DNA from: Rothia mucilaginosa ATCC 25296
Lineage (GTDB): Bacteria > Actinomycetota > Actinomycetes > Actinomycetales > Micrococcaceae
Reading direction: 5' to 3'
DNA length: 64,000 nucleotides
Assembly (NCBI RefSeq): GCF_000175615.1
Contig: NZ_ACVO01000004.1
Span: 74,389-138,388, forward strand
The notes under the pieces were generated by a model. The model was not told where the DNA came from and did not search any database. It worked only from the letters and a program-made list of their open reading frames with translations. Shown here piece by piece: positions 1 through 64,000 of this stretch; position 1 is the first letter of the stretch, and the number at the start of each line of letters is the position of its first letter. Made by a program: the position numbers and the translations under genes.

Positions 1-204
1 AGCCTGCTGACCGTACTGCGTCTGCTGGTCATACTGGCTCTGCTGTCCATACGGGGCACCAGCCTGACCGTAGGGTTGCTGGTACTGTCCGTACTGGTTC
101 TGCTGAGCAGGCTGACCCTGGCCGTACTGACCATACTGACCCTGTTGGGCGTCCTGCCCGTACTGACCATTCGGCGAATAACTATTCTGGTTAGGAGCCG
201 ACAT
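1..204 (-). CDS. Gln/Tyr/Gly-rich protein, N-terminal part only
   Basis: The gene runs off the left edge of the window, so only the first 68 codons are visible. After MSAPNQNSYSPNG the sequence is a low-complexity run of Gln, Tyr and Gly with motifs such as GQYGQ and QQPYGQ. No domain can be recognised in the visible part. The ATG at 204 lies inside the end of the DUF3180 gene (14-nt overlap), so the two are probably translationally coupled at the distal end of the folate operon. In related Micrococcaceae a membrane PH-domain protein often follows DUF3180; that identity is only a guess here. A similar Gln/Gly/Pro-rich tail occurs in the M48 peptidase at 36063-37712. Confidence 0.6.
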   Translation of the reverse strand, partial: MSAPNQNSYSPNGQYGQDAQQGQYGQYGQGQPAQQNQYGQYQQPYGQAGAPYGQQSQYDQQTQYGQQA

Positions 205-709
205 AGGTTCCTCCCTCTCGCGGCTTTACAGCACCGGAAGAGGAGGCCGCATCCTCATCATCCTCCGGCGGAATACGACAACAATGCTGAGCCCACAGGC
301 CAGCAATCAGCAGGGCAACACTGCCCACACAATTAACAAGAACCTCCCAAAAGACCACCGAAAAACCGCGCACAGACACCATCGCCACATGGTAGCCAAG
401 AATCGCAGCGCACCAGCCCGTCAACAGGGCACCGGTCATGATAGAACCCTGCGCATACGCCACCGCACGCGCCGCAAGAATCGGGCCCATATGGGGTACC
501 TTCTCACGCGTCTGAATACGACGATAACGAGCCACCTGCACACCCAGCCACACGGCACCCGCCGCAACCAGCAGGCACACCGCGCCGAGCATCCACGAAA
601 AATTCAGCTCACCAAAACCGGCGCCAATCATCACGGAATTCACCATAAGAGCGGCAGCGGCACCGCACACAGCCGCCACAATAATCGCCCGATAACTCAG
701 GGGCTTCAT
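191..709 (-). CDS. DUF3180 family membrane protein
   Basis: 172 residues with four predicted membrane segments, roughly at residues 8-28, 36-56, 90-110 and 118-140, and a charged C-terminal tail. Length, topology and position directly after folK match the DUF3180 family of Actinobacteria, whose function is unknown. It lies 45 nt downstream of folK on the same strand, and its last codons overlap the start of the next gene, which supports one transcript. Its role is not known; membership of the folate operon is conserved but does not itself show a folate function. Confidence 0.75.
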   Translation of the reverse strand: MKPLSYRAIIVAAVCGAAAALMVNSVMIGAGFGELNFSWMLGAVCLLVAAGAVWLGVQVARYRRIQTREKVPHMGPILAARAVAYAQGSIMTGALLTGWCAAILGYHVAMVSVRGFSVVFWEVLVNCVGSVALLIAGLWAQHCCRIPPEDDEDAASSSGAVKPREGGTYVGS

Positions 710-754
710 GGTGTTTCCTTTCGGTAGGTTCTTCTACCTTCCAGAGTGCCACAT

Positions 755-1375
755 TTAAGGCTGATCAGGTACCTGCATCTCACGCATATAGCTAATAGCG
801 TCTTCATCCGCCCCAAGCAGCGTGCGGGACAGCTCCGCAACGTTCACGACCTCGCGGCTCAGCGGCGCAGGAACCTCATCCGGCCGCTCCCCCGAAGGCT
901 CCGCACGCCGGGTCACCGTCAGGTACGCCTGCGGGTCCATCTGCGCCCACGGCACCAGCACAAAAGCACGCTCCTGCGCCCGCGGATGCGGCAAAGTCAG
1001 CACCGGATCCTCAGAGATCACGCCGCCATAGTCAATCACGTCAATATCGAGGGTGCGCGGGCCCCAACGCACCAGGCGCTCACGGTGATGCGCCGCCTCC
1101 ACTGCGTTACACAGCTTCAGCAGCTCGTAGGCGCCCAGGTCAGTGGTCACCTCAATGACCGCGTTCACGAAATCCGGCTGACCCGCCGGGCCACCCACCG
1201 GGGCGGTACGGTACAACCCGGAGGCACGCACCAGCTGCACGCCGCCCGCCACCAGGTCGGCGACGGCACGTTCCAGGGTGTCTTCGCTTTCGCCCAGGTT
1301 CGAGCCCAACGCCAACACCGCGCGGTGTTTCAGGGTGTTGGGCTTCTGCGTATCGGTTTTCTGGGTGCCCGCCAC
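755..1375 (-). CDS. folK: 2-amino-4-hydroxy-6-hydroxymethyldihydropteridine diphosphokinase
   Basis: HPPK transfers pyrophosphate from ATP to 6-hydroxymethyl-dihydropterin, the step before dihydropteroate synthase. The 206-residue product has the N-terminal LALGSNLGES motif and the family signature GPRTLDIDVIDYG in the middle, which carries the Asp residues that bind magnesium. The start is GTG at 1375, whose G is the last base of the folB stop codon (TAGTG), so the two are translationally coupled. The C-terminal third, up to residue 206, is slightly longer than the compact family core. Cytosolic. Confidence 0.93.
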   Translation of the reverse strand: MAGTQKTDTQKPNTLKHRAVLALGSNLGESEDTLERAVADLVAGGVQLVRASGLYRTAPVGGPAGQPDFVNAVIEVTTDLGAYELLKLCNAVEAAHHRERLVRWGPRTLDIDVIDYGGVISEDPVLTLPHPRAQERAFVLVPWAQMDPQAYLTVTRRAEPSGERPDEVPAPLSREVVNVAELSRTLLGADEDAISYMREMQVPDQP

Positions 1376-1788
1376 TAGCGGCCGCCCTCAGCCGCGCGCT
1401 CCGCGGCACGCTCACGGAACACGCTCACCGCAACGTTACCGAACGGCAACTCAATCGGCGCCTGCGGCTTCGATAGGGTAATCTCCACCGCCTCCACAAG
1501 CTCAAACATCGCAAGGATACCCTCGGCAATGTTCACCGCAAGGGTCTCAATCAGGTCCAGGGAACCGTTCGTCACGTGGCGGTGAATCAGGTCAACCACG
1601 AGCGCGTAGTTCGTGGTCTTCGTCAGGTCATCCGTGGCGGCTGCGGCGGAAAAATCGCTGTACAGGGTCGCGTCCACGACGAAGGGCTGGCCGTCGCGCT
1701 TCTCAAAGTCGAGCACGCCGTGGTAGCCCTTGGCGGTAATGCCGGTGAGGGTGATGCGGTCGTGGCGGGCGTAATCTGCCTGGGTCAT
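1375..1788 (-). CDS. folB: dihydroneopterin aldolase
   Basis: FolB cleaves 7,8-dihydroneopterin to 6-hydroxymethyl-dihydropterin and glycolaldehyde. The 137-residue protein has the typical start (DRITLTGITAKGYHGV) with the conserved glycine/tyrosine/histidine stretch, a conserved TNYALVVDLI segment with the tyrosine used in catalysis, and the late LSKPQAPI motif. Length is normal for the family, which forms an octamer. It overlaps folK by one base and follows folP by 72 nt on the same strand. Confidence 0.92.
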   Translation of the reverse strand: MTQADYARHDRITLTGITAKGYHGVLDFEKRDGQPFVVDATLYSDFSAAAATDDLTKTTNYALVVDLIHRHVTNGSLDLIETLAVNIAEGILAMFELVEAVEITLSKPQAPIELPFGNVAVSVFRERAAERAAEGGR

Positions 1789-1860
1789 TGGGGGTCTCCT
1801 AGAGGGTATTCGGGTAATCGGAGGTTGTGGGCGGGGTTGGTGGTTCTAGCTGACAGAGCC

Positions 1861-2820
1861 TTAGCTTACGGAGCGCAGCGCGGAGGCGACCGTCACCGCA
1901 TCCACGCTGGCGGGCACGTCATGCACGCGCACCGCCCACACGCCGCGCGCCGCCACCAGGGCGGTCACCGCCGCAGAGGCTGCCGCACGATGCTGAGCCG
2001 GGCGCGGCTCCGACAGCGACTGCCACAGTTCGCGTTCAGCCTCACCCGCATCGGTTGCGGTGAAACCGCTCGCGTTCAGGCGCTCAGCCAGCGCCATATC
2101 CGCCGCAGTCAGGGCGTTGGCGATAAAACGCTTGCGGGAACCGGCAATGAGCAGGCGGTGCCCCAGACCCTGTAGCTCGTCAATGGCGGCGAGCAGCTCC
2201 CAATCCTGCATGCCGCCCTTCGCGAAGCCCAGACCCGGGTCAAGAATCAGGTTCTGCGGCAGCACACCGGCGGCGAGGAAACGCTCACGCAGGCCGGTCA
2301 GCTCCTCCACAACCTCGGTGACCACGCCGCGCGGGTACTCCGCCAGGCTGTTCATGGTCTGGGAGGTGCCGCGGGCGTGCATGAGGATGTACGGCACCTG
2401 CAGTTCAGCGGCGGTTTCAATCATTTCATCGCTCACGTTCAGACCGGACACATCGTTGATGATGTGCGCACCGGCGGCAATGGCGGCGCGGGCGGTCTGC
2501 GGGTTCATGGTGTCAACGCTGATGGTGGTGCCCATCTGCGCGACTGCCTCGATGACAGGCAGGATGCGGCGCTGCTCCTCCTCCACGCTGATGCGCACGG
2601 CACCGGGGCGGGTGGATTCGCCGCCAATGTCGATAATGGAGGCGCCCTCGGCGATCATGCGGGCGGCGCGGGCGATGGCGTCGGTGGCGGCGTAGTGCTG
2701 GCCGCCGTCGCTGAAGGAGTCGGGGGTGACATTGAGGATGCCCATCACGAGGGTGCGTTCGGCGGCGAGCGCGTCGCAGGGCAGGGGGGCTACACGGGTG
2801 GTGTGTGTGGATTCAGTCAT
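1861..2820 (-). CDS. folP: dihydropteroate synthase
   Basis: Condenses 6-hydroxymethyl-dihydropterin pyrophosphate with p-aminobenzoate; the target of sulfonamides. The TIM-barrel signatures are all visible in order: GILNVTPDSFSDGG, DIGGESTRPG, SVDT, INDVSG, LDPGLGFAK and GSRKRF. I start it at ATG 2820 (MTESTH), giving 319 residues. The frame stays open upstream to ATG 2853 and GTG 2874, none with a convincing Shine-Dalgarno sequence, so the exact start is uncertain. It heads the folP-folB-folK-DUF3180 run and is separated from folE by about 2 kb of foreign-looking sequence, whereas relatives usually have the genes adjacent. Confidence 0.93.
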   Translation of the reverse strand: MTESTHTTRVAPLPCDALAAERTLVMGILNVTPDSFSDGGQHYAATDAIARAARMIAEGASIIDIGGESTRPGAVRISVEEEQRRILPVIEAVAQMGTTISVDTMNPQTARAAIAAGAHIINDVSGLNVSDEMIETAAELQVPYILMHARGTSQTMNSLAEYPRGVVTEVVEELTGLRERFLAAGVLPQNLILDPGLGFAKGGMQDWELLAAIDELQGLGHRLLIAGSRKRFIANALTAADMALAERLNASGFTATDAGEAERELWQSLSEPRPAQHRAAASAAVTALVAARGVWAVRVHDVPASVDAVTVASALRSVS

Positions 2821-3038
2821 GGGTTTATCGTACCGAATCTGCGGTGCTCCCATGTTTGCCGCAGTGATTGACACAGTGATTGGGGCAGCTGTGGGGTCGA
2901 TTCTGGGGACACGGCATGCAATACTTGCATTACAGATACTTATTTAAAGGTATGCTGAGAGGGCACGCATACCGCACCGGGCGCATTCCCGGTCGGCGGC
3001 GCGCACCCACACATACATACTCTAGGAAGTGACTCATT

Positions 3039-3245
3039 GTGAATATGAAGACTGGAGCTTGGATCCTCTCCCTGGTAGCTCTTGCCGCGCTGGTGACTAT
3101 TGTGCTCGCTGAAGGTGTTCCTGCCGTGCGTTGGATTGCTTTCGGCACCGCGACCGGTTGCGGTTTCATTGCCGTGGGCTTGATCGTGACTCTTGCCCTG
3201 GGTTGGGATAATCCGAGCGAGTCGAAGGGTAGCTTGCAGCGTTAG
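3039..3245 (+). CDS. small two-helix membrane protein, unknown function
   Basis: A 68-residue hydrophobic protein with two likely membrane helices (about residues 7-25 and 32-55) and a short polar tail. The start is GTG at 3039, nine bases after a good AGGAAG ribosome site; ATG at 3045 is the alternative. It is transcribed away from folP and ends 105 nt before a strong bidirectional hairpin. It matches no family I can name. Its GC content and codon use resemble the housekeeping neighbours more than the adjacent Abi gene. Confidence 0.65.
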   Translation: MNMKTGAWILSLVALAALVTIVLAEGVPAVRWIAFGTATGCGFIAVGLIVTLALGWDNPSESKGSLQR

Positions 3246-3349
3246 CAGCGGGGCTCTTCTAGCTTCTGCGGTGCGGCATGATCGGCGCCGCCGCGGCCGC
3301 GGAAGGCATCCGGCTCAGAACACATTCTCAGAGCACTTTGGCGATGCGA

Positions 3350-3381
3350 AAAGGGGCGGAGGTTTTCACCTCCGCCCCTTT
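3350..3381. terminator. bidirectional terminator between the small membrane gene and the Abi gene
   Basis: A perfect 14-bp stem (AAAGGGGCGGAGGT paired with its complement) with a 4-nt loop, between two convergent genes. The A/T bases at the outer stem ends let it serve both strands. Confidence 0.8.
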
Positions 3382-3407
3382 CAGCGTGTCTATAAGCTGT
3401 GAAGATT

Positions 3408-4373
3408 TTAGCTCCACAAACGGGTTTCTTCCCAACCTTGGGGTATGCCCATAGCCCGCGATACATCAACCCCAGGAACGGAAATATCAGGACGTTCCTT
3501 CAGAATCTGCGTCAGAGATTCCGTATCCCCAATTCCACCCTGATTCATCAGATATTTGAGGAGAGTGAGCATTCCGAAAGTCTTGCACATCTTATGGTTC
3601 TCTTCAGCCTGCGGCACACCAAATAGATCAACAACCTCACGGATTTCAGGACTCTCAACTCTTCCACCTCTCAACACACGTGGCAAACGAGGTTCTGGGT
3701 GCAGCTTATTGTAGAACCTACTTTGATGCGCACAAATATTGCGCATTACCCGCAGCGAATTAATCCAAGTTTCCAACTGAGGGTCAGTACACCCCAAGGC
3801 TTTCGCGATATCTCGTCGAATATTTGGCGGAGAGACCAAATACAGATTCTGTAGAGCCCCCAAATCTAGAACTTCCACCACGACCCACACGGGCAACTTC
3901 CCGCCGTATTGTTCACGGTGATGCTTCACGAATTCTTCTTCAGATGTACGAATAAGCTGTTCGCTTTTTCTCGTAAATCTGCTCCACGCAGTGCGCCTTT
4001 TACTGCCTTGAAGGTCGCACCGGGTTTCATCCTCGTATATGAGTGGATCCACTTCCCCCAGTAAATTCCCTAGGCGGGACCGCAAATACACCTCAAACTG
4101 CGAGAAATACGAAAACGCAATGGACCGAAGATTACGGTCATATTCATACAGGGCCACGATATCTTCAAAGACAGTTCCGGGCATGAAAGTATCCGAGCGC
4201 CGCCCACTTCCTGCCGGTCGCCGGAACGAATAGTAGTAACCACTCAGACGGTAGTAACTAACACGCTCAAGGACGTGAACGGCATGTTCCTGAGAACCTA
4301 CGAGCATACCTCGCTGCCGCAAGATTCCAACCTGCTGTTCATATGTTTTAAATGGCTTTACGATTGAAGACAT
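3408..4373 (-). CDS. Abi_2 family abortive-infection-like protein
   Basis: The 321-residue protein has the features of the Abi_2 (AbiD/AbiF) family: an N-terminal YYRLSGYYYSF block (residues 40-50), LYEYDRNLR (75-83), and the late RNICAH (211-216) that fits the Rx4H active-site motif of the HEPN superfamily. HEPN proteins are usually RNases, and Abi_2 members stop phage growth by harming the host cell. A toxic RNase role is inferred, not shown. The gene is visibly poorer in GC than the folate genes around it and sits inside an operon that is intact in relatives, both signs of transfer. No antitoxin gene is visible next to it. Confidence 0.82.
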   Translation of the reverse strand: MSSIVKPFKTYEQQVGILRQRGMLVGSQEHAVHVLERVSYYRLSGYYYSFRRPAGSGRRSDTFMPGTVFEDIVALYEYDRNLRSIAFSYFSQFEVYLRSRLGNLLGEVDPLIYEDETRCDLQGSKRRTAWSRFTRKSEQLIRTSEEEFVKHHREQYGGKLPVWVVVEVLDLGALQNLYLVSPPNIRRDIAKALGCTDPQLETWINSLRVMRNICAHQSRFYNKLHPEPRLPRVLRGGRVESPEIREVVDLFGVPQAEENHKMCKTFGMLTLLKYLMNQGGIGDTESLTQILKERPDISVPGVDVSRAMGIPQGWEETRLWS

Positions 4374-4483
4374 GCACTATCCATCGCTTGATATCATTTC
4401 ATCATCGGAACTCTTTAATAATATCAATATAAGGATATTAAGGGTATAACTACACGGCATGTAAGTCATCTCTGTCTTGTTAA

Positions 4484-4507
4484 GGTCATCGTTTAAAAAC
4501 GATGACC
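4484..4507. repeat. perfect 11-bp inverted repeat upstream of the Abi gene
   Basis: GGTCATCGTTT, two bases, then AAACGATGACC. It lies about 110 bp upstream of the Abi start codon. It could be an operator or a small hairpin terminator; nothing decides between these. Confidence 0.55.
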
Positions 4508-4765
4508 GGCTCCAGACCCCTGATGGGCGGAACCGGCCACGGTTATTTTCGCTCCTGATGAGGAGAGGAACAGTCATATATTCATCAACAACGGTACGTG
4601 AAGAGCACTGTACGTAGCGTTAACAAAAAGAAGACCGGTCCTGTACTCCCGAAGGAGTGGTGCCGGTACTAGTGGTACTACTCTACAGCTGATGACGCCC
4701 TCTACGCAAGGGCACTCGTCATGCGGCCCAACACATGCGACCGCACAGCGCAGGGGTATAGCGCA

Positions 4766-4797
4766 AGGGGGCAGGATTCCTTAGAATCCTGCCCCCT
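4766..4797 (-). terminator. terminator downstream of folE
   Basis: A perfect 14-bp stem (AGGGGGCAGGATTC and complement) with loop CTTA, 30 nt after the folE stop. Outer bases TATAGCGC/GCGTATA extend it with a bulge. There is no strong T-run, as is common in this group. Confidence 0.75.
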
Positions 4798-4827
4798 GGC
4801 GTATAGCTATATGCTCATTGCATGCGC

Positions 4828-5412
4828 TTAGCGCTGCGAGAAGATCAGGCTCATCGCCTCCGCACGGGTTGCGCCGTTCATCAGCGCACCGCGCACCGCG
4901 CTGGTCACGGTCTTCGCGCCCGGCTTACGCACACCGCGCATCGACATGCACATGTGCTCAGCCTCAATCACCACAATCGCGCCGCGCGGGTTCAGATGCT
5001 CCTCCAGAGCCTCCACCACCTGCGTAGTCAGACGCTCCTGCACCTGCGGGCGGCGAGCGTACAAATCCACCACGCGGGCGAGCTTGCTCAGGCCGGTCAC
5101 CTTACCGTCCGGGCCCGGAATGTAACCCACATGCGCCACGCCGTGGAACGGCACCAGGTGGTGCTCACAGGTCGAGTAGAACGGGATGTCCTTCACCAGC
5201 ACCATCTCAGAGTGGGCGATGTCGAAGGTCGTACCCAGAATCTCGCCGGCGTCCTGGTGCAGGCCCGAGAAGAACTCCGCGTAGGCACGCGCCACACGTG
5301 CCGGGGTCTGTTGCAGGCCGTCACGGTCCGGGTCCTCACCAATCGCGAGCAGAATCTCACGGACGGCAGCCTCAATACGCGGCTGGTCGACGGCGTTCTT
5401 AGCCTCGCTCAT
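4828..5412 (-). CDS. folE: GTP cyclohydrolase I
   Basis: Converts GTP to 7,8-dihydroneopterin triphosphate, the first step of folate synthesis. The 194-residue product carries the zinc ligands Cys82 and His85 ([10 protein letters not shown]) and Cys155 (EHMCMSMRG), plus the conserved [10 protein letters not shown] and RPQVQERLT segments. I chose ATG 5412 because a GGAG element lies just upstream; ATG 5424 is possible. Either start lies inside the 3' end of ftsH (14 or 26 nt overlap), so translation is coupled to ftsH. Homodecameric cytosolic enzyme by family knowledge. Confidence 0.94.
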
Positions 5413-7573
5413 TCTCTGCTCCATTCTGGTTCGGGGTGCCGCTCTCCGGGCGCTGCGCCGGAGGGGCGGGGTAGTTCGGGTACTGCTGGGTGGGCATTGC
5501 GACGGTCGGGTCGGCGTCCGGGTTGGTGAGGGGCGCCTGAGGCGGCAACGGCTGCGTAGGTGCTACCGGAACAGTCGGCGCCTCGGCAGGTGCTTCCTCA
5601 GCCTTCTGCGCCTCCTGAGCCAGCTCGCTCGGTGCCTTCACCGGCGGGATGTCGGTACGCTCGCGGGTCGGCTTGGAGTACCAGTGCTCACGCTCGGGGC
5701 GCTTGCGAACATCCTTGAAGATTTCGGCAATCTCGTTCTCGAGCAGGGTTTCCTTCTCGAGCAGGGCGAACGCCAGGCGGTCCAGAATATCGCGGTTTTC
5801 CAGCAGAATCTGGAATGCCTCATCGTGTGCCTGCTCCAGCAGGGCGCGAATCTCAGCGTCGACCTTTGCCGCGGTCTCGTCGGAGTAGTTGCGTGCCGAG
5901 GCGCCGCCGCCACCGAGGAACGGTTCGGTGTCTTCGCCGCCGAGCTTCACGGAACCAATCACGGCGCTCATGCCGTAGTCGGTGACCATCTTGCGGGCGG
6001 TGTCGGTTGCCTTCTGAATGTCGTTAGATGCACCGGTGGACGGGTCGTGGAAGACGATCTCCTCAGCCGCACGGCCACCCATCGCGTACGCCATCTGGTC
6101 GAGCAGTTCGTGACGGGTCGTGGAGTACTTGTCGTCCTGCGGCATGACCATGGTGTAACCCAGGGCACGACCACGCGGAAGAATCGTAATCTTGGTGACC
6201 GGTGCGGAGTTACGCAGTGCCGCCGCGACCAGGGCGTGACCACCCTCGTGGTATGCGGTGACCTTACGCTCGTGCTCGTTCATGATGCGCGAGGAACGCT
6301 GCGGACCAGCCATGACGCGGTCAATCGCCTCGTCGATAGCGCGGTCGTCAATCACGTTGCCGTTATCGCGGGCGGTCAGCAGAGCCGCCTCGTTCATGAC
6401 GTTCGCCAGGTCAGCACCGGTAAAGCCGGGGGTGCGCTTAGCAACCTGAGCCAGGTCAACAGTGTTAGCGATCGGCTTGCCTGCGGCGTGCACGCGCAGG
6501 ATGTGTTCGCGGCCCTGCATATCGGGGGCATCCACACCAATCTGACGGTCAAAACGGCCGGGACGCAGCAGCGCCGGGTCCAGAACGTCGGGTCGGTTCG
6601 TTGCCGCAATGACGATGACGTTCGAGTTGCCGTCGAAGCCGTCCATCTCAACCAGCAGCTGGTTCAGGGTCTGCTCACGCTCGTCATTACCGCCGCCCAT
6701 GCCGACGCCGCGGCGGCGGCCAACAGCGTCAATCTCGTCGACGAAGACGATGGCGGCGGGGTCGCTCTTCGCTTCCTTGAACAGGTCGCGCACGCGGGAC
6801 GCACCCACACCCACGAACATTTCAACGAAGTCAGAGCCAGAAATCGAGTAGAACGGCACGCCAGCCTCGCCCGCCACAGCCTTGGCGAGCAGGGTCTTAC
6901 CGGTGCCGGGAGGGCCGTACAGCAGCACGCCCTTGGGGATCTTTGCACCCAGGCGGGTGAACTTTTCGGGTTCAGCCAGGAACTCGCGGACCTCTTCCAG
7001 TTCGGCGAGCGCCTCGTCCACGCCAGCGACGTCGCTGAAGCGGACTTCCGGCTTGTCCTTGGTGAACTTCTTCGCGCGGGACTTGGAGAAGCTCATGACG
7101 GAGGAGCCGCCTCCGACGCGTCCCATCAGGAACCAGAAGAGCACACCAAAGAGCAGAATCGGCAGGAGCAGGGACACCAGGGAGCCCAGGAAGCTGTGCT
7201 CAACCGGCTGGTCCGTGTAGCTTTCCAGCTCGGCGGATTCCATTGCCTTAGCAACTTCGTCGCCGCGGGGCTGCACGTAGTAGAAGCGCACCGACTTACC
7301 GTAGTTGTCGTTGCCCTTCTTGTAGTCGTCCTTAAGCTGCAGCTCGACGCGCTGGTCGCCGTCGTAGATCTTTGCGCTCTTGACCTGGTGGTCGTTGAGC
7401 ATCTGAAGACCCACGTTGGTGTCCACCTGACGCGAGGGCTGGGTGAAGAAGGAGGCCATGAGGAAAGCCAGCATGATTACGAGAGCTGCACCCGGCCAGA
7501 ACCAGGGGCCGTTAATCAGCTTCTTCAGGAAGCCCTCCGAGCCTTTCTGCGGAGTATTGGGGTTTTGCGCCAA
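5399..7573 (-). CDS. ftsH: ATP-dependent zinc metalloprotease FtsH
   Basis: Membrane-anchored hexameric AAA+ protease that degrades misfolded membrane proteins and selected regulators. Visible in order: an N-terminal membrane helix ([18 protein letters not shown]), an extracytoplasmic domain, a second helix ([19 protein letters not shown]), Walker A GPPGTGKT, Walker B FVDEID, the second region of homology ending in [10 protein letters not shown], and the zinc site HEGGH. The C-terminal 80 residues are a Pro/Gln/Ala-rich tail beyond the family core. I start at TTG 7573 (724 residues) because a strong AAGGA lies seven bases upstream; ATG 7618 and TTG 7636 lack such a site. It follows hpt on the same strand. 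Confidence 0.95.
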
Positions 7574-7849
7574 TGCTTTGTCCTTACGTTGCGGCTGTGA
7601 CCCGTTGGGGTGCGGCATGCCTGCCGGAACACCCAACGGTGCAACCTTAAATGTACCCTACCCCGGCGAGCGGCTAGGTACCTGGCTTCTCTATTTCACC
7701 TGCGGGCTAAAGGGTTGTAGCACTCGGCGGGGGTGAAAGTGCATCTTCTGCGGCGGGTATCTGCGGCGGCTGGTACACCGGCGGCAGCCCGTCTTGGCGG
7801 ATGCGCCTCCCGCCTCCGCCTCCACGTACATCCACCGGCGGGTACAGCA

Positions 7850-7887
7850 ACGCCCCGCTCCCCCACAAGCGTGAGGAGGCGGGGCGT
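7850..7887 (-). terminator. hairpin between hpt and ftsH
   Basis: ACGCCCCGC at 7850-7858 pairs with GCGGGGCGT at 7879-7887, 34 nt after the hpt stop. It suggests that ftsH also has its own promoter in the remaining 7574-7849. Confidence 0.6.
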
Positions 7888-7920
7888 AACCACCTACAGC
7901 ATGGTTGCTGAGGTGAAGGC

Positions 7921-8472
7921 TTAGGAGTAAACGTGCGGGTGCAGGGTTGCGACGCAGTCCAGGTTGCGGTACTTCTCAGCGAAGTCCAGGCCGTAACCAA
8001 CGACGAACTCGGGCTCGATGTCCCAGCCGACGTACTTGACCTCAACGTCAGCCTTGACGACCTTGGGCTTGCGCAGCAGGGTGCAAATCTCAACGGAAGC
8101 TGCGCCGCGAGAAATCAGGTTCTGCTGCAGCCATGCCAGGGTCAGGCCGGAGTCAATGATGTCTTCAACGATCAGGACGTTGCGGCCCACCAGGTCGGTG
8201 TCCAGGTCCTTGAGGATACGCACAACGCCGGAGGACTTGGTGCCGGAACCGTACGAGGAAACAGCCATCCAGTCCATGGTGTAGTGGCCCTTGAGAGCGC
8301 GGGAAAGGTCAGCCATGATCATGATGGCGCCCTTGAGAACACCCACCAACAGCACGTCCTTACCGGCGTAGTCTTCGTCGATGCGCGCCGCCAGTTCGGC
8401 GACCTTCGCGTTAATCTCTTCCTTGCTGAAGAGAACGTTCTTAATATCGTCCTGCACGTCGATAGCCTGCAC
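7921..8472 (-). CDS. hpt: hypoxanthine phosphoribosyltransferase
   Basis: Salvages hypoxanthine (and guanine) to IMP/GMP with PRPP. The 183-residue protein has the PRPP-binding motif VLIVEDIIDSGLT (about residues 99-111), the early LLVGVLKGAI loop, and SSYGSG in the flexible catalytic loop. Start is GTG 8472, seven bases after AAGGAA. Position between tilS and ftsH is the conserved actinobacterial arrangement. Confidence 0.94.
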   Translation of the reverse strand: MQAIDVQDDIKNVLFSKEEINAKVAELAARIDEDYAGKDVLLVGVLKGAIMIMADLSRALKGHYTMDWMAVSSYGSGTKSSGVVRILKDLDTDLVGRNVLIVEDIIDSGLTLAWLQQNLISRGAASVEICTLLRKPKVVKADVEVKYVGWDIEPEFVVGYGLDFAEKYRNLDCVATLHPHVYS

Positions 8473-8667
8473 GATGTATTCCTTCGTATTCTTTTAGACG
8501 CTCTGCGCCTCCGCCGGGGCCCCGGGTGCGGGGTTTCATGCCTTCCCACGGCGGATAATGTGGATGGTGTTCGCCTTAAGTATGGCTTAAAACGGCGCCG
8601 CGGCGCACCTCACCACGCAGATAGTGTGTGCTGAGGGGGCTCCACAGGCACCTAGCTGGGCACCTAG

Positions 8668-9801
8668 TTAGGGTCGGGTTGGCACTAATACGAGCACGTC
8701 CAGGCGTTCACCGGTTGCCGGATGCACAATTTTGCGGCGACGGTACGCGCTCACGTGACCGGGCATCTGAACGGGCCCAGCTACCGCGTATTCGGCGGTG
8801 AAAGAGTCCAGCGCCTGCAGTCGCTCGAAGCCGGGGTTCTCTCCCCCGGCGGCCTTGCAGGCGGTCGCAAGCACACGCAATCGAAGCGCCGGGTGTAGCG
8901 CCGCCACCTGCGCCCGGTCCAGTAGCACGGCGTCCTCACGTTCGATGCCGCGTACGGCGGTTCCGGCGGGTAGGAGCGCCTGCTCGTAGGCGGCATGTGC
9001 TTGCTCGTCGAGGTATTCGGCGTCGGGGCCAGCCACCGCGGCGGTGCGCGCCAGGGAGCGGGCGACGTCCCCGCCGAGGTGCTCCTCCAGGTAGGGCAGC
9101 ACGCTGTGGCGGATGCGGGCACGCATGAGGGTTTCGTCGGTGTTGGTCGGGTCGATCCAGGGGGTGAGGGTTTCGGCATCGCAGATGTCGAGCATGTCGG
9201 TGCGGCGCAGGCCAAGGAAGGGACGCAGGTAGGTGACACCCCCTTCGACGCGTACGGGCGGCATGCCCGCCAGGGAGCGGGTGCCGGAGCCGCGGCTTAG
9301 GCCGAGTAGCACGGTTTCTGCCTGGTCGTCGAGGGTGTGGCCGAGTAGTACGGCGCGGGCGCCGGTGGCTTCAACGGCTTTCGTGAAAGCGGCGTAGCGG
9401 GCGGTGCGTGCCGCCATTTCGGGGCCCATGTTGCCGACGGGAACCTGCACTTTTTCGATGATGACGGGGTGAAGCCCCAGTTCGGTGAGGGTCTGCGCGG
9501 TCTGCGCGGCAACCGCGGCGGAGTCTTCTTGTAGGTCGTGGTCGACGATGATGGCACCTACGCGTACGTCGCCGCGGCGAGCGAAGTGTGCGGCAATGGC
9601 TGCCAGCGCGAGGGAGTCGGGGCCGCCGCTGCAGGCGACCAGGAGCAGGGGCAGGTCGGCGGCGTCCGCGGTGGAGGCGGTGCGGGAGCGTCCGGTGGCT
9701 TTGATGCTTCCGGCGCCGAGGAGCTTTTCGAGGGCGGCGGCGAGGTGGCGGCGGGCAGTGCCAACGGCGGGGTGCAGGCGTCCTGCGCGTCCATTCTGCA
9801 T
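8668..9801 (-). CDS. tilS: tRNA(Ile)-lysidine synthetase
   Basis: Adds lysine to C34 of tRNA-Ile(CAU), changing its codon reading from AUG to AUA. The 377-residue protein has the PP-loop SGGPDS at residues 58-63, an HTLDDQAET motif, and a conserved RxRIRHSVLPYL segment after the core. The C-terminal domains are short, as is typical of actinobacterial TilS. ATG 9801 follows an AGGA. It precedes hpt, and 33 nt separate it from the upstream regulator gene, so they may share a promoter. Confidence 0.93.
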   Translation of the reverse strand: MQNGRAGRLHPAVGTARRHLAAALEKLLGAGSIKATGRSRTASTADAADLPLLLVACSGGPDSLALAAIAAHFARRGDVRVGAIIVDHDLQEDSAAVAAQTAQTLTELGLHPVIIEKVQVPVGNMGPEMAARTARYAAFTKAVEATGARAVLLGHTLDDQAETVLLGLSRGSGTRSLAGMPPVRVEGGVTYLRPFLGLRRTDMLDICDAETLTPWIDPTNTDETLMRARIRHSVLPYLEEHLGGDVARSLARTAAVAGPDAEYLDEQAHAAYEQALLPAGTAVRGIEREDAVLLDRAQVAALHPALRLRVLATACKAAGGENPGFERLQALDSFTAEYAVAGPVQMPGHVSAYRRRKIVHPATGERLDVLVLVPTRP

Positions 9802-9833
9802 GGTGGTTCCTTTATATAGGCGTGCGGGAGGGG

Positions 9834-10058
9834 TTAGGTGAGGGGGTTGGTGATGGCCAGCTCGATGCCGAGCTCTTGGGCGACCTTGAGGACCGCACCA
9901 ATTGATGGGCCGGGTAGCCCACGCTCAATATCGCGGATTGTTTTATCGCTGAGCCCGACCATCCACGCCAACTCCATTTGGGTGATTTTTTCGTACTTGC
10001 GGACGGCACGAACCTGCGCACCAAATTCTTGCGCGAACCCCGTTGCGTCGAATGCCAT
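9834..10058 (-). CDS. HipB-like XRE-family DNA-binding protein
   Basis: A 74-residue protein that is little more than one helix-turn-helix: about residues 24-47 (ITQMELAWMVGLSDKTIRDIERG) form the HTH. The pattern resembles the HipB/y4mF antitoxin-regulator group. HipB proteins usually neighbour a HipA kinase, but the next gene is tilS and none is visible, so this looks like an orphan. A very good ribosome site (GGAGG) precedes ATG 10058. The palindrome array at 10097-10171, just upstream, is the obvious candidate for its own operator. Confidence 0.78.
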   Translation of the reverse strand: MAFDATGFAQEFGAQVRAVRKYEKITQMELAWMVGLSDKTIRDIERGLPGPSIGAVLKVAQELGIELAITNPLT

Positions 10059-10096
10059 GGGGTTTCCTCCTCACCGCTGCAGAACCTCAGGTTATA

Positions 10097-10171
10097 CGAA
10101 CTATTCTTCGTAATATGCCCATATTAGCACTCCCAGGGGTGCCCTGGGGCTGTTTTCCGAAGAATAGTTCG
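10097..10171. promoter_or_regulatory. stacked palindromes upstream of the HipB-like gene
   Basis: Four dyad elements fill 75 bp. A perfect 14-bp inverted pair, CGAACTATTCTTCG (10097-10110) and CGAAGAATAGTTCG (10158-10171), encloses TAATATG-CC-CATATTA (10111-10126) and CCCAGGG-GTG-CCCTGGG (10132-10148). Each outer arm is itself CGAA-N6-TTCG, and the arms are 61 bp apart, close to six helical turns. This fits a cooperative operator read by a dimeric HTH protein; an extruded cruciform or recombination site is the alternative. Confidence 0.7.
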
Positions 10172-10220
10172 GTCGCACACACCATTCCCGGAACCTCCGA
10201 ACACAATCAAGGAGCACATC

Positions 10221-10292
10221 AAAAGGGGGCGTGCCCACCGCCTCCAGCACGCACAAAAAATCGCACGAACCAGACGCGGAGAACACGCCCCC
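10221..10292. repeat. 72-bp hairpin element, copy A (3' of first SLH-like gene)
   Basis: GGGGGCGTG at 10225 pairs with CACGCCCCC at 10284, with an inner GCGTG/CACGC stem. Nearly identical copies lie at 11291-11362 and 15068-15140. All three sit directly after the stop codon of a minus-strand gene, so a terminator or RNA 3'-end role is most likely. Confidence 0.75.
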
Positions 10293-10317
10293 AGCAAGCC
10301 CTCCCGCTCACCTACCG

Positions 10318-11148
10318 CTATGACAGCGACTGCAGACGAGCCACAATCGGTGCCAGCTCCTCATGACTGTCCAGAATCATAAGAGGAATAAAAATAGTGC
10401 GGTGCGAAGCGAAGTAGAAATCCGGCACCCTGTAGGCGTCCCATGTCACGTAATCGGCGCTGGGGTAGTTGAAGTTCATAGGCAGGTCATAATCCTCCCG
10501 CTTCGCCATTGCATGCTGGTACGCCCAGCTCATTGCTCGGTGCAACTCACTACCCCGCTTAATGGGGGCAAAACGCTTCTTATATCGTGCAGCATTCGCC
10601 TTACCCAGGGGCTCCAGAGTTACCTTGGGGCTACCCGCGGCACGATAAAGGAAGGTAAAGTAGGCGCCACGGCTCGCCGGAGTATCGTAGTGGAAGGAAC
10701 CATCAGACCAACCGGTGGTCAAACCCACGCGGGTCGCCCAAATAGCAACCTTATAGCGCGCATCGTCCGGGGTCAGGTCGGTGTACGGAGACTTTGCCGG
10801 CAGGTTCTTCACCTCGGGTGAGCCAGCCAGCTGGTACAGGTACTCCAGCAAGCGGCCACGCGAAATGGTCATGACCTCATTCGGCAGGGACCACTCATCG
10901 ATGTTATACAGCTCAGCAATCTGATCCTTCGTAATCAGGCCGGTGCACTCCGCCCACTGCCAACTGTTCATAGCGTTCCTGCCGTATTCGCCGTACATTT
11001 CGAAACAGTCGACATTAGCCTTGGGGTCTTCAGTAGGCTGTGCAGGTTTCGGATCAATATGCGTAGCCTGGGCCACGCTCTGACCCATGAAGCCCATAGT
11101 CAGTGCCAACAGTGCCGCCGCGCCGCGGGTTGAAAGGGGTTTCTTCAT
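10318..11148 (-). CDS. secreted SLH-like domain protein, copy 1
   Basis: 276 residues with a Sec signal peptide (about 1-28, ending VAQA). Two cysteines follow in a C-x15-WAEC-x-G arrangement (Cys48 and Cys64). The centre is a degenerate S-layer-homology-type repeat: SRGRLLEYLYQLAGSPEVKN, then AIWATRVGLTTGWSDGSF, then FLYRAAGSP. Classical SLH repeats bind cell-wall polymers, so surface attachment is plausible but not shown. It is a tandem duplicate of the gene at 11388-12218: residues about 92-190 are almost identical while both ends differ strongly. The region before the start codon is also conserved between copies. Function unknown. Confidence 0.75.
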   Translation of the reverse strand: MKKPLSTRGAAALLALTMGFMGQSVAQATHIDPKPAQPTEDPKANVDCFEMYGEYGRNAMNSWQWAECTGLITKDQIAELYNIDEWSLPNEVMTISRGRLLEYLYQLAGSPEVKNLPAKSPYTDLTPDDARYKVAIWATRVGLTTGWSDGSFHYDTPASRGAYFTFLYRAAGSPKVTLEPLGKANAARYKKRFAPIKRGSELHRAMSWAYQHAMAKREDYDLPMNFNYPSADYVTWDAYRVPDFYFASHRTIFIPLMILDSHEELAPIVARLQSLS

Positions 11149-11290
11149 TTTCTATCCTCGGTGAAAGGTGTGAGAACGGAAGAAGAGTGAATTTCTTTGA
11201 ACATACTCGGAATCTGCACCCTGCACAATCAACTACACCCGGCGTGCAGGCGGATGCGGCGAAAAACACAACAAAGGCGAAAGATGCAGT

Positions 11291-11362
11291 AAAAGGGGGC
11301 GTGCCCACCGCCTCCAGCACGCACGAAAAATCGCACGAACCAGATGCAGGGAACACGCCCCC
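11291..11362. repeat. 72-bp hairpin element, copy B (3' of second SLH-like gene)
   Basis: GGGGGCGTG at 11295 pairs with CACGCCCCC at 11354. It differs from copy A at only a few bases, none of them in the outer stem. Confidence 0.75.
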
Positions 11363-11387
11363 AGCAAGCCCTCCCGCTCACCTGCCG

Positions 11388-12218
11388 CTAGGACAGCGAC
11401 TGCAGACGAGCCACAATCGGCGTCAGCTCTTCATGGTAATCAAGAATCGCGAGAGGGGTGAAAATAGTAGGGTACGAAGCGTAATAGAAATCCGGTATTT
11501 TATTGATTTCCCAGGTGTTGTACTCGGTGTAGCTAACACTCAACCAGACACTATCAAGGTTATCATCGGGCCTCCTTAAAGCATGCTGATAAACCCAACT
11601 CATTGCTCGATGCAACTCGCTCCCTTCCTTAATGGGAGCAGCACCCTTTTCCGTACGCACAGCATTCGCCGCATCCAGGGATTCCAGAGTTACCTTGGGG
11701 CTACCCGCAGCACGATAAAGGAAAGTAAAGTAGGCACCACGGCTCGCCGGAGTATCGTAGTGGAAGGAACCATCAGACCAACCAGTAGTCAAGCCCACCC
11801 GGGTCGCCCAGATAGCAACCTTATAGCGCGCATCGCCCGGAGTCAGGTCGGTGTACGGAGACTTCTCCGGCAGGTTCTTCACCTCGGGTGAACCCGCCAG
11901 ATGGTACAGGTACTCCAGCAAGCGGCCACGCGAAATGGTCATGACCCCGTTCGGCAACTTATCTTCACGGGTTGTAGCCAGCCCAACAACCTGCTTCTTC
12001 GTAATCAGGCCGGTACACTCCGCCCAATCCAAACTGCCCATAGTGTTCTTGCCGTAATAGAAGTGCATGTCAAAACAATTAACATCAAATTCCAGCTCTT
12101 CTACAGGCTGTGCAGATTTCGGCTGAATGTATGCCGCCTGGGCTACACCCTGGCCCATATACCCCATAGCCAGTGCCAACAGTGCCGCCGCGCCGCGGGT
12201 CGAAAGGTTTTTCTTCAT
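11388..12218 (-). CDS. secreted SLH-like domain protein, copy 2
   Basis: 276 residues, the tandem partner of the gene at 10318-11148. Signal peptide about 1-28 (MGYMGQGVAQA). Cysteines at 48 and 64 keep the C-x15-C spacing of copy 1. The central SLH-like stretch (SRGRLLEYLYHLAGSPEVKN through FLYRAAGSPKVTLE) is nearly identical to copy 1, but residues 29-90 and 190-262 are only about half conserved, and the last ten (IVARLQSLS) are again identical. It lies 94 nt downstream of the beta-helix gene at 12313-13716, forming the same pair type as seen at 28811-31473 and 32034-34234. Confidence 0.75.
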   Translation of the reverse strand: MKKNLSTRGAAALLALAMGYMGQGVAQAAYIQPKSAQPVEELEFDVNCFDMHFYYGKNTMGSLDWAECTGLITKKQVVGLATTREDKLPNGVMTISRGRLLEYLYHLAGSPEVKNLPEKSPYTDLTPGDARYKVAIWATRVGLTTGWSDGSFHYDTPASRGAYFTFLYRAAGSPKVTLESLDAANAVRTEKGAAPIKEGSELHRAMSWVYQHALRRPDDNLDSVWLSVSYTEYNTWEINKIPDFYYASYPTIFTPLAILDYHEELTPIVARLQSLS

Positions 12219-12312
12219 TTTCTATCCTCGGTGAAAGGTGTGAGGGTAGAAGAAGAGTGAATCCCTTTGAAGGTACTCAGGATTCACTCTCCGCGCAATT
12301 ATTTCAGAATGA

Positions 12313-13716
12313 TTAAACTTTTACGTCATTTTGACTATTCCGATTAATCTCATTATCTTGCGAGGTCCTATAGACCACAAAATTAATATCAATATAGAAA
12401 TTGCCCCAGGGGACACTGCGATCTCTCCTAAAGAAAAGGTGCCGACCGTCATTCGAAGTCAATTTATTACCATCACGGGCATTACGCGATGAACCGGCCA
12501 CAATACTAATATCATCCAGCTTATTCTCCAGATAAAACCCGTAACGCGAGGAACGCTGGCCAACTTTCGGATTAGCCGAACGCGGCGATACTAGGCGTGC
12601 TCCAGAAGCATTTCGTCCAATATACCAATTAGCTGCTTCATCAGTGCGTGCAGTTCCCTTAAGAATAAGTGAATTCTCGAGACTCGAGGACTCACCTAGA
12701 CAATTCATAAACTGATTATCCTTGAAACCTACGACCCACCCGTGCCCGCCATTCTCCTGAGCGGTACATCCGATGAACATATTCCGTTCGCCAAAAATCG
12801 CCCACCCGGCACCAGACTTTCTGCGGTACTGATCTCTATCGTGATAAAGGTCGGAATTTGGCTTATTGCGAATAGCAAACCAGGCGGTACATGCCACAAA
12901 TTTACATTGAGCTCCGTACACCTCAATTGCCCCATGATATCCGCCACCAAGATTGGCATCAGAGACCTCAACCATCACAAACTTATTATCCGCAGCTCCA
13001 GAGTTCAAACTCTCTGTTCTACGCTGAACATGACCCACCGGCTTTCCCACCAAGAGCCCTTGTCTGCGAGTTTTACGAATGCGGACCTTATCAACCTTCA
13101 TAGCACGATCATGTTCACCCAGGATGGCAATTCCGATTGCCGTATCCCAGATTTCAATATTTGAAATAATAGGGGCAGCTTCAGGTTCATTAAAAATATC
13201 ATATCTTGTATGAACAATAATGCCCGCAATATTATCCGGTATATAATTATCAGCAACGTGCTTACCCTGAGCAATTTGATACTCAAAAAATCCTTTACGA
13301 ATATTAGGATTCAAAAGATTAAGATTGGCGGCACGAATAAACATATCCCGTACCCCAAAACGCATTGGTATATTTGTTCCCATATCACCCACAAAGGTAT
13401 TGTATGACCCCATATGAAATACCCCCTGACACTCCATATCGTCACCATCAACATCTCTTAAAATCTTCGGGTTTTTATTAAACCCAATAATTTGTGTTGA
13501 GAATCCATGACCATACACCTCTACCCTATCCCTGAGATTAATAAAATCATTACTCACAAGATAGATTCCCGAAGGAATCTCGACAGAACCACCACCGGGA
13601 ACAGCGGCCACCGAGTTAATGGCATTTTGAATTGCTGGTGCGGAATCCTTCGTACCGGTTGGGTCTGCACCAAAATCCAAAACATTCACATGCTTTGATT
13701 TACTATAATCAACCAT
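12313..13716 (-). CDS. right-handed parallel beta-helix protein (pectate-lyase superfamily), copy 1
   Basis: 467 residues. The opening VNVLDFGADPTGTKDSAPAI is the hallmark of the Pectate_lyase_3 family: a short N-terminal cap followed by a beta-helix. Later segments shared with the two paralogues include GVFHMGSY, MFIGCTAQENGGHGW and DEAANWYIGRNA. I find no signal peptide, although the start is fixed by a good AAAGGAA before ATG 13716. Related folds include polysaccharide lyases, epimerases and phage tailspikes; no catalytic residues can be assigned by eye, so the activity is unknown. The gene is clearly poorer in GC than its two paralogues at 30145 and 32888, which suggests a different history. 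Confidence 0.75.
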   Translation of the reverse strand: MVDYSKSKHVNVLDFGADPTGTKDSAPAIQNAINSVAAVPGGGSVEIPSGIYLVSNDFINLRDRVEVYGHGFSTQIIGFNKNPKILRDVDGDDMECQGVFHMGSYNTFVGDMGTNIPMRFGVRDMFIRAANLNLLNPNIRKGFFEYQIAQGKHVADNYIPDNIAGIIVHTRYDIFNEPEAAPIISNIEIWDTAIGIAILGEHDRAMKVDKVRIRKTRRQGLLVGKPVGHVQRRTESLNSGAADNKFVMVEVSDANLGGGYHGAIEVYGAQCKFVACTAWFAIRNKPNSDLYHDRDQYRRKSGAGWAIFGERNMFIGCTAQENGGHGWVVGFKDNQFMNCLGESSSLENSLILKGTARTDEAANWYIGRNASGARLVSPRSANPKVGQRSSRYGFYLENKLDDISIVAGSSRNARDGNKLTSNDGRHLFFRRDRSVPWGNFYIDINFVVYRTSQDNEINRNSQNDVKV

Positions 13717-13750
13717 ATTGTATTCCTTTCTTAAGCCATGTAGTTCAAAC

Positions 13751-13771
13751 GCATTCAAATAGTTTGAATGC
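13751..13771. promoter_or_regulatory. inverted repeat upstream of beta-helix gene 1
   Basis: GCATTCAAA-TAG-TTTGAATGC, a perfect 9-bp dyad 35 bp before the start codon. A half copy (TTCAAAC) lies just beside it. Possible operator. Confidence 0.5.
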
Positions 13772-13919
13772 CAACCCACCAATTTTCCCTGAATATCTAT
13801 ACATAAAGATGATTTGATGTTTAATTCTATTAAATCTGTACCAACCCCCTATCAATCATCTCTTTTTGCAGAGCAAGATTTCCCGAATCCACAACCCTGC
13901 GATTACCCCCATAATTGTT

Positions 13920-14738
13920 TTATGGGGCAGCTATTGTGGTACATGTCAACACGCCTCCCGGCGTCCTAACACTAATCCGATAGGAAGCCGACACAGTAGA
14001 TCCGCCGTATTCGCTACGACCCGGGAAATACACGCCAAAGCACCCTCGTTGAAACAACTCTTCCGGCTGAGAAATATCTTTATCTACCTCAAGACCCCAT
14101 TCCCAGCGCTGAGCTTGAATAAACGCACCGTCATCTTCTCCAAGGGATGCGTTTCCCTTCATCTCCCCTTGGTAGACACCACAAAAATACTCAGTGCTCT
14201 CCGTTGAGGCACCACGCGCACGAACCACCTTCAGACCCGAGTCTTCACGCACTGTCAGTGATGGTGCAGCCGGGTACCCCTCAGGAGAATGGCTTGTCAA
14301 TCCCATAGAACCCGGCTGCCAACGGCTCATCTGCACCATGTATTCTTGCGATCCACTCAGCTGTTCAAGCTCAACCACAATCTGCTGACCCGAAGGAATT
14401 TTAGACAGCCACTGCCCTGTATCACGGTGAATATGGGGACGAATTACCTCATATAAGGCTGACTCTTCTTGATTCCCCATCAGTTCTACCGACGGAAGCG
14501 CATGCACCCCTACAAAAGGGCCCGAAAAGGGAAGAAGCTGAAACCACAGAATGACATTATCTGCACCATTAGTCGGCACCCATGCTTCACGAAGCGGGGC
14601 AACAGTGCATCCATCTATTTGCTGGGGAGACCCAACAGAGCCCTGAATACCCCATGCCGTGCTCTGAGGTGCTGCGAAGAAACTTACCAGGGCAAATGAC
14701 GAAAGCCGGCACACATGCCGGCGTGACAGTTCAGACAT
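13920..14738 (-). CDS. exported protein of unknown function
   Basis: 272 residues. The N-terminus (MSELSRRHVCRLSSFALVSF) has a twin-arginine and a short hydrophobic core ending near AAPQSTAWG, so export by Sec or Tat is likely. The mature part contains four cysteines (GCTVAP, YFCGVY, RGCFGV, LTCTT) that could form disulfides, and is rich in beta-type residues. I recognise no family. It lies 203 nt upstream of beta-helix gene 1 on the same strand and may be part of the same surface-protein group. Confidence 0.6.
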   Translation of the reverse strand: MSELSRRHVCRLSSFALVSFFAAPQSTAWGIQGSVGSPQQIDGCTVAPLREAWVPTNGADNVILWFQLLPFSGPFVGVHALPSVELMGNQEESALYEVIRPHIHRDTGQWLSKIPSGQQIVVELEQLSGSQEYMVQMSRWQPGSMGLTSHSPEGYPAAPSLTVREDSGLKVVRARGASTESTEYFCGVYQGEMKGNASLGEDDGAFIQAQRWEWGLEVDKDISQPEELFQRGCFGVYFPGRSEYGGSTVSASYRISVRTPGGVLTCTTIAAP

Positions 14739-15067
14739 GATAGTCCTTAAATTAAGTTGAGTGATGACAATAGTGTGTGGCGTTTACGCTTCGTCGACGC
14801 TCTATACACCACACTCCTTCAACCCTACTCTGAAAATTCACCGTTTCGAGTATTCACAAGCAAATATTTCATTCTCGTGAAAAAATATATATCAATATAA
14901 ACTTGAAGTTTATTAAAATCTCACTTTAAACTTGAATATTTATGTAACTAGAACTTTAGAAATATCTTTAAAAATCTGAACTTTCAGAAATATTACAAGC
15001 CCCACCGCGCAAAGTACTTGCTGAAATCCCCCTCAACAAAGCCCTGGGCAACAACTCCGAGCACAAC
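14739..15067. other. AT-rich intergenic stretch
   Basis: Very AT-rich compared with the rest of the window, with repeated AAACTTGAA and TTTAGAAATAT strings around 14900-14990. No gene. It probably holds the promoter of the exported protein and marks the edge of the accessory island. Confidence 0.5.
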
Positions 15068-15140
15068 AAAAGGGGGCGTGCCCACCGCCTCCAGCACGCA
15101 CGAAAACTCGCACGAACCGAAAGCGGGGAACACGCCCCCC
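15068..15140. repeat. 72-bp hairpin element, copy C (3' of ppa)
   Basis: GGGGGCGTG at 15072 pairs with CACGCCCCC at 15131. It is the same element as at 10221 and 11291, here 33 nt after the ppa stop, and closes the accessory island on the right. Confidence 0.75.
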
Positions 15141-15173
15141 TACAAAACCGGGTGCACCTAACGGTGCGGCAGC

Positions 15174-15659
15174 TTAGTGACCCTCAGCTGCGAAACGGTC
15201 GATAGCCTCCTGGACCATCTTCTCAGCAGCAGCCAGGTCTTCCCAGCCCTCGCCCTTAACCCACTTGCCGGGCTCCAGGTCCTTGTAACGCTCGAAGAAG
15301 TGCTGAATCTCAGCCTTCAGCTGCTCGGGAACATCAGCCAGGGACTTGATGTGGTCGTAGCGCTTGTCGGTGGGAACGCACAGAACCTTAGCGTCGCCGC
15401 CAGCCTCGTCGGTCATGTTGAACACTGCGACCGGGCGGGACTCAACCAGCACGCCGGGAACAACGTCAACGTCCAGGATCAGCATTGCGTCCAGCGGGTC
15501 GCCGTCCTCACCGAGGGTGTTCTCGAAGTAGCCGTAAGCGGTGGGGTACTGCATGGAGGTGAACAGCACACGGTCCAGGCGCAGGCGGCCGGTCTCGTGG
15601 TCCACTTCGTACTTCACGCGGGAGCCGCGGGGAATTTCAATAGTGACGTCGAGTTCCAT
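15174..15659 (-). CDS. ppa: inorganic pyrophosphatase
   Basis: Hydrolyses pyrophosphate and so pulls biosynthetic reactions forward. The 161-residue family I enzyme has [12 protein letters not shown] at the N-terminus, [20 protein letters not shown] with the Asp cluster that binds metal, and DDE-like and KWVK segments later. Length is normal for the prokaryotic hexameric form. ATG 15659 follows AAGG. It is divergent from the dacB gene, as in many Actinobacteria. Confidence 0.95.
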
Positions 15660-15989
15660 CGGAACCTTCTTTCTCGTGAGTTAGAGTCACTTTCGCGGCG
15701 ACTTCGGCGCGCAAGGTGCGAAAGTTAGGTGTTGAACTCACCCATTGTAACCCGTTCACGCACACCGAAACCGTGTATTCGGCGCCAAAACCAGCGTAAT
15801 TTACCACGCTCATACCACAGTTAACATTCCGCCTAGTCCCACGCCCGCCAACACGCGCGCCAGCACACCCCGCCGCCATGCCGGGCAGCCCAGATAGGGT
15901 TCGTGAGGGGCAGCAGGAACACGGCATGAGCATCAGGGCACCGGCGCGTAAATTCGATAGGCACCCCATCCGCCCGCTATGCTCAAAAG
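15660..15989. other. divergent promoter region between ppa and dacB
   Basis: 330 bp without a gene. On the minus strand TACAAT (15744-15749 as its complement) is a reasonable -10 for ppa; no -35 is clear. Nothing else stands out. Confidence 0.4.
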
Positions 15990-17606
15990 ATGCCTTCCAA
16001 CAAGCACAACACCCAGACCACCACCCTCACCCGCCGCGCCGCCCTCACCCTCGGCGGCATGTTCCTCCTCACCGCCTGCGGACCCGCCGCAACCGAACAG
16101 AAACGCCCCGAAGGTTCCGCAAGCCCCATCGGCAGCGCAACCGGCAGCCCCACCGGCACCGCCGAGGCGACCGCCTCCGCAACCCCGAGCGCCACCCCGA
16201 CCCTCGCCCCCGCACTGCCCGAAGCGGAGCAGGAACAGCTACGTGCCGCTCTTACCGCGCTCTTCGCTGACGACACCTACCCGCAGTACAGCCTGCTCGT
16301 CACCGGCATGGACGGGAACCTGCCCAGCATCAAGGCGGCCACCGCACCCGCCGACCTCTACGCCGCCAACGCCGACACCGCACGCGTACCCGCCTCCACT
16401 TTTAAGGTGCTGACCCTGTTCGCACTCAACCACTACGCGAACCTGCAGGCGCGCCTGCGCACACGCGTCACCCGCGACTCCGCCGGACTGTACCTCATGG
16501 CAGGCGGCGACACCCTGCTCGGCGCGGGCGCCTCTGACCCGAAGCAGATTGTCGGACGCGCAGGCCTAACCACCCTCGCCGAGCTGACCGTGAAGGCGCT
16601 GAACGAGGGCGAGAAGCCGACCGCGGCGCTACCCGTCTACCTTGACGGCACCTTCTTCACCGGCCCCGGCGTGAACCCCGGCTGGGATGCCGCCGACGTG
16701 GCGTCCGGCCAGATCACGCCCATTCACCCGATTGCGCTCGAATCGCACACGGTGCCGGGCAAGTCCACCGCAAGCAACCCGGTACGCCCGGACGATGCGG
16801 CGGTTGCCGCCCAGAAGGCGTTCGTGGATGCACTCAACACCGCCGGCAAGGAGTCCGGCATGAGCTTCACCCTCGCGGAGCGCCGCACCGCCCCCGCGGA
16901 AGCGGTTGAAATCGCCGCGGTCGAGTCTGCAACCCTGCTGGAGCAGGCACAACACATGATGCTCGAATCCGACAACGCCCTCGCTGAGGTGCTTGGCCGT
17001 TGCGCCGCCATCGCCGCAGGTAAGGAAGGCAGCGGCGAAGCGGCACAGCAGACCGTGCGCCAGGCACTCGTGGATGCCGGCGTGAACATTGAAAACCTGG
17101 CGCAGGCAGACGTGTGCGGCATGTCGCTGACGGACCGCGTGACCGCCCGAACCCTCGTGCAGGTTGTGGCTCTGCTGAATGCTGATGAGCATGCGGAGCA
17201 GCTGATGAGCACGTTCCCGGTCGCGGGCGTGAGCGGCACCCTGTCTGATCGTTTTGGTGCGGCGAATGCCGTGCACGCGCGCACTTTTGTGCAGGCGAAG
17301 ACCGGCACCCTGTACACGGTGTCTTCGCTGTGCGGTGTGGCGATTCGACCCGACGGCACCCGCCTGATTTTCGCGATTATTCTGAACGATCTGGGCGGCT
17401 CGGATGCGCTGCCCGCCGCGAAGGAACGCGTGGACGCTGCCGCGGCGGCGATTGCGAACCGTTCGACCGCGCCGAGTGCTTCTGTTGCTCCCTCTGCGGT
17501 AGCAGCGAGTGCTTCGGCACCCGCTTCGGACGGGGCAAGCGCCCCGGCTTCTGCGGCTGCTTCGGCGGCAGTTTCTACCGCGGCTGCGGCGGGTGCAGCC
17601 TCCTAG
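15990..17606 (+). CDS. dacB: D-alanyl-D-alanine carboxypeptidase/endopeptidase (PBP4 type), lipoprotein
   Basis: A low-molecular-weight penicillin-binding protein that trims or cleaves peptidoglycan peptides. The active-site triads are visible: STFK (136-139), SDN (327-329) and KTG (437-439), with the large insert between the first two that defines the PBP4 class. The N-terminus TRRAALTLGGMFLLTAC has a lipobox with Cys30 and a twin-arginine, so it is probably a lipoprotein, maybe Tat-exported. Residues 31-75 and the last 50 are Ala/Ser/Thr/Pro-rich linkers. In relatives dacB leads towards tilS; here helicase and exporter genes follow instead. Confidence 0.9.
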   Translation: MPSNKHNTQTTTLTRRAALTLGGMFLLTACGPAATEQKRPEGSASPIGSATGSPTGTAEATASATPSATPTLAPALPEAEQEQLRAALTALFADDTYPQYSLLVTGMDGNLPSIKAATAPADLYAANADTARVPASTFKVLTLFALNHYANLQARLRTRVTRDSAGLYLMAGGDTLLGAGASDPKQIVGRAGLTTLAELTVKALNEGEKPTAALPVYLDGTFFTGPGVNPGWDAADVASGQITPIHPIALESHTVPGKSTASNPVRPDDAAVAAQKAFVDALNTAGKESGMSFTLAERRTAPAEAVEIAAVESATLLEQAQHMMLESDNALAEVLGRCAAIAAGKEGSGEAAQQTVRQALVDAGVNIENLAQADVCGMSLTDRVTARTLVQVVALLNADEHAEQLMSTFPVAGVSGTLSDRFGAANAVHARTFVQAKTGTLYTVSSLCGVAIRPDGTRLIFAIILNDLGGSDALPAAKERVDAAAAAIANRSTAPSASVAPSAVAASASAPASDGASAPASAAASAAVSTAAAAGAAS

Positions 17607-17652
17607 CGTGTATGCCCGGATAGCCCCGAAAGCCCCCTGAATCACCCCGTGC

Positions 17653-17698
17653 AGGTTGATTTTCTGTAGTGTTTCACGTGAAACCTGAAAATCAACCT
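17653..17698. repeat. 12-bp inverted repeat enclosing a parS-like site
   Basis: AGGTTGATTTTC (17653-17664) and GAAAATCAACCT (17687-17698) are perfect complements and frame the parS-like palindrome. A further AGGTTGATTTTT lies inside the helicase gene near 19692. It could act as the dacB terminator. Confidence 0.65.
17670..17685. promoter_or_regulatory. parS-like ParB binding site
   Basis: TGTTTCACGTGAAACC matches the bacterial parS consensus TGTTTCACGTGAAACA at 15 of 16 positions and contains the full 14-bp core GTTTCACGTGAAAC. ParB loads at such sites to direct chromosome segregation; they cluster near the replication origin, which would place this window in the origin half of the chromosome. 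Confidence 0.75.
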
Positions 17699-17815
17699 CT
17701 CGGGGCGAGGGGTGGCGTAGGGTACTCACACCTCTCTCCACCGGGGCTCGCGCCCGCTCACCCGGCAGGGTTTCACACCCGCCTTGTTTCTCTCTCCTCC
17801 AGCAGAAAAGTCGCC

Positions 17816-20800
17816 ATGAACCTCACCTTCACCCTCGCTGATTTGACCGCCACCTCCGCCTGCGAGTTGCGGCTCTACACCGAGCTTCGAGAGCGTGCGC
17901 AGAAGCAGTCTGCACGCCCAGCCCCCGAGAAGTCCGAGCGCGCCCGCGAAGCGTACCGCGAGTGCCTGCGAGTGCTGACCGAAGGTGGCATGGTCGGCAG
18001 TGGAGTAGTCAGCGGTGAGCATGCGGGTGGTACGGCGCGCCCGGTGCCCCTGGTGGCGACCTCCGCGGCGGGGCTGACCTACACGGTGGAGCTCGACCGC
18101 CTCGACTGCCCGGTTGCGGACAGCACCGCCGAGAGCAATACCGCCCGAATCGTCTGCACCCCGCATCTGAGTGAGGCGGCGCATCGGGCGCTATTGCGCG
18201 GTGCCCTGGCGGCTCACCTGCTGACCGCTAGTGCAACCGCGAGCACCGAGAATGCCGAGAATGTGAGGCGCCTCGACCTTCATCTGGAGCACGGCGCAAA
18301 TGAGTACTGCGCGGGGTCCGAATCGGAACCCTCTGAGCACCACTCCCCCGTTCCTCAACCTCACCGAGTTGATTCGGCGCGTATTCTGCCGCTGGTTCGC
18401 CTGCAGGAGCAGCGCCTCCTGCTGCTCACCGAGGCGCTGAACGAGGGTGTAGAACCGGCGAAACTTGCCGAGCGCATCCCCTATTTTCTGACCTGCGACG
18501 AGTGCCCGGCGTGCCTGAACGCGGCGGCATCTCTTGCCCTCGCGACCGATGCCCCGGAGCTCGTCACCGAAGACACTGCCGAAGATACCGCCGAGAATCC
18601 GGAAACTGAGGAGCACCCGGTCATGTACCGGGTGCCCGCCGCGGTGGAGAACGACAGCGAACAGTACCGCCTGCAGTGCCTGCTAGATGCCCAGCTCGCG
18701 TCCCTGGAGGAGCACGCGGCAGAGCACGGCTGGGGTGCCGGTGAACTTGAGGCGGCGATGCTACTGTCCATGACGAACTATCACCGCCGCGAGCGTGCCC
18801 CGTTCTGGCGTGAGCACATTCGCCGCCTGGAGGACGGCCCGACGGCGTGGGTAGCGAGCCGCGATTACGCGTACCTTGATCGAGTGCAGGTGCTTTCGGT
18901 GGAGCATGCGCATGCTCTTCTGAACACCCCCGCAGACCTGGAGGCGCTTGCCGCCGCCATGAAGGAGCCCGCCGAGGTTGAGGACGCCCCCGGCTGGTAT
19001 CGTGTGCGCGGCGCGCAGGTGCGTCTGTTGCGTGCGCGAATTGATGCTGACCCGAGCCTGGTGATTGCGCCCTCTGACCGTGCGGTTTTTTGTGCGTATG
19101 AAGCGGGGTTGAGCCCGCAGATTGCGCTGGACCGTATGGAGTCGCAGGTGAATTATTTCCGTGCGTCGAATCCGGGTGAGCGTGTGCCCGCCGAGTTGGC
19201 GGCGACGGGTTTCTTTGGCTTGCGTGTGCTGGCGGTGGCGCAGGGCGGTTTCAGAGCCGGATCTGAGGGTTCTGCGGACCCCGAAGAGGCTGCCGCAGAG
19301 TCCGGCGAGTCGGCTGGCGAGTTCTTGGAGGTGCTTCTGCAGGAGCGCATCCGCGTGAAGGATGAGCCGCACGGTGCCCTGCCTTCGGGTATTGGTCCTG
19401 GCGATCCGGTGTCTACGGCGACGATTGAGGCGGCTCTGCAGTCTGATGTGCACGGGTTGCTCTTCGGCGGCGCGCTCATGCCCAACGACTCCGTGCTTAA
19501 TGACCCCGTATCCGATGAAGATTCCGAGCCCTCCGAGGCTCCCTCCTCGTCCCGCGCCCTGCCGAGCGTGCTCGATGCAGCAGCTTCGCTGACGGGGGTG
19601 GAGAGTGCCTCCGCGGATTTGCTGTTCCGCCGCGCGCCGCGCATGAAGAGGAGCACCTCGAACACCAAAAATGTAGAAAATCTACCTCTTGAGGTTGATT
19701 TTTCCGCCTCTAACCTGCCCGCAGTGGATGCCGTGCACGCGGCGGTTCGCGCTCTCGACCATTCCTATGTGGCGGTTCAGGGCCCTCCGGGTGCGGGTAA
19801 GACCTTCCTCGCCTCGCACGTGATTGCGCGCCTGGTGGCTGAGGGCGCGAAAGTGGGCGTGGTGGCTCAGTCGCATGCGGTGATTGAGAATCTCATGTTG
19901 GCGTGCTGTGCCCGTGATGGTTTTGATGTTTCGCGTGCGGTGCGTCTGCGCGGTAAGTCAGTGACTCCGGACGCCCCGTGGTCTGAGGTGTCTGATTCTG
20001 AGCTGGTGGAGCTGATTTCCGGTGAGGGCGGTCTACTCTTTGGCGGCACGGTGTGGGATTACGTGAGTGAGCGTCGCGTGCCTGCCGGGTCGCTGGATGT
20101 TCTGGTGGTTGATGAGGCGGGCCAGTTCTCTCTGACGAATACGGTGGCGGCGGCTCGTGCGGCACGTTCGGTGCTGCTGTTGGGTGATCCACAGCAGTTG
20201 CCGCAGGTGTCGACGGGTGTGCACCCGTACCCGGTGGATGTTTCGGCGCTGGGCTGGTTGTCTGATGGGGCGGCGGCGCTGGACCCTCGTTTTGGCTATT
20301 TCTTGGGCGAGTCGTGGCGCATGGATTCGGCGTTGTGCGAGCGGGTTTCGTGGCTGTCGTATGACGGCGCGTTGGCGAGCGCGGCGGCGACGGCTGGTCG
20401 CGCCTTGCAGGGTGTTGCACCGGGTGTGGTGTCGTATCCGGTGGAGCATGCGGGTTGTTCGGTGCGTTCTGTGCAGGAGGCGCAGGCGGTGGTGGATTGC
20501 GTGCGCGAGTTGTTGGGTCGTGAGTGGGTTCCGGCGGCTGGTGCTGAGCCGCGCCCGTTGGCGGCGGAGGATTGCATTGTGGTGGCGGCGTATAACGCGC
20601 AGGTTGATTGTGTGCGTGAGGCGCTGATTGCTGCTGGTTTGGCGGATTCTTCGGGTGCTGGTGTGCGTGTGGGCACGGTGGATAAGTTCCAGGGTCAGGA
20701 GGCTGCGGTGGTGTTGGTGTCGTTGGCGTCGTCGCGGGTTGATTCTGGGCGCGGTGCCGGGTTTGTGCTGTCGCCGAATCGTTTGAATGTGGCGGTGTCG

Positions 20801-20911
20801 CGCGGTCAGTGGCAGGCGGTGTTGGTGCATTCGCCGTGGGTGGCGCGTTCGGTGCCGCAGGATGTTGAGGAGGTGCTGGCTCTGTCGGGCTTCGCGGGCC
20901 TGGTGGAGTAG
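17816..20911 (+). CDS. superfamily I helicase, TM0106/RecB-like nuclease-helicase family
   Basis: 1031 residues from ATG 17816. The C-terminal 400 residues form a UPF1/Dna2-like superfamily I helicase: GPPGAGKT (656-663), DEAGQ (766-770), LLLGDPQQLPQV, then GTVDKFQGQEA and the final NRLNVAVSRG. The N-terminus FTLADLTATSACELRLYTEL and the CDECPAC cysteine cluster resemble TM0106-type RecB-like nucleases fused to helicases, but I could not find an intact nuclease core, so that half may be degenerate. Expected role: cytosolic DNA/RNA unwinding in repair. The frame extends to 17669 through the parS-like site; I regard that part as non-coding. Confidence 0.78.
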   Translation: MNLTFTLADLTATSACELRLYTELRERAQKQSARPAPEKSERAREAYRECLRVLTEGGMVGSGVVSGEHAGGTARPVPLVATSAAGLTYTVELDRLDCPVADSTAESNTARIVCTPHLSEAAHRALLRGALAAHLLTASATASTENAENVRRLDLHLEHGANEYCAGSESEPSEHHSPVPQPHRVDSARILPLVRLQEQRLLLLTEALNEGVEPAKLAERIPYFLTCDECPACLNAAASLALATDAPELVTEDTAEDTAENPETEEHPVMYRVPAAVENDSEQYRLQCLLDAQLASLEEHAAEHGWGAGELEAAMLLSMTNYHRRERAPFWREHIRRLEDGPTAWVASRDYAYLDRVQVLSVEHAHALLNTPADLEALAAAMKEPAEVEDAPGWYRVRGAQVRLLRARIDADPSLVIAPSDRAVFCAYEAGLSPQIALDRMESQVNYFRASNPGERVPAELAATGFFGLRVLAVAQGGFRAGSEGSADPEEAAAESGESAGEFLEVLLQERIRVKDEPHGALPSGIGPGDPVSTATIEAALQSDVHGLLFGGALMPNDSVLNDPVSDEDSEPSEAPSSSRALPSVLDAAASLTGVESASADLLFRRAPRMKRSTSNTKNVENLPLEVDFSASNLPAVDAVHAAVRALDHSYVAVQGPPGAGKTFLASHVIARLVAEGAKVGVVAQSHAVIENLMLACCARDGFDVSRAVRLRGKSVTPDAPWSEVSDSELVELISGEGGLLFGGTVWDYVSERRVPAGSLDVLVVDEAGQFSLTNTVAAARAARSVLLLGDPQQLPQVSTGVHPYPVDVSALGWLSDGAAALDPRFGYFLGESWRMDSALCERVSWLSYDGALASAAATAGRALQGVAPGVVSYPVEHAGCSVRSVQEAQAVVDCVRELLGREWVPAAGAEPRPLAAEDCIVVAAYNAQVDCVREALIAAGLADSSGAGVRVGTVDKFQGQEAAVVLVSLASSRVDSGRGAGFVLSPNRLNVAVSRGQWQAVLVHSPWVARSVPQDVEEVLALSGFAGLVE

Positions 20912-21405
20912 CACCTAGTGCAGCCCTTATTCTGTGCTCTTCTACACTCCCCCGCCCGCTGCGTTGCAGGCGTCTTTGGTGTGCCCGGAATCGGGTTTAG
21001 CTGAGGTTCAGCTGAGGTTTAGTTGGGTGGAAGCACCAAAAATGAATTATAGTCAAACTAACCCTAATGTCAATACTCAAAATGAGGAAAGTTTTTCAAC
21101 TAGCGTTCATGTATATGATTCACATCTCTTATAGAATCTAAAGTATCGCGCGACACACTTCTTGTGCGGGGAGTGGCTCCCGATGAGCCGCCCCGTGCAT
21201 CCTCAACCACCCCGTGATAACCGGCGGGCCCGTCATGACCGGCGGGCACAGGCAAAAACAAGCGAAAACAAGCGAATACAGGCAGGCACAGCCGGCTGTC
21301 GGGGTATTCACTCATACGATTGCGTGCTACGAATTGCGCACAACGAACTACGCACGACGGATTGCACGCCGCGCGACACCATAAACCCCATCGTGGAGGT
21401 CCCCC
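20912..21405. other. intergenic region upstream of the MFS gene
   Basis: About 490 bp. The part 21040-21160 is AT-rich and holds TATAGT (a possible -10) and a 19-codon frame starting MRKVFQLAF near 21086 with no ribosome site. No convincing gene. Confidence 0.4.
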
Positions 21406-22647
21406 ATGAGTGTCAACACCGAGCTACTCAAGAATAGAGATTTTCGAAATACTCTCTTCGCCATTGGAGCCAACCAGCTCTCAGACTCGATGAGCTATAT
21501 CACCACGCCCATCATTATTTTGGCGCTGACCGGCTCCCCCGAAGCTGCGAGTATCACCCTCTTCGTCGCGGGTGTTCTCGCCACCTGCGCCGGAGCAGTA
21601 TCTGGAACATGGGTCGACAGAATCGGCCCCTCAAAATGCCTGGCACTGTCCTGTATCGGCCAGTCACTGTCCTGGATAGCGATTCTTCTCTACCTCGTTT
21701 TCAACGTCACCAACATTTACGTTTTGGTGATCACGATTTCTCTAGCCGCCATCATTTCCACCTTCGACTACCCGAGCGAGCAGTCCATCATCACCCGCGT
21801 AGTTCCCAAGGAACACCTGGGCTACGCCTCCGGTATGGGCGAGACGCGCGAGTCCACCGCTAACCTGCTGGGCGGCCCGGTCGCCGGCATCATTATCGGC
21901 TTCTCGACCGTGCTCATGACCGCCGTTCACGCGGTCGTTAACCTGCTGGCGTTCATCGTCGCTCCCAAGAGCTACGGCGCTAGTCAGCAGCCCGCAGAAG
22001 AGGAGGAAGGCGAGAAAACCAGCTTCTGGCAGGACTCAAAAGCCGGTTTCGAGTACATCCTGAAGAACAAGGTACTGGTGTCCATCGCGTTCGTTTCAAC
22101 GCTTGCAAACTTTGGAACGGTCGGCATTCCGCTCACCTTCATCTACTACTACACCTTGGAGGGCGCACACCCGCTCTTCATCGGCATCTTTGCGAGCGCC
22201 TTCGGCGTGGGCGTGCTGCTCGGTTCGTTCCTGGTCGGCCCGCTGACCGAGAAGTTTGCGCTCGGCCCGCTCGGTATCACCTCCCTGGCCATCATGTCGG
22301 CCTGCTACCTGTTGCTGCCGGTGGTTCATTCGATGCTGTGGACGGTGTGCCTGCTGATTGTGCTGGCGGGTATTGTGCTCCCCTCCTTCAATTCGAGCAT
22401 CATTGCGTACATTAACGCATCCACCCCGGAGCACATGATCGGTCGCGTGCATTCGGTGCAGGGCATCCCGAACATGGCACTGACCCCGCTGGCTGTTCTG
22501 CTGGCAGGCTTCCTCATTGTTGATTGGGGTATTACGTACACGGCGCTGTTCTACGCGGTGTTCATTTTCCTGTCGCTGGTGGTGATGGTATTCCAGAAGC
22601 CGCTGCGTCAGCTGCCGCATATCTCGCAGGTAACGAACGCACAGTAG
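21406..22647 (+). CDS. MFS transporter, probable drug or macrolide exporter
   Basis: 413 residues with about twelve hydrophobic segments and a charged central loop (EEEEGEK near residue 200) splitting two six-helix halves. The opening NRDFRNTLFAIGANQLSDSM and the sequence GTWVDRIGPSKCL between helices 2 and 3 fit the MFS_3 (macrolide-efflux/enterobactin-exporter-like) group. ATG 21406 follows GGAGG. It stands alone between a helicase and the SatD-like gene, so its substrate cannot be inferred. No regulator gene is adjacent. Confidence 0.82.
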   Translation: MSVNTELLKNRDFRNTLFAIGANQLSDSMSYITTPIIILALTGSPEAASITLFVAGVLATCAGAVSGTWVDRIGPSKCLALSCIGQSLSWIAILLYLVFNVTNIYVLVITISLAAIISTFDYPSEQSIITRVVPKEHLGYASGMGETRESTANLLGGPVAGIIIGFSTVLMTAVHAVVNLLAFIVAPKSYGASQQPAEEEEGEKTSFWQDSKAGFEYILKNKVLVSIAFVSTLANFGTVGIPLTFIYYYTLEGAHPLFIGIFASAFGVGVLLGSFLVGPLTEKFALGPLGITSLAIMSACYLLLPVVHSMLWTVCLLIVLAGIVLPSFNSSIIAYINASTPEHMIGRVHSVQGIPNMALTPLAVLLAGFLIVDWGITYTALFYAVFIFLSLVVMVFQKPLRQLPHISQVTNAQ

Positions 22648-22683
22648 TTCCGCGGTAGCCCCGTCTATCAACTCCACTCAACG

Positions 22684-22741
22684 CCCCCGAAAGCGAATAA
22701 TTCAACGTGCACTTGCATGAAAATTATTTTCCTTTCGGGGG
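22684..22741. terminator. terminator after the MFS gene
   Basis: CCCCCGAAAG (22684-22693) pairs with CTTTCGGGGG (22732-22741), with GAATAATT/AAATTATT continuing the stem inside. Confidence 0.75.
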
Positions 22742-22825
22742 TGTTCTACGTCCTTTCGAGGATTTCTGCACACAGTGCATTCTCACGATAATTCCCCTTA
22801 TCAATGCGCATTTTTAGGGGTTTAA

Positions 22826-23509
22826 ATGTTGCCGGTATTACGGCGAACCTTACGCCGCTTGTTGAAGGTTTTACGGCATAATAGGAAGGTGTTCGTTCTA
22901 ACCTTTATTCAACGTTCCGCACAGCACTCACTCACTGCACTGTCGGACGAACTCGCAAAGCTCAACCCGCGTGTTGCCTTCGCCCAGACATACCCTGATG
23001 AAATTCAGGGCGCCTTCGACCGCGCCAGCGACGCACTCCACGCGGCGCTCATTGCCGCGCGCGATAACGGCTTCTGGGTCGGCATCGGAATCGGCGAGCT
23101 CAACATCCCCCGATTCGCAGGCGCACTCGGCGCCGTCAGCACCACCGACTGCACCGGCGACGCCCTCGAATTCTCACGCCTCGCCGTCGAAGAAGCACAA
23201 GGAGGCGCACCCGTACGCTGCATCAGCGTCAGCGCCGACAACCGCCACCTCGCCGACCTCGCCGCAGGCTCCGCACGCCTGCTCTACCGCGTATGCGCCG
23301 ACCGCACCGACGCCGAATGGCGCGTAGTAAACCTGCTCGTACCCGGCGTACGCGGCCAGCAGAAGGCCGCCGCAACCGCGCTCGGCATCACCACCCAGGC
23401 AGTCAGCCGCACCCTCGTCCGCTCCCTCTGGCACGAGGAGCAGGCGGCACGCGGTGCGCTCATCGAACTGCTGACCCGTATTGACCGTTCGCGCCGCCGT
23501 GCCACCTAA
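22826..23509 (+). CDS. SatD-like protein with C-terminal HTH
   Basis: 227 residues. The middle (FAQTYPDEIQGAFDRASDAL, then VGIGIGELN) resembles the SatD family, whose members carry a cyclase-like fold. The C-terminal part, about residues 165-210 (GVRGQQKAAATALGITTQAV), looks like a winged or simple helix-turn-helix. The first 25 residues are very basic. ATG 22826 has AGGGG five bases upstream. Neither target nor ligand can be inferred. It is flanked by terminators on both sides, so it is monocistronic. Confidence 0.55.
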   Translation: MLPVLRRTLRRLLKVLRHNRKVFVLTFIQRSAQHSLTALSDELAKLNPRVAFAQTYPDEIQGAFDRASDALHAALIAARDNGFWVGIGIGELNIPRFAGALGAVSTTDCTGDALEFSRLAVEEAQGGAPVRCISVSADNRHLADLAAGSARLLYRVCADRTDAEWRVVNLLVPGVRGQQKAAATALGITTQAVSRTLVRSLWHEEQAARGALIELLTRIDRSRRRAT

Positions 23510-23600
23510 CCGCCGCCGCGCATCCCTCATTCTTTCGCGCTTGCCCGCCTATAGTGCCTACCAGCCTCTCGTACCTGCCAGCGCGGAACCGAACACCTGA

Positions 23601-23650
23601 TCCCGCCCGTGATGGTCACCCCCTGCCAGGGGTGAACCGTCCGGGCGGGA
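23601..23650. terminator. terminator after the SatD-like gene
   Basis: TCCCGCCC (23601-23608) pairs with GGGCGGGA (23643-23650), with an inner CACCCC/GGGGTG stem. Confidence 0.7.
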
Positions 23651-23721
23651 CGCTCTTTAAGCCCGCGCTGAATACCCTGTAGCTCGACGGGCAAAACCAG
23701 AGAAAAGGTAGACTTATCTTT

Positions 23722-24453
23722 ATGCCTCTTTCAGAACTTTCCGTCAGCACCCAGAACTATCTCAAGGAAATCTGGAGCCTCGAAGAATGGACCAAAACCC
23801 CTGCCACCGCATCCGCCCTGGCAGAACGCATGGGCCTGCGCATTTCTTCGGTATCTGACGGCCTCAAGCGCCTCGCCGCCGCCGACCTGATCGAGCATCA
23901 GCCCTACGGCGCTATTGAGCTTACTGAAACCGGCCGCTCCTACGCGCTGGCAATGATCCGCCGCCACCGCCTCATTGAGACGTTCCTCGTGGAGACGCTC
24001 GGCTACACCTGGGACCGTGTGCACGACGAGGCGGAGGTTCTGGAGCACGCGGTATCCGACTTCATGGTGGACCGCATCGACACCCTGCTGGGGCACCCGA
24101 CCCGCGACCCGCACGGCGACCCGATTCCGGATTCTTCGGGGCATATTAGTTTTCCGCAGACCGTGCCGCTGAGCCAGTGCGAACCCGGCGAAACAGTCGT
24201 GCTCGAACGCATTAACGATGATGACCCGCGCCTGCTGCGTTACCTGCAGGGCCACGGTTTTGTGCCCGGCGTGCGCCTACACATTGAGGAGGGTGCGCCC
24301 TTCTCGGAGGCGGTGAACGTGAGCGTGGTCGGTGCCGGTTCCGGCAACCTGCACGAGACGGACGCGGCTGGCGCGGTGAAGCCCGGCGGCACCATTATTC
24401 CGTTGGGTGCGGAGGCGACCGCCTCCCTGTTCGTGTCCCGCACGGTGCGCTAG
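23722..24453 (+). CDS. DtxR/MntR-family metal-dependent repressor
   Basis: 243 residues in three parts: an N-terminal winged helix (residues 5-65, TASALAERMGLRISSVSDGL), a helical dimer/metal-binding domain (about 70-140, with MIRRHRLIETFL and HDEAEVLEHAVSD giving the usual His/Glu/Asp ligands), and a C-terminal SH3/FeoA-like domain (155-240). Such proteins bind DNA when loaded with Mn2+ or Fe2+ and shut off uptake. It converges on the manganese-type ABC importer at 24548-27444, which carries a palindromic operator, so it is very likely its repressor. The name MntR fits better than DtxR/IdeR because of that context. Confidence 0.88.
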   Translation: MPLSELSVSTQNYLKEIWSLEEWTKTPATASALAERMGLRISSVSDGLKRLAAADLIEHQPYGAIELTETGRSYALAMIRRHRLIETFLVETLGYTWDRVHDEAEVLEHAVSDFMVDRIDTLLGHPTRDPHGDPIPDSSGHISFPQTVPLSQCEPGETVVLERINDDDPRLLRYLQGHGFVPGVRLHIEEGAPFSEAVNVSVVGAGSGNLHETDAAGAVKPGGTIIPLGAEATASLFVSRTVR

Positions 24454-24492
24454 GCGCAGGGCGGTAGAGGCACCCTAGAATTTCAGAAAATA

Positions 24493-24532
24493 GCGCTAGG
24501 CGGAGGTCCCGTAAAGGGCCTCCGCCTAGCGC
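24493..24532. terminator. bidirectional terminator between the DtxR-like and permease genes
   Basis: GCGCTAGGCGGAGG and its complement form a perfect 14-bp stem, with CCC/GGG continuing inside. It separates convergent genes. Confidence 0.85.
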
Positions 24533-24547
24533 TGTATTGAGTTAGTT

Positions 24548-25432
24548 TTAGGAAGCTGAGGGCTCAGTTTTCGTTGCAGCAGTGCTGAGTCGGCGGGCAC
24601 GCATCCTGCCCAGCAGACCGTAGCGCGGGGCGAACACGTACGCCAGGGCGAACAGTATGCCCTGCGTGACGACCACGGCACCGCCGGGAGATACATCCGC
24701 GTGGTAGCTGGCGTACAGGCCGGTCAGCGTGCCGGCCAGGGAGACTCCCACGCTCACCGCGAGCATCGGCACAAACCGGTCCGTGATGAGGCGCGCGGTG
24801 GAGCCGGGGATGACGAGCATCGCCACGACCAGCACCACGCCCACGATTTGCAGCGCCACCACGGAGGTTAGCGCCAGCATAATGAGTAGCAGCGCGCCGA
24901 GCAGACGCGGACGCAGCCCCACCGCCTGCGCGAAGCCCGGGTCGAAGGCGTACAGTACGAAGTCGCGGCGCTTGACCAGCAGCACGGCGGCAACCACCAC
25001 CGCGAGGATAGCGACCTGCCAGACGTCCGACCAGGACACGCCCAGCACGTTACCGAAGAGAATATGGTTCAGGTCGGTATTCGACGGCGTGACCGAAATC
25101 AGCACCAGACCGAACGCGAACATGGTCGTGAACACGATGCCGATCGCGGCGTCTTCGCGCACGCGGCCGCTACGCCGCACCCCGCCGATGAGCGCCACAG
25201 CCAGGAGTGCGGCAATGACCGCGCCCACTGCGAAGGGCGCACCGAAAATGTAGGCGAGCACCACGCCGGGTAGCACCGCATGCGAGATTGCGTCACCCAT
25301 GAGCGACCAACCGAGCAGCACGAGCCAGCAGGAGAGCAGGGCGCAGACGGCGGCGGCTATGACGGTGACCACGAACGCGCGGAGCATGAAGGGCAGGGTC
25401 AGCGGCTCCACCAGAAAGTTGAGGATGTCCAT
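24548..25432 (-). CDS. metal ABC transporter permease (Mn/Zn/Fe family)
   Basis: 294 residues with eight or nine hydrophobic segments, typical of the ABC-3 permease family. The stretch WSLMGDAISHAVLPGVVLAY is the conserved coupling region of these permeases, and VVLVVAMLVIPGSTARL near residue 200 is also characteristic. It begins directly after the ATPase gene stop (ATG 25432 against stop 25433), so the two are cotranscribed and probably coupled. Inner-membrane channel for the metal delivered by the lipoprotein encoded at 26482-27444. Confidence 0.92.
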   Translation of the reverse strand: MDILNFLVEPLTLPFMLRAFVVTVIAAAVCALLSCWLVLLGWSLMGDAISHAVLPGVVLAYIFGAPFAVGAVIAALLAVALIGGVRRSGRVREDAAIGIVFTTMFAFGLVLISVTPSNTDLNHILFGNVLGVSWSDVWQVAILAVVVAAVLLVKRRDFVLYAFDPGFAQAVGLRPRLLGALLLIMLALTSVVALQIVGVVLVVAMLVIPGSTARLITDRFVPMLAVSVGVSLAGTLTGLYASYHADVSPGGAVVVTQGILFALAYVFAPRYGLLGRMRARRLSTAATKTEPSAS

Positions 25433-26245
25433 TTAGTTCTTCCCTTCCGCAGAGCTGTTTGCAGTAGTGCCGGTAGCAGCGACCGGCGCGCCGGCGTCCA
25501 CCTCCATGCCGAAGGCACGCACCAGGTTCTCGGGGGCGAGCACCTTCTCGGGGGTGTCGTGCATCAGAATTGTGCCGCGCAGCAGTAGCGCCTCGTCGGC
25601 AAACTGGCGCAGGCTCGCCAAGTCGTGCGTGGAAACCAGCACGGTCGCGCCCTCGTCACGCAGCTGTTCGATGACCTGAATGAGCATCGCCTCGCTGCGC
25701 TTGTCCACGCCGGCGAAAGGCTCATCCAGCAACAGCAGCTGGGCGCCCTGGGCGATAGCGCGTGCCACGAAGGCGCGCTTACGCTGACCGCCCGAGAGCG
25801 CCCCAATCTGACGGTCGGCAAGGTCGGTCAGTTCCACGCGGGCGAGCGCCTCATCCACGGCAGCACGGTCTGCGGCACGCAGGCGGCGGGTGATGCCGAG
25901 GTTGCGGTAGCGTCCCATGCTGACGACCTCACGCACGGAGATGGGGAAGGTCCAGTCGATTTCTTCGCTCTGCGGCACGTAGCTGACGAGTCCGGCGCGG
26001 TGGTGGTGCGCGTTCTTGCCGCGGCTGCCACGGTTACCGCCGACGGGCTGCCCGTCGAGGGTGATGCTTCCGGCGTGCATGGGCACGACCCCCATGATGG
26101 CTTTGAAGAGGGTGGATTTGCCGGAGCCGTTCATGCCAATCAGGCCGCAGATACGCCCGGTGTCCAGGGTGAAGGATGCGCCGGTGAGGGCACGGACTGG
26201 CCCGTAGTTCACGTGCACATTTTCGCAGCTGAGAAGAGTGCTCAT
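25433..26245 (-). CDS. metal ABC transporter ATP-binding protein
   Basis: 270 residues with Walker A GMNGSGKST, a Q-loop VPQSEEIDW, signature LSGGQ, Walker B LLLLDEPF and the switch histidine in STHDL. The QSEEIDW sequence after the Q-loop is typical of Mn/Zn ATPases (MntB/ZnuC/PsaB type). It powers the permease encoded just downstream. The last 20 residues are an Ala/Thr-rich tail. Confidence 0.93.
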   Translation of the reverse strand: MSTLLSCENVHVNYGPVRALTGASFTLDTGRICGLIGMNGSGKSTLFKAIMGVVPMHAGSITLDGQPVGGNRGSRGKNAHHHRAGLVSYVPQSEEIDWTFPISVREVVSMGRYRNLGITRRLRAADRAAVDEALARVELTDLADRQIGALSGGQRKRAFVARAIAQGAQLLLLDEPFAGVDKRSEAMLIQVIEQLRDEGATVLVSTHDLASLRQFADEALLLRGTILMHDTPEKVLAPENLVRAFGMEVDAGAPVAATGTTANSSAEGKN

Positions 26246-26399
26246 TCCTTGTGTTCTTTCTGGTGGTCACCGTATGCGTGGGGCGGGTGTACTTGCTTGC
26301 GTGTTGCTGAGTGGGTATTGCTGAGTAGGTGCCGTGTGGGCGGGTGTTAACGGCTGGGAGGAGTGGAGCCATGAAGGCGACCGCCCCTCCTATCCTATC

Positions 26400-26484
26400 G
26401 GGGGTTTAGGGTTTACCCGGGGTTTTCGATGCCGGGTTTGGCCCGGGTTTCTACCGGGTTTATTCGGGGTTTATGCCGGGTTTA
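26400..26484. repeat. 11-bp-phased GGGTTT repeats
   Basis: GGGTTT occurs eight times in 85 bp; the last five (from 26434, 26445, 26456, 26467, 26478) are exactly 11 bp apart with consensus CCGGGTTT plus three bases. It lies between the substrate-binding gene stop and the ATPase gene. Confidence 0.65.
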
Positions 26485-27444
26485 GGAGTTGCCCTTGAGG
26501 CCCGCAACGATGGTGCGTGCGTCGTAGCGGATCATGTCCAGGTAGGTGGGCACGGGGCCGTTCGCTTCGGAGAGCGAGTCCACGTAGAGCACGCCGCCGA
26601 ATCGTGCGCCGGTGGCGTCTGCGACCTGGCGCATCGGGTTGTCAGAGACGGTGGATTCGCAGAACACAGCGGGCACCTGGTTCTCGCGCACGTAATCGAT
26701 CGCGGAGGAAATCTGCGAGGGGGTCGCCTGCTGTTCGGAGTTGACCGCCCAAATGTACTTTTCCTTCAGGCCCGCGTCTGCCGCCAGGTAGGAGAAGGCG
26801 CCTTCGCAGGTGACGAGTGCGCGCTGGTTCTCGGGCAGGGTGGAGATTTCCTTGACGAGCTCGTCACGCACGCCCTGTAGCTGCTTCTTGTAGGCTTCGC
26901 CGCGGGTCTTGTAGTCGGCGGCGTGGGCCGGGTCGAGGGCGCTAAATTCGCGAATCATCACGTCCACGTACTTTTGCACGTTGCTGGGGCTCATCCAGGC
27001 GTGGGGGTTGGGCTTGCCCGCGTAGGCGTCCTCGGTAATGGAGATGGGCGTGACCCCCTCGGAGACGGTCACGTGCTTAGCGTGGGATTCTTCAACGAAC
27101 TTCGCGAACCAGGATTCGAGGTTCAGGCCGTTGTCGAGCACCAGGTCAGCGGCGTGCGCCTTCTTCAGGTCGGAGGGAGTGGGCTCGTACTCGTGGATCT
27201 CTGCGCCGGGCTTGGTGAGGGATTCGACGTTCAGGTCGTCGCCTGCCACGTTGCGGGCGATGTCTGCGAGCACGGTGAAGGTGGTGAGCACGGTCTTCTT
27301 ACCGCTGCTGCTCTTAGCGCCTTCGGTGGTGCTGGAGGTGCTACCGCAGCCGGTGAGCACGAGTAGCAGGGTGAGTGCGAGGGCGGCGCAGAGCGCCTGG
27401 ACGAGGCGGCGTGCGTTGCTGCCTGCGGGGGTGAAAGCGTTCAT
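26482..27444 (-). CDS. manganese-type ABC transporter substrate-binding lipoprotein
   Basis: 320 residues of the adhesin/cluster A-I family. The signal peptide ends in the lipobox LTGC (Cys33). The metal ligands expected for PsaA/MntC proteins are present: His84 (AEIHEYEP), His148 (NPHAW), Glu214 (VTCEGAFSYL) and Asp268 (ESTVSDNPM). A Glu at the third position, rather than the His of zinc-specific ZnuA, and the absence of a His-rich loop point to manganese (or iron). ATG 27444 follows AAGGA by seven bases. The upstream promoter contains a perfect palindrome in its spacer. First gene of the transporter operon. Confidence 0.92.
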   Translation of the reverse strand: MNAFTPAGSNARRLVQALCAALALTLLLVLTGCGSTSSTTEGAKSSSGKKTVLTTFTVLADIARNVAGDDLNVESLTKPGAEIHEYEPTPSDLKKAHAADLVLDNGLNLESWFAKFVEESHAKHVTVSEGVTPISITEDAYAGKPNPHAWMSPSNVQKYVDVMIREFSALDPAHAADYKTRGEAYKKQLQGVRDELVKEISTLPENQRALVTCEGAFSYLAADAGLKEKYIWAVNSEQQATPSQISSAIDYVRENQVPAVFCESTVSDNPMRQVADATGARFGGVLYVDSLSEANGPVPTYLDMIRYDARTIVAGLKGNS

Positions 27445-27582
27445 GAGGCATCCTTCATTGGAAGTCACGGGTTTGAGTATGTGGTTGATGTATGGGATTT
27501 GCCGCGCCGGGACGCTAGGGACACGGTTGTGTCTGCGCAGGCATCATAATGCGCTTTTGCCTGTCGTCCCGGGCGGAATTTA

Positions 27583-27611
27583 ACAATAGTTCGGCTAGCC
27601 GAACTTTTCAA
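27583..27611 (-). promoter_or_regulatory. promoter with metal-repressor-like operator, upstream of the Mn transporter
   Basis: On the minus strand TTGAAA (-35) and TATTGT (-10) are separated by exactly 17 bp, and this spacer is occupied by the 18-bp palindrome AGTTCGGCTAGCCGAACT (27588-27605). Repressor bound there would block RNA polymerase. The DtxR-family protein at 23722-24453 is the likely ligand. Confidence 0.8.
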
Positions 27612-27780
27612 CTAAGCCACACAGAAAACCCCGAAATATTGGCAGAAACCCAGGGGCAGGCATAGGAACAGCCGCCCAGAGACAGGCACACAGAAGCACC
27701 AGCAGATACAGCAAGGAGGCGAGGGACCCCTCCCCCGCCTCCTTACTACACGCGGTTCTACGGCAAGCTATACGCTCGGA

Positions 27781-28581
27781 TTAGTCGGCAATCTCAACCA
27801 CGACCGGCGTGTGGTCGCTTGCGCCTTCACCGGCGCGTTCCACCTTATCGATCCAGGCGCGTTCCACGCGCGCGGCGAGCGCGGGCGAGAACAGTTGGAA
27901 GTCAATGCGCATGCCCTCATCCTTGGTGAAGCGGCCCGCCTGGTAGTCCCAGTAGGTGTACTCGCCCGGAGTGTGCGGGCGTACTACATCCACCATGCCC
28001 TCTTCGAGTAGGGCGGCGAAGGCGCGGCGTTCGGGTGCGGAAACGTGAGTCATTTCGTTGCGCAGGAAGTAGTCAATATCCCACACGTCGGCGTCTTCGG
28101 GGGCGACATTCCAGTCACCAACCAGGGCGAGCTGCGACTGCGGGTTATCCGCCAGTTCGTTGTGCACATTCTGGCGCAGCGCCTCCATCCAGCGGAGCTT
28201 GTAGTCCATGTGCGGGTCGGTCAGGCCGCGGCCGTTGGGCACATAGAGGCTCCAGACGCGCACGCCGCCGCAGGTCGCACCGATCGCGCGCGCCTCCAGC
28301 ACCTCGGGCTCGCCGGTCTTACCGAAGTGCGGCTGGTTATCAAAGCCGCGCTGCACGTCTTCGAGGCCAACTCGGGAGGCGATTGCCACGCCATTCCACT
28401 GATTCAGGCCAAAGTGCGCAACCTCGTAGCCCATGAATTCGAAGAGGTCGAAGGGGAAGGTTTCGTCCTTGGTTTTGGTTTCTTGCAGGGCGAGCACGTC
28501 AACGTCGTGTTCGTCGAGCCAGTCTTCGACGCGGTTCTCACGAGCGCGGATTGAGTTGATGTTCCAGGTGGCAATCTTCAT
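27781..28581 (-). CDS. xthA: exodeoxyribonuclease III
   Basis: AP endonuclease/3'-5' exonuclease for base excision repair. From ATG 28581 the 266-residue protein begins MKIATWNINSIRAR, with LQETKTKDE (metal-binding Glu), the SLYVPNGRG tyrosine loop, GDWNVAPEDADVWD, and the final SDHTPVVVE (catalytic His). The frame continues upstream to 28680 but that extension lacks family similarity. It stands alone, downstream of a 335-bp region (27445-27780) that carries the Mn transporter promoter and otherwise nothing recognisable. Confidence 0.93.
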   Translation of the reverse strand: MKIATWNINSIRARENRVEDWLDEHDVDVLALQETKTKDETFPFDLFEFMGYEVAHFGLNQWNGVAIASRVGLEDVQRGFDNQPHFGKTGEPEVLEARAIGATCGGVRVWSLYVPNGRGLTDPHMDYKLRWMEALRQNVHNELADNPQSQLALVGDWNVAPEDADVWDIDYFLRNEMTHVSAPERRAFAALLEEGMVDVVRPHTPGEYTYWDYQAGRFTKDEGMRIDFQLFSPALAARVERAWIDKVERAGEGASDHTPVVVEIAD

Positions 28582-28810
28582 GCCTTCTAGCTTAGCGGGT
28601 GCAGAGCATGCACCTTTCATTGCACGGAAGCGATTGCGCGGCGGCACGGGCGCTCGCAACCTGCCAGAACAGCACAGCACCCGGAACAGAGCACCGCCCG
28701 CCTGCGCAACCTTCGGGTCGCACCGGCGGGCGGTGAATATATGCGCTAGTCAGCGCTGAATCTAGTTAGAGCACTGAATCTAGTCGGTATTACTCCTAGT
28801 CAACGGCCTC

Positions 28811-29635
28811 CTAGTCAACGGCGGGAGTGCCCACAACCTTCAGGCCCTTATCGCCGTACGCCTTGAGCATGTACAGGGCGTCGGAGAAGTACAGGGGGCT
28901 GGCGGGGTCCACCACGTCTGCCGCGCCGTCACCGTCGCGGTCGACTTCGGGGTAGGTGCCGAGCGTGCGGGCTACCCAGCGGTTTTCGGTCTTGAACCGT
29001 TCAGCCTTCTTGACTTCGGCACGTAGCGGGCGGCGGATCTGGCGCAAGCGTGCGGCACCGTCGGGGCTACCCGCGGCACGATACAGGAACGCGGCGAGGG
29101 TGTGGCGGGTGGCGTACTCGTCCGGGTGGAAGAGCCCGTCATCCCAGCCGGAGGTGATGCCCGCATCCGCCGCCCAGATGTAGGCGGGGTAGTCCGGGTC
29201 GGTGGTGGGCACGTCCTTGTAGGGCGAGGTTTTCGGGAGGTCCTTGACGGTCGGGGATCCTGCCATACGGTAGAGCATGCGCACCAGCTGGCCGCGGGTG
29301 ACGCTTGCGCCGCTATGGCGGCGGGTGACGGTGTATTCTTCGCTGTCGAGGTAGCCGTGGCAGACCGCCCACACGCCGGGGGTGGCGCTCATGGTGCCGA
29401 GGAAGTTGGCGACGCATTCGGCGTAGCTGGGGTCGTCCTTGGGCTGCTCTGCCTTGATGACGAGCTGCAGATTCGCGACGGGTTTTGCGGCGTGGGCTTC
29501 TGCAGCGTGGGCGGCAGGTTGTGCGCTCACCGCGGAGGTGACGGGTACGGCACCGAGGGCGAGTGCGAGGGTGAGGGCGAAAGTGCGGCGTGCGCGGGGA
29601 GCGGGTGTGAGTGCTCGGGAGATAACCGGAAGCAT
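28811..29635 (-). CDS. secreted SLH-like domain protein, copy 3
   Basis: 274 residues from ATG 29635, which follows AAGGA. Signal peptide about 1-39 (FALTLALALGAVPVTSAVSA). The mature protein keeps the cysteine pair pattern C-x17-C-x-G seen in the other copies, then LVRMLYRMAGSPTVKDLP, AIWAADAGITSGWDDGLFHP and FLYRAAGSP, the SLH-like core. The C-terminus has DRDGDGAADVVDP, a calcium-loop-like (dockerin/EF-hand-like) segment missing from the other copies. It lies downstream of beta-helix gene 2 on the same strand. Surface attachment is inferred. Confidence 0.75.
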   Translation of the reverse strand: MLPVISRALTPAPRARRTFALTLALALGAVPVTSAVSAQPAAHAAEAHAAKPVANLQLVIKAEQPKDDPSYAECVANFLGTMSATPGVWAVCHGYLDSEEYTVTRRHSGASVTRGQLVRMLYRMAGSPTVKDLPKTSPYKDVPTTDPDYPAYIWAADAGITSGWDDGLFHPDEYATRHTLAAFLYRAAGSPDGAARLRQIRRPLRAEVKKAERFKTENRWVARTLGTYPEVDRDGDGAADVVDPASPLYFSDALYMLKAYGDKGLKVVGTPAVD

Positions 29636-29973
29636 GGATTTGTCCTTATGTAATTGTGGTTGGGAACCGGCCGGAAGGAACCGATTTTTGGGTCGACTGC
29701 AGGGTCGCCAAATGGAGCGAATAAGAAAAGGGGAAAGGAGTGCGTTGAGGAATAGTGAGAAGCGGCAATGAATAGGGGCTGACGTGCGGCGATACGCGGT
29801 TTTGGTGTGTACCAATGATGTGCGTGTTCCGCATGCTGTCGCACGGCTATGGCGGTGCACAGTGAATGGACTGTTTTACACCGCCATAGAAAGTTTAAAG
29901 TACATATTAATATTTTATTCAATATTTAATTGAGACTTTTATCAAGTAAAAATTAAACATTGTTCTAAACGAC

Positions 29974-30015
29974 AAAGCAGCTGCGAATGGTATGTATTCC
30001 ATTCACAGCTGCTTT
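29974..30015. terminator. terminator after beta-helix gene 2
   Basis: AAAGCAGCTG-c-GAATGG pairs with CCATTC-a-CAGCTGCTTT around an 8-nt loop. The remaining part of the gap 29636-30144 is AT-rich near 29890-29960 and probably carries the SLH copy 3 promoter. Confidence 0.75.
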
Positions 30016-30144
30016 GATTTTTAGCTGATATATAGCGGTATAACGCGCCCACTAGGGCACACGCGCCTCCCTCACGATTCACAGGAAAGTCCTGGACCGG
30101 TTCGGGCGTGTCTACTAGCTGCCGTCAGTTGCCGTCAGTCTCTA

Positions 30145-31473
30145 CTAACCGCGCATCACGTTGTAGGCTTCCTTGGTGAGCTGACCGGCGGGCGAGGTGG
30201 AGTGGCGCAACTCCTCAATTTCAATAACCACATTCGCGCCAATCTCGCCGGTGATGTACACGCGGCGGCCGAGCATATTACCATCGCCGATGCGATCATC
30301 CTTGGCGGTACCTTCGGTGATGCGCAGGTCGTAAATCTTGTTCTCAATGTAGAAGCCGTACAGGGAGGCGGGCTTCTCCGGCGGATTATAGGAGACAGGC
30401 GCGACTATGCGGGTACCGCGCGCGTTGCGGCTGATGTACCAGTTAGCGGCCTCGTCGGCACCGGCGGCACCGCTGACGGTGCCAGCCCAGCTGGAGCCTT
30501 CCGCTTCGCATCCGATGAAGACGTTGTGCGCCCACTCAACGAGCCAGCCGTGGCCCGCGTTGGAGCGTGCGGTGCAGCCGATGAACATGTTGCGTTCACC
30601 CTGCACGATCCAGCCTGCGCCAGCGTGGCGGGTGGCGGGCTCGTAGAGGGCGTTCTTGTTGCTGGTGCGGTGGTTGCTGTTGCTGGAGCAGTTCTCGAAC
30701 TTAGCCTGCGCCGCGTACACCTCAATACCGGCGTAGGAGCCGCCGCTGAGATTCGCCTCGGCAACGTCGATACCGCGCAGCTTGTTGTCTGCCGCGCCGG
30801 AGTTCTGGCCTTCGTTGGGGCGGCGGGGGTGGCCGGCGGGTTTGCCGAGCAGCAGGCCCTGGTTGAGGGTGCGGCGGATGGTCACGTCGTCAATTTTCAT
30901 GCCCTGGTCATCCAGGCCGAGCACGGCAACGCCGATGGCGGTGTCCCAGACTTCCACGCCGGCGATAACGGGCACGATGTCCGGTTCGTTGAGCATGTCG
31001 CCGGTCAGGTGGGTGTGGAAGATGACGCCGGCAACGTTGTTCAGCGGGGTGGTGTGCGCATCGAGCGGGTAGCTGCTGATGGGGGTGTTGGCGGCGTTAG
31101 TGCGGATGTGCAGGTTGCGTACGCCCATACGCATGGGCTTGTTGGCGTTGTAGTTGCCGTAGACGGGGGTGGTGTAGCTGCCGACGTGGAACACGCCGGT
31201 GTATTCGGTGTGGCCGTTGGCGGTGGTGGGGATGGCGCGGTCGGAGTGCGCGATGACGACGGTTGAGGAGCCGTAGCCGAAGATTTCGACACGGTGCTTG
31301 ATATCGATGAAGGGGTAGGAGACGCGGTAGATGCCGCGGGGTAGTTCTACGGATCCGCCGCCGCGTGCGGCGACAGCGTCAACGGCGCGCTGGATGGCTG
31401 CGGTGGAGTCTTTGGCACCGGTGGGGTCTGCGCCGTAGTTGATGGCGTTGATGCTCATGGGCGTATCGGGCAT
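30145..31473 (-). CDS. right-handed parallel beta-helix protein (pectate-lyase superfamily), copy 2
   Basis: 442 residues, clearly homologous to the genes at 12313 and 32888. Start of the family domain is INAINYGADPTGAKDSTAAI; conserved later are MRMGVRNLHIRT, AVLGLDDQGMKIDDV, GERNMFIGCTARSNAGHGW and DEAANWYISRNARG. ATG 31473 is chosen because upstream sequence is Pro/His/Thr-rich and has no family similarity; ATG 31458 is the alternative. No signal peptide is visible at either. The role is unknown; fold relatives act on polysaccharides. GC content is as high as in the housekeeping genes, unlike copy 1. Confidence 0.77.
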   Translation of the reverse strand: MPDTPMSINAINYGADPTGAKDSTAAIQRAVDAVAARGGGSVELPRGIYRVSYPFIDIKHRVEIFGYGSSTVVIAHSDRAIPTTANGHTEYTGVFHVGSYTTPVYGNYNANKPMRMGVRNLHIRTNAANTPISSYPLDAHTTPLNNVAGVIFHTHLTGDMLNEPDIVPVIAGVEVWDTAIGVAVLGLDDQGMKIDDVTIRRTLNQGLLLGKPAGHPRRPNEGQNSGAADNKLRGIDVAEANLSGGSYAGIEVYAAQAKFENCSSNSNHRTSNKNALYEPATRHAGAGWIVQGERNMFIGCTARSNAGHGWLVEWAHNVFIGCEAEGSSWAGTVSGAAGADEAANWYISRNARGTRIVAPVSYNPPEKPASLYGFYIENKIYDLRITEGTAKDDRIGDGNMLGRRVYITGEIGANVVIEIEELRHSTSPAGQLTKEAYNVMRG

Positions 31474-32033
31474 GAGTGGCTCAATTCTTTCGATGGGTAC
31501 CGCGTTCGGTGCTGAAGGCGGCGTGGTGAGTGAATTGAGTGAATACGGCAGTATGCGGTGAATACGGTGCTGCGTGGGTGCAGTGTTGAGTTTGTGTGGT
31601 GCGGTGTGTTGGGCGCATTTCTGCGGGTGTTTTGGCGTGTGCGGGTCTGTGCACCGGCAGACCTGCCTCCTGCTCAAGGGTACCGCATTGGGCGTGTGGA
31701 GGCGACGACCGGGCACTGTGATGCCTGCTCCCCTGCCCTGTTTTTCTAAGGTTTTTCGGCTGTTTTGTGGGCGGGTTAAACAACTGAGGGGCGGGGATTA
31801 CTCCCCGCCCCTCAAGCGTTTAAGTTTTTAGTTCCAAAGATTGCTGGGTAACTTCTTTAGATATTTCCGTTGCCGAATGTAGCTTTTCTGGGACGGACAG
31901 CCGTTTCAATAAGCAAAGATACAGGTGACACATTGCCTACATACAGCGGGGTTCAGATTCCTTGATGTGGTGCTAGTATTTAGCTGATTCACTCAACATG
32001 TCGTTCTCACATCACCGATTTCTGGAGAGTAAC
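31474..32033. other. divergent region between beta-helix gene 2 and SLH copy 4
   Basis: 560 bp without a gene. It contains a terminator-like hairpin at 31786-31813 (listed separately) although no gene leads into it from either side. The part after 31830 is AT-richer and likely holds the SLH copy 4 promoter. Confidence 0.45.
31786..31813. terminator. orphan terminator hairpin, twin of 32787-32832
   Basis: GAGGGGCGGGG and complement around loop ATTACT, with TTAAAC/GTTTAA extending it outward and a T-rich tail on the plus strand. Thirty-five bases are identical, in the same orientation, to the hairpin after SLH copy 4. Confidence 0.75.
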
Positions 32034-32777
32034 ATGACCCCCCTCCCTCGACCCCTCAAAGCATTGGGGGTAGCAGGCATTGCCGCATCCTTGATGCTGG
32101 CACCCCTCCCCGCACATGCGGAAGGGAACAACCCCTACCGCAACCCCAGTGAATTTTATACTGGCGCAGTTAGTGACTGTCTCCTGGATAAGCAATACGG
32201 ACGCGGCCAGGAAGCAGATATCTGGGCATATTGTAATGGCTTGATTTTTGCAGACAATTATGGACTTCCCAATAGTTCTGCCAGCAGAATGGACGTTATC
32301 GCTGCTTTATACCGTCTAGCAGGATACCCTGAAGTCAAAAACCTACCTGAAGTATCCCCATACGCAGACGTGGAGACCTATGAGCCCACCTACCCTCTTG
32401 CTATCTGGGCATCACGTGAGGGAATTACAAATGGTTGGTCTGATGGCAAGTTCCATCCCGATGATCGTGCAACTACCAGCACCGTTATCGCTTTCCTCTA
32501 CCGTGCTGCCGGTAGCCCACAAAAGCTGTGGTACCGCACATGGGAACATTACAACTACGCAGCTAAAGATATTACCCCCATCGGAAAACCTTTCTGGAAA
32601 GAAACTTCCTGGTACACCGTAGCTATCGCTCCGTACCCCAAGGTGCCTGTTAATGAAAACGAACCGGATAATCTCAAGACCGCTAAACCCACCACCATCC
32701 TTGATAAGAGGACGGTATATTCAATGATTCGAGATTTTCATACTTCCGGGTACCAGGTCGTCGGAACCCACAAATAA
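32034..32777 (+). CDS. secreted SLH-like domain protein, copy 4
   Basis: 247 residues from ATG 32034 (GGAGAG upstream). Signal peptide about 1-29 (GVAGIAASLMLAPLPAHA). It keeps the cysteine pair (CLLDKQ ... WAYCNG), then VIAALYRLAGYPEVKNLP, AIWASREGITNGWSDGKFHP and FLYRAAGSP. The C-terminal 75 residues, rich in Lys/Thr/Tyr, do not match the other copies. Unlike the other three it is on the plus strand and converges on its beta-helix partner. The gene is bracketed by two nearly identical hairpins. Confidence 0.75.
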   Translation: MTPLPRPLKALGVAGIAASLMLAPLPAHAEGNNPYRNPSEFYTGAVSDCLLDKQYGRGQEADIWAYCNGLIFADNYGLPNSSASRMDVIAALYRLAGYPEVKNLPEVSPYADVETYEPTYPLAIWASREGITNGWSDGKFHPDDRATTSTVIAFLYRAAGSPQKLWYRTWEHYNYAAKDITPIGKPFWKETSWYTVAIAPYPKVPVNENEPDNLKTAKPTTILDKRTVYSMIRDFHTSGYQVVGTHK

Positions 32778-32786
32778 AATATGATG

Positions 32787-32832
32787 CATACGCTTGAGGG
32801 GCGGGGATTACTCCCCGCCCCTCAAGCGTATG
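32787..32832. terminator. bidirectional terminator between SLH copy 4 and beta-helix gene 3
   Basis: A perfect 20-bp stem (CATACGCTTGAGGGGCGGGG and complement) with loop ATTACT and a T-rich tail on the plus strand. Confidence 0.9.
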
Positions 32833-32887
32833 CGTTTTAAGATTTTGTGATCACGAGCCTCAGCCCGCAGAGCCTAACCCGCGAGGG

Positions 32888-34234
32888 TTAGCCCATGAAC
32901 ACGCCGTTGCCGCGCTTCTCCAGCTGCTTCGGCGCGAAAGTCGCGTGGCGGATGTGGTCCACCTCGATGAGCACGTTATCGCCCATCGCACCGGTCACGT
33001 GAACACGGCGGCCGATCATGTTGTTATCACCAATACGGTCATCCTTCGCGGACGCAGTCGTAATGTGCATATCGCGAATGTTGTTCTCAATGTAGAAACC
33101 GTACAGGGAAGCCTTCGCCCAGCTGTAAGGGTTGTGCGAACGAGGAGCCACGAAGCGGCTACCGCGTGCGTTACGGCCAATGTACCAGTTCGCCGCCTCG
33201 TCGCCTCGAGCACCGCCGGTAACAGCGTCCTGGAAGCTGGAAGACTCACCCAGGCAACCAATGAACTGGTTGTTGCCCCACTCCACGAGCCAGCCGTGAC
33301 CGGCGTTCTCCTGGGCGGTGCAGCCAATGAACATGTTGCGGGTGCCCTGAATGAACCAGCCTGCACCCACATGGCGGGTCTTCACCTCGTACAGGGCGTT
33401 CTTACCCTGGTTGCGCTTGTTGAACCAGCTGGTGGACGCCTCAAACTTGGACTGAGAAGTGTAAATCTCGATACCCGCGTAGGTGCCGAAGCTCATGTTT
33501 GCGTCAGAGACGTCAATCATGGAGAACTTGTTATCTGCCGCGCCGGGGGTGTCACCCTCACGGCGGCGCAGCGGGTGGCCGACAGGCTTACCGACCAGCA
33601 GGCCCTGGCGCAGGGTCTGGCGGATGCGGATCTTGTCAATCTTCATGCCCTGATCGTCCAGGCCCAGGATCGCAACGCCAATGGCGGTGTCCCAGATTTC
33701 GATGTTGGACAGGGTGGGCACTGCGTCCGGCTCACCGGGGTTAGCGTCCGCAATGCGGGTGTGGAAGATGACGCCCGCAACGTTGTCGACGGGCTGGGTG
33801 TGCTTCTCCAGGAAAATCTGGTTGCTCTTAGAATCCAGCGGCAGGTTGTACTTGTTGGTGCGGATGAACAGGTCACGCACGCCCATACGCATGGGCTTGT
33901 TCTGGTTGGTGCCACCGCTCATGGGGGTGGTGTAGCTACCGGTGTGGAAAACGCCGGTGCATTCGTAGCTACCGTTCTTAGACGACGGGATGCTCTTGTC
34001 GGTGAAAGCGACGATTCGGGTTGCCTGACCGTGGCCGAAGATCTCGACGCGGTGCTTCATTTCGATGAAGGGGTAGGAGACGCGGTACATACCGCCGGGA
34101 ATCTCCACAGAGCCGCCGCCCTGCGCAGCAACATCATCGATAGCCTTCTGGATAGCACTAGTGGAATCTCGTACGCCGGTGGGGTCAGCGTTGTACTTGG
34201 AATCGCATACGTTCACGCTCATGATGGTAGCCAT
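32888..34234 (-). CDS. right-handed parallel beta-helix protein (pectate-lyase superfamily), copy 3
   Basis: 448 residues from ATG 34234, preceded by AGAGGA. The domain starts near YNADPTGVRDSTSAIQKAID and runs almost to the end, with GVFHTGSYTTP, MRMGVRDLFIRTN, DDQGMKIDKIRIRQT, FIGCTAQENAGHGW and DEAANWYIGRNARG. It is closer to copy 2 than to copy 1. No signal peptide. Possible roles are modification of the cell's own capsule or wall polysaccharide, or an adhesin-like scaffold; neither is shown. Confidence 0.77.
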   Translation of the reverse strand: MATIMSVNVCDSKYNADPTGVRDSTSAIQKAIDDVAAQGGGSVEIPGGMYRVSYPFIEMKHRVEIFGHGQATRIVAFTDKSIPSSKNGSYECTGVFHTGSYTTPMSGGTNQNKPMRMGVRDLFIRTNKYNLPLDSKSNQIFLEKHTQPVDNVAGVIFHTRIADANPGEPDAVPTLSNIEIWDTAIGVAILGLDDQGMKIDKIRIRQTLRQGLLVGKPVGHPLRRREGDTPGAADNKFSMIDVSDANMSFGTYAGIEIYTSQSKFEASTSWFNKRNQGKNALYEVKTRHVGAGWFIQGTRNMFIGCTAQENAGHGWLVEWGNNQFIGCLGESSSFQDAVTGGARGDEAANWYIGRNARGSRFVAPRSHNPYSWAKASLYGFYIENNIRDMHITTASAKDDRIGDNNMIGRRVHVTGAMGDNVLIEVDHIRHATFAPKQLEKRGNGVFMG

Positions 34235-34871
34235 GGAGTGTCCTCTTTCTTGGCGGATACAAACAGCGATTAGCGCATAGATGAAATCTAAGCGCGTCAT
34301 TAAGCTGAGTGTATCCAGTTGTGTTTGAGTGAATAAGTGGTTTTGAGCTTCCTTCCGGTTGAGTGAGTGAGTCTCTTCCAGTGTGGGATGCGGGCGGGGA
34401 GTGAATCCGCTGCATCAACGCTCGTGGGCGGTGTGAGGGAGTGAATCTCAACCGTTCCCATGTGAGTCATAAATTCTTGCATACAGGATGCGAATCTGTC
34501 TAACCCACGACAAAACATTCTAGGGCAAATTTGGGGCTTTTTCGCCGCTCAACGCCCGATAGTGTTGATTGTCTCCTCGGTCACTTTTATGCAGTGAAGT
34601 GCACATACCCCACAAAAACCCAACTGACCAGTACAAATACCACATTTTGCACACAAATGCACTAGTCAGGGAATTTTTGGCAGTGCGCGCCATATCACTT
34701 CATAAACCGATTGATACGGCCCAAAGTCCCCCATTAAAACCCCTCATCAGAGGCTTATCTCACAGGTTCAGAGGCTCCGGTATAGCGCCCACCAGAGAGT
34801 CCAACGAGCACCCCGGCAGACACTTCTAACAGACACCCGGCAAACAACCCCGGCAGATAGGGTTCAAGCCC
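34235..34871. other. 637-bp intergenic stretch upstream of beta-helix gene 3
   Basis: No gene and no strong hairpin seen. The first 250 bp contain several GAGTGA strings near the start of the beta-helix gene and probably its promoter; the rest is unremarkable. Confidence 0.4.
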
Positions 34872-35870
34872 CTACTGAACTTCCTTCGCGGAGGCGGCAC
34901 CCACCACATCCAGGCGCGCATAGCGGCCCGCAAGCCAGGTACAAATCATCAACTGAACCTGATGGAAAATCATGATCGGCAGCATCATCAGGCCCAGCGA
35001 GCCCGCACCAAAAATAATGATCGCCATCGGCAGGCCAGCCGCCAGCGACTTCTTCGAACCGCAGAACTGAATCGTAATACGGTCAGCACGGTTGAAGCCC
35101 AGACGCTTAGCCAGCTGATCAGTCAGCCACAGCATAAACACCACAATAATCGCCATGAGCACAACCAGCAGCACAATCTGCCACCACGCCACGCGCGTCC
35201 ACACACCCTGCACCACCGAGGCGGAGAACGCCGAATACACAATCATCATGACCGAGAACTTATCCAGCCACTTAGTCGTCGGCTTCTTAGCAAACTCCCC
35301 CACCCAGCGGCGCGTCAGCTGGCCAAGCACGAACGGCAGAAACAGCTGAATGGCGATATCCAGGAAGACCGTTCCAGAGAACTCAATATGGCCCGTATTC
35401 ATCAGCAGCATGGCGAGTAGCGGAGTCGCCACCACACCCACAATCGAAGAGAGCGAAGCACTCACAATCGCCGCCGCCACGTTACCGCCCGCAATCGAGG
35501 TGAACGCAATCGACGCCTGCACGGTCGAGGGCACAAAGGTCAAGAACAGAATGCCCATATACAGCCCATCACCGAGCACAAAACGCAGCGGTGAAAGCGC
35601 CAAACCGACCAGCGGGAACAGCACGAACGTGCAGCTGAGAATCATCAGGTGCAGACGCCAGTGGGTCAGGCCGCGAATAGCCTCCGCGGTGGAGAGGCGA
35701 GCGCCGTACAGGTAGAACAGCAGGGCGACCGCGAACTTCGTTCCGGTACTGAACCATTCGGCGAAGTCGCCACGCGCCGGCACAATAATTGCGAGGATGA
35801 CCGCGCTAATGAGCATGGTCAGCAGCGGGTCGAGTTTGATGGAGCGAAGTGATGAAAGCATGCTGTCCAT
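34872..35870 (-). CDS. bile acid:sodium symporter family protein (YfeH-like)
   Basis: 332 residues from ATG 35870, with about nine or ten hydrophobic segments. The motif ALLFYLYGARLS after the second helix, FVPSTVQASIAFTSIAGGNVAAAIV in the middle and FCGSKKSLAAGLPMA near the end match the SBF-like/YfeH branch. The natural substrate in bacteria of this branch is mostly unknown; bile acids are unlikely. It is monocistronic between the surface-protein cluster and the M48 peptidase. Confidence 0.85.
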   Translation of the reverse strand: MDSMLSSLRSIKLDPLLTMLISAVILAIIVPARGDFAEWFSTGTKFAVALLFYLYGARLSTAEAIRGLTHWRLHLMILSCTFVLFPLVGLALSPLRFVLGDGLYMGILFLTFVPSTVQASIAFTSIAGGNVAAAIVSASLSSIVGVVATPLLAMLLMNTGHIEFSGTVFLDIAIQLFLPFVLGQLTRRWVGEFAKKPTTKWLDKFSVMMIVYSAFSASVVQGVWTRVAWWQIVLLVVLMAIIVVFMLWLTDQLAKRLGFNRADRITIQFCGSKKSLAAGLPMAIIIFGAGSLGLMMLPIMIFHQVQLMICTWLAGRYARLDVVGAASAKEVQ

Positions 35871-36062
35871 TCTATGCCTGCGGCATGCAGCGGATGCCGT
35901 GGAGGGCACACCTTCTCACCTGGGGGTCACGCAGGGAGAGCTTAGGAGTGTGCAGGAGGCGGTTAACAGCCGAACCCGCCGGAGTGCGTTAGCACCCCGG
36001 CGGGTTCGTGAAGGTTATTGAGCTGTGCGGCTCAGATGAGACGTTCAGAGTAGGCTCAGCGG

Positions 36063-37712
36063 CTACTTCTTATCACCGTCGAAGCCGTAACCGTACGAGC
36101 CACCCTCAGAGGAGTTGTTGCCGTACTGGCCGTAACCGTACTGCTCAGGAGCAGGCTGGCCATTAGAGGGCTGCTCAGGGGCGGACTGGCCTGCACCGTT
36201 CTGGGTTGCACCGTTCTGGCCTGCGGCAGGCTGGCCTGCGGCAGGCTGACCGAAGCCGGGCTGCTGACCGAAGCCGGGCTGCTGACCGTAGGCAGGCTGA
36301 TTGGGTGCAGGCTGACCCGGTGCGGGCATCTGCGGGCCACCGGGAGCACCCGGTGCCGGCACGCCACCGGCGGCAGCGTACGCATCCCAACGCTGGCCGT
36401 GGAAGGCACGAGCCTGCTCGGTGAGCCAGCCAGCGAACAGCGTCGAATTCGCATCGAACTTGGGGGCGTTCTCGGGCTTGGAGTACACGTCCACGGTTTC
36501 CAGGGTGTGGTCTGCCCAAACGTCCTGATGTTCACGCATGAACTCGGTGGACTGAATCGGGTCGGGCCACATGTGCACCGGCTCCGCCGCCGGGATCAGG
36601 ACAGGAACGCGCGGTGCGGCGTCCTTGACCGGGTTCTCAGTCGGGCGCCAGAACAGGCGGCCCGGCTGGGTGCGGTCACGCAGCGCGTGCGCACGCCAGG
36701 TGAGAATCGGGTGGCTTGCCAGCAGGTTCACGTACCAGACGGCAAGACCGCGGTCGGTGACCGCACGGTCGGCAAGCTCATCGAAGTTAACTTGCTTGTT
36801 CAGGTACTTACCTGCCGCAAGCACCTTGACGGCACCCTCAGCGCCCTCGGGGCAGAAGCGGTAGCCGAAGTTGTCGGCGGTGTATTCCTGCGAGCGGGAC
36901 AGCGCACTCGACAGCACCGGAATCTGGTTGAACAGCGTAGTGAAAATCAGACGGAAATAACCGACGTGACCTGCGGCGATGTGGCCCACCTCGTGGCCAA
37001 TGATGAAGCGCAGCGCCTCCGGATCACGGGACTTACCGCCAATCTCGAACAGGTCAGAGTACAGGCAGATGTAGCGGCGGAAGCCGTGACCTGCCGCGAA
37101 AGCGTTCATCACGCCGTTACCGAGGACGACGTACGCATCCGGCACGCGGCGCAGACCCGCCGCCTCCGCTGCTTCGGCGAGCATCTGGTACGCCTCAGGG
37201 AACTGGGTCGGGGTGATGCGCACACCGCGAACACGCTGCTGCGCGTAGTAGATTGCACGAACAATGAAGATGGCAATCGGGCCCAGGATGAGCAGACCAA
37301 CCGTCTGGAAAATCAGGTCTTCCAGGCTTGCGGAGGTGCTGCCGGAAGGTACTCGAACCGAGCCTTCACCGGTTGAGCTGAAGACGTAACGCATCATCGA
37401 GCTGAACAGGTCAGCCAGCGCCATGAACAGCACAATGTAGCCGACCGCGGTGACGGCGTAGGCGGCGACCAGCCACGGAATTTCGGAGGGGTGACGCAGC
37501 GCGTGCAGCACCTTCGGCGGCAGCATCGACTGGTAGGCGAAGAGCTTCGGCTGGGGCAGGGGGCTAACCGGCTTCTGGCGCTCATCTTCGGGGAGCCAGC
37601 CTGCGGAGAGGTCCTGCGGGAGGGGCTCACCGGGGGCACGGAATGCCTGCTGGCCGGGCTGGGCGTTGAACTGCCCACCGGGCTGCTGGTGGTTTTCAGG
37701 GGGTTGAGTCAT
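36063..37712 (-). CDS. M48 family membrane metallopeptidase with Gln/Gly-rich tail
   Basis: 549 residues. Two membrane helices (about 91-120 and 138-160) precede the peptidase domain, whose zinc site is HEVGH at 240-244 with the third ligand Glu in SRSQEYTADNFG. This is the HtpX/Ste24-like M48 fold, a membrane protein quality-control protease in better-known cases. Residues about 455-540 are a repeated Gly/Gln/Pro/Ala tail (GQQPGFGQQPGFGQPAAGQ), probably flexible. The N-terminal 60 residues are also Pro/Gln-rich. No neighbour suggests a specific substrate. Confidence 0.88.
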   Translation of the reverse strand: MTQPPENHQQPGGQFNAQPGQQAFRAPGEPLPQDLSAGWLPEDERQKPVSPLPQPKLFAYQSMLPPKVLHALRHPSEIPWLVAAYAVTAVGYIVLFMALADLFSSMMRYVFSSTGEGSVRVPSGSTSASLEDLIFQTVGLLILGPIAIFIVRAIYYAQQRVRGVRITPTQFPEAYQMLAEAAEAAGLRRVPDAYVVLGNGVMNAFAAGHGFRRYICLYSDLFEIGGKSRDPEALRFIIGHEVGHIAAGHVGYFRLIFTTLFNQIPVLSSALSRSQEYTADNFGYRFCPEGAEGAVKVLAAGKYLNKQVNFDELADRAVTDRGLAVWYVNLLASHPILTWRAHALRDRTQPGRLFWRPTENPVKDAAPRVPVLIPAAEPVHMWPDPIQSTEFMREHQDVWADHTLETVDVYSKPENAPKFDANSTLFAGWLTEQARAFHGQRWDAYAAAGGVPAPGAPGGPQMPAPGQPAPNQPAYGQQPGFGQQPGFGQPAAGQPAAGQNGATQNGAGQSAPEQPSNGQPAPEQYGYGQYGNNSSEGGSYGYGFDGDKK

Positions 37713-37883
37713 GTCTCGTCCGCTTCGTATCGAGTGTTATCTGATTCCACTCTATCGTTTTTGGGCACTTACTAGTGAATGTGAATGCGCTTTTTCTCAC
37801 GGAACGCTCACCACTTCTCATCTTCCCTGCAATAGCCCGCCAAGAGATACAATGCTTAGCTTTTCTCCCTATTGATGCATGCA

Positions 37884-37924
37884 GAGGGGCCGGTTCCGCA
37901 CACGTGGTGCGGAACCGGCCCCTC
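37884..37924 (-). terminator. terminator after the Tat-exported protein gene
   Basis: A perfect 18-bp stem (GAGGGGCCGGTTCCGCAC and complement) with loop ACGTG, 170 bp after the stop at 38094. The rest of the gap 37713-38093 is AT-rich with nothing recognisable. Confidence 0.8.
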
Positions 37925-38093
37925 CAAAAGCTGACAGAAGAATAGCGTCTACTTATTAGGGACACCACTCCCTAATACACTAAAAATCCATCAACTTTAT
38001 ACTCAAATAAACATCACAATATATAAATCTCAATCCAAGATTGAAGTAGGTCGAATGGGTCACTACTCCATTCAGACCTAATGGAAGCTGATA

Positions 38094-39047
38094 TTAAACA
38101 GCTGCCGAAAGATAAGTGACAGTACCCCAGGGGGAAGTCACAATAACGCGGTACTGCACCGGAATGACCTTTGCCGACTGATGCGCGGGGTCACCGTAGG
38201 TGTGCTTACGCAGGTAGGTCATGTACGACACAACGTCTTGACCAGCATTGGGGTGGGTAATGTTAGCCATCACCTGAATGTCCCAGGACCAGCCGTCGCG
38301 GCCTTCAGCAGTCGTGTAGTGCTTACCGTATGCGTAAGTCCACAGGGGGCTGTTTTCCTTGGGAGGACGGGGACCATCCGGGAAGTGCAGGTAGTTGTAC
38401 TTACCGTGAGCGATGTAGGTAGAGCGGCTGCCCTTGTAGTTGTCGTTGAGGCGAACAACCGGGGGGTTTGCGCCCTTGCCCTTGTAGCCTTCGGCGTAGT
38501 ACATGTTGTTCTTGCGGTTTGCGTCAGACTCACCGAATGCGAAACGGTCCGCACCGGTGGGGGTCGGTGCATAGGAGACGTCACCTGCAACGTTCTCAAC
38601 ACGAACGTTGATGATAACGCCGCCACCAACGCCACCAACGCCGTCCTTGGAGGTGTAGTCAGGGGTGTCCTTGCCGTTCGGGGGGTAAATCGGCGGGAAG
38701 TCGCTCACACCCTCGTAACGACCCCAGGGGTAAGCAAGCTTATTTTCGGGGGTGGTGTTGTCGATGAAGTAGGTCTGCGGCTGGGGGCTGCAGTTGGAGG
38801 TGGGCATTACTGCCCATTCGTATTCTTCATTCACGGTACCCTTGTAGCGGCGACGGTTGGCACGTTCACCCCAGGGCACGGATACGATGGTGCCGTATTC
38901 GCAAGGGTTCTTGGATGCGGCGTAGGCGGGCACTACGGCGGTTGCTGCCACAACGGGCGTTGCCCATGCTGCACCCTTGACCAGGGTACGACGGCCCATC
39001 AGCTTTCCACTTTGTTCGGAGTGGCTCTTAGTCGAGTGAATATCCAT
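38094..39047 (-). CDS. Tat-exported protein of unknown function
   Basis: 317 residues from ATG 39047. The N-terminus GRRTLVKGAAWATPVVAATA followed by VVPAYA is a textbook twin-arginine signal with an AYA cleavage site. The mature protein is rich in Tyr, Pro, Gly and Asn and has two cysteines (KNPCEYG, TSNCSP). No family is recognised. Tat export implies that it folds, perhaps with a cofactor, before export. AT-rich flanks and a C10 tract about 350 bp upstream set it apart from its neighbours. Confidence 0.65.
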   Translation of the reverse strand: MDIHSTKSHSEQSGKLMGRRTLVKGAAWATPVVAATAVVPAYAASKNPCEYGTIVSVPWGERANRRRYKGTVNEEYEWAVMPTSNCSPQPQTYFIDNTTPENKLAYPWGRYEGVSDFPPIYPPNGKDTPDYTSKDGVGGVGGGVIINVRVENVAGDVSYAPTPTGADRFAFGESDANRKNNMYYAEGYKGKGANPPVVRLNDNYKGSRSTYIAHGKYNYLHFPDGPRPPKENSPLWTYAYGKHYTTAEGRDGWSWDIQVMANITHPNAGQDVVSYMTYLRKHTYGDPAHQSAKVIPVQYRVIVTSPWGTVTYLSAAV

Positions 39048-39597
39048 TACCAAGTCTCTCTCAATTGGAATGAGTTTTGCACATTGATCCACTTTATTTC
39101 TGCATAAAATATACAGATATAAAAGTTATCGCAGTATGTGTTTAACGTACAGTTCAGAGTGTGCTCTCAGAATTCTTTTGCGGCTATAAGTCCGCTTCAG
39201 TTCTTTTCGATGAACACTCGTTATATGAACACGCTTTATATGGAATCACAAAAATTTGTATTTATTGTTTCATATTGTGCAACAACTTGGATCGATAAAA
39301 AATTCCTAACAGAATTAATCTAGGATTATCAATCTTTTTTCACCCTCAACCTTAACTGCCATCAATGTTGGAATGTTGCGAATCAATGCACTCAACCCCC
39401 CCCCCTTGCACAACTTTCCCAAGCAAGCAATAAGTTTACACTTTATGCAGCATCTAAACCCACACTTTTAGCTAAATTTCATTCTTGTTTTCTAAGTGAC
39501 AGATGACATACATGCAATACATGCCACATTGCCACAATATTGCATTGTAAAGTGAGTTGAATCATATGTATTTACTCTAATGGATGTTCAAAAACAA
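39048..39597. other. AT-rich intergenic region with a C10 tract
   Basis: 550 bp, strongly AT-rich, with ten consecutive C residues at 39396-39405. No gene. It should include the promoter of the Tat-exported protein. Confidence 0.5.
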
Positions 39598-39638
39598 GTC
39601 CGCTGCAGCACCCGTACGGAACGGGAACTGCAGCGGAC
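39598..39638 (-). terminator. intrinsic terminator of ackA
   Basis: GTCCGCTGCAG pairs with CTGCAGCGGAC, with CCGT/ACGG inside; on the minus strand a TTGTTTTTG tail follows. A classical intrinsic terminator 41 nt after the stop. Confidence 0.88.
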
Positions 39639-39678
39639 TGCCTATATTCAACCGCCTATACGGCGGGGTGCGTGGGGC

Positions 39679-40815
39679 TTAGAGGCTCTTGACGAGTTCC
39701 TCGGTAGCCTCAGCGATAGCCTTCTCCTCGTTGGTGGGGATGACCAGCACCTTGATAGCGGAATCCTCGGTGGAAATCACGCGCGGCTCGGGGGAACGCT
39801 TAGCGTTCTCTTCCTCGTTGTACTTGATACCGAGAGCGCCGAGGCGGTCCAGGACCAGCTTGCGGAAGTCGCCGGAGTTCTCACCGATACCAGCGGTGAA
39901 GATCAGTGCCTGCGCGCCGCCAACAACCAGGTTGTAGCCGCCAATGTACTTCATCAGGCGGTAGGAGGTCATGTCCAGTGCGAGCTGTGCACGCTCGTCG
40001 CCGGACTGTGCGGCCTCAACGACCTTACGCATGTCGTTGGAGCCAGCCAGTGCGAGCAGACCGGACTCCTTGTTCAGGATGGTGTCCAGGCGTGCACCGT
40101 CAATGCCCTCACGAATCAGGATGGTGGTCAGTGCCGAGGGGTCGATGTCGCCGGAGCGGGTACCCATGATCAGGCCAGCCAGCGGGGTGTAGCCCATGGA
40201 GGTGTCGACGGACTTGCCGCCCTTCACAGCGGTTACGGACGCGCCGTTACCGAGGTGAGCAACGATGCCGTTGAACTCGTCGCGTGCAATGCCGAGCATG
40301 TCAGCTGCAACGTGGGAGACGTACTCGTGGCTGGTGCCGTGGAAGCCGTAGCGGCGGATGCTGTACTTGTCAGCCAGGTCGTAGGGGATCGCGTAGCGCC
40401 ATGCTTCTTCAGGCATGGTGGAGTGGAACGCGGTGTCGAAGATAGCGACCTGCGGCAGGGAGGGCCACTTGTGCATTGCTGCGCGCATGCCCTGAGCGTG
40501 TGCGGGGTTGTGCAGCGGTGCCAGCGGGGAGAGGTCGTCGATCTGCTGGACAACTTCCTCGGTGAGCAGGGCGGGGTGGGTGAACTTCTCTGCACCCTGC
40601 ACCACGCGGTGGCCGACTGCCTGCAGCTCACGGCCTGCCAGGACGGGCTCAAGCTTCTCGGACATGATGTCGAATGCGACTTCGTGGTTGGGCACGTCGG
40701 TGCCGATGTTTTCGACGAGGCCGGAGGTCAGCATCTGCTCTGCCTCGGGCAGGGAGGTGTCACGCACCTGGTACTTCAGGGAGGAAGAACCAGCGTTCAC
40801 AACGAGAATAAGCAT
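39679..40815 (-). CDS. ackA: acetate kinase
   Basis: Interconverts acetyl phosphate + ADP and acetate + ATP. From ATG 40815 the 378-residue protein starts MLILVVNAGSSSLKYQ and carries FDTAFHSTMP, YGFHGTSHEYV, HLGNGAS and MGTRSGDIDP, all family signatures. Slightly shorter than the usual 395-400 residues. Its partner pta lies at 53183-55273, about 12 kb away, rather than adjacent as in many bacteria. The upstream gap 40816-41087 shows nothing else. Confidence 0.95.
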   Translation of the reverse strand: MLILVVNAGSSSLKYQVRDTSLPEAEQMLTSGLVENIGTDVPNHEVAFDIMSEKLEPVLAGRELQAVGHRVVQGAEKFTHPALLTEEVVQQIDDLSPLAPLHNPAHAQGMRAAMHKWPSLPQVAIFDTAFHSTMPEEAWRYAIPYDLADKYSIRRYGFHGTSHEYVSHVAADMLGIARDEFNGIVAHLGNGASVTAVKGGKSVDTSMGYTPLAGLIMGTRSGDIDPSALTTILIREGIDGARLDTILNKESGLLALAGSNDMRKVVEAAQSGDERAQLALDMTSYRLMKYIGGYNLVVGGAQALIFTAGIGENSGDFRKLVLDRLGALGIKYNEEENAKRSPEPRVISTEDSAIKVLVIPTNEEKAIAEATEELVKSL

Positions 40816-41087
40816 GAAAGTATCTCTTTCGTAGTTTTCTTTTCTGCTCCATTCTCGCACTTTTCGAGCCTGCGTGCGAGACGGCCCCGACTGTGTTTTT
40901 AACGGGGGTTTTTATCGCGGGCGGTATCAGGGCATTATCGGGGGCAGGAGGGGCGGGTGTGCACAGTGTGGCGCCGTACTCGTTCAGAAGTGCCACCGAC
41001 GAATCGGTCCAGGCTATAGGTTTGACCCTATAGATTCGCATTTCGTCCTCGATAGTTCTTGGAGAAAAACGTAGTACTTGGGTCAGC

Positions 41088-44018
41088 TCACGCATCTAAA
41101 TTCACCACTTCTTTGAAACGATCAAGGTTAGAGCGCGAGTGAAGGACAATCACAACCTGCTTGTCACTACCCTCGATAGCGCACGCCATCGATTCGAGCT
41201 CAGTGCGCTCCTCTGACGGAGTGAGACCCTTCAAGGTCTCATCAAGCAACACAAGCCGGGCAGCGCCTTCACGTAACACGGAACGCGCAAGCATGAGCCC
41301 GCTCGAATTCGATGCTTCAGATGCGAACGGATCGATATCTGGTACGATTACCACTTCGCCTTGGGGATACCGGCGGTATAGAGCATCAAGCATGACGGAC
41401 TTCCCCGCGCCAGTTGGTCCAATCAAGGCAACCATAGAACACCCAGAGTCAAGAACGCTCTCAAGCAGAGCCAGGTCAGCAGACCGCACGGGCGGATAAG
41501 AACGGTCGGCCCGGTACTCTTCAAGCATCCGAACACGCTCCGCAGTCAAGCTGACTACACCAACCTGTTGCAGCGTCTCCACCGTAGATTGGGTACCAGA
41601 TGACAGAGTCACTGCAAAATATATTACGACCGCGGGAGCAACCACTGAGTTCGATCCTTCGACCATCAGTGCCAATACCACTGCAGAAACATTCAGTGAC
41701 AACACAAGCAACTGAATCAGTCCCGTACGCAGTGCGTAGGCGTTCGCCAACTGAATCGAACTGCTGACGTATGCAGCCTCCGAATGAGCGTAGGCTTCTT
41801 CTCCAGCCCGACGCAGCCCTGCACTGACGGGCGCAGCGTGTAAGCCAGCCTGGGCCCCAGCCACCCCGATGAAGTCACCTCGGCGATTGGCAGCCGTCGT
41901 CGAGGCAGGGAGAATCCACTTTGAACCCTGACGCATAGCAAGCATCGCTAGGGGTGCTACCGCCAACACAGCAATTATGAACAGCGGGGCGCCAGCCACT
42001 GCGCCTCCGATGAGCATAAAGGTCTGTAAAATGACCATAAATACCGAACCCAGGGCGCTAGGCACCGACATCTGAAGGTCGGAGAAGTCTTCACCCATCC
42101 GCCCCATGACCGCACCGCTTGTTCTAGGACTAGCGAATCGATCGAGCCTCCGTATAACCCGGTCGTGCAAATCGCTCAGCCTAGCGATGGGAGCCCAGTA
42201 GAGCGGGCCAAAGAACATGACGGACCCAACAATTGCTGCCAGTGCACAAGCAGCTGACACTCCAGCAACCTGAGCAGACAGCCCATCACTGTGAGCAATC
42301 GTCAATGCAAAAGCAACTTCGGATCCGCTCAAGAGTAGGGCGCCACACGTAATCCACACCAAATGCGGTCCAAACAACAACAGGGCCGATCGTCGGAATG
42401 TGGCACGCTTCGGCTCAGGGTCAGGAAGGTCCTGTCCCTCGCTCACCTCCATCGAACCAGCATCTGCCTCCTTAACTGCCCCGGGGCTATGAGCCTGCAA
42501 CTCAAGAGGGTCTACCCTCGCATCATTGCCGGGGGTGAAGGCACTCGGTACGTACTCCTCCGAGCTTGCCAGAAGTGTGCACGTTGGCACGCACTCTAAG
42601 ATCCTCTCGGCAACCACTTCTCGTGTTACAGGATCAAGCGCTGCGAACGTATCGTCCAAAATTAGCCAGTCCGGTTTGTCTGCCAAAACGATAGCGACAG
42701 CAGCACGGTGTCTCTCTCCTGACGACAAGGTTGTTGCGTCTTGCCAGAACCGCCCGATCACATCCTCAGTGAGCCCCATATCTAAAGCGAGGCTAGTGAA
42801 CCGGGATACCTGATGTGGCGAAGCAGAAGCTCGCCACGCTGACAACACCGAATGGGACACTTCCGGGTTGCGTGGTACGAAAGCAGAATCGGGGGTGGTC
42901 ACGGATGTGCGCAATGCTTCAGCGCGCTCAGACGTAGCTGCAAGCACCTCTCTAGAATTTGAAGGCTGCCCCACCCAGTCCTGCTGTTTAACCGTGCAAT
43001 TTGGAGACGACTCGAGCTTGTCGAGCTCACGCATCATTGGCACAGCGAGCCGAATAACCCGATAGTTTACGATGTTGTTCTGCACCGCTGCGTACAGGTA
43101 GCGGGCTGCCAAAATAATTCCAACGCCGAAATGAGCGGATGGCCAGAGCCACGCGCCGAGAACCGCAACCACAGCGAGCACCGCAGTTAGTGCTCCCCGT
43201 TCAAGGAATCCATTCAGGACCTGCAACGGGACCCGTCTGCGTAGAAGCTGCTCTTCGGTGTTTCGGATGCTAGCGACCTTGTCCAGGGCGGTACCCCAGC
43301 TGGGGATGCTTCGCCCTCGAGGCAGCGCGTTTGCTACACGCTGAATCCACTGCCTACGCTCTCCCTCTAGAGCGACGTACTGTTCCCATAGTCGGCCCAC
43401 CAAGTTGATGAGACGGACGCTGACGAATACCAATCCAGTGATGAGCAACGCAGCGATTGCGCCGCTTGCACCATATAGCGCGAGCGAAGCCGCGAGAAAG
43501 GCAATAATCTGAACGGTTGAAACGGCGAAATCAACAACGAAGGCAAACTGGCTGATCTGTCCTGGGTATGTGAGAACATGTCCGTGAGCTTCCGGCGGAT
43601 GGGATGACCTACTAAAGATGTCCCGGAAACGGCGGTATGTGAGCTGTCGAACCGCGATCGTGAGAATAAGCTCCTGGCGTTCCTTCACCCAGTACCCTAG
43701 GCTTTCAGCCAGGAAAGCGAAGATGAGTAACCAAATAGCACTGCCTGGGGTCCTCTCACCTGACGTTACCTGGCCGATACCTGCCGTAATCATCAGAGCC
43801 CCTGCAACATTCAGTAGGCCAGCGGTGAAGACGGTGAAACTCGTGCTCGTTGGCGCGAATATCAAAGCAAGCCAGCGGATCCGTCTCGGCAGGTTCCGCG
43901 CTATCCTTTGATAGCGTACATACAAGTGCTCGATGGGCATGTCTCTCAGATGCAGGCTAGGAGCGCTCTGTGCTTCGCCCCGTCGCTTGTGATTAATCAC
44001 CATTATGTTTCCAGTCAT
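41088..44018 (-). CDS. fused ABC exporter with two complementary, incomplete ATPase domains
   Basis: 976 residues laid out as membrane domain 1 (about 45-330), ATPase 1 (350-490), membrane domain 2 (540-800) and ATPase 2 (840-976), i.e. both halves of an ABC exporter in one chain. ATPase 1 has a Q-loop-like FVPRNPEV, a helical region, the signature LSSGE (431-435) and a Walker B-like LILDD, but no Walker A, no catalytic Glu and no switch His. ATPase 2 has Walker A GPTGAGKS (867-874), Walker B LVLLDE and LHSRS with the His, but the helical subdomain and signature are missing. Together they could form exactly one ATP site. Substrate unknown; no biosynthetic genes adjoin. ATG 44018 is assumed. 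Confidence 0.8.
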   Translation of the reverse strand: MTGNIMVINHKRRGEAQSAPSLHLRDMPIEHLYVRYQRIARNLPRRIRWLALIFAPTSTSFTVFTAGLLNVAGALMITAGIGQVTSGERTPGSAIWLLIFAFLAESLGYWVKERQELILTIAVRQLTYRRFRDIFSRSSHPPEAHGHVLTYPGQISQFAFVVDFAVSTVQIIAFLAASLALYGASGAIAALLITGLVFVSVRLINLVGRLWEQYVALEGERRQWIQRVANALPRGRSIPSWGTALDKVASIRNTEEQLLRRRVPLQVLNGFLERGALTAVLAVVAVLGAWLWPSAHFGVGIILAARYLYAAVQNNIVNYRVIRLAVPMMRELDKLESSPNCTVKQQDWVGQPSNSREVLAATSERAEALRTSVTTPDSAFVPRNPEVSHSVLSAWRASASPHQVSRFTSLALDMGLTEDVIGRFWQDATTLSSGERHRAAVAIVLADKPDWLILDDTFAALDPVTREVVAERILECVPTCTLLASSEEYVPSAFTPGNDARVDPLELQAHSPGAVKEADAGSMEVSEGQDLPDPEPKRATFRRSALLLFGPHLVWITCGALLLSGSEVAFALTIAHSDGLSAQVAGVSAACALAAIVGSVMFFGPLYWAPIARLSDLHDRVIRRLDRFASPRTSGAVMGRMGEDFSDLQMSVPSALGSVFMVILQTFMLIGGAVAGAPLFIIAVLAVAPLAMLAMRQGSKWILPASTTAANRRGDFIGVAGAQAGLHAAPVSAGLRRAGEEAYAHSEAAYVSSSIQLANAYALRTGLIQLLVLSLNVSAVVLALMVEGSNSVVAPAVVIYFAVTLSSGTQSTVETLQQVGVVSLTAERVRMLEEYRADRSYPPVRSADLALLESVLDSGCSMVALIGPTGAGKSVMLDALYRRYPQGEVVIVPDIDPFASEASNSSGLMLARSVLREGAARLVLLDETLKGLTPSEERTELESMACAIEGSDKQVVIVLHSRSNLDRFKEVVNLDA

Positions 44019-44332
44019 TCGGTATTCGAGTTCAGGTGTACGGCCTCGTTAAACCGCAAAATAGATAGCCAGAATACTTTCTGGTGTTCTGAGTGGTGGA
44101 AGCACCCGGAAGCATTATGTCGCCTGACCCTAATGTAGCAGACATGGGATGAATCACACGGCGGCTACAGGAGCCTTACACAATGGTGGCGTGAGCAGAT
44201 GGATTACCACATACCGATACTTATGTCTGCAACCGGCCCGTTCCGCTACTGCAAAGATGGATTCCACGATTCTGCCAGTTATAGGCGGGATACATTCCGG
44301 TGCGGCCCCTCCCCTGTTTCTACGTTTGCGGG
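44019..44332. other. intergenic stretch between the ABC exporter and fic
   Basis: 314 bp. It presumably carries the exporter promoter on the minus strand. No gene or hairpin recognised. Confidence 0.35.
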
Positions 44333-45613
44333 CTATTCTTCGTCGTCATCAACGGCGGGCAAGCCCAGCAGGACGGTTCCCGCCTCGGTGAGGGACCAGC
44401 GCATCGTGCGGCCAGCCTTCATACCCTCAACAAAACCAAGCCCCTGCAACAGTTTGAGCCTATCGCGCAGAGTCGGCGCCGTAACCCCCAGCACCTCCTG
44501 CAACTCGCTCGAAGTGGGCGCAACCGGCGCACGGAAAATCTGCACCTGCCCCAGCAGGTACAGTAGCCGCAGAACATCATCGAGCTTCTTAGAAGTCAGC
44601 CCGGGAGTGCCACCCGTCCAGGTGCGGCTGCCCTCCAGCTCAGCGATACGCTTGCCAAGACCACGCCACGCACGGTCGCGTGACTCCAGTTCGTCTACCA
44701 GGTGCTCCTGAGCCTGCTCGATCAGCCCCAGAAAAACATGCAGAAAACCGGTCACCTCACCGTAGTTGAGGGGTTCTTCCGCCGTGCTAAACGCCTTGTA
44801 GTAGCGGCTCTTCTGAATGTTGAGCGTGCTCGGCAGGGTGAGGGTCGTCAGCCGGGTGAGTGTCTGCCCCAGGTGGGCTACCAGCAGGTACCTGCCCAGG
44901 CGGCCGTTGCCGTCGTAGAAAGGATGCGTGTATTCCACCATGAAATGCGCGGCGATTGCGGAGAATAGCGCCGGCACGTTCGGGTTGAGGGCATGGTTGA
45001 GTGCCGCCTGCACGTTGGCGATGATGGTTGCTTCACTGTCAGGGGCGCGGTGAATTTCGCGTGTGTTGTCGTGAATAACCACGGGTTTGGTGCGGAATAG
45101 AGCCCCGTCTGGGCGGTCTTCTTCCGCGAGGTGCCCCTCGAGTAGCGTGTTGTAGAGGCTGCGCACCTGCTCGACTGTGGCGGGTGGGCGGCCTGCCCCC
45201 AGGTCTTTGAGGAGGTTCACGAATTCGACGGCGCGCTTAGCGCGGGGGTCCTCGCTGTCGCCGGAGGTGAGCGCCTCAGAGATGAGCTGCCGTGTGGTGT
45301 GCACACCTTCGATACGGTCGGACGCCACGATGCTGCGTACTGCCAGGTCGAGTAGGTAGCTTTGCATGGCGATGCTGGGCAGTTGGGAGCTCAGCTGTTC
45401 AATGTGCCGTTCACGGCGCATGATGCGTTCGAAGGATGCGAGCGCGATGCGGTCTGCCAGGTAGAACAGGGGGTGCTCCCCCACCGTGAATTCGTTGAGG
45501 AGGTAGGTGGAGTGGCCGTTGCGGCGTGCCTGCAGTTCGGTTTGTGCGGCGGCTTTGCCGCGTTCGTGGAAGATGCTTTTGAGGGTGCGGTACCTTGTGC
45601 CGGTGGTATTCAC
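44333..45613 (-). CDS. Fic family AMPylator-type protein with C-terminal winged helix
   Basis: 426 residues. The Fic motif HPFYDGNGRLGR is at 230-241 with the catalytic His230. An inhibitory-helix motif S-x3-E-G occurs at Ser98-Glu102-Gly103, placing it in class II (autoinhibited by its own N-terminal helix). Residues about 355-420 look like a winged helix (SSELQEVLGVTAPTLRDRLK), as in many Fic/DUF4172-type regulators. It should transfer AMP to target proteins; the target is unknown. Two operator-like repeats lie directly upstream (45631-45711), suggesting autoregulation. No Fic-antitoxin gene is adjacent. Confidence 0.87.
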   Translation of the reverse strand: MNTTGTRYRTLKSIFHERGKAAAQTELQARRNGHSTYLLNEFTVGEHPLFYLADRIALASFERIMRRERHIEQLSSQLPSIAMQSYLLDLAVRSIVASDRIEGVHTTRQLISEALTSGDSEDPRAKRAVEFVNLLKDLGAGRPPATVEQVRSLYNTLLEGHLAEEDRPDGALFRTKPVVIHDNTREIHRAPDSEATIIANVQAALNHALNPNVPALFSAIAAHFMVEYTHPFYDGNGRLGRYLLVAHLGQTLTRLTTLTLPSTLNIQKSRYYKAFSTAEEPLNYGEVTGFLHVFLGLIEQAQEHLVDELESRDRAWRGLGKRIAELEGSRTWTGGTPGLTSKKLDDVLRLLYLLGQVQIFRAPVAPTSSELQEVLGVTAPTLRDRLKLLQGLGFVEGMKAGRTMRWSLTEAGTVLLGLPAVDDDEE

Positions 45614-45630
45614 GTGTGCCCTCCTTGATG

Positions 45631-45711
45631 GTGTAAAAAATCGCGGTTTTTTTCATTATCCTCCCAATTTTCAGGAAATAGTGAAAAAATCCGCGATTTC
45701 TTTCATAATCC
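45631..45711. promoter_or_regulatory. twin direct repeats upstream of fic
   Basis: Two 31-bp copies start at 45631 and 45681, 50 bp (about five turns) apart, ending CATTATCC and CATAATCC. Each holds a small dyad (AAAATCGCGGTTTT; AAATCCGCGATTT). Probable binding sites of the Fic protein's own winged helix or another repressor. Confidence 0.7.
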
Positions 45712-45799
45712 AGGTCACAAATAGGTAGTTAGGGTGCCGGCAGGCTCCCGACTCAGACCCCTGCAGGGGCGCATCCTAGTGGGAAGCCGCACCCACCGC

Positions 45800-46543
45800 T
45801 TATTTGTTCTGTTCCTTCATTCGTTCCTTCACAAAGCTGTTGAAGCCCTGCGGCTCAAGGATATGAGACGCCTTCCACTTGTCGGGCCGCTCCGCGGTAC
45901 GGTGCAAACGCACATAGTAGGCGGGGCTGATGCTTCCTTCGACCTTCACGCAAACCGTGAGCCAGTAGGGGTTGTCACCGCCAGGAACTTTCAGGGTCGG
46001 ATCATCAACCAGTTCAGCACTAGTGACGGTTCCCTTGAAAACATCAATACGAGAGTTAGGCCCGTAGTGGTTTTGCAGTTTGGGGTCAATCATGGGGTAG
46101 AGCTCTTCAGACCATTCCTTGTACGGCTTGCCGCTGGTGTATGCGGCGACAATTGCTTTCGCGGCTTCAAGAGCCCGACCACGGTCTTCGTCAGTGATGC
46201 TATTGAGGGTGGGAACGCTGGAGGGTTGCTGGGGTCCACCACCGGTTCCCGCCAGGGGTGAGGGGTCAAGGCTCACGGTCGGGGTCGCTGCCGCAGTGGT
46301 GGATGCCGCGATGGTGCTTGCCTCTGCACTCGGGGAGGCGGTCACCTCGGTGACGGTGGGGGTGCGACCTGCGGTGGTGGTTGCGGGTGCGGGAGTAGTA
46401 GAGGTGGGGGTGGGGGTGCTGGTGGCGGTAGAGGTTCTGCCGGTGATGAGGGTTCCGCCCGGTGCGGAGCTATCGGTGCTAGCGGAGCAGCCGGTGGCGA
46501 GCAGGGCAAGTACAGCAGCGGCTGCGGTGATTTTGCGGGTCAT
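45800..46543 (-). CDS. lipoprotein of unknown function
   Basis: 247 residues. The signal peptide MTRKITAAAAVLALLATGC ends in lipobox ATGC (Cys19). Residues 20-110 are a Thr/Ser/Pro/Ala-rich spacer of the kind that spans the cell wall; the folded C-terminal part (about 115-247) has alternating charged and hydrophobic residues and one cysteine (LTVCVKVEG). It is reminiscent in layout of small surface proteins of conjugative elements but no specific family can be named. It diverges from the gene at 46967. Confidence 0.65.
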   Translation of the reverse strand: MTRKITAAAAVLALLATGCSASTDSSAPGGTLITGRTSTATSTPTPTSTTPAPATTTAGRTPTVTEVTASPSAEASTIAASTTAAATPTVSLDPSPLAGTGGGPQQPSSVPTLNSITDEDRGRALEAAKAIVAAYTSGKPYKEWSEELYPMIDPKLQNHYGPNSRIDVFKGTVTSAELVDDPTLKVPGGDNPYWLTVCVKVEGSISPAYYVRLHRTAERPDKWKASHILEPQGFNSFVKERMKEQNK

Positions 46544-46966
46544 GGAGAGGGGCTTTCTCTGATGAACGGTTCTATGTATCGGTGTGATGTGTCTAGGCGG
46601 GGCAGTGTAGCGTTGCGGCCGCCTGCGGTTGGTGTCTGCGTCGGGCGTTGACGCATAGTGGGTGCGTGGTTCGACATCGGATTATCGGTAGAAATTCGGT
46701 GTTTTTCGTGCAGTCCAGCTCATATCATGGTAGCTCAGTGCGAGCGCCTGCAGGATATCTGTAGGCATGATAGGGTATCTTTTGACACCGATAAATACGT
46801 GCCGCCGTGTTTTTGCGTCTTGCAGTCCTCGATGTTGTGTTCTGGCTCAGACGCTTTGCCTGCGGCACCGCATAGTTTCTCATCACTCATTCAATCTCTG
46901 CCCTCCTGCTGGGGGTGGGTTTGTCGCGCCCCGAAATTGTGGGGTCTACGTATTTTGGAGATTGTT
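46544..46966. other. divergent region between two surface-protein genes
   Basis: 423 bp. TTGACA at 46792 is a possible -35 on the plus strand without a matching -10. A frame continues upstream of 46967 but shows no family features. Confidence 0.4.
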
Positions 46967-47653
46967 ATGGAGAACAAGGGCGGAGTAACTATCCCCCGCT
47001 GGGCTTTCGGACTGGCAGCAGCTGTCGTCGCCCTCCTCGTTGTACTGGTCATCGTGCTGATTCCGCGCGGCGGCGATAATTCCAACACCTCCGCTTCGGG
47101 CGGCTCGAACGGTGCAGCTCAGTCGAAGGCCACCTCAACGGTAGCGGCAGGAACCTGCGGCGCTGGCGCCTCAGACGACCAGGCGGTACTGGACGCAGCC
47201 CCCAAGGACACCACCTGGGTAACCACTGATGGGGGTTGGATGGGTCCGGTATCGAAGACCGCAGGCCCGGTAGCAAACTCGCCGATTCGTAACTGCTTCG
47301 AGCACTCGGCTGAAGGCGGATTGTACGCCGCAACCTGGGCATATATTCAGATGGTAGAGTCCCCGAAGGACTATATGCCGACTATTGTTGGCCCCGGCGC
47401 CGATACGCTCCGCGAACTCCGCAAGAAGGACACTACGACCGCTCCGGTTCTCCACATTTCCGGCTACCGTTACATCTCCTACACCCCGGAGCGCGCAACG
47501 GTGCGACTGCTAATCAAGACCCCGTCGGCTACGTACTGGTCTGCCGATATTGTGATGGAGTGGCACGATGGTGACTGGCACTATTGGGCTCCTACTACTC
47601 CTACTGAAGCTGGCAAGGCTGACCCGGACGAGTTCATTACCTGGGGCTCCTAA
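46967..47653 (+). CDS. membrane-anchored protein, DUF8175-like
   Basis: 228 residues. A single helix (about 12-36, WAFGLAAAVVALLVVLVIVL) anchors a Ser/Asn/Thr linker and an external domain beginning near residue 65 (DTTWVTTDGGWMGPVS) and ending in a beta-rich half. Two cysteines occur (GTCGAG, RNCFEH). The pattern resembles DUF8175-type proteins of actinobacterial conjugative elements, a tentative match. ATG 46967 is chosen for GGAG six bases upstream. No transfer genes are near. Confidence 0.55.
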   Translation: MENKGGVTIPRWAFGLAAAVVALLVVLVIVLIPRGGDNSNTSASGGSNGAAQSKATSTVAAGTCGAGASDDQAVLDAAPKDTTWVTTDGGWMGPVSKTAGPVANSPIRNCFEHSAEGGLYAATWAYIQMVESPKDYMPTIVGPGADTLRELRKKDTTTAPVLHISGYRYISYTPERATVRLLIKTPSATYWSADIVMEWHDGDWHYWAPTTPTEAGKADPDEFITWGS

Positions 47654-47677
47654 AAACTAACAGCCTGTATGGGCAAT

Positions 47678-47726
47678 AAAACGCGGTGGGGCACGACCTT
47701 TCAGCAGGTCGCGCCCCACCGCGTTT
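47678..47726. terminator. bidirectional terminator
   Basis: AAACGCGGTGGGGC pairs with GCCCCACCGCGTTT, and GACCT/AGGTC continues the stem inside. It separates convergent genes ending at 47653 and 47733. Confidence 0.85.
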
Positions 47727-47732
47727 ATACGT

Positions 47733-48821
47733 TTAGAGCACCTCGGGGTGGACCGCCACCTCCACGGCGGCAGGCAACACGCGCGCACTAATGCGGTACG
47801 CCGACGGTGCCGGATCACCATCCACCTCAACAGGCTGCGCACCATCCGGGAACTCCAACACCACCTCAGACCCCACCAGGTGGCGAATCACCGGTAGCTC
47901 AATACGCGGCGAACCCAAAATCGTGCGGCGCGTAACCTTCGCCATCAGCAGCCCCCACTCCACCAGGTCACGCGGCGACGCCACAATCACCTCAAGATTA
48001 CCGTCATTCACATCCGTCATATCCGCCAGGCGAATACCACCCTGCAGGCGGCCACAATTCGCGATCAGCACCGACCGCATCGGCAAAGTACGAGGCTCCC
48101 CACCGTCCACGCTAATGCGCACCGGGTGCGACCTGCCCAGCATATGCTTCATGCCGGACTGCACGTACGCCACCCACCCAAACTTTGCCTTAATGTCCTC
48201 GTTCGTGTCGTTCATGACGAGCGCGTCAAAGCCTGCACCACTCATCACAAAGAACGTGTGTTCGGTTTCTTCGCCGGGGGTGCTCGTCGTCGTCATCTCA
48301 ATCGCATCAACAGCCTGACCTGCACCGTTGAGCGCAATATTCACACACGCCGCCACGTCACTGACCGGAATATACAGGTTACGCGCCAGCAAGTTACCGG
48401 TGCCCATCGGCAGAATACCCAGGCGCGGCTTGGTCCCCTCATGATGCGCCAGCGCCGCCGCCACAGCACGCACCGTACCGTCACCACCGGCAGCGATGAG
48501 CAGGTCAACGCCCTCAGCGATCAGCTCGCGGGCGGCATCGGAACCGGGCTCGTCCACGCGGGTGGTGCGCACCAGCGGCTGCGAGTGGCCGTTCGCCGCG
48601 AGGGTGCGTTCCAGAATCTCGATGGCCGCCGCAGCGCCGGGCTTGCTGGGGTTGTACACCACACCCACGCGCTGCGCCTCACCGGTGGGCAGGGTCGGCA
48701 GAACGCCGAAGGGTGCACCCAGTTCGATAGCGCGTCGGCGTGCTTCACGGCGGGCACGAGTGACGGAGGCGGTCAGCGCCGCCGCCGCGGAAACACCAAG
48801 AAGTTTACGGTATAGAGGCAT
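47733..48821 (-). CDS. diacylglycerol/sphingosine kinase-like lipid kinase
   Basis: 362 residues. The catalytic nucleotide loop GGDGTV lies near residue 116, and the glycine-rich PMGTGNLLARNL and GAGFDA motifs complete the DAGK_cat fold. The N-terminal 45 residues are a basic extension. Such enzymes phosphorylate a membrane lipid; in Actinobacteria roles include phosphatidylinositol mannoside or phosphatidate turnover, but the substrate is not determined. It follows serS, a common arrangement in this family. Confidence 0.85.
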   Translation of the reverse strand: MPLYRKLLGVSAAAALTASVTRARREARRRAIELGAPFGVLPTLPTGEAQRVGVVYNPSKPGAAAAIEILERTLAANGHSQPLVRTTRVDEPGSDAARELIAEGVDLLIAAGGDGTVRAVAAALAHHEGTKPRLGILPMGTGNLLARNLYIPVSDVAACVNIALNGAGQAVDAIEMTTTSTPGEETEHTFFVMSGAGFDALVMNDTNEDIKAKFGWVAYVQSGMKHMLGRSHPVRISVDGGEPRTLPMRSVLIANCGRLQGGIRLADMTDVNDGNLEVIVASPRDLVEWGLLMAKVTRRTILGSPRIELPVIRHLVGSEVVLEFPDGAQPVEVDGDPAPSAYRISARVLPAAVEVAVHPEVL

Positions 48822-48846
48822 AGTTCTTAGACTACCGGGATACGCG

Positions 48847-48883
48847 AAAACCCGCCCACCGTTTACGCGGTGAGCGGGTTTTT
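48847..48883 (-). terminator. terminator after serS
   Basis: AAAACCCGC pairs with GCGGGTTTT, and ACCG/CGGT inside. On the minus strand it is followed by TTTTCGCG. Confidence 0.8.
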
Positions 48884-48898
48884 CAGCTGGTTGTGAGA

Positions 48899-50209
48899 TT
48901 ACTCAGCAGCTACTGCGGGGATAACCTCGGCGCCACCCATGTACGGGCGAAGAGCCTCCGGAATACGGACAGAACCGTCAGCCTGCTGGTGAGTCTCCAG
49001 GATGGCAACCACCCAGCGAGTCGTCGCCAGGGTGCCGTTCAGGGTCGCTACGGAGCGGGTGCGGCCCTTACGCACGTTGCCTGCCTCGTCCACGGTGTCC
49101 GGGGTGCGCTCGCGGATGTTCAGGCGGCGCGCCTGGTAGGTGGTGCAGTTCGAGGTGGAGGTCAGCTCACGGTAGGTGCCCTGGGTGGGGACCCACGCCT
49201 CGCAGTCGAACTTGCGGGCTGCGGAGGTGCCCAGGTCGCCTGCGGCGGTGTCAATCACGCGGTATGCGAGGCCGCAGCGCTGCAGCATTTCCTCTTCGAG
49301 GGACAGCAGCTTCTCGTGCATTTCTTCTGCCTGCTCAACGGGGCAGTACACGAACATTTCAGCCTTGTTGAACTGGTGCACGCGAATGATGCCGCGGGTG
49401 TCCTTACCTGCGGAGCCTGCCTCGCGGCGGTAGCAGGAGGACCAGCCCAGGTACTTCTTCGCGCCCTTCTCGAAGTCGAGAATTTCGTCGGTGTGGTAGC
49501 CGGCGAGCGCCACCTCGGAGGTGCCGACCAGGTACAGGTCGTCGCGTTCGAGGCGGTAGATTTCGTCGTCGTGCTTGACGTTGAAGCCGGTGCCGTTCAT
49601 GATTTCGGGGCGTACCAGGGTGGGGGTGGTCATCATGGTGAAGCCGTGCTCGGTTGCGAGGTCGAGCGCCATCCACATGAGTGCCTGCTCCAAGCGTGCT
49701 ACCTGGCCCTTGAGGAAGTAGAAGCGTGCGCCGGAGACCTTCGCGCCGCGTGCCATGTCGATGCCGTCGACGAGTTCGCCGATTTCGAGGTGGTCGCGCG
49801 GTTCGAAGCCTTCGGTGGTGAAGTCGCGGGGGGTGCCGACTTCCTTGACGACTACGTAGTCGTCTTCACCGCCGACGGGTACGCCGTCGATGATGAGGTT
49901 TTCGATGCTGCTGATCAGTTCCTCGTATTCGGCGGTTTTCGCTTCGGAGGCTGTCTTTGCTTCGTTGACGCGGGCGGCAAGTTCCTTCGCCTGTGCGACG
50001 AGGGCGGGCTTTTCTTCCTTGGGTGCCTTTGCGACGGTCTTGCCGAAGGCATTCTGCTCGGCGCGCAGGGTCTCGTATTCACCGATGAGTGCGCGGCGTG
50101 CGGTGTCGGCTTCGAGGATGCGGTCGACGTGGGTTTCGTCCTTGCCGCGTGCTCGCTGGGAGGCGCGGAAGACGTCGGGGTTTTCGCGGAGGAGGTTAAT
50201 ATCAATCAC
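48899..50209 (-). CDS. serS: seryl-tRNA synthetase
   Basis: Charges tRNA-Ser. The 436-residue protein has the N-terminal long antiparallel coiled coil (residues about 30-105) that grips the tRNA variable arm, then class II motif 1 around [10 protein letters not shown], motif 2 [20 protein letters not shown] and motif 3 [14 protein letters not shown]. Length is standard. ATG 50209 begins [14 protein letters not shown], typical for the family. Confidence 0.96.
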
Positions 50210-50287
50210 TGTTTTATCCTACCTAATCTTGCGGTGGGTTGTGGGCGGGGTTTGCGCTGGTGGGGCGCGGGTAGCTACGGAGGGTAT

Positions 50288-51235
50288 CTAGTGGCGCTGC
50301 AGCTGTGCGGGGCGGCCGTTCGGGAAGAGCGACTCGACCCATTCGTGTGCGGCGTCGAATGAGCCGTCGGAGTGGATGCTGTCGACTTCGGTGTTTTCGT
50401 GGTCGGCGCGCGGGTAGGAGCCGAGGAATTTCAGCGTCGGGGAGACGCGGTGCAGGCCGCGCAAGGCGTCGCGCATGCGTGCCTCGTAGACGTGGCCGTC
50501 GGCGTCGATGCTGAACGAGTAGGAGCCCATACCCTCGCCGGTGGGGCGCGATTCGATGCGGGAAAGGTTCACGCCGCGTACGGAGAACTGTTCGAGCAGT
50601 TCGAGCAGGGCGCCGGCGCGGTTGGTGGGCAGCGGCACAGTCAGGGTGGTCTTGTCGGAGCCGGTCGGTTCGGGGATGTCGGCGGTGCGGGAGAGCAGCA
50701 CGAAGCGGGTTACGGCGTTCTTGTTATCGCCGATGTTGTCCTGCAACACGTGCAGTTCCGGGTGGTAGTTCAGCAGCGCCGGGGAGCAGATTGCCGCATC
50801 GTAGGTGCAGCCCTCTTCGAGCAGGCCGACAGCCGCCGCGGCGGTGGAGGAGCCGGGCAGGTAAGCGGCGGCGGGTACGTTCTCCTGCGCCCAGCCGCGC
50901 ACCTGCGCCCAGGCGTGCGAGTGGGTGGAGATGGTCTTGACGTCTTCAATGCTGATGGGCTTTGCAGCGACCAGCACGAAGCGGATCGGTACGAGCACCT
51001 CGCGGATGATGCGTACACCCTCGCTGGCTGCGATAGCGTCCAGGGTGGCGCTCACGCCGCCCTCCACGGAGTTTTCGATGGGCACCATGGCGGCGTCCAC
51101 CTCGCCCGCGTTCAGGCGTGCGAGCGCGTCGGGCACGCTGGTAGCGGGGATGCGTTCGGCGTCGGATGCGCCGGGGACGCTCAGCAGGGCGGATTCGGTG
51201 AAGGTGCCGGAGGGGCCAAGGTAGGTGTATCGCAT
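50288..51235 (-). CDS. pheA: prephenate dehydratase
   Basis: Converts prephenate to phenylpyruvate for phenylalanine synthesis. The 315-residue monofunctional enzyme starts YLGPSGTFTESAL, carries PIENSVEGGVSATLD with the conserved catalytic Thr region (VTRFVLL), and ends with an ACT regulatory domain (ESRPTGEGMGSYSFSID) that senses phenylalanine. It sits upstream of serS on the same strand, spaced by 78 nt, as in other Micrococcaceae. Confidence 0.94.
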   Translation of the reverse strand: MRYTYLGPSGTFTESALLSVPGASDAERIPATSVPDALARLNAGEVDAAMVPIENSVEGGVSATLDAIAASEGVRIIREVLVPIRFVLVAAKPISIEDVKTISTHSHAWAQVRGWAQENVPAAAYLPGSSTAAAAVGLLEEGCTYDAAICSPALLNYHPELHVLQDNIGDNKNAVTRFVLLSRTADIPEPTGSDKTTLTVPLPTNRAGALLELLEQFSVRGVNLSRIESRPTGEGMGSYSFSIDADGHVYEARMRDALRGLHRVSPTLKFLGSYPRADHENTEVDSIHSDGSFDAAHEWVESLFPNGRPAQLQRH

Positions 51236-51271
51236 GCCACTATAGTAGCGTCTGCCGTGGATGGGGGCGCC

Positions 51272-51370
51272 GAATTCGGTGATAGGTTACGGTCTTTGGC
51301 GGTAGTTAAAAGCCCCCACCAAAGTCACTAGCCTATGGTCGAAAAACTTAAGTCATTACTGAAAACCCAT
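51272..51370. repeat. dyad-rich intergenic repeat, copy D
   Basis: Between pheA and the spermidine-synthase-like gene lies an element related to those at 59508-59994: GTCTTTGGCGGTAGTTAAAA, then AAAGTCACTA, a CCTATGGTCGAAAAAC string and CATTACTGAAAA. Its outer arms TTCGGTGATAGGTTA and TAGCCTATGGTCGAA pair imperfectly. Confidence 0.7.
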
Positions 51371-51386
51371 GCAACAGCTGAAACCG

Positions 51387-52274
51387 CTACCTCACGAACT
51401 GGCGCACCCGCGCGGTGTCCCAGTACTGGGCGGGCACGCCTCCACCCATGAGCTCACGGGCGATAGCGGCAGCCTGCACGGAACCAGCCTCCGGCAGGGG
51501 CGCGTGCGAACCGGCAATAATGACGTTGCCGCGGCGGCGGCCCTTCAACATTGCCGAATCCGCCACAATACACACGTACTCAAACACCTCAAGCAGGGCG
51601 GACGCCTCCGCGCGGGCACCGGTCAGCGCCGGCCCGTCACCGCAGTTCAGGATGTACAGGCCACCGGGTGCCAGCGACTCGGCGACGGTGCGGGTGAACT
51701 CGACGGTGGTGAGCGCCTCGGGCGTGGTGTCCCCGGCGAATACGTCACGAATCAGCACGTCGCGGGATGCGGACGCGAAGGTCGCGGTGACGGCACCCGC
51801 CTCGCCCACGCGAATCTTCACGCGCGGCGCCTTGGGAATGTCGAACCAGGCGCGCACATACTCGGCGAGCTTGGCATCCAGCTCAACGACGGTGTTGCGG
51901 CTGGTCGGGTACAGGTCGGCAAAATAGCGCGCCATGGAGCACGCGCCGCCGCCCAGGTGGGTGATGCGCAGCTTTGCGGCGTCCAGGTGCTCCTCCACGT
52001 GCGAGGAGACGACCGCCGCGATCCAGCGCATGTACTCAAAATCCAGCTGGCGGGGCTCACCCACAATCACGTGGGAAGACTGCACACCATTAATGAGTAG
52101 CAGCCAACCGTCGGCATGGTAGCCGTCAGGGACCAGCTCCGCCTCACCCGTAGAAATCGGGTACACGCCAGCGGCGGCACCCTGCACGGGGGTGTTCTCG
52201 GTATCGTCGATGCGGTTCTTCTGGGTCTTCTGCGTCTTCTGGGTTTTCTTCGGTGCCCTGCTCTTTTTCGCCAT
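51387..52274 (-). CDS. spermidine-synthase-like SAM-binding protein
   Basis: 295 residues from ATG 52274. After a Lys/Thr/Gln-rich start (KKTQKTQKTQK) comes a Rossmann domain: ITHLGGGACSMARYFAD is the nucleotide loop and NTVVELDAKLAEYVRAWFD holds the acidic residue that binds the ribose. The fold is that of polyamine synthases, but aminopropyl-transferase key residues cannot be confirmed, and actinobacterial members of this group are mostly of unknown function. It diverges from the GNAT gene. Confidence 0.8.
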   Translation of the reverse strand: MAKKSRAPKKTQKTQKTQKNRIDDTENTPVQGAAAGVYPISTGEAELVPDGYHADGWLLLINGVQSSHVIVGEPRQLDFEYMRWIAAVVSSHVEEHLDAAKLRITHLGGGACSMARYFADLYPTSRNTVVELDAKLAEYVRAWFDIPKAPRVKIRVGEAGAVTATFASASRDVLIRDVFAGDTTPEALTTVEFTRTVAESLAPGGLYILNCGDGPALTGARAEASALLEVFEYVCIVADSAMLKGRRRGNVIIAGSHAPLPEAGSVQAAAIARELMGGGVPAQYWDTARVRQFVR

Positions 52275-52366
52275 ACCCACTAGACTAGCCGACAGCCCGC
52301 ACGCCCCTAGCGTACACACCCGCAAGGAACCGCCTCCACAGGGGCCGGCTGAGTAGACTAGAACCC

Positions 52367-52990
52367 ATGGGATTTGTATGTCAGGGCCGCTACGCGCTCG
52401 CACCAATTGAACCGACCGACGCCGAAAAATACGTCAACCTGCAGCTAGACTGCATGGAGCAAACCTACGACCCGATCTACTTCGACACGCTCGGGGAAAG
52501 CTTCACCGCCCGCCACCGCGCCGAACGCAACGAATACCTCGAAGACTTCCACCGCCACCTCTCCTCCCCCACCGTGCGCGGCTTCTTCGCCTATGAGGTG
52601 CCCGGCTGGACCCCCGACGGCGGGCTCTCCTGCTCCATCGGCGCACGCATCGACTGGGATAAGCCGGTCGGCCTGGCGCTCTCCCTGTGTGAGCCCTCCT
52701 CCTGGGAACTCGAACGTGCCGACAACCTCCCCGAACTGCCCACAGGCACCCGCAAACTCGTACACCTGTACACCCTCAACCACACGCACGGCACCGGCCT
52801 CGGTCAGGCACTCTACGAATCCGTCATCTACCCGGACGAAAACTCCTACCTGTGGGTCATGGCTGAAAACGAACGAGCGCTCTCCTTCTACGAGCGGCTC
52901 GGCTACCAGCGCAACAGCATCGAATTTGAGGCACGCGGCATCTGGGCGCCCGGCCACAGCGTACGGTACGCGCGCATCCTCAACCCCTAA
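52367..52990 (+). CDS. GNAT family N-acetyltransferase
   Basis: 207 residues. The acetyl-CoA-binding stretch is HTHGTGLGQALYESVIY (about residues 138-154) followed by LWVMAENERALSFYERLGYQ, the classical end of the GNAT fold. The N-terminal third is longer than the minimal domain. Substrate unknown. Confidence 0.85.
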   Translation: MGFVCQGRYALAPIEPTDAEKYVNLQLDCMEQTYDPIYFDTLGESFTARHRAERNEYLEDFHRHLSSPTVRGFFAYEVPGWTPDGGLSCSIGARIDWDKPVGLALSLCEPSSWELERADNLPELPTGTRKLVHLYTLNHTHGTGLGQALYESVIYPDENSYLWVMAENERALSFYERLGYQRNSIEFEARGIWAPGHSVRYARILNP

Positions 52991-53182
52991 ACGGCACACC
53001 ACAACAGGGAAATAGCCTGCCCACATGACGCAGCGCACCGCACACCCTGTTAGGCGCCACCCCCACAACGCCTTAAGATAGAAGAGACCTATAAGCTCGA
53101 CGCACCCGCGCACAGGAGCACATACACCCCTGCGCAACCGCGGGACCCAGCGCCGAACATCGCATAGAAGGACAGTAAAACA

Positions 53183-55273
53183 ATGACCACCGGTCTTTAC
53201 CTCTCCGCTATGTCCCAGAACTCGGGCAAGTCCCTCGCAGCCCTGGGCCTAGTAGACTCCCTCATCAAGCGCGCAGACCGCGTCGGCTTCTTCCGCCCCG
53301 TCTTCGACGGCGCAACCATCGCCGACGACCCCATGGCACGCCTCATCCGTGAGCACTTCGGCCTGACCGAAGAGCAGGTCGGCGGCGCAGTCTCCATGAC
53401 CGACGCACTCGCACTCATCGCAGAAGGCGACACCGAAGAAATCTCCGCACGCGCAGTCTCCGCCTACGAAAAGGTCGCAGCAAACAGCGACGTCGTAATC
53501 GTCGACGGCGTCTACCTGCCCGCCAACGCGCTCTCAGTCGAATTCGACCTGAACGTCCAGATTGCCCGTGACCTCGGCCTGCCCGTCATCGCAATCGTCG
53601 GCGCACAAGAAGCAACCGTCGAAGAAGCAGTCACCGCAGTCGACGTGGCACGCACCGAACTGCTCGCCTCCAAGGCAGACCTGCTCGCAATCATCGTCGG
53701 CCGTGCAGAACCCGAACTGCGCGAAGAAATCGAGAACTCCGTCAAGCGCGGCGACGCAAACCTGCCCGTCTACGTACTGCCCGAAATCCCCGAGCTGAAC
53801 GCACCCACCGTCGGTGAAGTTGCCGAAGCCCTCAAGCTCGACACCGAAGGCATCAAGGCAGAAGACCTCAGCCGCGATATTCACGGCATCAAGGTCGCAG
53901 CAATGAACGTCTCCAACTTCCTGAACCAGTTCGTCGACGGCGACTTCGTTATCGTCCCCGGCGACCGTGCAGACATCGTTGCAGCAACCCTCGCATCCGC
54001 ACTGGCACCGACCTTCCCGGCACCCTCGGGCGTGCTACTCACCGGCGGTCTGGACGCACTGCCCGGCAAGAACACCGCAGTCGGCTCCCTCATCGACAAC
54101 GCACCGTTCCCCGTGCTGTCCACCACCAAGGACACCTTCAAGTCCGCACGCGCAGTCTCCCGCGTCCGCGGCGCCCTCGAAAGCGGCCACCAGCGCAAGC
54201 TCGCAGCAGCAATGGGCGGCTGGGACGAGCACGTCAACAAGGACGAACTGCTCGCACGCCTCGAAATTGAGCGCCCCGCATCCATGACCCCGCTGCGCTT
54301 CCTGCACAACCTCATCGAGACCGCACGCGCAAACCGCCGCTCCGTGGTCCTGCCCGAGGGTTACGACGTGCGAATCCTGCGTGCATCCGAAATCATTGCT
54401 CGCCGCGACTTCTGCGACCTGATCCTGCTCGGCAACCCCGCCAAGATCGCAGAGATTTGCCAGGCCGAAGGTATCGAACTGCCCAGCACCGTTCGTATCA
54501 TCGACATCGAAAACAACGAGTACACCGAGGACTTCGCAGCAACCTACGCTGAGCTGCGTGCACACAAGGGCGTCACCATTGAGGCTGCTCGCGAGCGCAT
54601 GACCGACCCCTCGTACTTCGGCACCATGCTGGTTTACAAGGGCATCGCCGACGGCATGGTTTCCGGTGCAGTGAACACCACCGCGAACACCATCCGCCCC
54701 TCGCTCGAGTTCATCAAGACCCGCCCCGGCACCAAGATCGTCTCCTCCGTCTTCCTGATGCTGATGGAAGACCGCGTTCTGGTCTACGGCGACTGCGCAG
54801 TGAACCCGAACCCCAACGCAGAGCAGCTCGCCGACATCGCGAAGGCATCCGCGGAGACTGCACGCCAGTTCGGCGTGACCCCCAAGGTTGCTATGCTGTC
54901 CTACTCGACCGGCACCTCCGGCGCTGGCGCAGACGTGGACGTTGTGCGTGAGGCAACCGAGCTCGTGCGCGCATCGAACCCCGACTTCGCGGTTGAGGGC
55001 CCGATCCAGTACGACGCTGCTTCGAACATGTCCATTGCGTCGACCAAGCTGCCCGGCAGCGAGGTCGCTGGTCAGGCTACCGTGTTCGTCTTCCCCGACC
55101 TGAACACCGGTAACAACACCTACAAGGCTGTTCAGCAGTCTTCGGGTGCTGCCGCTGTGGGCCCGGTTCTGCAGGGTCTGCGTAAGCCCGTGAACGACCT
55201 GTCGCGCGGTACCACCGTTGAGGACATCATCAACACCGTTGCGATCACCGCAATTCAGGCACAGAGCCTGTAG
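53183..55273 (+). CDS. pta: phosphate acetyltransferase
   Basis: Converts acetyl-CoA and phosphate to acetyl phosphate, the partner of AckA. The 696-residue long form has an N-terminal P-loop-like BioD-type domain (MSQNSGKSLAALGLVDSL), a DRTGG domain in the middle (about 210-320) and the catalytic C-terminal PTA_PTB domain with KGIADGMVSGAVNTTANTI and SYSTGTSGAGADVD. ATG 53183 follows AAGGACAG. Strikingly C-rich codon use in the first half suggests high expression. It is unlinked to ackA. Confidence 0.95.
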   Translation: MTTGLYLSAMSQNSGKSLAALGLVDSLIKRADRVGFFRPVFDGATIADDPMARLIREHFGLTEEQVGGAVSMTDALALIAEGDTEEISARAVSAYEKVAANSDVVIVDGVYLPANALSVEFDLNVQIARDLGLPVIAIVGAQEATVEEAVTAVDVARTELLASKADLLAIIVGRAEPELREEIENSVKRGDANLPVYVLPEIPELNAPTVGEVAEALKLDTEGIKAEDLSRDIHGIKVAAMNVSNFLNQFVDGDFVIVPGDRADIVAATLASALAPTFPAPSGVLLTGGLDALPGKNTAVGSLIDNAPFPVLSTTKDTFKSARAVSRVRGALESGHQRKLAAAMGGWDEHVNKDELLARLEIERPASMTPLRFLHNLIETARANRRSVVLPEGYDVRILRASEIIARRDFCDLILLGNPAKIAEICQAEGIELPSTVRIIDIENNEYTEDFAATYAELRAHKGVTIEAARERMTDPSYFGTMLVYKGIADGMVSGAVNTTANTIRPSLEFIKTRPGTKIVSSVFLMLMEDRVLVYGDCAVNPNPNAEQLADIAKASAETARQFGVTPKVAMLSYSTGTSGAGADVDVVREATELVRASNPDFAVEGPIQYDAASNMSIASTKLPGSEVAGQATVFVFPDLNTGNNTYKAVQQSSGAAAVGPVLQGLRKPVNDLSRGTTVEDIINTVAITAIQAQSL

Positions 55274-55322
55274 GGTGCACGCGGCGCTGTAGCGTGAAGG
55301 CTGCGGCATTCCGTTGATATAG

Positions 55323-55383
55323 AAATCTCCCGCACTGGGCGGGGCATGCCTTGGAGGTGTGCTCCACCCGGTGCGGGAGATTT
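55323..55383 (+). terminator. terminator after pta
   Basis: AAATCTCCCGCAC pairs with GTGCGGGAGATTT, followed by a TTTTTG tail on the plus strand; inner bases also pair. It begins 50 nt after the stop. Confidence 0.88.
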
Positions 55384-55423
55384 TTTGTAATTACAGGGAT
55401 TTTTTTGGGGGCCGCTCCCCCGG

Positions 55424-55873
55424 TTAGTCTTTGCGGCGGGCGGGATATGCTCGGTCGAGGCGCACATAGTTAATCACGCCAAGAACAGCCATACCCACGG
55501 CGGTCAGAACCGAGTCGAGGGCGGGCGGGAAAAGCCAGGTGAGCCCCGCCTCCACGGTGTAAGCGATGAGGCGGCAGACAAGGTAGGCACACGCCGCCAC
55601 GAAGAGCGCGTAGGCGACGATAATGCCGACCGCGCGGGGCTCATAGCCTTCTCGCCGGGCACGGAGGGCGGCACCCAGCGCGTTACCCAGATACAGGGCG
55701 AGAGCACCGACGACGACCGCGGCGGTGAGGGCACCGTCGAGGAGCGTGCGCGGGGTCAACGGTGCGGTGCCTGCCTCATAGAAGAGGTTGAGGATGCGCA
55801 CCGCGGCGTAGGCGTAGCAGAAGATGACTGCCGCGCGGATGGTGAGGGGTAGGTTGGTCCAGAAGGTTTTCAT
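55424..55873 (-). CDS. small membrane protein, unknown function
   Basis: 149 residues from ATG 55873 (AAGGGG upstream). About four hydrophobic helices (12-33, 45-65, 85-108 and 117-137) and a basic tail (RLDRAYPARRKD). No family recognised. It converges on pta. Confidence 0.6.
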   Translation of the reverse strand: MKTFWTNLPLTIRAAVIFCYAYAAVRILNLFYEAGTAPLTPRTLLDGALTAAVVVGALALYLGNALGAALRARREGYEPRAVGIIVAYALFVAACAYLVCRLIAYTVEAGLTWLFPPALDSVLTAVGMAVLGVINYVRLDRAYPARRKD

Positions 55874-56023
55874 GCGGCCCCTTTCGAGGTGGAGGGCGGG
55901 CTTCTGTCTGAGTGTTACCCCAAGGATACCTAAAAACACCGGTGTGTGATGTGAATCAATAGCGTTTGGGCTGGTGTGTTCTGCGTGCGGGGCGGGGTGT
56001 TTGGTGCGCCGAGTTTAATCGCC

Positions 56024-56088
56024 GAGAAGCCACATGTGTTTCGAAAAGCAACATGTTAGGTGGCTTCTCGAAACACATGTGGCTTTTC
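56024..56088. repeat. 65-bp near-perfect inverted repeat upstream of the DUF3427 helicase
   Basis: Arms of 26 bp at 56024-56049 and 56063-56088 match as complements except for two positions; both contain CACATGTG, and the 13-bp centre contains AACATGTT. It lies 113 bp before the start codon. Nothing else is visible in the gap 55874-56200. Confidence 0.75.
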
Positions 56089-56200
56089 GAGGAGAAGACG
56101 GGTAGAGAATTTTTGTAATTACAGGATTCCACCACCCCTACCCCGTGAGCCGGTGACCACCCAAGCAGCGGCAAACCGCCCGGGCTGCTAGGCTGCTGCT

Positions 56201-59200
56201 ATGACCACGACTGACGAAACCCTCCCCCTGGGACTCTACGAACACCTCAAGAGCACCTCACTCATGGGCCGTACCATCCCCGAAGGCGCGCAATGGCAGG
56301 AAGAAATCCTCCAAAAAGACGACTACAACATCCCCGAACTGCTCACCCAGTTCTTCGCCACCCAGCTGGCCCCCGCCCTCGAAAGCCTCAAAACCCCCGC
56401 AGACCAGGTGGAACTCATCAACCGCATGATGGAGCTCCTACCGCAGGATGCCGAAGAGCAGAACGATTCGTTGCTGACCGATGACGATAGCAACGTAATT
56501 CAGATGCGCGAGCTCACTCTCACTGACGCAAAAACTACGCGCCCCGATATTCCTCTGAGCGACGTTGCTCTGATGACGAATACTTCTAAAGACCTGAATC
56601 TCAATACTGAAATTCAGAAAGAATTAGAAAGTGCAGACCGTGTAGATTTGCTCTGCTCATTTCTTAAAATGTCCGGCGTTAATAGTTTGAGTGAGCAGCT
56701 TAAAGCTATTAAAAATCGCGGTATCCCTTTCCGCATTATTACCACCACCTACATGGGCGCAACCGACCGCAAGGCTATCGACCGCCTCGTCGAAGAGTAC
56801 GGCGCGGAGGTGAAAATCAGCTACCAGGGCGACAGCACCCGCCTGCACGCGAAGGCCTGGCTGTTCCACCGCAATACTGGCATGTCCACCGGCTATGTGG
56901 GCAGCTCGAACCTGTCCAGTGCCGCGCTCACTGACGGCCTGGAGTGGAATGTTCGCATCTCTAACCCAATTACACCCGGCCTGATCCGCCAGTTTGAAGG
57001 CCTGTTTGAAAGCTACTGGAAGAGCGGTGATTTCACCTCTTACACCGCCTCTGACAAGGAGAAACAGGAGCTCGACACTGCCCTGGCCAAGGCGGATATT
57101 ACCGGCCGTAAAAGCAAGGGCCTGGAGTACGATATCGACTCGTCTCTACTGGATGTGCACCCGTTCCCGCATCAGGTGCGCATGCTTGAAGAAATGCAGA
57201 ACGCTCGTTCTAAGGGTCGTCACCGCAACCTCGCCGTGGCTGCAACCGGCACCGGCAAAACTGTGTTCTCGGCTCTCGATTACAGGCGCCTCTGCGAGCA
57301 GTCCGGCAAAAAGCTAAAGCTGCTTTTTATTGCGCACCGCAAAGAAATTCTTGACCAGGCGCGCCGCACTTTCGGCGACGTCATGCTTAAAGGTAATTTC
57401 GGTGAGCTCCTGACCGGCGGTAAAAAGCCTGAATATAATGAGGCTGTTTTTGCCACCATTCAAACCTTGTCAGGTGCCGCCCTCGAAAATTATGCACCGG
57501 ACTATTTCGACGTCATCATCATGGACGAATGCCACCACATTAAGGCCGCCAGCTGGGACAAAGTTTTCAACTATTTTGAGCCCCGCGAATTTATTGGCCT
57601 GACCGCAACCCCCGAGCGAGAAGACGGAGTGAACATCGCCGACAAGTACTTTGACGGCTACGTGGCGACCTCAATCCGCCTGTGGGACGCACTCGAAGAC
57701 CACCTCCTCGTACCCTTCCAGTACTTCGGTATTGCCGATGGCACCGACCTGCGCCGCATCAACGTTCGGGGCGGCAAATACGACGAAAACGCCCTTGAGA
57801 ACCTGTACACCAAGGACGAGGCTGAACGCCGCCTGCGCATCATCGTGGAGGAGCTACGCGAGAAGGTCGACAACCCCCTGCGCATGAAGGCGCTCGGCTT
57901 CTGCGTGAGCGTGAAGCACGCCGAATACATGGCGCAGAAATTCAACGAGGTGGGTATTCCCGCCGACTTCTTGGTCGGTACAGATTCCGCCGAGCGCCGC
58001 GCCGAGGTCATGAAAAACCTTGCAGACGAAGCGCACGAGCTGACCACGATCTTCACCGTGGACCTGTTCAACGAGGGCGTCGATATTCCGAGCGTCGACA
58101 CCCTCCTGATGCTACGCCCCACCCAGTCGCTCACCCTCTTCCTGCAGCAGTTGGGCCGCGGTCTGCGCCGTGCACCATTGAAGTCTGTTCTGACGGTCCT
58201 CGACTTCGTGGGACACCAGAACAAGAACTTCATGATTCACAGCAAGTACCGCGCCTTTGCACGACAGGGTACCCTGACCGAGCAGGACATTGAGAGCCCT
58301 GAACTGCCGGCCGGCTGCCACTTCCACCTGGACGAGCTGACTCAGAAGCAGGTCATCAAGAAGATTCGCGAGTCCCTACGCATGAACCAGAACGCCCTCA
58401 TCGACACCGCAAAGAGCTACCTGGAAGATATACGCCGAAACTCCACGGAACCCGATATTCGCCCCACCGTCATTGACTTCATCAACCGCTACGGATTGGG
58501 ACTGCCGCAGATTTACGGCCGTAGCAGCAAGGTGACCCTGCCCGGTGTCGCTAAGCCCGTCGCAACGACCTGGACCAGCCTCCAAGCCGCAAGTGGACTG
58601 TACCCCGACCTGGTGGTTCCCTTCCAGGACAACGTGGCCGTCGAGACGAATAAGCGCGTCAAGGCACTCACACACGTGCACGATACGTTCCGCATTAACG
58701 CATACCTGGAGCTGCTGAACACGGACATCCTGGAACAGGACATGACCGAAGAACAGCGCCGCCACGCATGGATGCTCCTGTTCTCCATCTGGCCGAAGGC
58801 CAAGTGGGACGGTTCTTCTGAGAAGTTTAGCCTCAACGAAGGCCTGGCGACTCTGCGTAAGAACCGCGGCATGCTGCAGGAGATGGAGAGCGTATGGAAC
58901 TTCAACGCCGGTACGGATACCACCTCCACCCTGCCGCTCTTTGAGGGTGAAGGCGTCCCCCTGCGCACTCACGCCCTCTACTCCCGCGAGGAACTATTCG
59001 CCGGACTGGGCGGCCAGGAGGAGAACTTCAAAGTACCCGGCGGCGTGGTCAACGGTGTTGTACCCTTCGACCCGACGAACACCACCGCGCTACTGGTGAC
59101 GCTGGAGAAATCTGAGAAGCACTTCTCCCCGGCCACCATGTACAAGGACTACGCCATCAGCACTGACGAGTTCGCATGGGATTCGCAGAGCGCGACAACC

Positions 59201-59428
59201 CCCGAAAGTCCGACGGGTCAGCTCTTCCAACACCACGAGGAGCGAGGCCGACGCATCGTGCTCTTCGCCCGCCAGCACAGGGAGAATAGGCTCGGCCCCG
59301 AACCCTACATGTGCCTGGGCACCGTGAAATACATTTCTCACGAGGGTTCTAAGCCGATGCATATTCGCTGGTCGTTGGACCGGCCGATGCCGGCGTCCAT
59401 GTTCCAGATCGCGAAGATTGCCTCGTAG
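56201..59428 (+). CDS. PLD-nuclease/DEAD-box helicase/DUF3427 protein
   Basis: 1075 residues. An N-terminal phospholipase-D-type domain (about 95-280) has the HxK motif at His216-Lys218 (RLHAKAWLF) and GSSNLSSAAL. A superfamily II helicase follows: Walker A ATGTGKT (348-354), DECHH (442-446), GLTATPER, then the C-terminal helicase lobe with LFNEGVDIPSVD and QLGRGLRRA. The last 300 residues fit DUF3427. Such proteins bind and possibly cut DNA; members are scattered and often accessory, so a role in defence or repair is plausible but not shown. Codon use in 56480-56730 shifts to AT-rich, suggesting a patch of different origin. Confidence 0.85.
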   Translation: MTTTDETLPLGLYEHLKSTSLMGRTIPEGAQWQEEILQKDDYNIPELLTQFFATQLAPALESLKTPADQVELINRMMELLPQDAEEQNDSLLTDDDSNVIQMRELTLTDAKTTRPDIPLSDVALMTNTSKDLNLNTEIQKELESADRVDLLCSFLKMSGVNSLSEQLKAIKNRGIPFRIITTTYMGATDRKAIDRLVEEYGAEVKISYQGDSTRLHAKAWLFHRNTGMSTGYVGSSNLSSAALTDGLEWNVRISNPITPGLIRQFEGLFESYWKSGDFTSYTASDKEKQELDTALAKADITGRKSKGLEYDIDSSLLDVHPFPHQVRMLEEMQNARSKGRHRNLAVAATGTGKTVFSALDYRRLCEQSGKKLKLLFIAHRKEILDQARRTFGDVMLKGNFGELLTGGKKPEYNEAVFATIQTLSGAALENYAPDYFDVIIMDECHHIKAASWDKVFNYFEPREFIGLTATPEREDGVNIADKYFDGYVATSIRLWDALEDHLLVPFQYFGIADGTDLRRINVRGGKYDENALENLYTKDEAERRLRIIVEELREKVDNPLRMKALGFCVSVKHAEYMAQKFNEVGIPADFLVGTDSAERRAEVMKNLADEAHELTTIFTVDLFNEGVDIPSVDTLLMLRPTQSLTLFLQQLGRGLRRAPLKSVLTVLDFVGHQNKNFMIHSKYRAFARQGTLTEQDIESPELPAGCHFHLDELTQKQVIKKIRESLRMNQNALIDTAKSYLEDIRRNSTEPDIRPTVIDFINRYGLGLPQIYGRSSKVTLPGVAKPVATTWTSLQAASGLYPDLVVPFQDNVAVETNKRVKALTHVHDTFRINAYLELLNTDILEQDMTEEQRRHAWMLLFSIWPKAKWDGSSEKFSLNEGLATLRKNRGMLQEMESVWNFNAGTDTTSTLPLFEGEGVPLRTHALYSREELFAGLGGQEENFKVPGGVVNGVVPFDPTNTTALLVTLEKSEKHFSPATMYKDYAISTDEFAWDSQSATTPESPTGQLFQHHEERGRRIVLFARQHRENRLGPEPYMCLGTVKYISHEGSKPMHIRWSLDRPMPASMFQIAKIAS

Positions 59429-59507
59429 GTCGTAAATAACCGCAGCAGGCGGCCCCGGATGTTTGAACATTCAGGGCCGCCTGTTTCATATGGACTACTC
59501 AGTGCCG

Positions 59508-59640
59508 GTGAAAATTCGGTAATGACCTAGCAATTTCAGTCATGACTTAGCGTCTTTGGTAATGGTTAAAACCCCAGCCTGAAGTCACTAACCCATTACC
59601 GAAAAAGCTAAACCATAACCGGCCCACACCTACCTGGTGC
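59508..59640. repeat. dyad-rich intergenic repeat, copy A1
   Basis: 133 bp, almost identical to 59767-59899 (259-bp offset). The core GTCTTTGGTAATGGTTAAAA is followed by GAAGTCACTAACCCATTACC; GGTAATGG(T)T and AACC(C)ATTACC pair as a stem. Lies in the 678-bp gap between the helicase and csoR. Confidence 0.85.
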
Positions 59641-59644
59641 ATCC

Positions 59645-59755
59645 GGAGATTCGGTCATGGGTTACGGATTTGTGCCATAGGTTAGCGTCTTTGGTCGTAG
59701 TTAAAAACCATGGTCGAAGACATTAAACTACGACCAAATTTCTGCGAAGGCTCCA
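59645..59755. repeat. dyad-rich intergenic repeat, copy B (diverged)
   Basis: Shares GTCTTTGGTCGTAGTTAAAA with the others, but the stem is TTTGGTCGTAGTT pairing with AAACTACGACCAAA: different bases, pairing kept. Confidence 0.75.
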
Positions 59756-59766
59756 CCTCCACACAG

Positions 59767-59899
59767 GTGAAAATTCGGTAATGACCTAGCAATTTCAGTC
59801 ATGACTTAGCGTCTTTGGTAATGGTTAAAACCCCAGCCTGAAGTCACTAACCCATTACCGAAAAACCTAAACCATAACCAGCACCCGCCTACCTGGTGT
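59767..59899. repeat. dyad-rich intergenic repeat, copy A2
   Basis: Second copy of 59508-59640, differing only near its right end (AACCTAAACC for AGCTAAACC). Confidence 0.85.
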
Positions 59900-59933
59900 A
59901 TTCGGGGTCGCCTACTTTTTAGACAGAGGTTTT

Positions 59934-59994
59934 CGATAGGTTAGTGTCTTCGCCGTGGGTCTTTAACCCGCAGTGAAAACACTAACCTATCGAC
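59934..59994. repeat. dyad-rich intergenic repeat, copy C (diverged)
   Basis: TCGATAGGTTAGTGT (59934-59948) pairs perfectly with ACACTAACCTATCGA (59980-59994). Two more half-sites (CCTATCGAAG, CCTATCGAC) follow up to about 60030. Confidence 0.8.
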
Positions 59995-60076
59995 AGGGCC
60001 GTAACCTATCGAAGAATCCCCCTATCGACAAACCCCCGCCCCCATACCGCGTAACAACCCGTAACACCCCCTTGCG

Positions 60077-60097
60077 GTATACCCCCATAGGGTATAC
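60077..60097. promoter_or_regulatory. CsoR-type copper operator
   Basis: GTATACCC-CCATA-GGGTATAC, a perfect 8-bp dyad, ends 10 bp before the csoR start codon. The G/C-rich half-sites with a central A/T step match known CsoR operators, so the operon is probably autorepressed and induced by Cu(I). Confidence 0.85.
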
Positions 60098-60106
60098 ACT
60101 TAAGCC

Positions 60107-60532
60107 ATGGAAACCACTAGCAATCAGTGCTGCCACAGCACATCCACCCAGGTCAGCACCGCATCCGGCGCCCCCACTGAGGAGCCCACCGAGGCGCACA
60201 CCGGCGCATGCTGCAGCGGCGAGGCACCCGAAACCCAGCACGGCTACACCTCCAACAAAGAGGCGCACCTCAAGCGCCTGCGCCGCATCGAAGGGCAGGT
60301 CCGCGGCATCGCCCGCATGGTCGACGAAGATAAATACTGCATCGACATCCTCACCCAGGTTGCTGCGGTCTCCAAGGCGCTCCACGCCGTCTCCCTGAAC
60401 CTGCTCGAAGAGCACATCGGCCACTGCGTGACCGGCGCCGCCATCGAATCCGAACGCACCGGCGACCCGACCATCGCAGAGGCCAAGGTCAAAGAGGCAA
60501 CCGCCGCGATCTCCCGCCTCATGCGCAGCTAA
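60107..60532 (+). CDS. csoR: copper-sensing transcriptional repressor CsoR
   Basis: 141 residues of the DUF156/CsoR family. The copper ligands are Cys78, His103 and Cys107 (spacing 25 and 4, the same as in the characterised CsoR). Copper binding makes it leave DNA and opens the operon. The first 45 residues, ahead of the family core, are an unusual extension with two CC pairs (QCCHS, ACCSG) that might add metal binding. It heads csoR-copZ-unknown-copA on one strand and lies just after its own operator. Confidence 0.92.
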   Translation: METTSNQCCHSTSTQVSTASGAPTEEPTEAHTGACCSGEAPETQHGYTSNKEAHLKRLRRIEGQVRGIARMVDEDKYCIDILTQVAAVSKALHAVSLNLLEEHIGHCVTGAAIESERTGDPTIAEAKVKEATAAISRLMRS

Positions 60533-60592
60533 ACGCGCCGCAAACCACTCGGCGACCCCAAGTTTTCAACCCATTACCGAAAGGAAATCATC

Positions 60593-60808
60593 ATGAGCAC
60601 CACCACCGTTAAGGCAACCGGCCTGACCTGCAACCACTGCGCTATGAGCGTCAGCGAAGAGATCAGCGAAGTTCCCGGCGTGACCGGCGTGAACGTGGAC
60701 GTCGTCAAGGACGGCGTCTCCACCGTGACCATCGAGCACGAGGGCACCCTTAACACCCAGGCTGTTGCAGACGCTATCGTGGAGGCTGGCTTCACCCCCG
60801 CCGTCTAG
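60593..60808 (+). CDS. copZ: copper chaperone CopZ (heavy-metal-associated domain)
   Basis: 71 residues, a single ferredoxin-like metal domain with the Cu(I) site GLTCNHC (Cys13, Cys16). It should carry copper to CopA and protect the cytosol. ATG 60593 follows AAAGGAA by several bases. Its leader (60569-60583) shares the 15-mer AACCCATTACCGAAA with the intergenic repeats upstream of csoR. Confidence 0.92.
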   Translation: MSTTTVKATGLTCNHCAMSVSEEISEVPGVTGVNVDVVKDGVSTVTIEHEGTLNTQAVADAIVEAGFTPAV

Positions 60809-60837
60809 CGCGGCAGCCGGCTCGATTAGGAGTCATC

Positions 60838-61224
60838 ATGGCTTACCCTCCGCAGTACATTGCGATGGTTGTTGGCGCGGTTCGCACCCTTGTCGGCGCC
60901 GAAAACATGCACCTGCGCGACGCGATCACTCGCGTGGCCAGGCAGATGAATCTGGATGCGGCGCTGGTCGATTCGTGGGTGAAGCAGAGCCCCGAATATA
61001 CGGCACGTGAGGATGCGCCCGGTGCGGCGCGACGTAGCGGCACGAGCGCGAATAAGCGTTCCGCCGAGCACGAGCAGGGCGTGAAGGCGCGTGAGAAGGC
61101 GAACGCTTCGCCGTTCCCGCGGGCTGCCGTGAAACGTGCCTACGGTGTGTCTGATCGTGGCGCGAAGGTGACCGGTATTCGTCCGCATACGAGCAGGCCG
61201 GATGGGTTGCCCGGCGACCACTAA
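60838..61224 (+). CDS. unknown protein in the copper operon
   Basis: 128 residues, basic, starting MAYPPQYIAMVVGAVRTLVG with a helical N-terminal half and a disordered-looking C-terminal half rich in Arg, Lys, Gly and Ala. No cysteines and no obvious metal site. It lies 29 nt after copZ and so is probably cotranscribed. I cannot name a family. Confidence 0.65.
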   Translation: MAYPPQYIAMVVGAVRTLVGAENMHLRDAITRVARQMNLDAALVDSWVKQSPEYTAREDAPGAARRSGTSANKRSAEHEQGVKAREKANASPFPRAAVKRAYGVSDRGAKVTGIRPHTSRPDGLPGDH

Positions 61225-61418
61225 GCCGCCGTAGCATTACTCCCGCCGCCACGTTTTCAGCCTCGCGGTTTTACCCGCAGCTTTCGCCCTCGCGCGCGTT
61301 CGATGCCGCGTCCCGATACTGCACCATACACCGTCCGGGGCGGGGTCCTTCGGGGCCCCTCCCCCGGCTTGGTGTACCTTTTTTCTACCCTCCCGTTTTT
61401 GAGTTTTGAGGAAGTATT

Positions 61419-63938
61419 GTGTCTTCTACACAGCCTTCAACAAGCACCCGTGAGCCCTCATCACAGAGTGAGCGTTCTCTTTTTAATTCCACCGGAACGA
61501 CCGTAAAATCAACGGAGTCAACCCGAATCATCCACGTGGATATTCAGGGTATGACCTGTGCATCCTGCGTGGGTCGTGTGGAGCGTAAGCTCCGCAAAAT
61601 CCCCGGTGTTGACCCGGCAGTGAACCTGCCGCTGGAGTCGGCGCGCGTCATCGTACCTGAGGGTGTGAGCGACGAACAGATTGTTGAGACCATCAACAAT
61701 GCCGGCTACACGGCGCACCTTAAGAACGGGCCGCGTGCGGGCGCTGGAACGAACACGAACGCATCCGGCGGCGGCAACCATCACAGCACTCCGAGCATGA
61801 ATGGCGGCTTCACTGACCGCATTATTTATGCGGCGATTTTGGGTGTGCCGATTTTCTTGATTTCGATGTTCCCGTCGTTCCAGTTCCCGAATTGGGGTTG
61901 GGTTGTGGCGGTTCTGACGGCGCCGGTTGCGTTTTGGTGTGCTGCGCCGTTCCACCGGGCGGCGCTTATTAATGCGCGTCATGGCTCGTCCACGATGGAT
62001 ACGCTGGTGTCTCTCGGCGTGGTGTTGGCGTATTTCTATTCGCTGGCGCAGCTGCTCATGAACCCGGCGTTGACGGCGCATGTGCATCATGCGGGCGGTA
62101 GTTTCTGGTCGATGTTTACCGGCAACCATGCGCCGCTGTATTTTGATTCGGCATCCATGGTGACGCTGTTTCTGCTGATTGGTCGCGCGATTGAGCACCG
62201 TACTCGCAATCGTTCTTCGGAGGCGCTGCGCACCCTGCTGAGTATGGGTGCGAAGGAGGCGACTCTGCTGCGCACCGATAAGCAGGGCGTGACGAAGCAG
62301 GTGCAGGTTCCGGTGGAGGACCTCATGCCGGATGATCTGTTCCTGGTGCGCCCGGGCGAGAAGATTGCCACGGATGGTGTGGTGGTTGAGGGTTCATCGG
62401 CGGTGGATGCGTCCCTGTTGACGGGTGAGTCTGTGCCGGTGGAGGTGCATCCGGGTGATGCGGTCACGGGTGCGACGGTGAATACGTCTGGTTCGTTGAC
62501 GGTGCGTGCGACCCGTGTGGGCGCTGAGACGACTCTGGCGAAGATGGGTGAGCTGGTGGCGAGTGCGCAGGAGACGAAGGCTCCGATTGCTCGCTTGGCG
62601 GATCGTGTTTCTGCGGTGTTTGTGCCGGTGGTTTTGGTGATTTCGGCGCTGACTTTGGTCGGTTGGTGGCTGGTTTCTGGTGACGGTGCGGCGGCGTTTA
62701 ATGCGGCGGTGACGGTACTGGTGGTGGCGTGCCCGTGCGCTTTGGGTTTGGCTACTCCGACGGCGCTGCTGGCGGGTACGGGTCGCGGCTGGCAGTTGGG
62801 CATTTTGATTCGTAATGCGCAGGTGTTGGAGGCGACGAGCACGGTTGATCGCGTGGTGCTGGATAAGACCGGTACGGTGACGACTGGTGAGATGTCTGTG
62901 GCATTCTACGGCACCTTTGGTGACTATGAGTCGGCGGGTGACTTGTCCGGTATTTCGCCGGATTCTACCGGTTCCAAGAACGAGCGTTCCCTGTCTGTTC
63001 TACGTGATGCTGCCGCCGTGGAGGCGCTGAGTGAGCACCCGATTGCCCGCGCGATTGCCGGTTTTGCCCGTGAGCAGGGCGTGCTGGTGGAGGGCGCATC
63101 GGCACCGAGCGTGAGCGACTTCGAGGGTATCCCCGGAGGCGTGCGCGGCGTGCTGAGCGGCGCGGGTGAAGGCACCGAGAATGGCGCCTCCCAGCTGGTT
63201 GTTGTGGGTACTCCCGAGTACCTGCAGGCGGCGGGTGCGCAGCTGAGCGAGGCTCAGTTGGCCCTGCTCGATCAGGCTCGCCGGGCGGGTCTAACGACGG
63301 TGGTTGTCGCCCGCGGTGAGGCCCCTGATGATGCCCCGAACGGTGAGGCCCTGAGCAGCACCTCCGCTCTGCAGCCGGTCGGCATGATTTCGGTTGCCGA
63401 CACCCCCAAGCCGGAGGCCGCCGAGACCATGGCGCAGCTGCGTGAGCTCGGCCTGGAGCCGATCCTGCTCACCGGTGACGCCCCGCAGGTTGCGCAGGCG
63501 GTCGCCTCGCAGGTCGGTATTTCGGCTGAGAACGTGTACGCCGGCGTGACCCCGGAGGGTAAGTCGCAGGTGATTGAGAAGTTGCAGGCTGCCGGTCACC
63601 GCGTGGCGATGGTCGGCGATGGCGTGAATGACGCCCCGGCGCTGGCTCTTGCTGAGCTGGGCATTGCGATGGGTTCGGGCACGGACGTTGCCGCGGAGGC
63701 AGCCGATATCGTGCTGACCCGCTCGGATGTCGCCTCGGTGGTCACGGCGCTGCGCCTCTCCCGGGCTACGCTGCGCACCATTAAGTCGAACCTGTTCTGG
63801 GCGTTCGCCTACAATTCGGCGGCTATTCCGGTTGCCGTGGCGGGCCTGCTGAACCCGATGATTGCGGCTGCGGCAATGGCGTTTAGTTCGGTATTTGTGG
63901 TGCTGAATTCTATGCGTCTGACGGCGTTTAGGAAGTAG
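61419..63938 (+). CDS. copA: copper-exporting P-type ATPase
   Basis: 839 residues from GTG 61419, which follows GAGGAAG. An N-terminal metal-binding domain has GMTCASC (Cys47 and Cys50), then come membrane helices, the TGES actuator motif, CPC in helix 6 (438-440) as the Cu(I) path, phosphorylated Asp482 in DKTGT, HPIA and GDGVND. It exports Cu(I) across the membrane using ATP and takes the metal from CopZ. Residues 1-35 are a Ser/Thr-rich extension. The last 62 bases of the window, after it, show nothing. Confidence 0.95.
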
Positions 63939-64000
63939 CGCCCTACCGTTATACAGAATGAATTGCCCCGCGCGATTTCAAACGAAAAATTCAAAAGCGC

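What the first reader, a model, noticed from the sequence alone, without database searches (positions are those of the whole stretch)
41088..44018. Single-chain ABC exporter whose two ATPase halves are complementary fragments
ATPase 1 lacks Walker A, catalytic Glu and switch His but keeps the signature LSSGE; ATPase 2 keeps Walker A, Walker B Glu and the His but lost the helical subdomain and signature. In ABC dimers one ATP is held by Walker A of one half and the signature of the other, so this protein seems built to make exactly one complete site. Heterodimeric exporters with one weak site are known; complete loss of the second site to this degree is, as far as I know, unusual. Substrate and neighbours give no role.
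Basis: partly seen in the sequence, partly recalled or inferred. Interest (0 to 1): 0.8.

Follow-up and report, generated by a model that had tools for sequence, protein, structure and literature searches.

The report
One-ATP-site exporter from complementary halves
A membrane pump in a Rothia bacterium and its relatives has lost a different half of each of its two ATP-burning engines, so that the pair can only form one working ATP site, and in some relatives its gene sits beside a tiny conserved peptide gene whose product it probably exports or protects against.

Summary
The 976-aa ORF (minus strand) is intact in the window and in two other Rothia genomes at about 98% identity. All 59 full-length members in hand (query included; down to 27-30% identity) have exactly one Walker A, in the second ATPase half, and exactly one LSxGE signature, in the first. 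The D-loop follows the same rule. AlphaFold gives a confident exporter fold (pLDDT 84, pTM 0.85) that superposes on ATP-bound MRP-type exporters. No relative with complete ATPase domains was found, in a search that was not exhaustive. So this is not decay of one copy. It looks like a natural ABC exporter with one ATP site and no second site.

Relatives suggest a role. One intact operon reads: 27-aa Lys-rich peptide (..TNMAVMYCYK..), TPR protein, this ABC, S9-like hydrolase. On plasmids of other phyla related peptide-TPR cassettes carry an MFS or ABC-2 transporter instead. The Rothia copies lack a detectable TPR gene and an intact hydrolase, so the pump may now serve as efflux immunity. ATP binding, transport and substrate are inferred, not shown.

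The parts
41088..44018 (-). single-chain ABC exporter, 976 aa (TMD1-NBD1 fragment-TMD2-NBD2 fragment)
   Evidence: ORF and translation; fold; same ORF in L027 and L059
43008..43934 (-). first transmembrane domain, residues 29-337 (long helices)
   Evidence: AlphaFold secondary structure
42549..42905 (-). NBD1 fragment, residues 372-490: from the Q-loop strand to about the H-loop; the Walker A half is missing
   Evidence: hhalign: aligns to columns 82-196 of 226 of an ordinary NBD profile
42714..42728 (-). signature LSSGE, residues 431-435 (half 1)
   Evidence: S432, G434, E435 invariant in 37 aligned members
42624..42668 (-). Walker B without catalytic Glu (LILDDTF) and intact D-loop (AALD), residues 451-465
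42438..42527 (-). linker, residues 498-527, low confidence
   Evidence: pLDDT under 50
41520..42398 (-). second transmembrane domain, residues 541-833
   Evidence: weak ABC_membrane match 628-720
41091..41483 (-). NBD2 fragment, residues 846-976, without helical subdomain and signature
   Evidence: hhalign: 71-column deletion against an ordinary NBD profile
41397..41420 (-). Walker A GPTGAGKS, residues 867-874 (half 2)
   Evidence: G867, G870, G872, K873, S874 invariant in 37 members
41238..41255 (-). Walker B with catalytic Glu (LVLLDE), residues 922-927; the D-loop Asp that should follow is lost (GLTP)
41139..41141 (-). switch His960
   Evidence: invariant in 37 members; codon read
40956..41095 (-). 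remnant (first 47 codons or so) of the S9-like hydrolase gene that follows the ABC in relatives; its ATG overlaps the end of the ABC gene
   Evidence: DNA homology with L001 ends at 40956; L001 continues into hydrolase pieces. The remnant itself gave no tblastn hit

Best explanation
This is a single-chain exporter of the MRP/P-glycoprotein fold whose two ATPase domains have been cut down reciprocally. The first supplies only the signature, the D-loop and the helical subdomain. The second supplies only Walker A, Walker B and the switch His. The closed dimer can hold one ATP in one composite site, and the second site is absent rather than weak. ATP binding at that site would close the halves and hydrolysis would reopen them; protein contacts plus the covalent tether must replace the static ATP hinge proposed for ordinary degenerate sites. 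In relatives it is the transporter of a small cassette (20-29 aa Lys-rich peptide with a V(M/V)Y motif, TPR protein, transporter, S9-like hydrolase) and most likely exports the peptide or a product of it. In the Rothia copies no TPR gene or intact hydrolase was found, so the retained ABC most likely serves as efflux immunity against producers. SHOWN: the conserved reciprocal losses, the predicted exporter fold, the gene order in relatives, the peptide's conservation, the absence or breakage of partners in Rothia. INFERRED: ATP binding and stoichiometry, transport, substrate, immunity. My odds by step: one-site exporter 0.85; transport for the peptide cassette 0.6; immunity in Rothia 0.4.
Against: No ATP, transport or peptide was measured. 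The Q-loop Gln is mostly absent too (present in 5 of 36 rows in half 1; in half 2 in one of 37, P0051, if that strand is the Q-loop strand), so turnover may be slow. The peptide was found upstream in 3 of 8 non-Rothia ABC loci examined; several loci have broken or undetected TPR and hydrolase genes, and only one complete operon was seen (L039, in a genome 80% complete). dN/dS of the ABC is several times that of ackA (0.065), and YN00 gives 0.33 for one pair, so constraint is moderate. The empty TPR answer in Rothia has no positive control. The search for full-domain relatives was capped and missed known members.
Confidence: 0.6

Rival explanations
1. The short ORF is a regulatory leader peptide (ribosome arrest or attenuation at the hairpin behind it), and the cassette, ABC included, is an inducible efflux or resistance device against an outside compound, not a maker of its own peptide.
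For: A stable hairpin follows the peptide in 6 of 8 loci folded (z -3.5 to -6.3), weakly in a seventh and not in the eighth; of the two MFS proteins scanned against NCBIfam, the Priestia one is nearest efflux types (TIGR00900, EntS, Mef) and the Klebsiella one matched none; none of the cassettes' own genes in L039, L046 or L047 is named or matched as a RiPP modification enzyme.
Against: The Lys-rich N-terminus is kept across phyla and the tail after VMY varies in length and sequence, more like a leader with a variable end than an arrest motif at the stop. A TPR scaffold and an S9-like hydrolase suit peptide handling. A methyltransferase is present in the Bacillus and Priestia versions.
Confidence: 0.25
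2. The protein is an ATP-gated channel or sensor (as CFTR or SUR are within the ABC fold) rather than a pump.
For: Structural matches include SUR and CFTR as well as MRPs; one ATP site suits gating.
Against: The catalytic Glu and switch His of half 2 are invariant in 37 of 37, which a pure sensor would not need; in sister cassettes exporters of other kinds are found.
Confidence: 0.1
3. The chain is a half-machine: half 1 and half 2 complete each other in trans within an oligomer, or a separate ATPase subunit supplies the missing parts.
For: The deletions are complementary, so trans pairing is possible in principle; not excluded by any search.
Against: The single chain is predicted as a complete exporter; neither the TPR protein nor the hydrolase of the L039 operon is an ATPase by Pfam. 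The flanking genes were listed but not scanned for ATPases.
Confidence: 0.07
4. Decay or artefact: this copy lost its motifs by mutation or assembly error.
For: Partner genes are broken in several loci; one ABC copy is itself split (G1035) and one broken near its start (L026).
Against: The same losses in 59 of 59 full-length members; intact ORF in three Rothia genomes with dN/dS 0.22-0.31; no full-domain relative found.
Confidence: 0.02

Closest known systems
Exporters with one consensus and one degenerate site (TM287/288, BmrCD, TmrAB, TAP, ABCC family, CFTR)
   Same: One site is built from Walker A/B/His of one half and the signature of the other; Walker B of the first half lacks the Glu in this protein; exporter fold
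   Different: In those the degenerate site still binds nucleotide and may act as a hinge (review PMC7756269, passages only). Here the Walker A half of NBD1 and the helical subdomain plus signature of NBD2 are deleted, so there is no second site
CydDC thiol exporter
   Same: In the solved-structure search, the listed chains matched best over the second half alone (profile positions 803-952) are CydC chains (E 2e-13); the top NCBIfam hit is CydD
   Different: 48 bits against a CydD cut-off of 435; CydDC has complete NBDs (recalled)
RiPP and bacteriocin exporters (LanT, PCAT)
   Same: Exporter next to a short peptide gene, in some relatives
   Different: No C39 peptidase domain; a separate S9-like hydrolase instead; none of the L039 operon's own genes is a lanthionine, YcaO or radical-SAM enzyme; flanking genes were not scanned
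FlaP and other prolyl oligopeptidases of RiPP clusters
   Same: S9-family hydrolase in a peptide cluster (PMC10885120, passages)
   Different: No LanKC-type enzyme among the operon's own genes; S9 scores are weak (19.1 bits for L039, below the cut-off; 28.3 for Klebsiella; no S9 match for Streptobacillus)

Membership tests
ABC exporter (type IV fold) | two helical TMDs and two NBD positions in the exporter arrangement | tested here: met
ABC exporter (type IV fold) | each NBD with Walker A, Walker B and signature | tested here: not met
   each NBD has only one of Walker A and signature, 59 of 59 full-length members
degenerate-site ABC exporter | one consensus composite site | tested here: met
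   Walker A, Walker B Glu, His, signature and D-loop of one site present and (nearly) invariant; Q-loop Gln mostly not kept; ATP binding not tested
degenerate-site ABC exporter | second site altered but still nucleotide-binding (own Walker A) | tested here: not met
   no Walker A in half 1, no signature in half 2
CydD / CydC | score above the NCBIfam equivalog cut-off | tested here: not met
   48.3 bits against 435 (CydD) and 32.5 against 329.05 (CydC)
RiPP gene cluster | short conserved precursor-like peptide gene | tested here: met
   3 of 8 non-Rothia ABC loci and 7 of 13 plasmid TPR loci fetched, 21-29 aa with the motif; not in the window; expression not tested
RiPP gene cluster | modifying enzyme and modified product | tested here: inconclusive
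   none among the L039 operon's own genes, flanks not scanned; a methyltransferase in the Bacillus and Priestia versions; product not testable here
PCAT / LanT exporter | N-terminal C39 peptidase (PCAT) or full NBDs (LanT) | tested here: not met

The most novel reading that the evidence does not exclude
A cross-phylum peptide cassette that my open-access literature searches did not find (Lys-rich 20-29 aa peptide with a V(M/V)Y motif, TPR protein, exchangeable transporter, S9-like hydrolase) has, in Actinomycetota, recruited an ABC exporter that runs on exactly one ATP site with no second nucleotide site at all, showing that the hinge ATP of degenerate-site exporters is dispensable; Rothia keeps the pump alone as immunity.
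Probability: 0.4. Interest if true: 0.88.

Novelty: new variant of a known kind. Interest (0 to 1): 0.74.

Why it matters
Why many ABC exporters keep a catalytically impaired second ATP site is a standing question; one reviewed view is that its ATP acts as a hinge that stops the halves separating (PMC7756269, passages). Here nature has removed that site in a whole family while keeping the catalytic Glu, His, Walker A and signature of the other. Nucleotide stoichiometry and transport of this one protein would test directly whether one ATP is enough and what replaces the hinge. The gene also leads to a conserved tiny peptide gene, of a length that gene callers often skip (recalled), in Actinomycetota, Fusobacteriota, Pseudomonadota and Bacillota.

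Tried and rejected
Mobile element or phage origin: no match to the ABC in plasmids (P0001) or phages (P0053) at E 1e-20. Defence system: PADLOC gives only mad3 over residues 422-477, the generic signature/Walker B stretch, so I do not read it as MADS. Rfam on 40500-45000: nothing at gathering score. The ORF 40760-41095 as a gene of its own: rejected, it is the hydrolase start followed by the ackA upstream region. DNA-binding peptide receptor (RRNPP type) for the TPR protein: no DNA-binding domain in Pfam or NCBIfam at the limits used; its fold search gave generic TPR scaffolds among the 50 rows shown. No bacterial exporter is among the 50 rows shown for the ABC; that absence is not evidence. 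TPR relative P0141 in 197 genomes of the Rothia family: none at E 1e-20, no positive control. A 27-aa ORF just upstream of the ABC in the window, read by eye, does not resemble the peptide; dropped. Literature (open-access PMC only; listings seen unless stated): no paper holds the peptide strings searched (one search gave no paper with YCYK among the 10 of 226 listed); nothing on this cassette in the listings for TPR with MFS and prolyl oligopeptidase, TPR with precursor peptide and prolyl oligopeptidase, TPR with O-methyltransferase and MFS, or microcin with TPR, MFS, Pantoea and Klebsiella. For loss of a whole site in an ABC exporter: 25 of 80 papers listed, none with that in title or abstract start; 1, whose passage speaks of occupancy, not loss. 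Subscription papers are not covered, so absence from print is not shown.
Full report
OBSERVATION. The window holds one 976-codon ORF at 41088-44018, minus strand, without internal stops. The first ATPase half has no Walker A pattern, carries LSSGE at 431-435, reads LILDD at Walker B and SSEE in the H-loop region. The second half has GPTGAGKS (867-874), LVLLDE (922-927) and His960, and 53 residues between the Walker A Lys and the Walker B Asp. Pfam ABC_tran matches best at residues 390-458, profile positions 79-136 of 137. The strand was not stated in the finding.

NOT AN ERROR. Window and L059 share the neighbourhood (39652-44539 at 97.7%). Pairwise NG86 dN/dS among the three copies is 0.22, 0.31 and 0.29 (dN 0.0102/0.0107/0.0125, dS 0.0468/0.034/0.0425); YN00 gives 0.33 for window and L027. 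The protein is constrained, though less than ackA (0.0065/0.1001). Its third-position G+C is 0.574; of the other 32 ORFs of 250 codons or more listed (mechanical, some not genes) 28 are higher, 21 of them above 0.70. With 2 of 35 held Rothia genomes carrying it, this suggests horizontal arrival.

HOMOLOGUE SURVEY. A search of 5.8 billion proteins gave 59 hits, 58 of them family members from 98% to 29% identity; the last is a generic ABC hit. A profile search gave 112 hits, with a drop from 529 to 68 bits between the family and ordinary ABC proteins. In both only about 8000 candidates sharing most words were scored, and one search does not list five members known (P0054, P0055, P0057, P0058, P0059), so relatives can be missed and the drop is not proof that no intermediate exists. 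Named sources include Canibacter, Corynebacterium, Nanchangia, Actinomyces, Gleimia and Curtobacterium. I aligned the query with 36 of the 58; the 22 left out (P0009-P0030) look by their scores like near-duplicates of P0007/P0008. Invariant in all 37: S432, G434, E435; G867, G870, G872, K873, S874; D926, E927; H960. In half 1 the catalytic Glu position holds Asp in 30, Asn in 5 and Glu in 2 (P0033, P0059). The H-loop column, taken as residue 487 by extending the hhalign alignment, holds His in 1 of 37 (P0041). The D-loop Asp (462) is kept in 36 of 37. In half 2 the D-loop Asp is present in 2 of 37 (P0050, P0053; read). Distant L022 has Asn there. In a count by pattern, 62 members were in hand, query included; three under 850 aa were set aside (P0049, P0055, P0056), and the short partial proteins P0063-P0068 were not entered. 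59 of 59 had exactly one Walker A, in the last fifth, and exactly one [LM]SxGE, in the middle. Some 22 of the 59 are near-duplicates, so they are not 59 independent cases. The Lys-Asp distance was 53 in 49 of 58 readable cases (range 51-81), against 120-132 in 18 of 23 values from 13 ordinary ABC proteins. Distant members at 31-32% identity to the Actinomyces protein P0035 keep the pattern: P0122 from L041 (in the count) and L022/L025 (by eye).

WHAT IS MISSING. hhalign against a profile of 16 ordinary NBDs places half 1 on columns 82-196 of 226 (probability 99.45, E 4.5e-22): what lies before the Q-loop strand, Walker A included, is gone. Half 2 aligns from column 36 to 216 with a 71-column deletion that takes the helical subdomain and signature (99.3, E 2.3e-20). 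The Q-loop Gln is mostly absent as well: kept in 5 of 36 rows in half 1 and, if the strand is rightly assigned, in 1 of 37 in half 2 (P0051).

CONTEXT. In the window the ABC stands between a Fic-like gene (by eye) and ackA. Its end overlaps the ATG of a second reading frame whose homology to L001 ends at 40956. In L001/L027 that frame continues into an S9-like alpha/beta hydrolase gene broken into at least two frames. The family is rare in held genomes: full-length in 1 of 120 of the Rothia family sample (the other matches listed are short generic ones), 1 of 394 of the class sample, 1 of 297 of the order sample (query P0035), 2 of 189 of one family, 6 of 213 of another, 2 of 35 of the genus. 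The samples overlap: the single hit in the first three is the same genome, G003. Family f49 is probably Actinomycetaceae, because G941 carries the Actinomyces respiraculi protein at 99% (inference).

THE CASSETTE. In L039 (G1036) four genes follow each other: a 27-aa ORF with a strong ribosome-binding site (7800-7883, MKIKARKVTRPKTNMAVMYCYKSPGMG), a TPR protein (7950-9464), the ABC (9451-12345) and an S9-like hydrolase (12342-14003); the last three overlap. The DNA pattern for NMxVMYCYK occurs in 3 of 213 genomes of f49, each time at the ABC locus; the reversed pattern in none. Six of those 213 carry the ABC, so by my own arithmetic the chance of all three falling among the six is about 1 in 80,000; two of the three are of one genus, so this overstates independence. 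The peptide was not found at L036, L040, L041, L025, L026, L001, L027 or the window. In L036 the hydrolase matches lie in three frames, and the TPR protein was not detected at L025, L026, L036, L040, L041 or in the Rothia loci.

OTHER PHYLA. tblastn of the TPR protein against plasmids found 20 records; I fetched 13 of them. An MFS transporter is annotated next to or in the same gene run as the TPR gene in 8 (two Klebsiella, two Pantoea, Listeria, Acinetobacter L049, Priestia, Bacillus) and an ABC-2 type transporter in one (Streptobacillus). Of the other four, a Vibrio protein looks like MFS by eye only, the Streptomyces and second Acinetobacter records list none, and Nonomuraea had no annotation. 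A hydrolase is annotated in 5 (Streptobacillus, two Klebsiella, two Pantoea). A peptide with the V(M/V)Y motif lies upstream in 7 of the 13 (Streptobacillus, two Klebsiella, two Pantoea, Priestia, Bacillus). L056 and L057 were not scanned for it. Acinetobacter L049 and Streptomyces did not show it; Listeria and Vibrio have a short Lys-rich ORF without the motif. Nine distinct peptides align with invariant M1, K2, Val and Tyr and a variable tail. A stable hairpin, in some with a U-rich tail, follows the peptide in 6 of 8 loci folded (z -3.5 to -6.3), weakly in L051 (-1.9) and not in L037 (-0.2). Bacillus and Priestia add a 77-78 aa protein and a methyltransferase. Matching contig lengths suggest that ABC and TPR share a contig in two more sources (7720: P0036 and P0136; 1608863: P0049 and P0131, both Gleimia hominis).

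MECHANISM. Because the cassette can carry transporters of three unrelated kinds, the ABC's role there is most simply export of the peptide or its product. The TPR protein (model pLDDT 92.6; generic TPR superhelix matches) may hold the peptide, and the hydrolase may cut or cyclise it. These are inferences. No TPR gene was found in 35 held Rothia genomes, among them the two with the ABC (no positive control), and the hydrolase is broken or reduced to its start, yet the ABC stays open and constrained. Efflux immunity against producing neighbours is the simplest reason. The main rival is that the short ORF is a regulatory leader and the cassette an inducible efflux device.

KNOWN OR NEW. Exporters with one weak site are well known. 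The review I saw in passages (PMC7756269) describes the degenerate site as nucleotide-binding and discusses its ATP as a hinge. Complete removal of one site by reciprocal domain deletion did not appear in two literature searches seen as listings (one passage read), and no open-access paper holds the peptide strings searched. I therefore call the exporter a new variant of a known kind, and the peptide cassette a lead that may be more.

Noticed in passing
L039:7800-7883; L037 (minus, from 12846) and L038 (minus, from 11709); L045:2620, L046:5499, L047:6739, L050, L051:5722, L052:4148, L053:4131: Conserved 21-29 aa Lys-rich peptide ORF with a V(M/V)Y motif upstream of TPR genes in four phyla, usually followed by a stable hairpin; not in the gene tables shown for the plasmids (those tables are incomplete). 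A possible undescribed peptide cassette.
   Followed up: partly
L045, L046, L047, L050, L051, L052, L053 (plasmids): Related TPR cassettes with MFS or ABC-2 transporters; the Bacillus and Priestia versions carry a methyltransferase and a 77-78 aa protein (the Priestia one without a Pfam match).
   Followed up: partly
L001 1-66 and about 5183-5247: In Rothia RSM386 the first 66 bases or so of the kinase-like gene that follows the ABC/hydrolase stretch reappear at the contig end on the other side, so the stretch lies between short direct repeats, at a different place from the window.
   Followed up: no
44333-45613: Fic-like gene (by eye) next to the ABC; at E 1e-60 found in 1 of 7 Rothia genomes searched (39% identity), but an ORF of the same length and very similar start lies beside the ABC in G1190.
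   Followed up: partly
12313-13782 and 32888-34300: Two pectate-lyase-like proteins (by eye) in the same window, the first with G+C 0.43 against 0.60 for the window.
   Followed up: no
23722-27468: DtxR-like regulator beside a metal ABC importer operon (by eye, not tested).
   Followed up: no
L025:10603-13473 and L026:10141-12998: Distant members of the ABC family (32% to P0035) without detected TPR or hydrolase; the L026 copy is broken near its start.
   Followed up: partly
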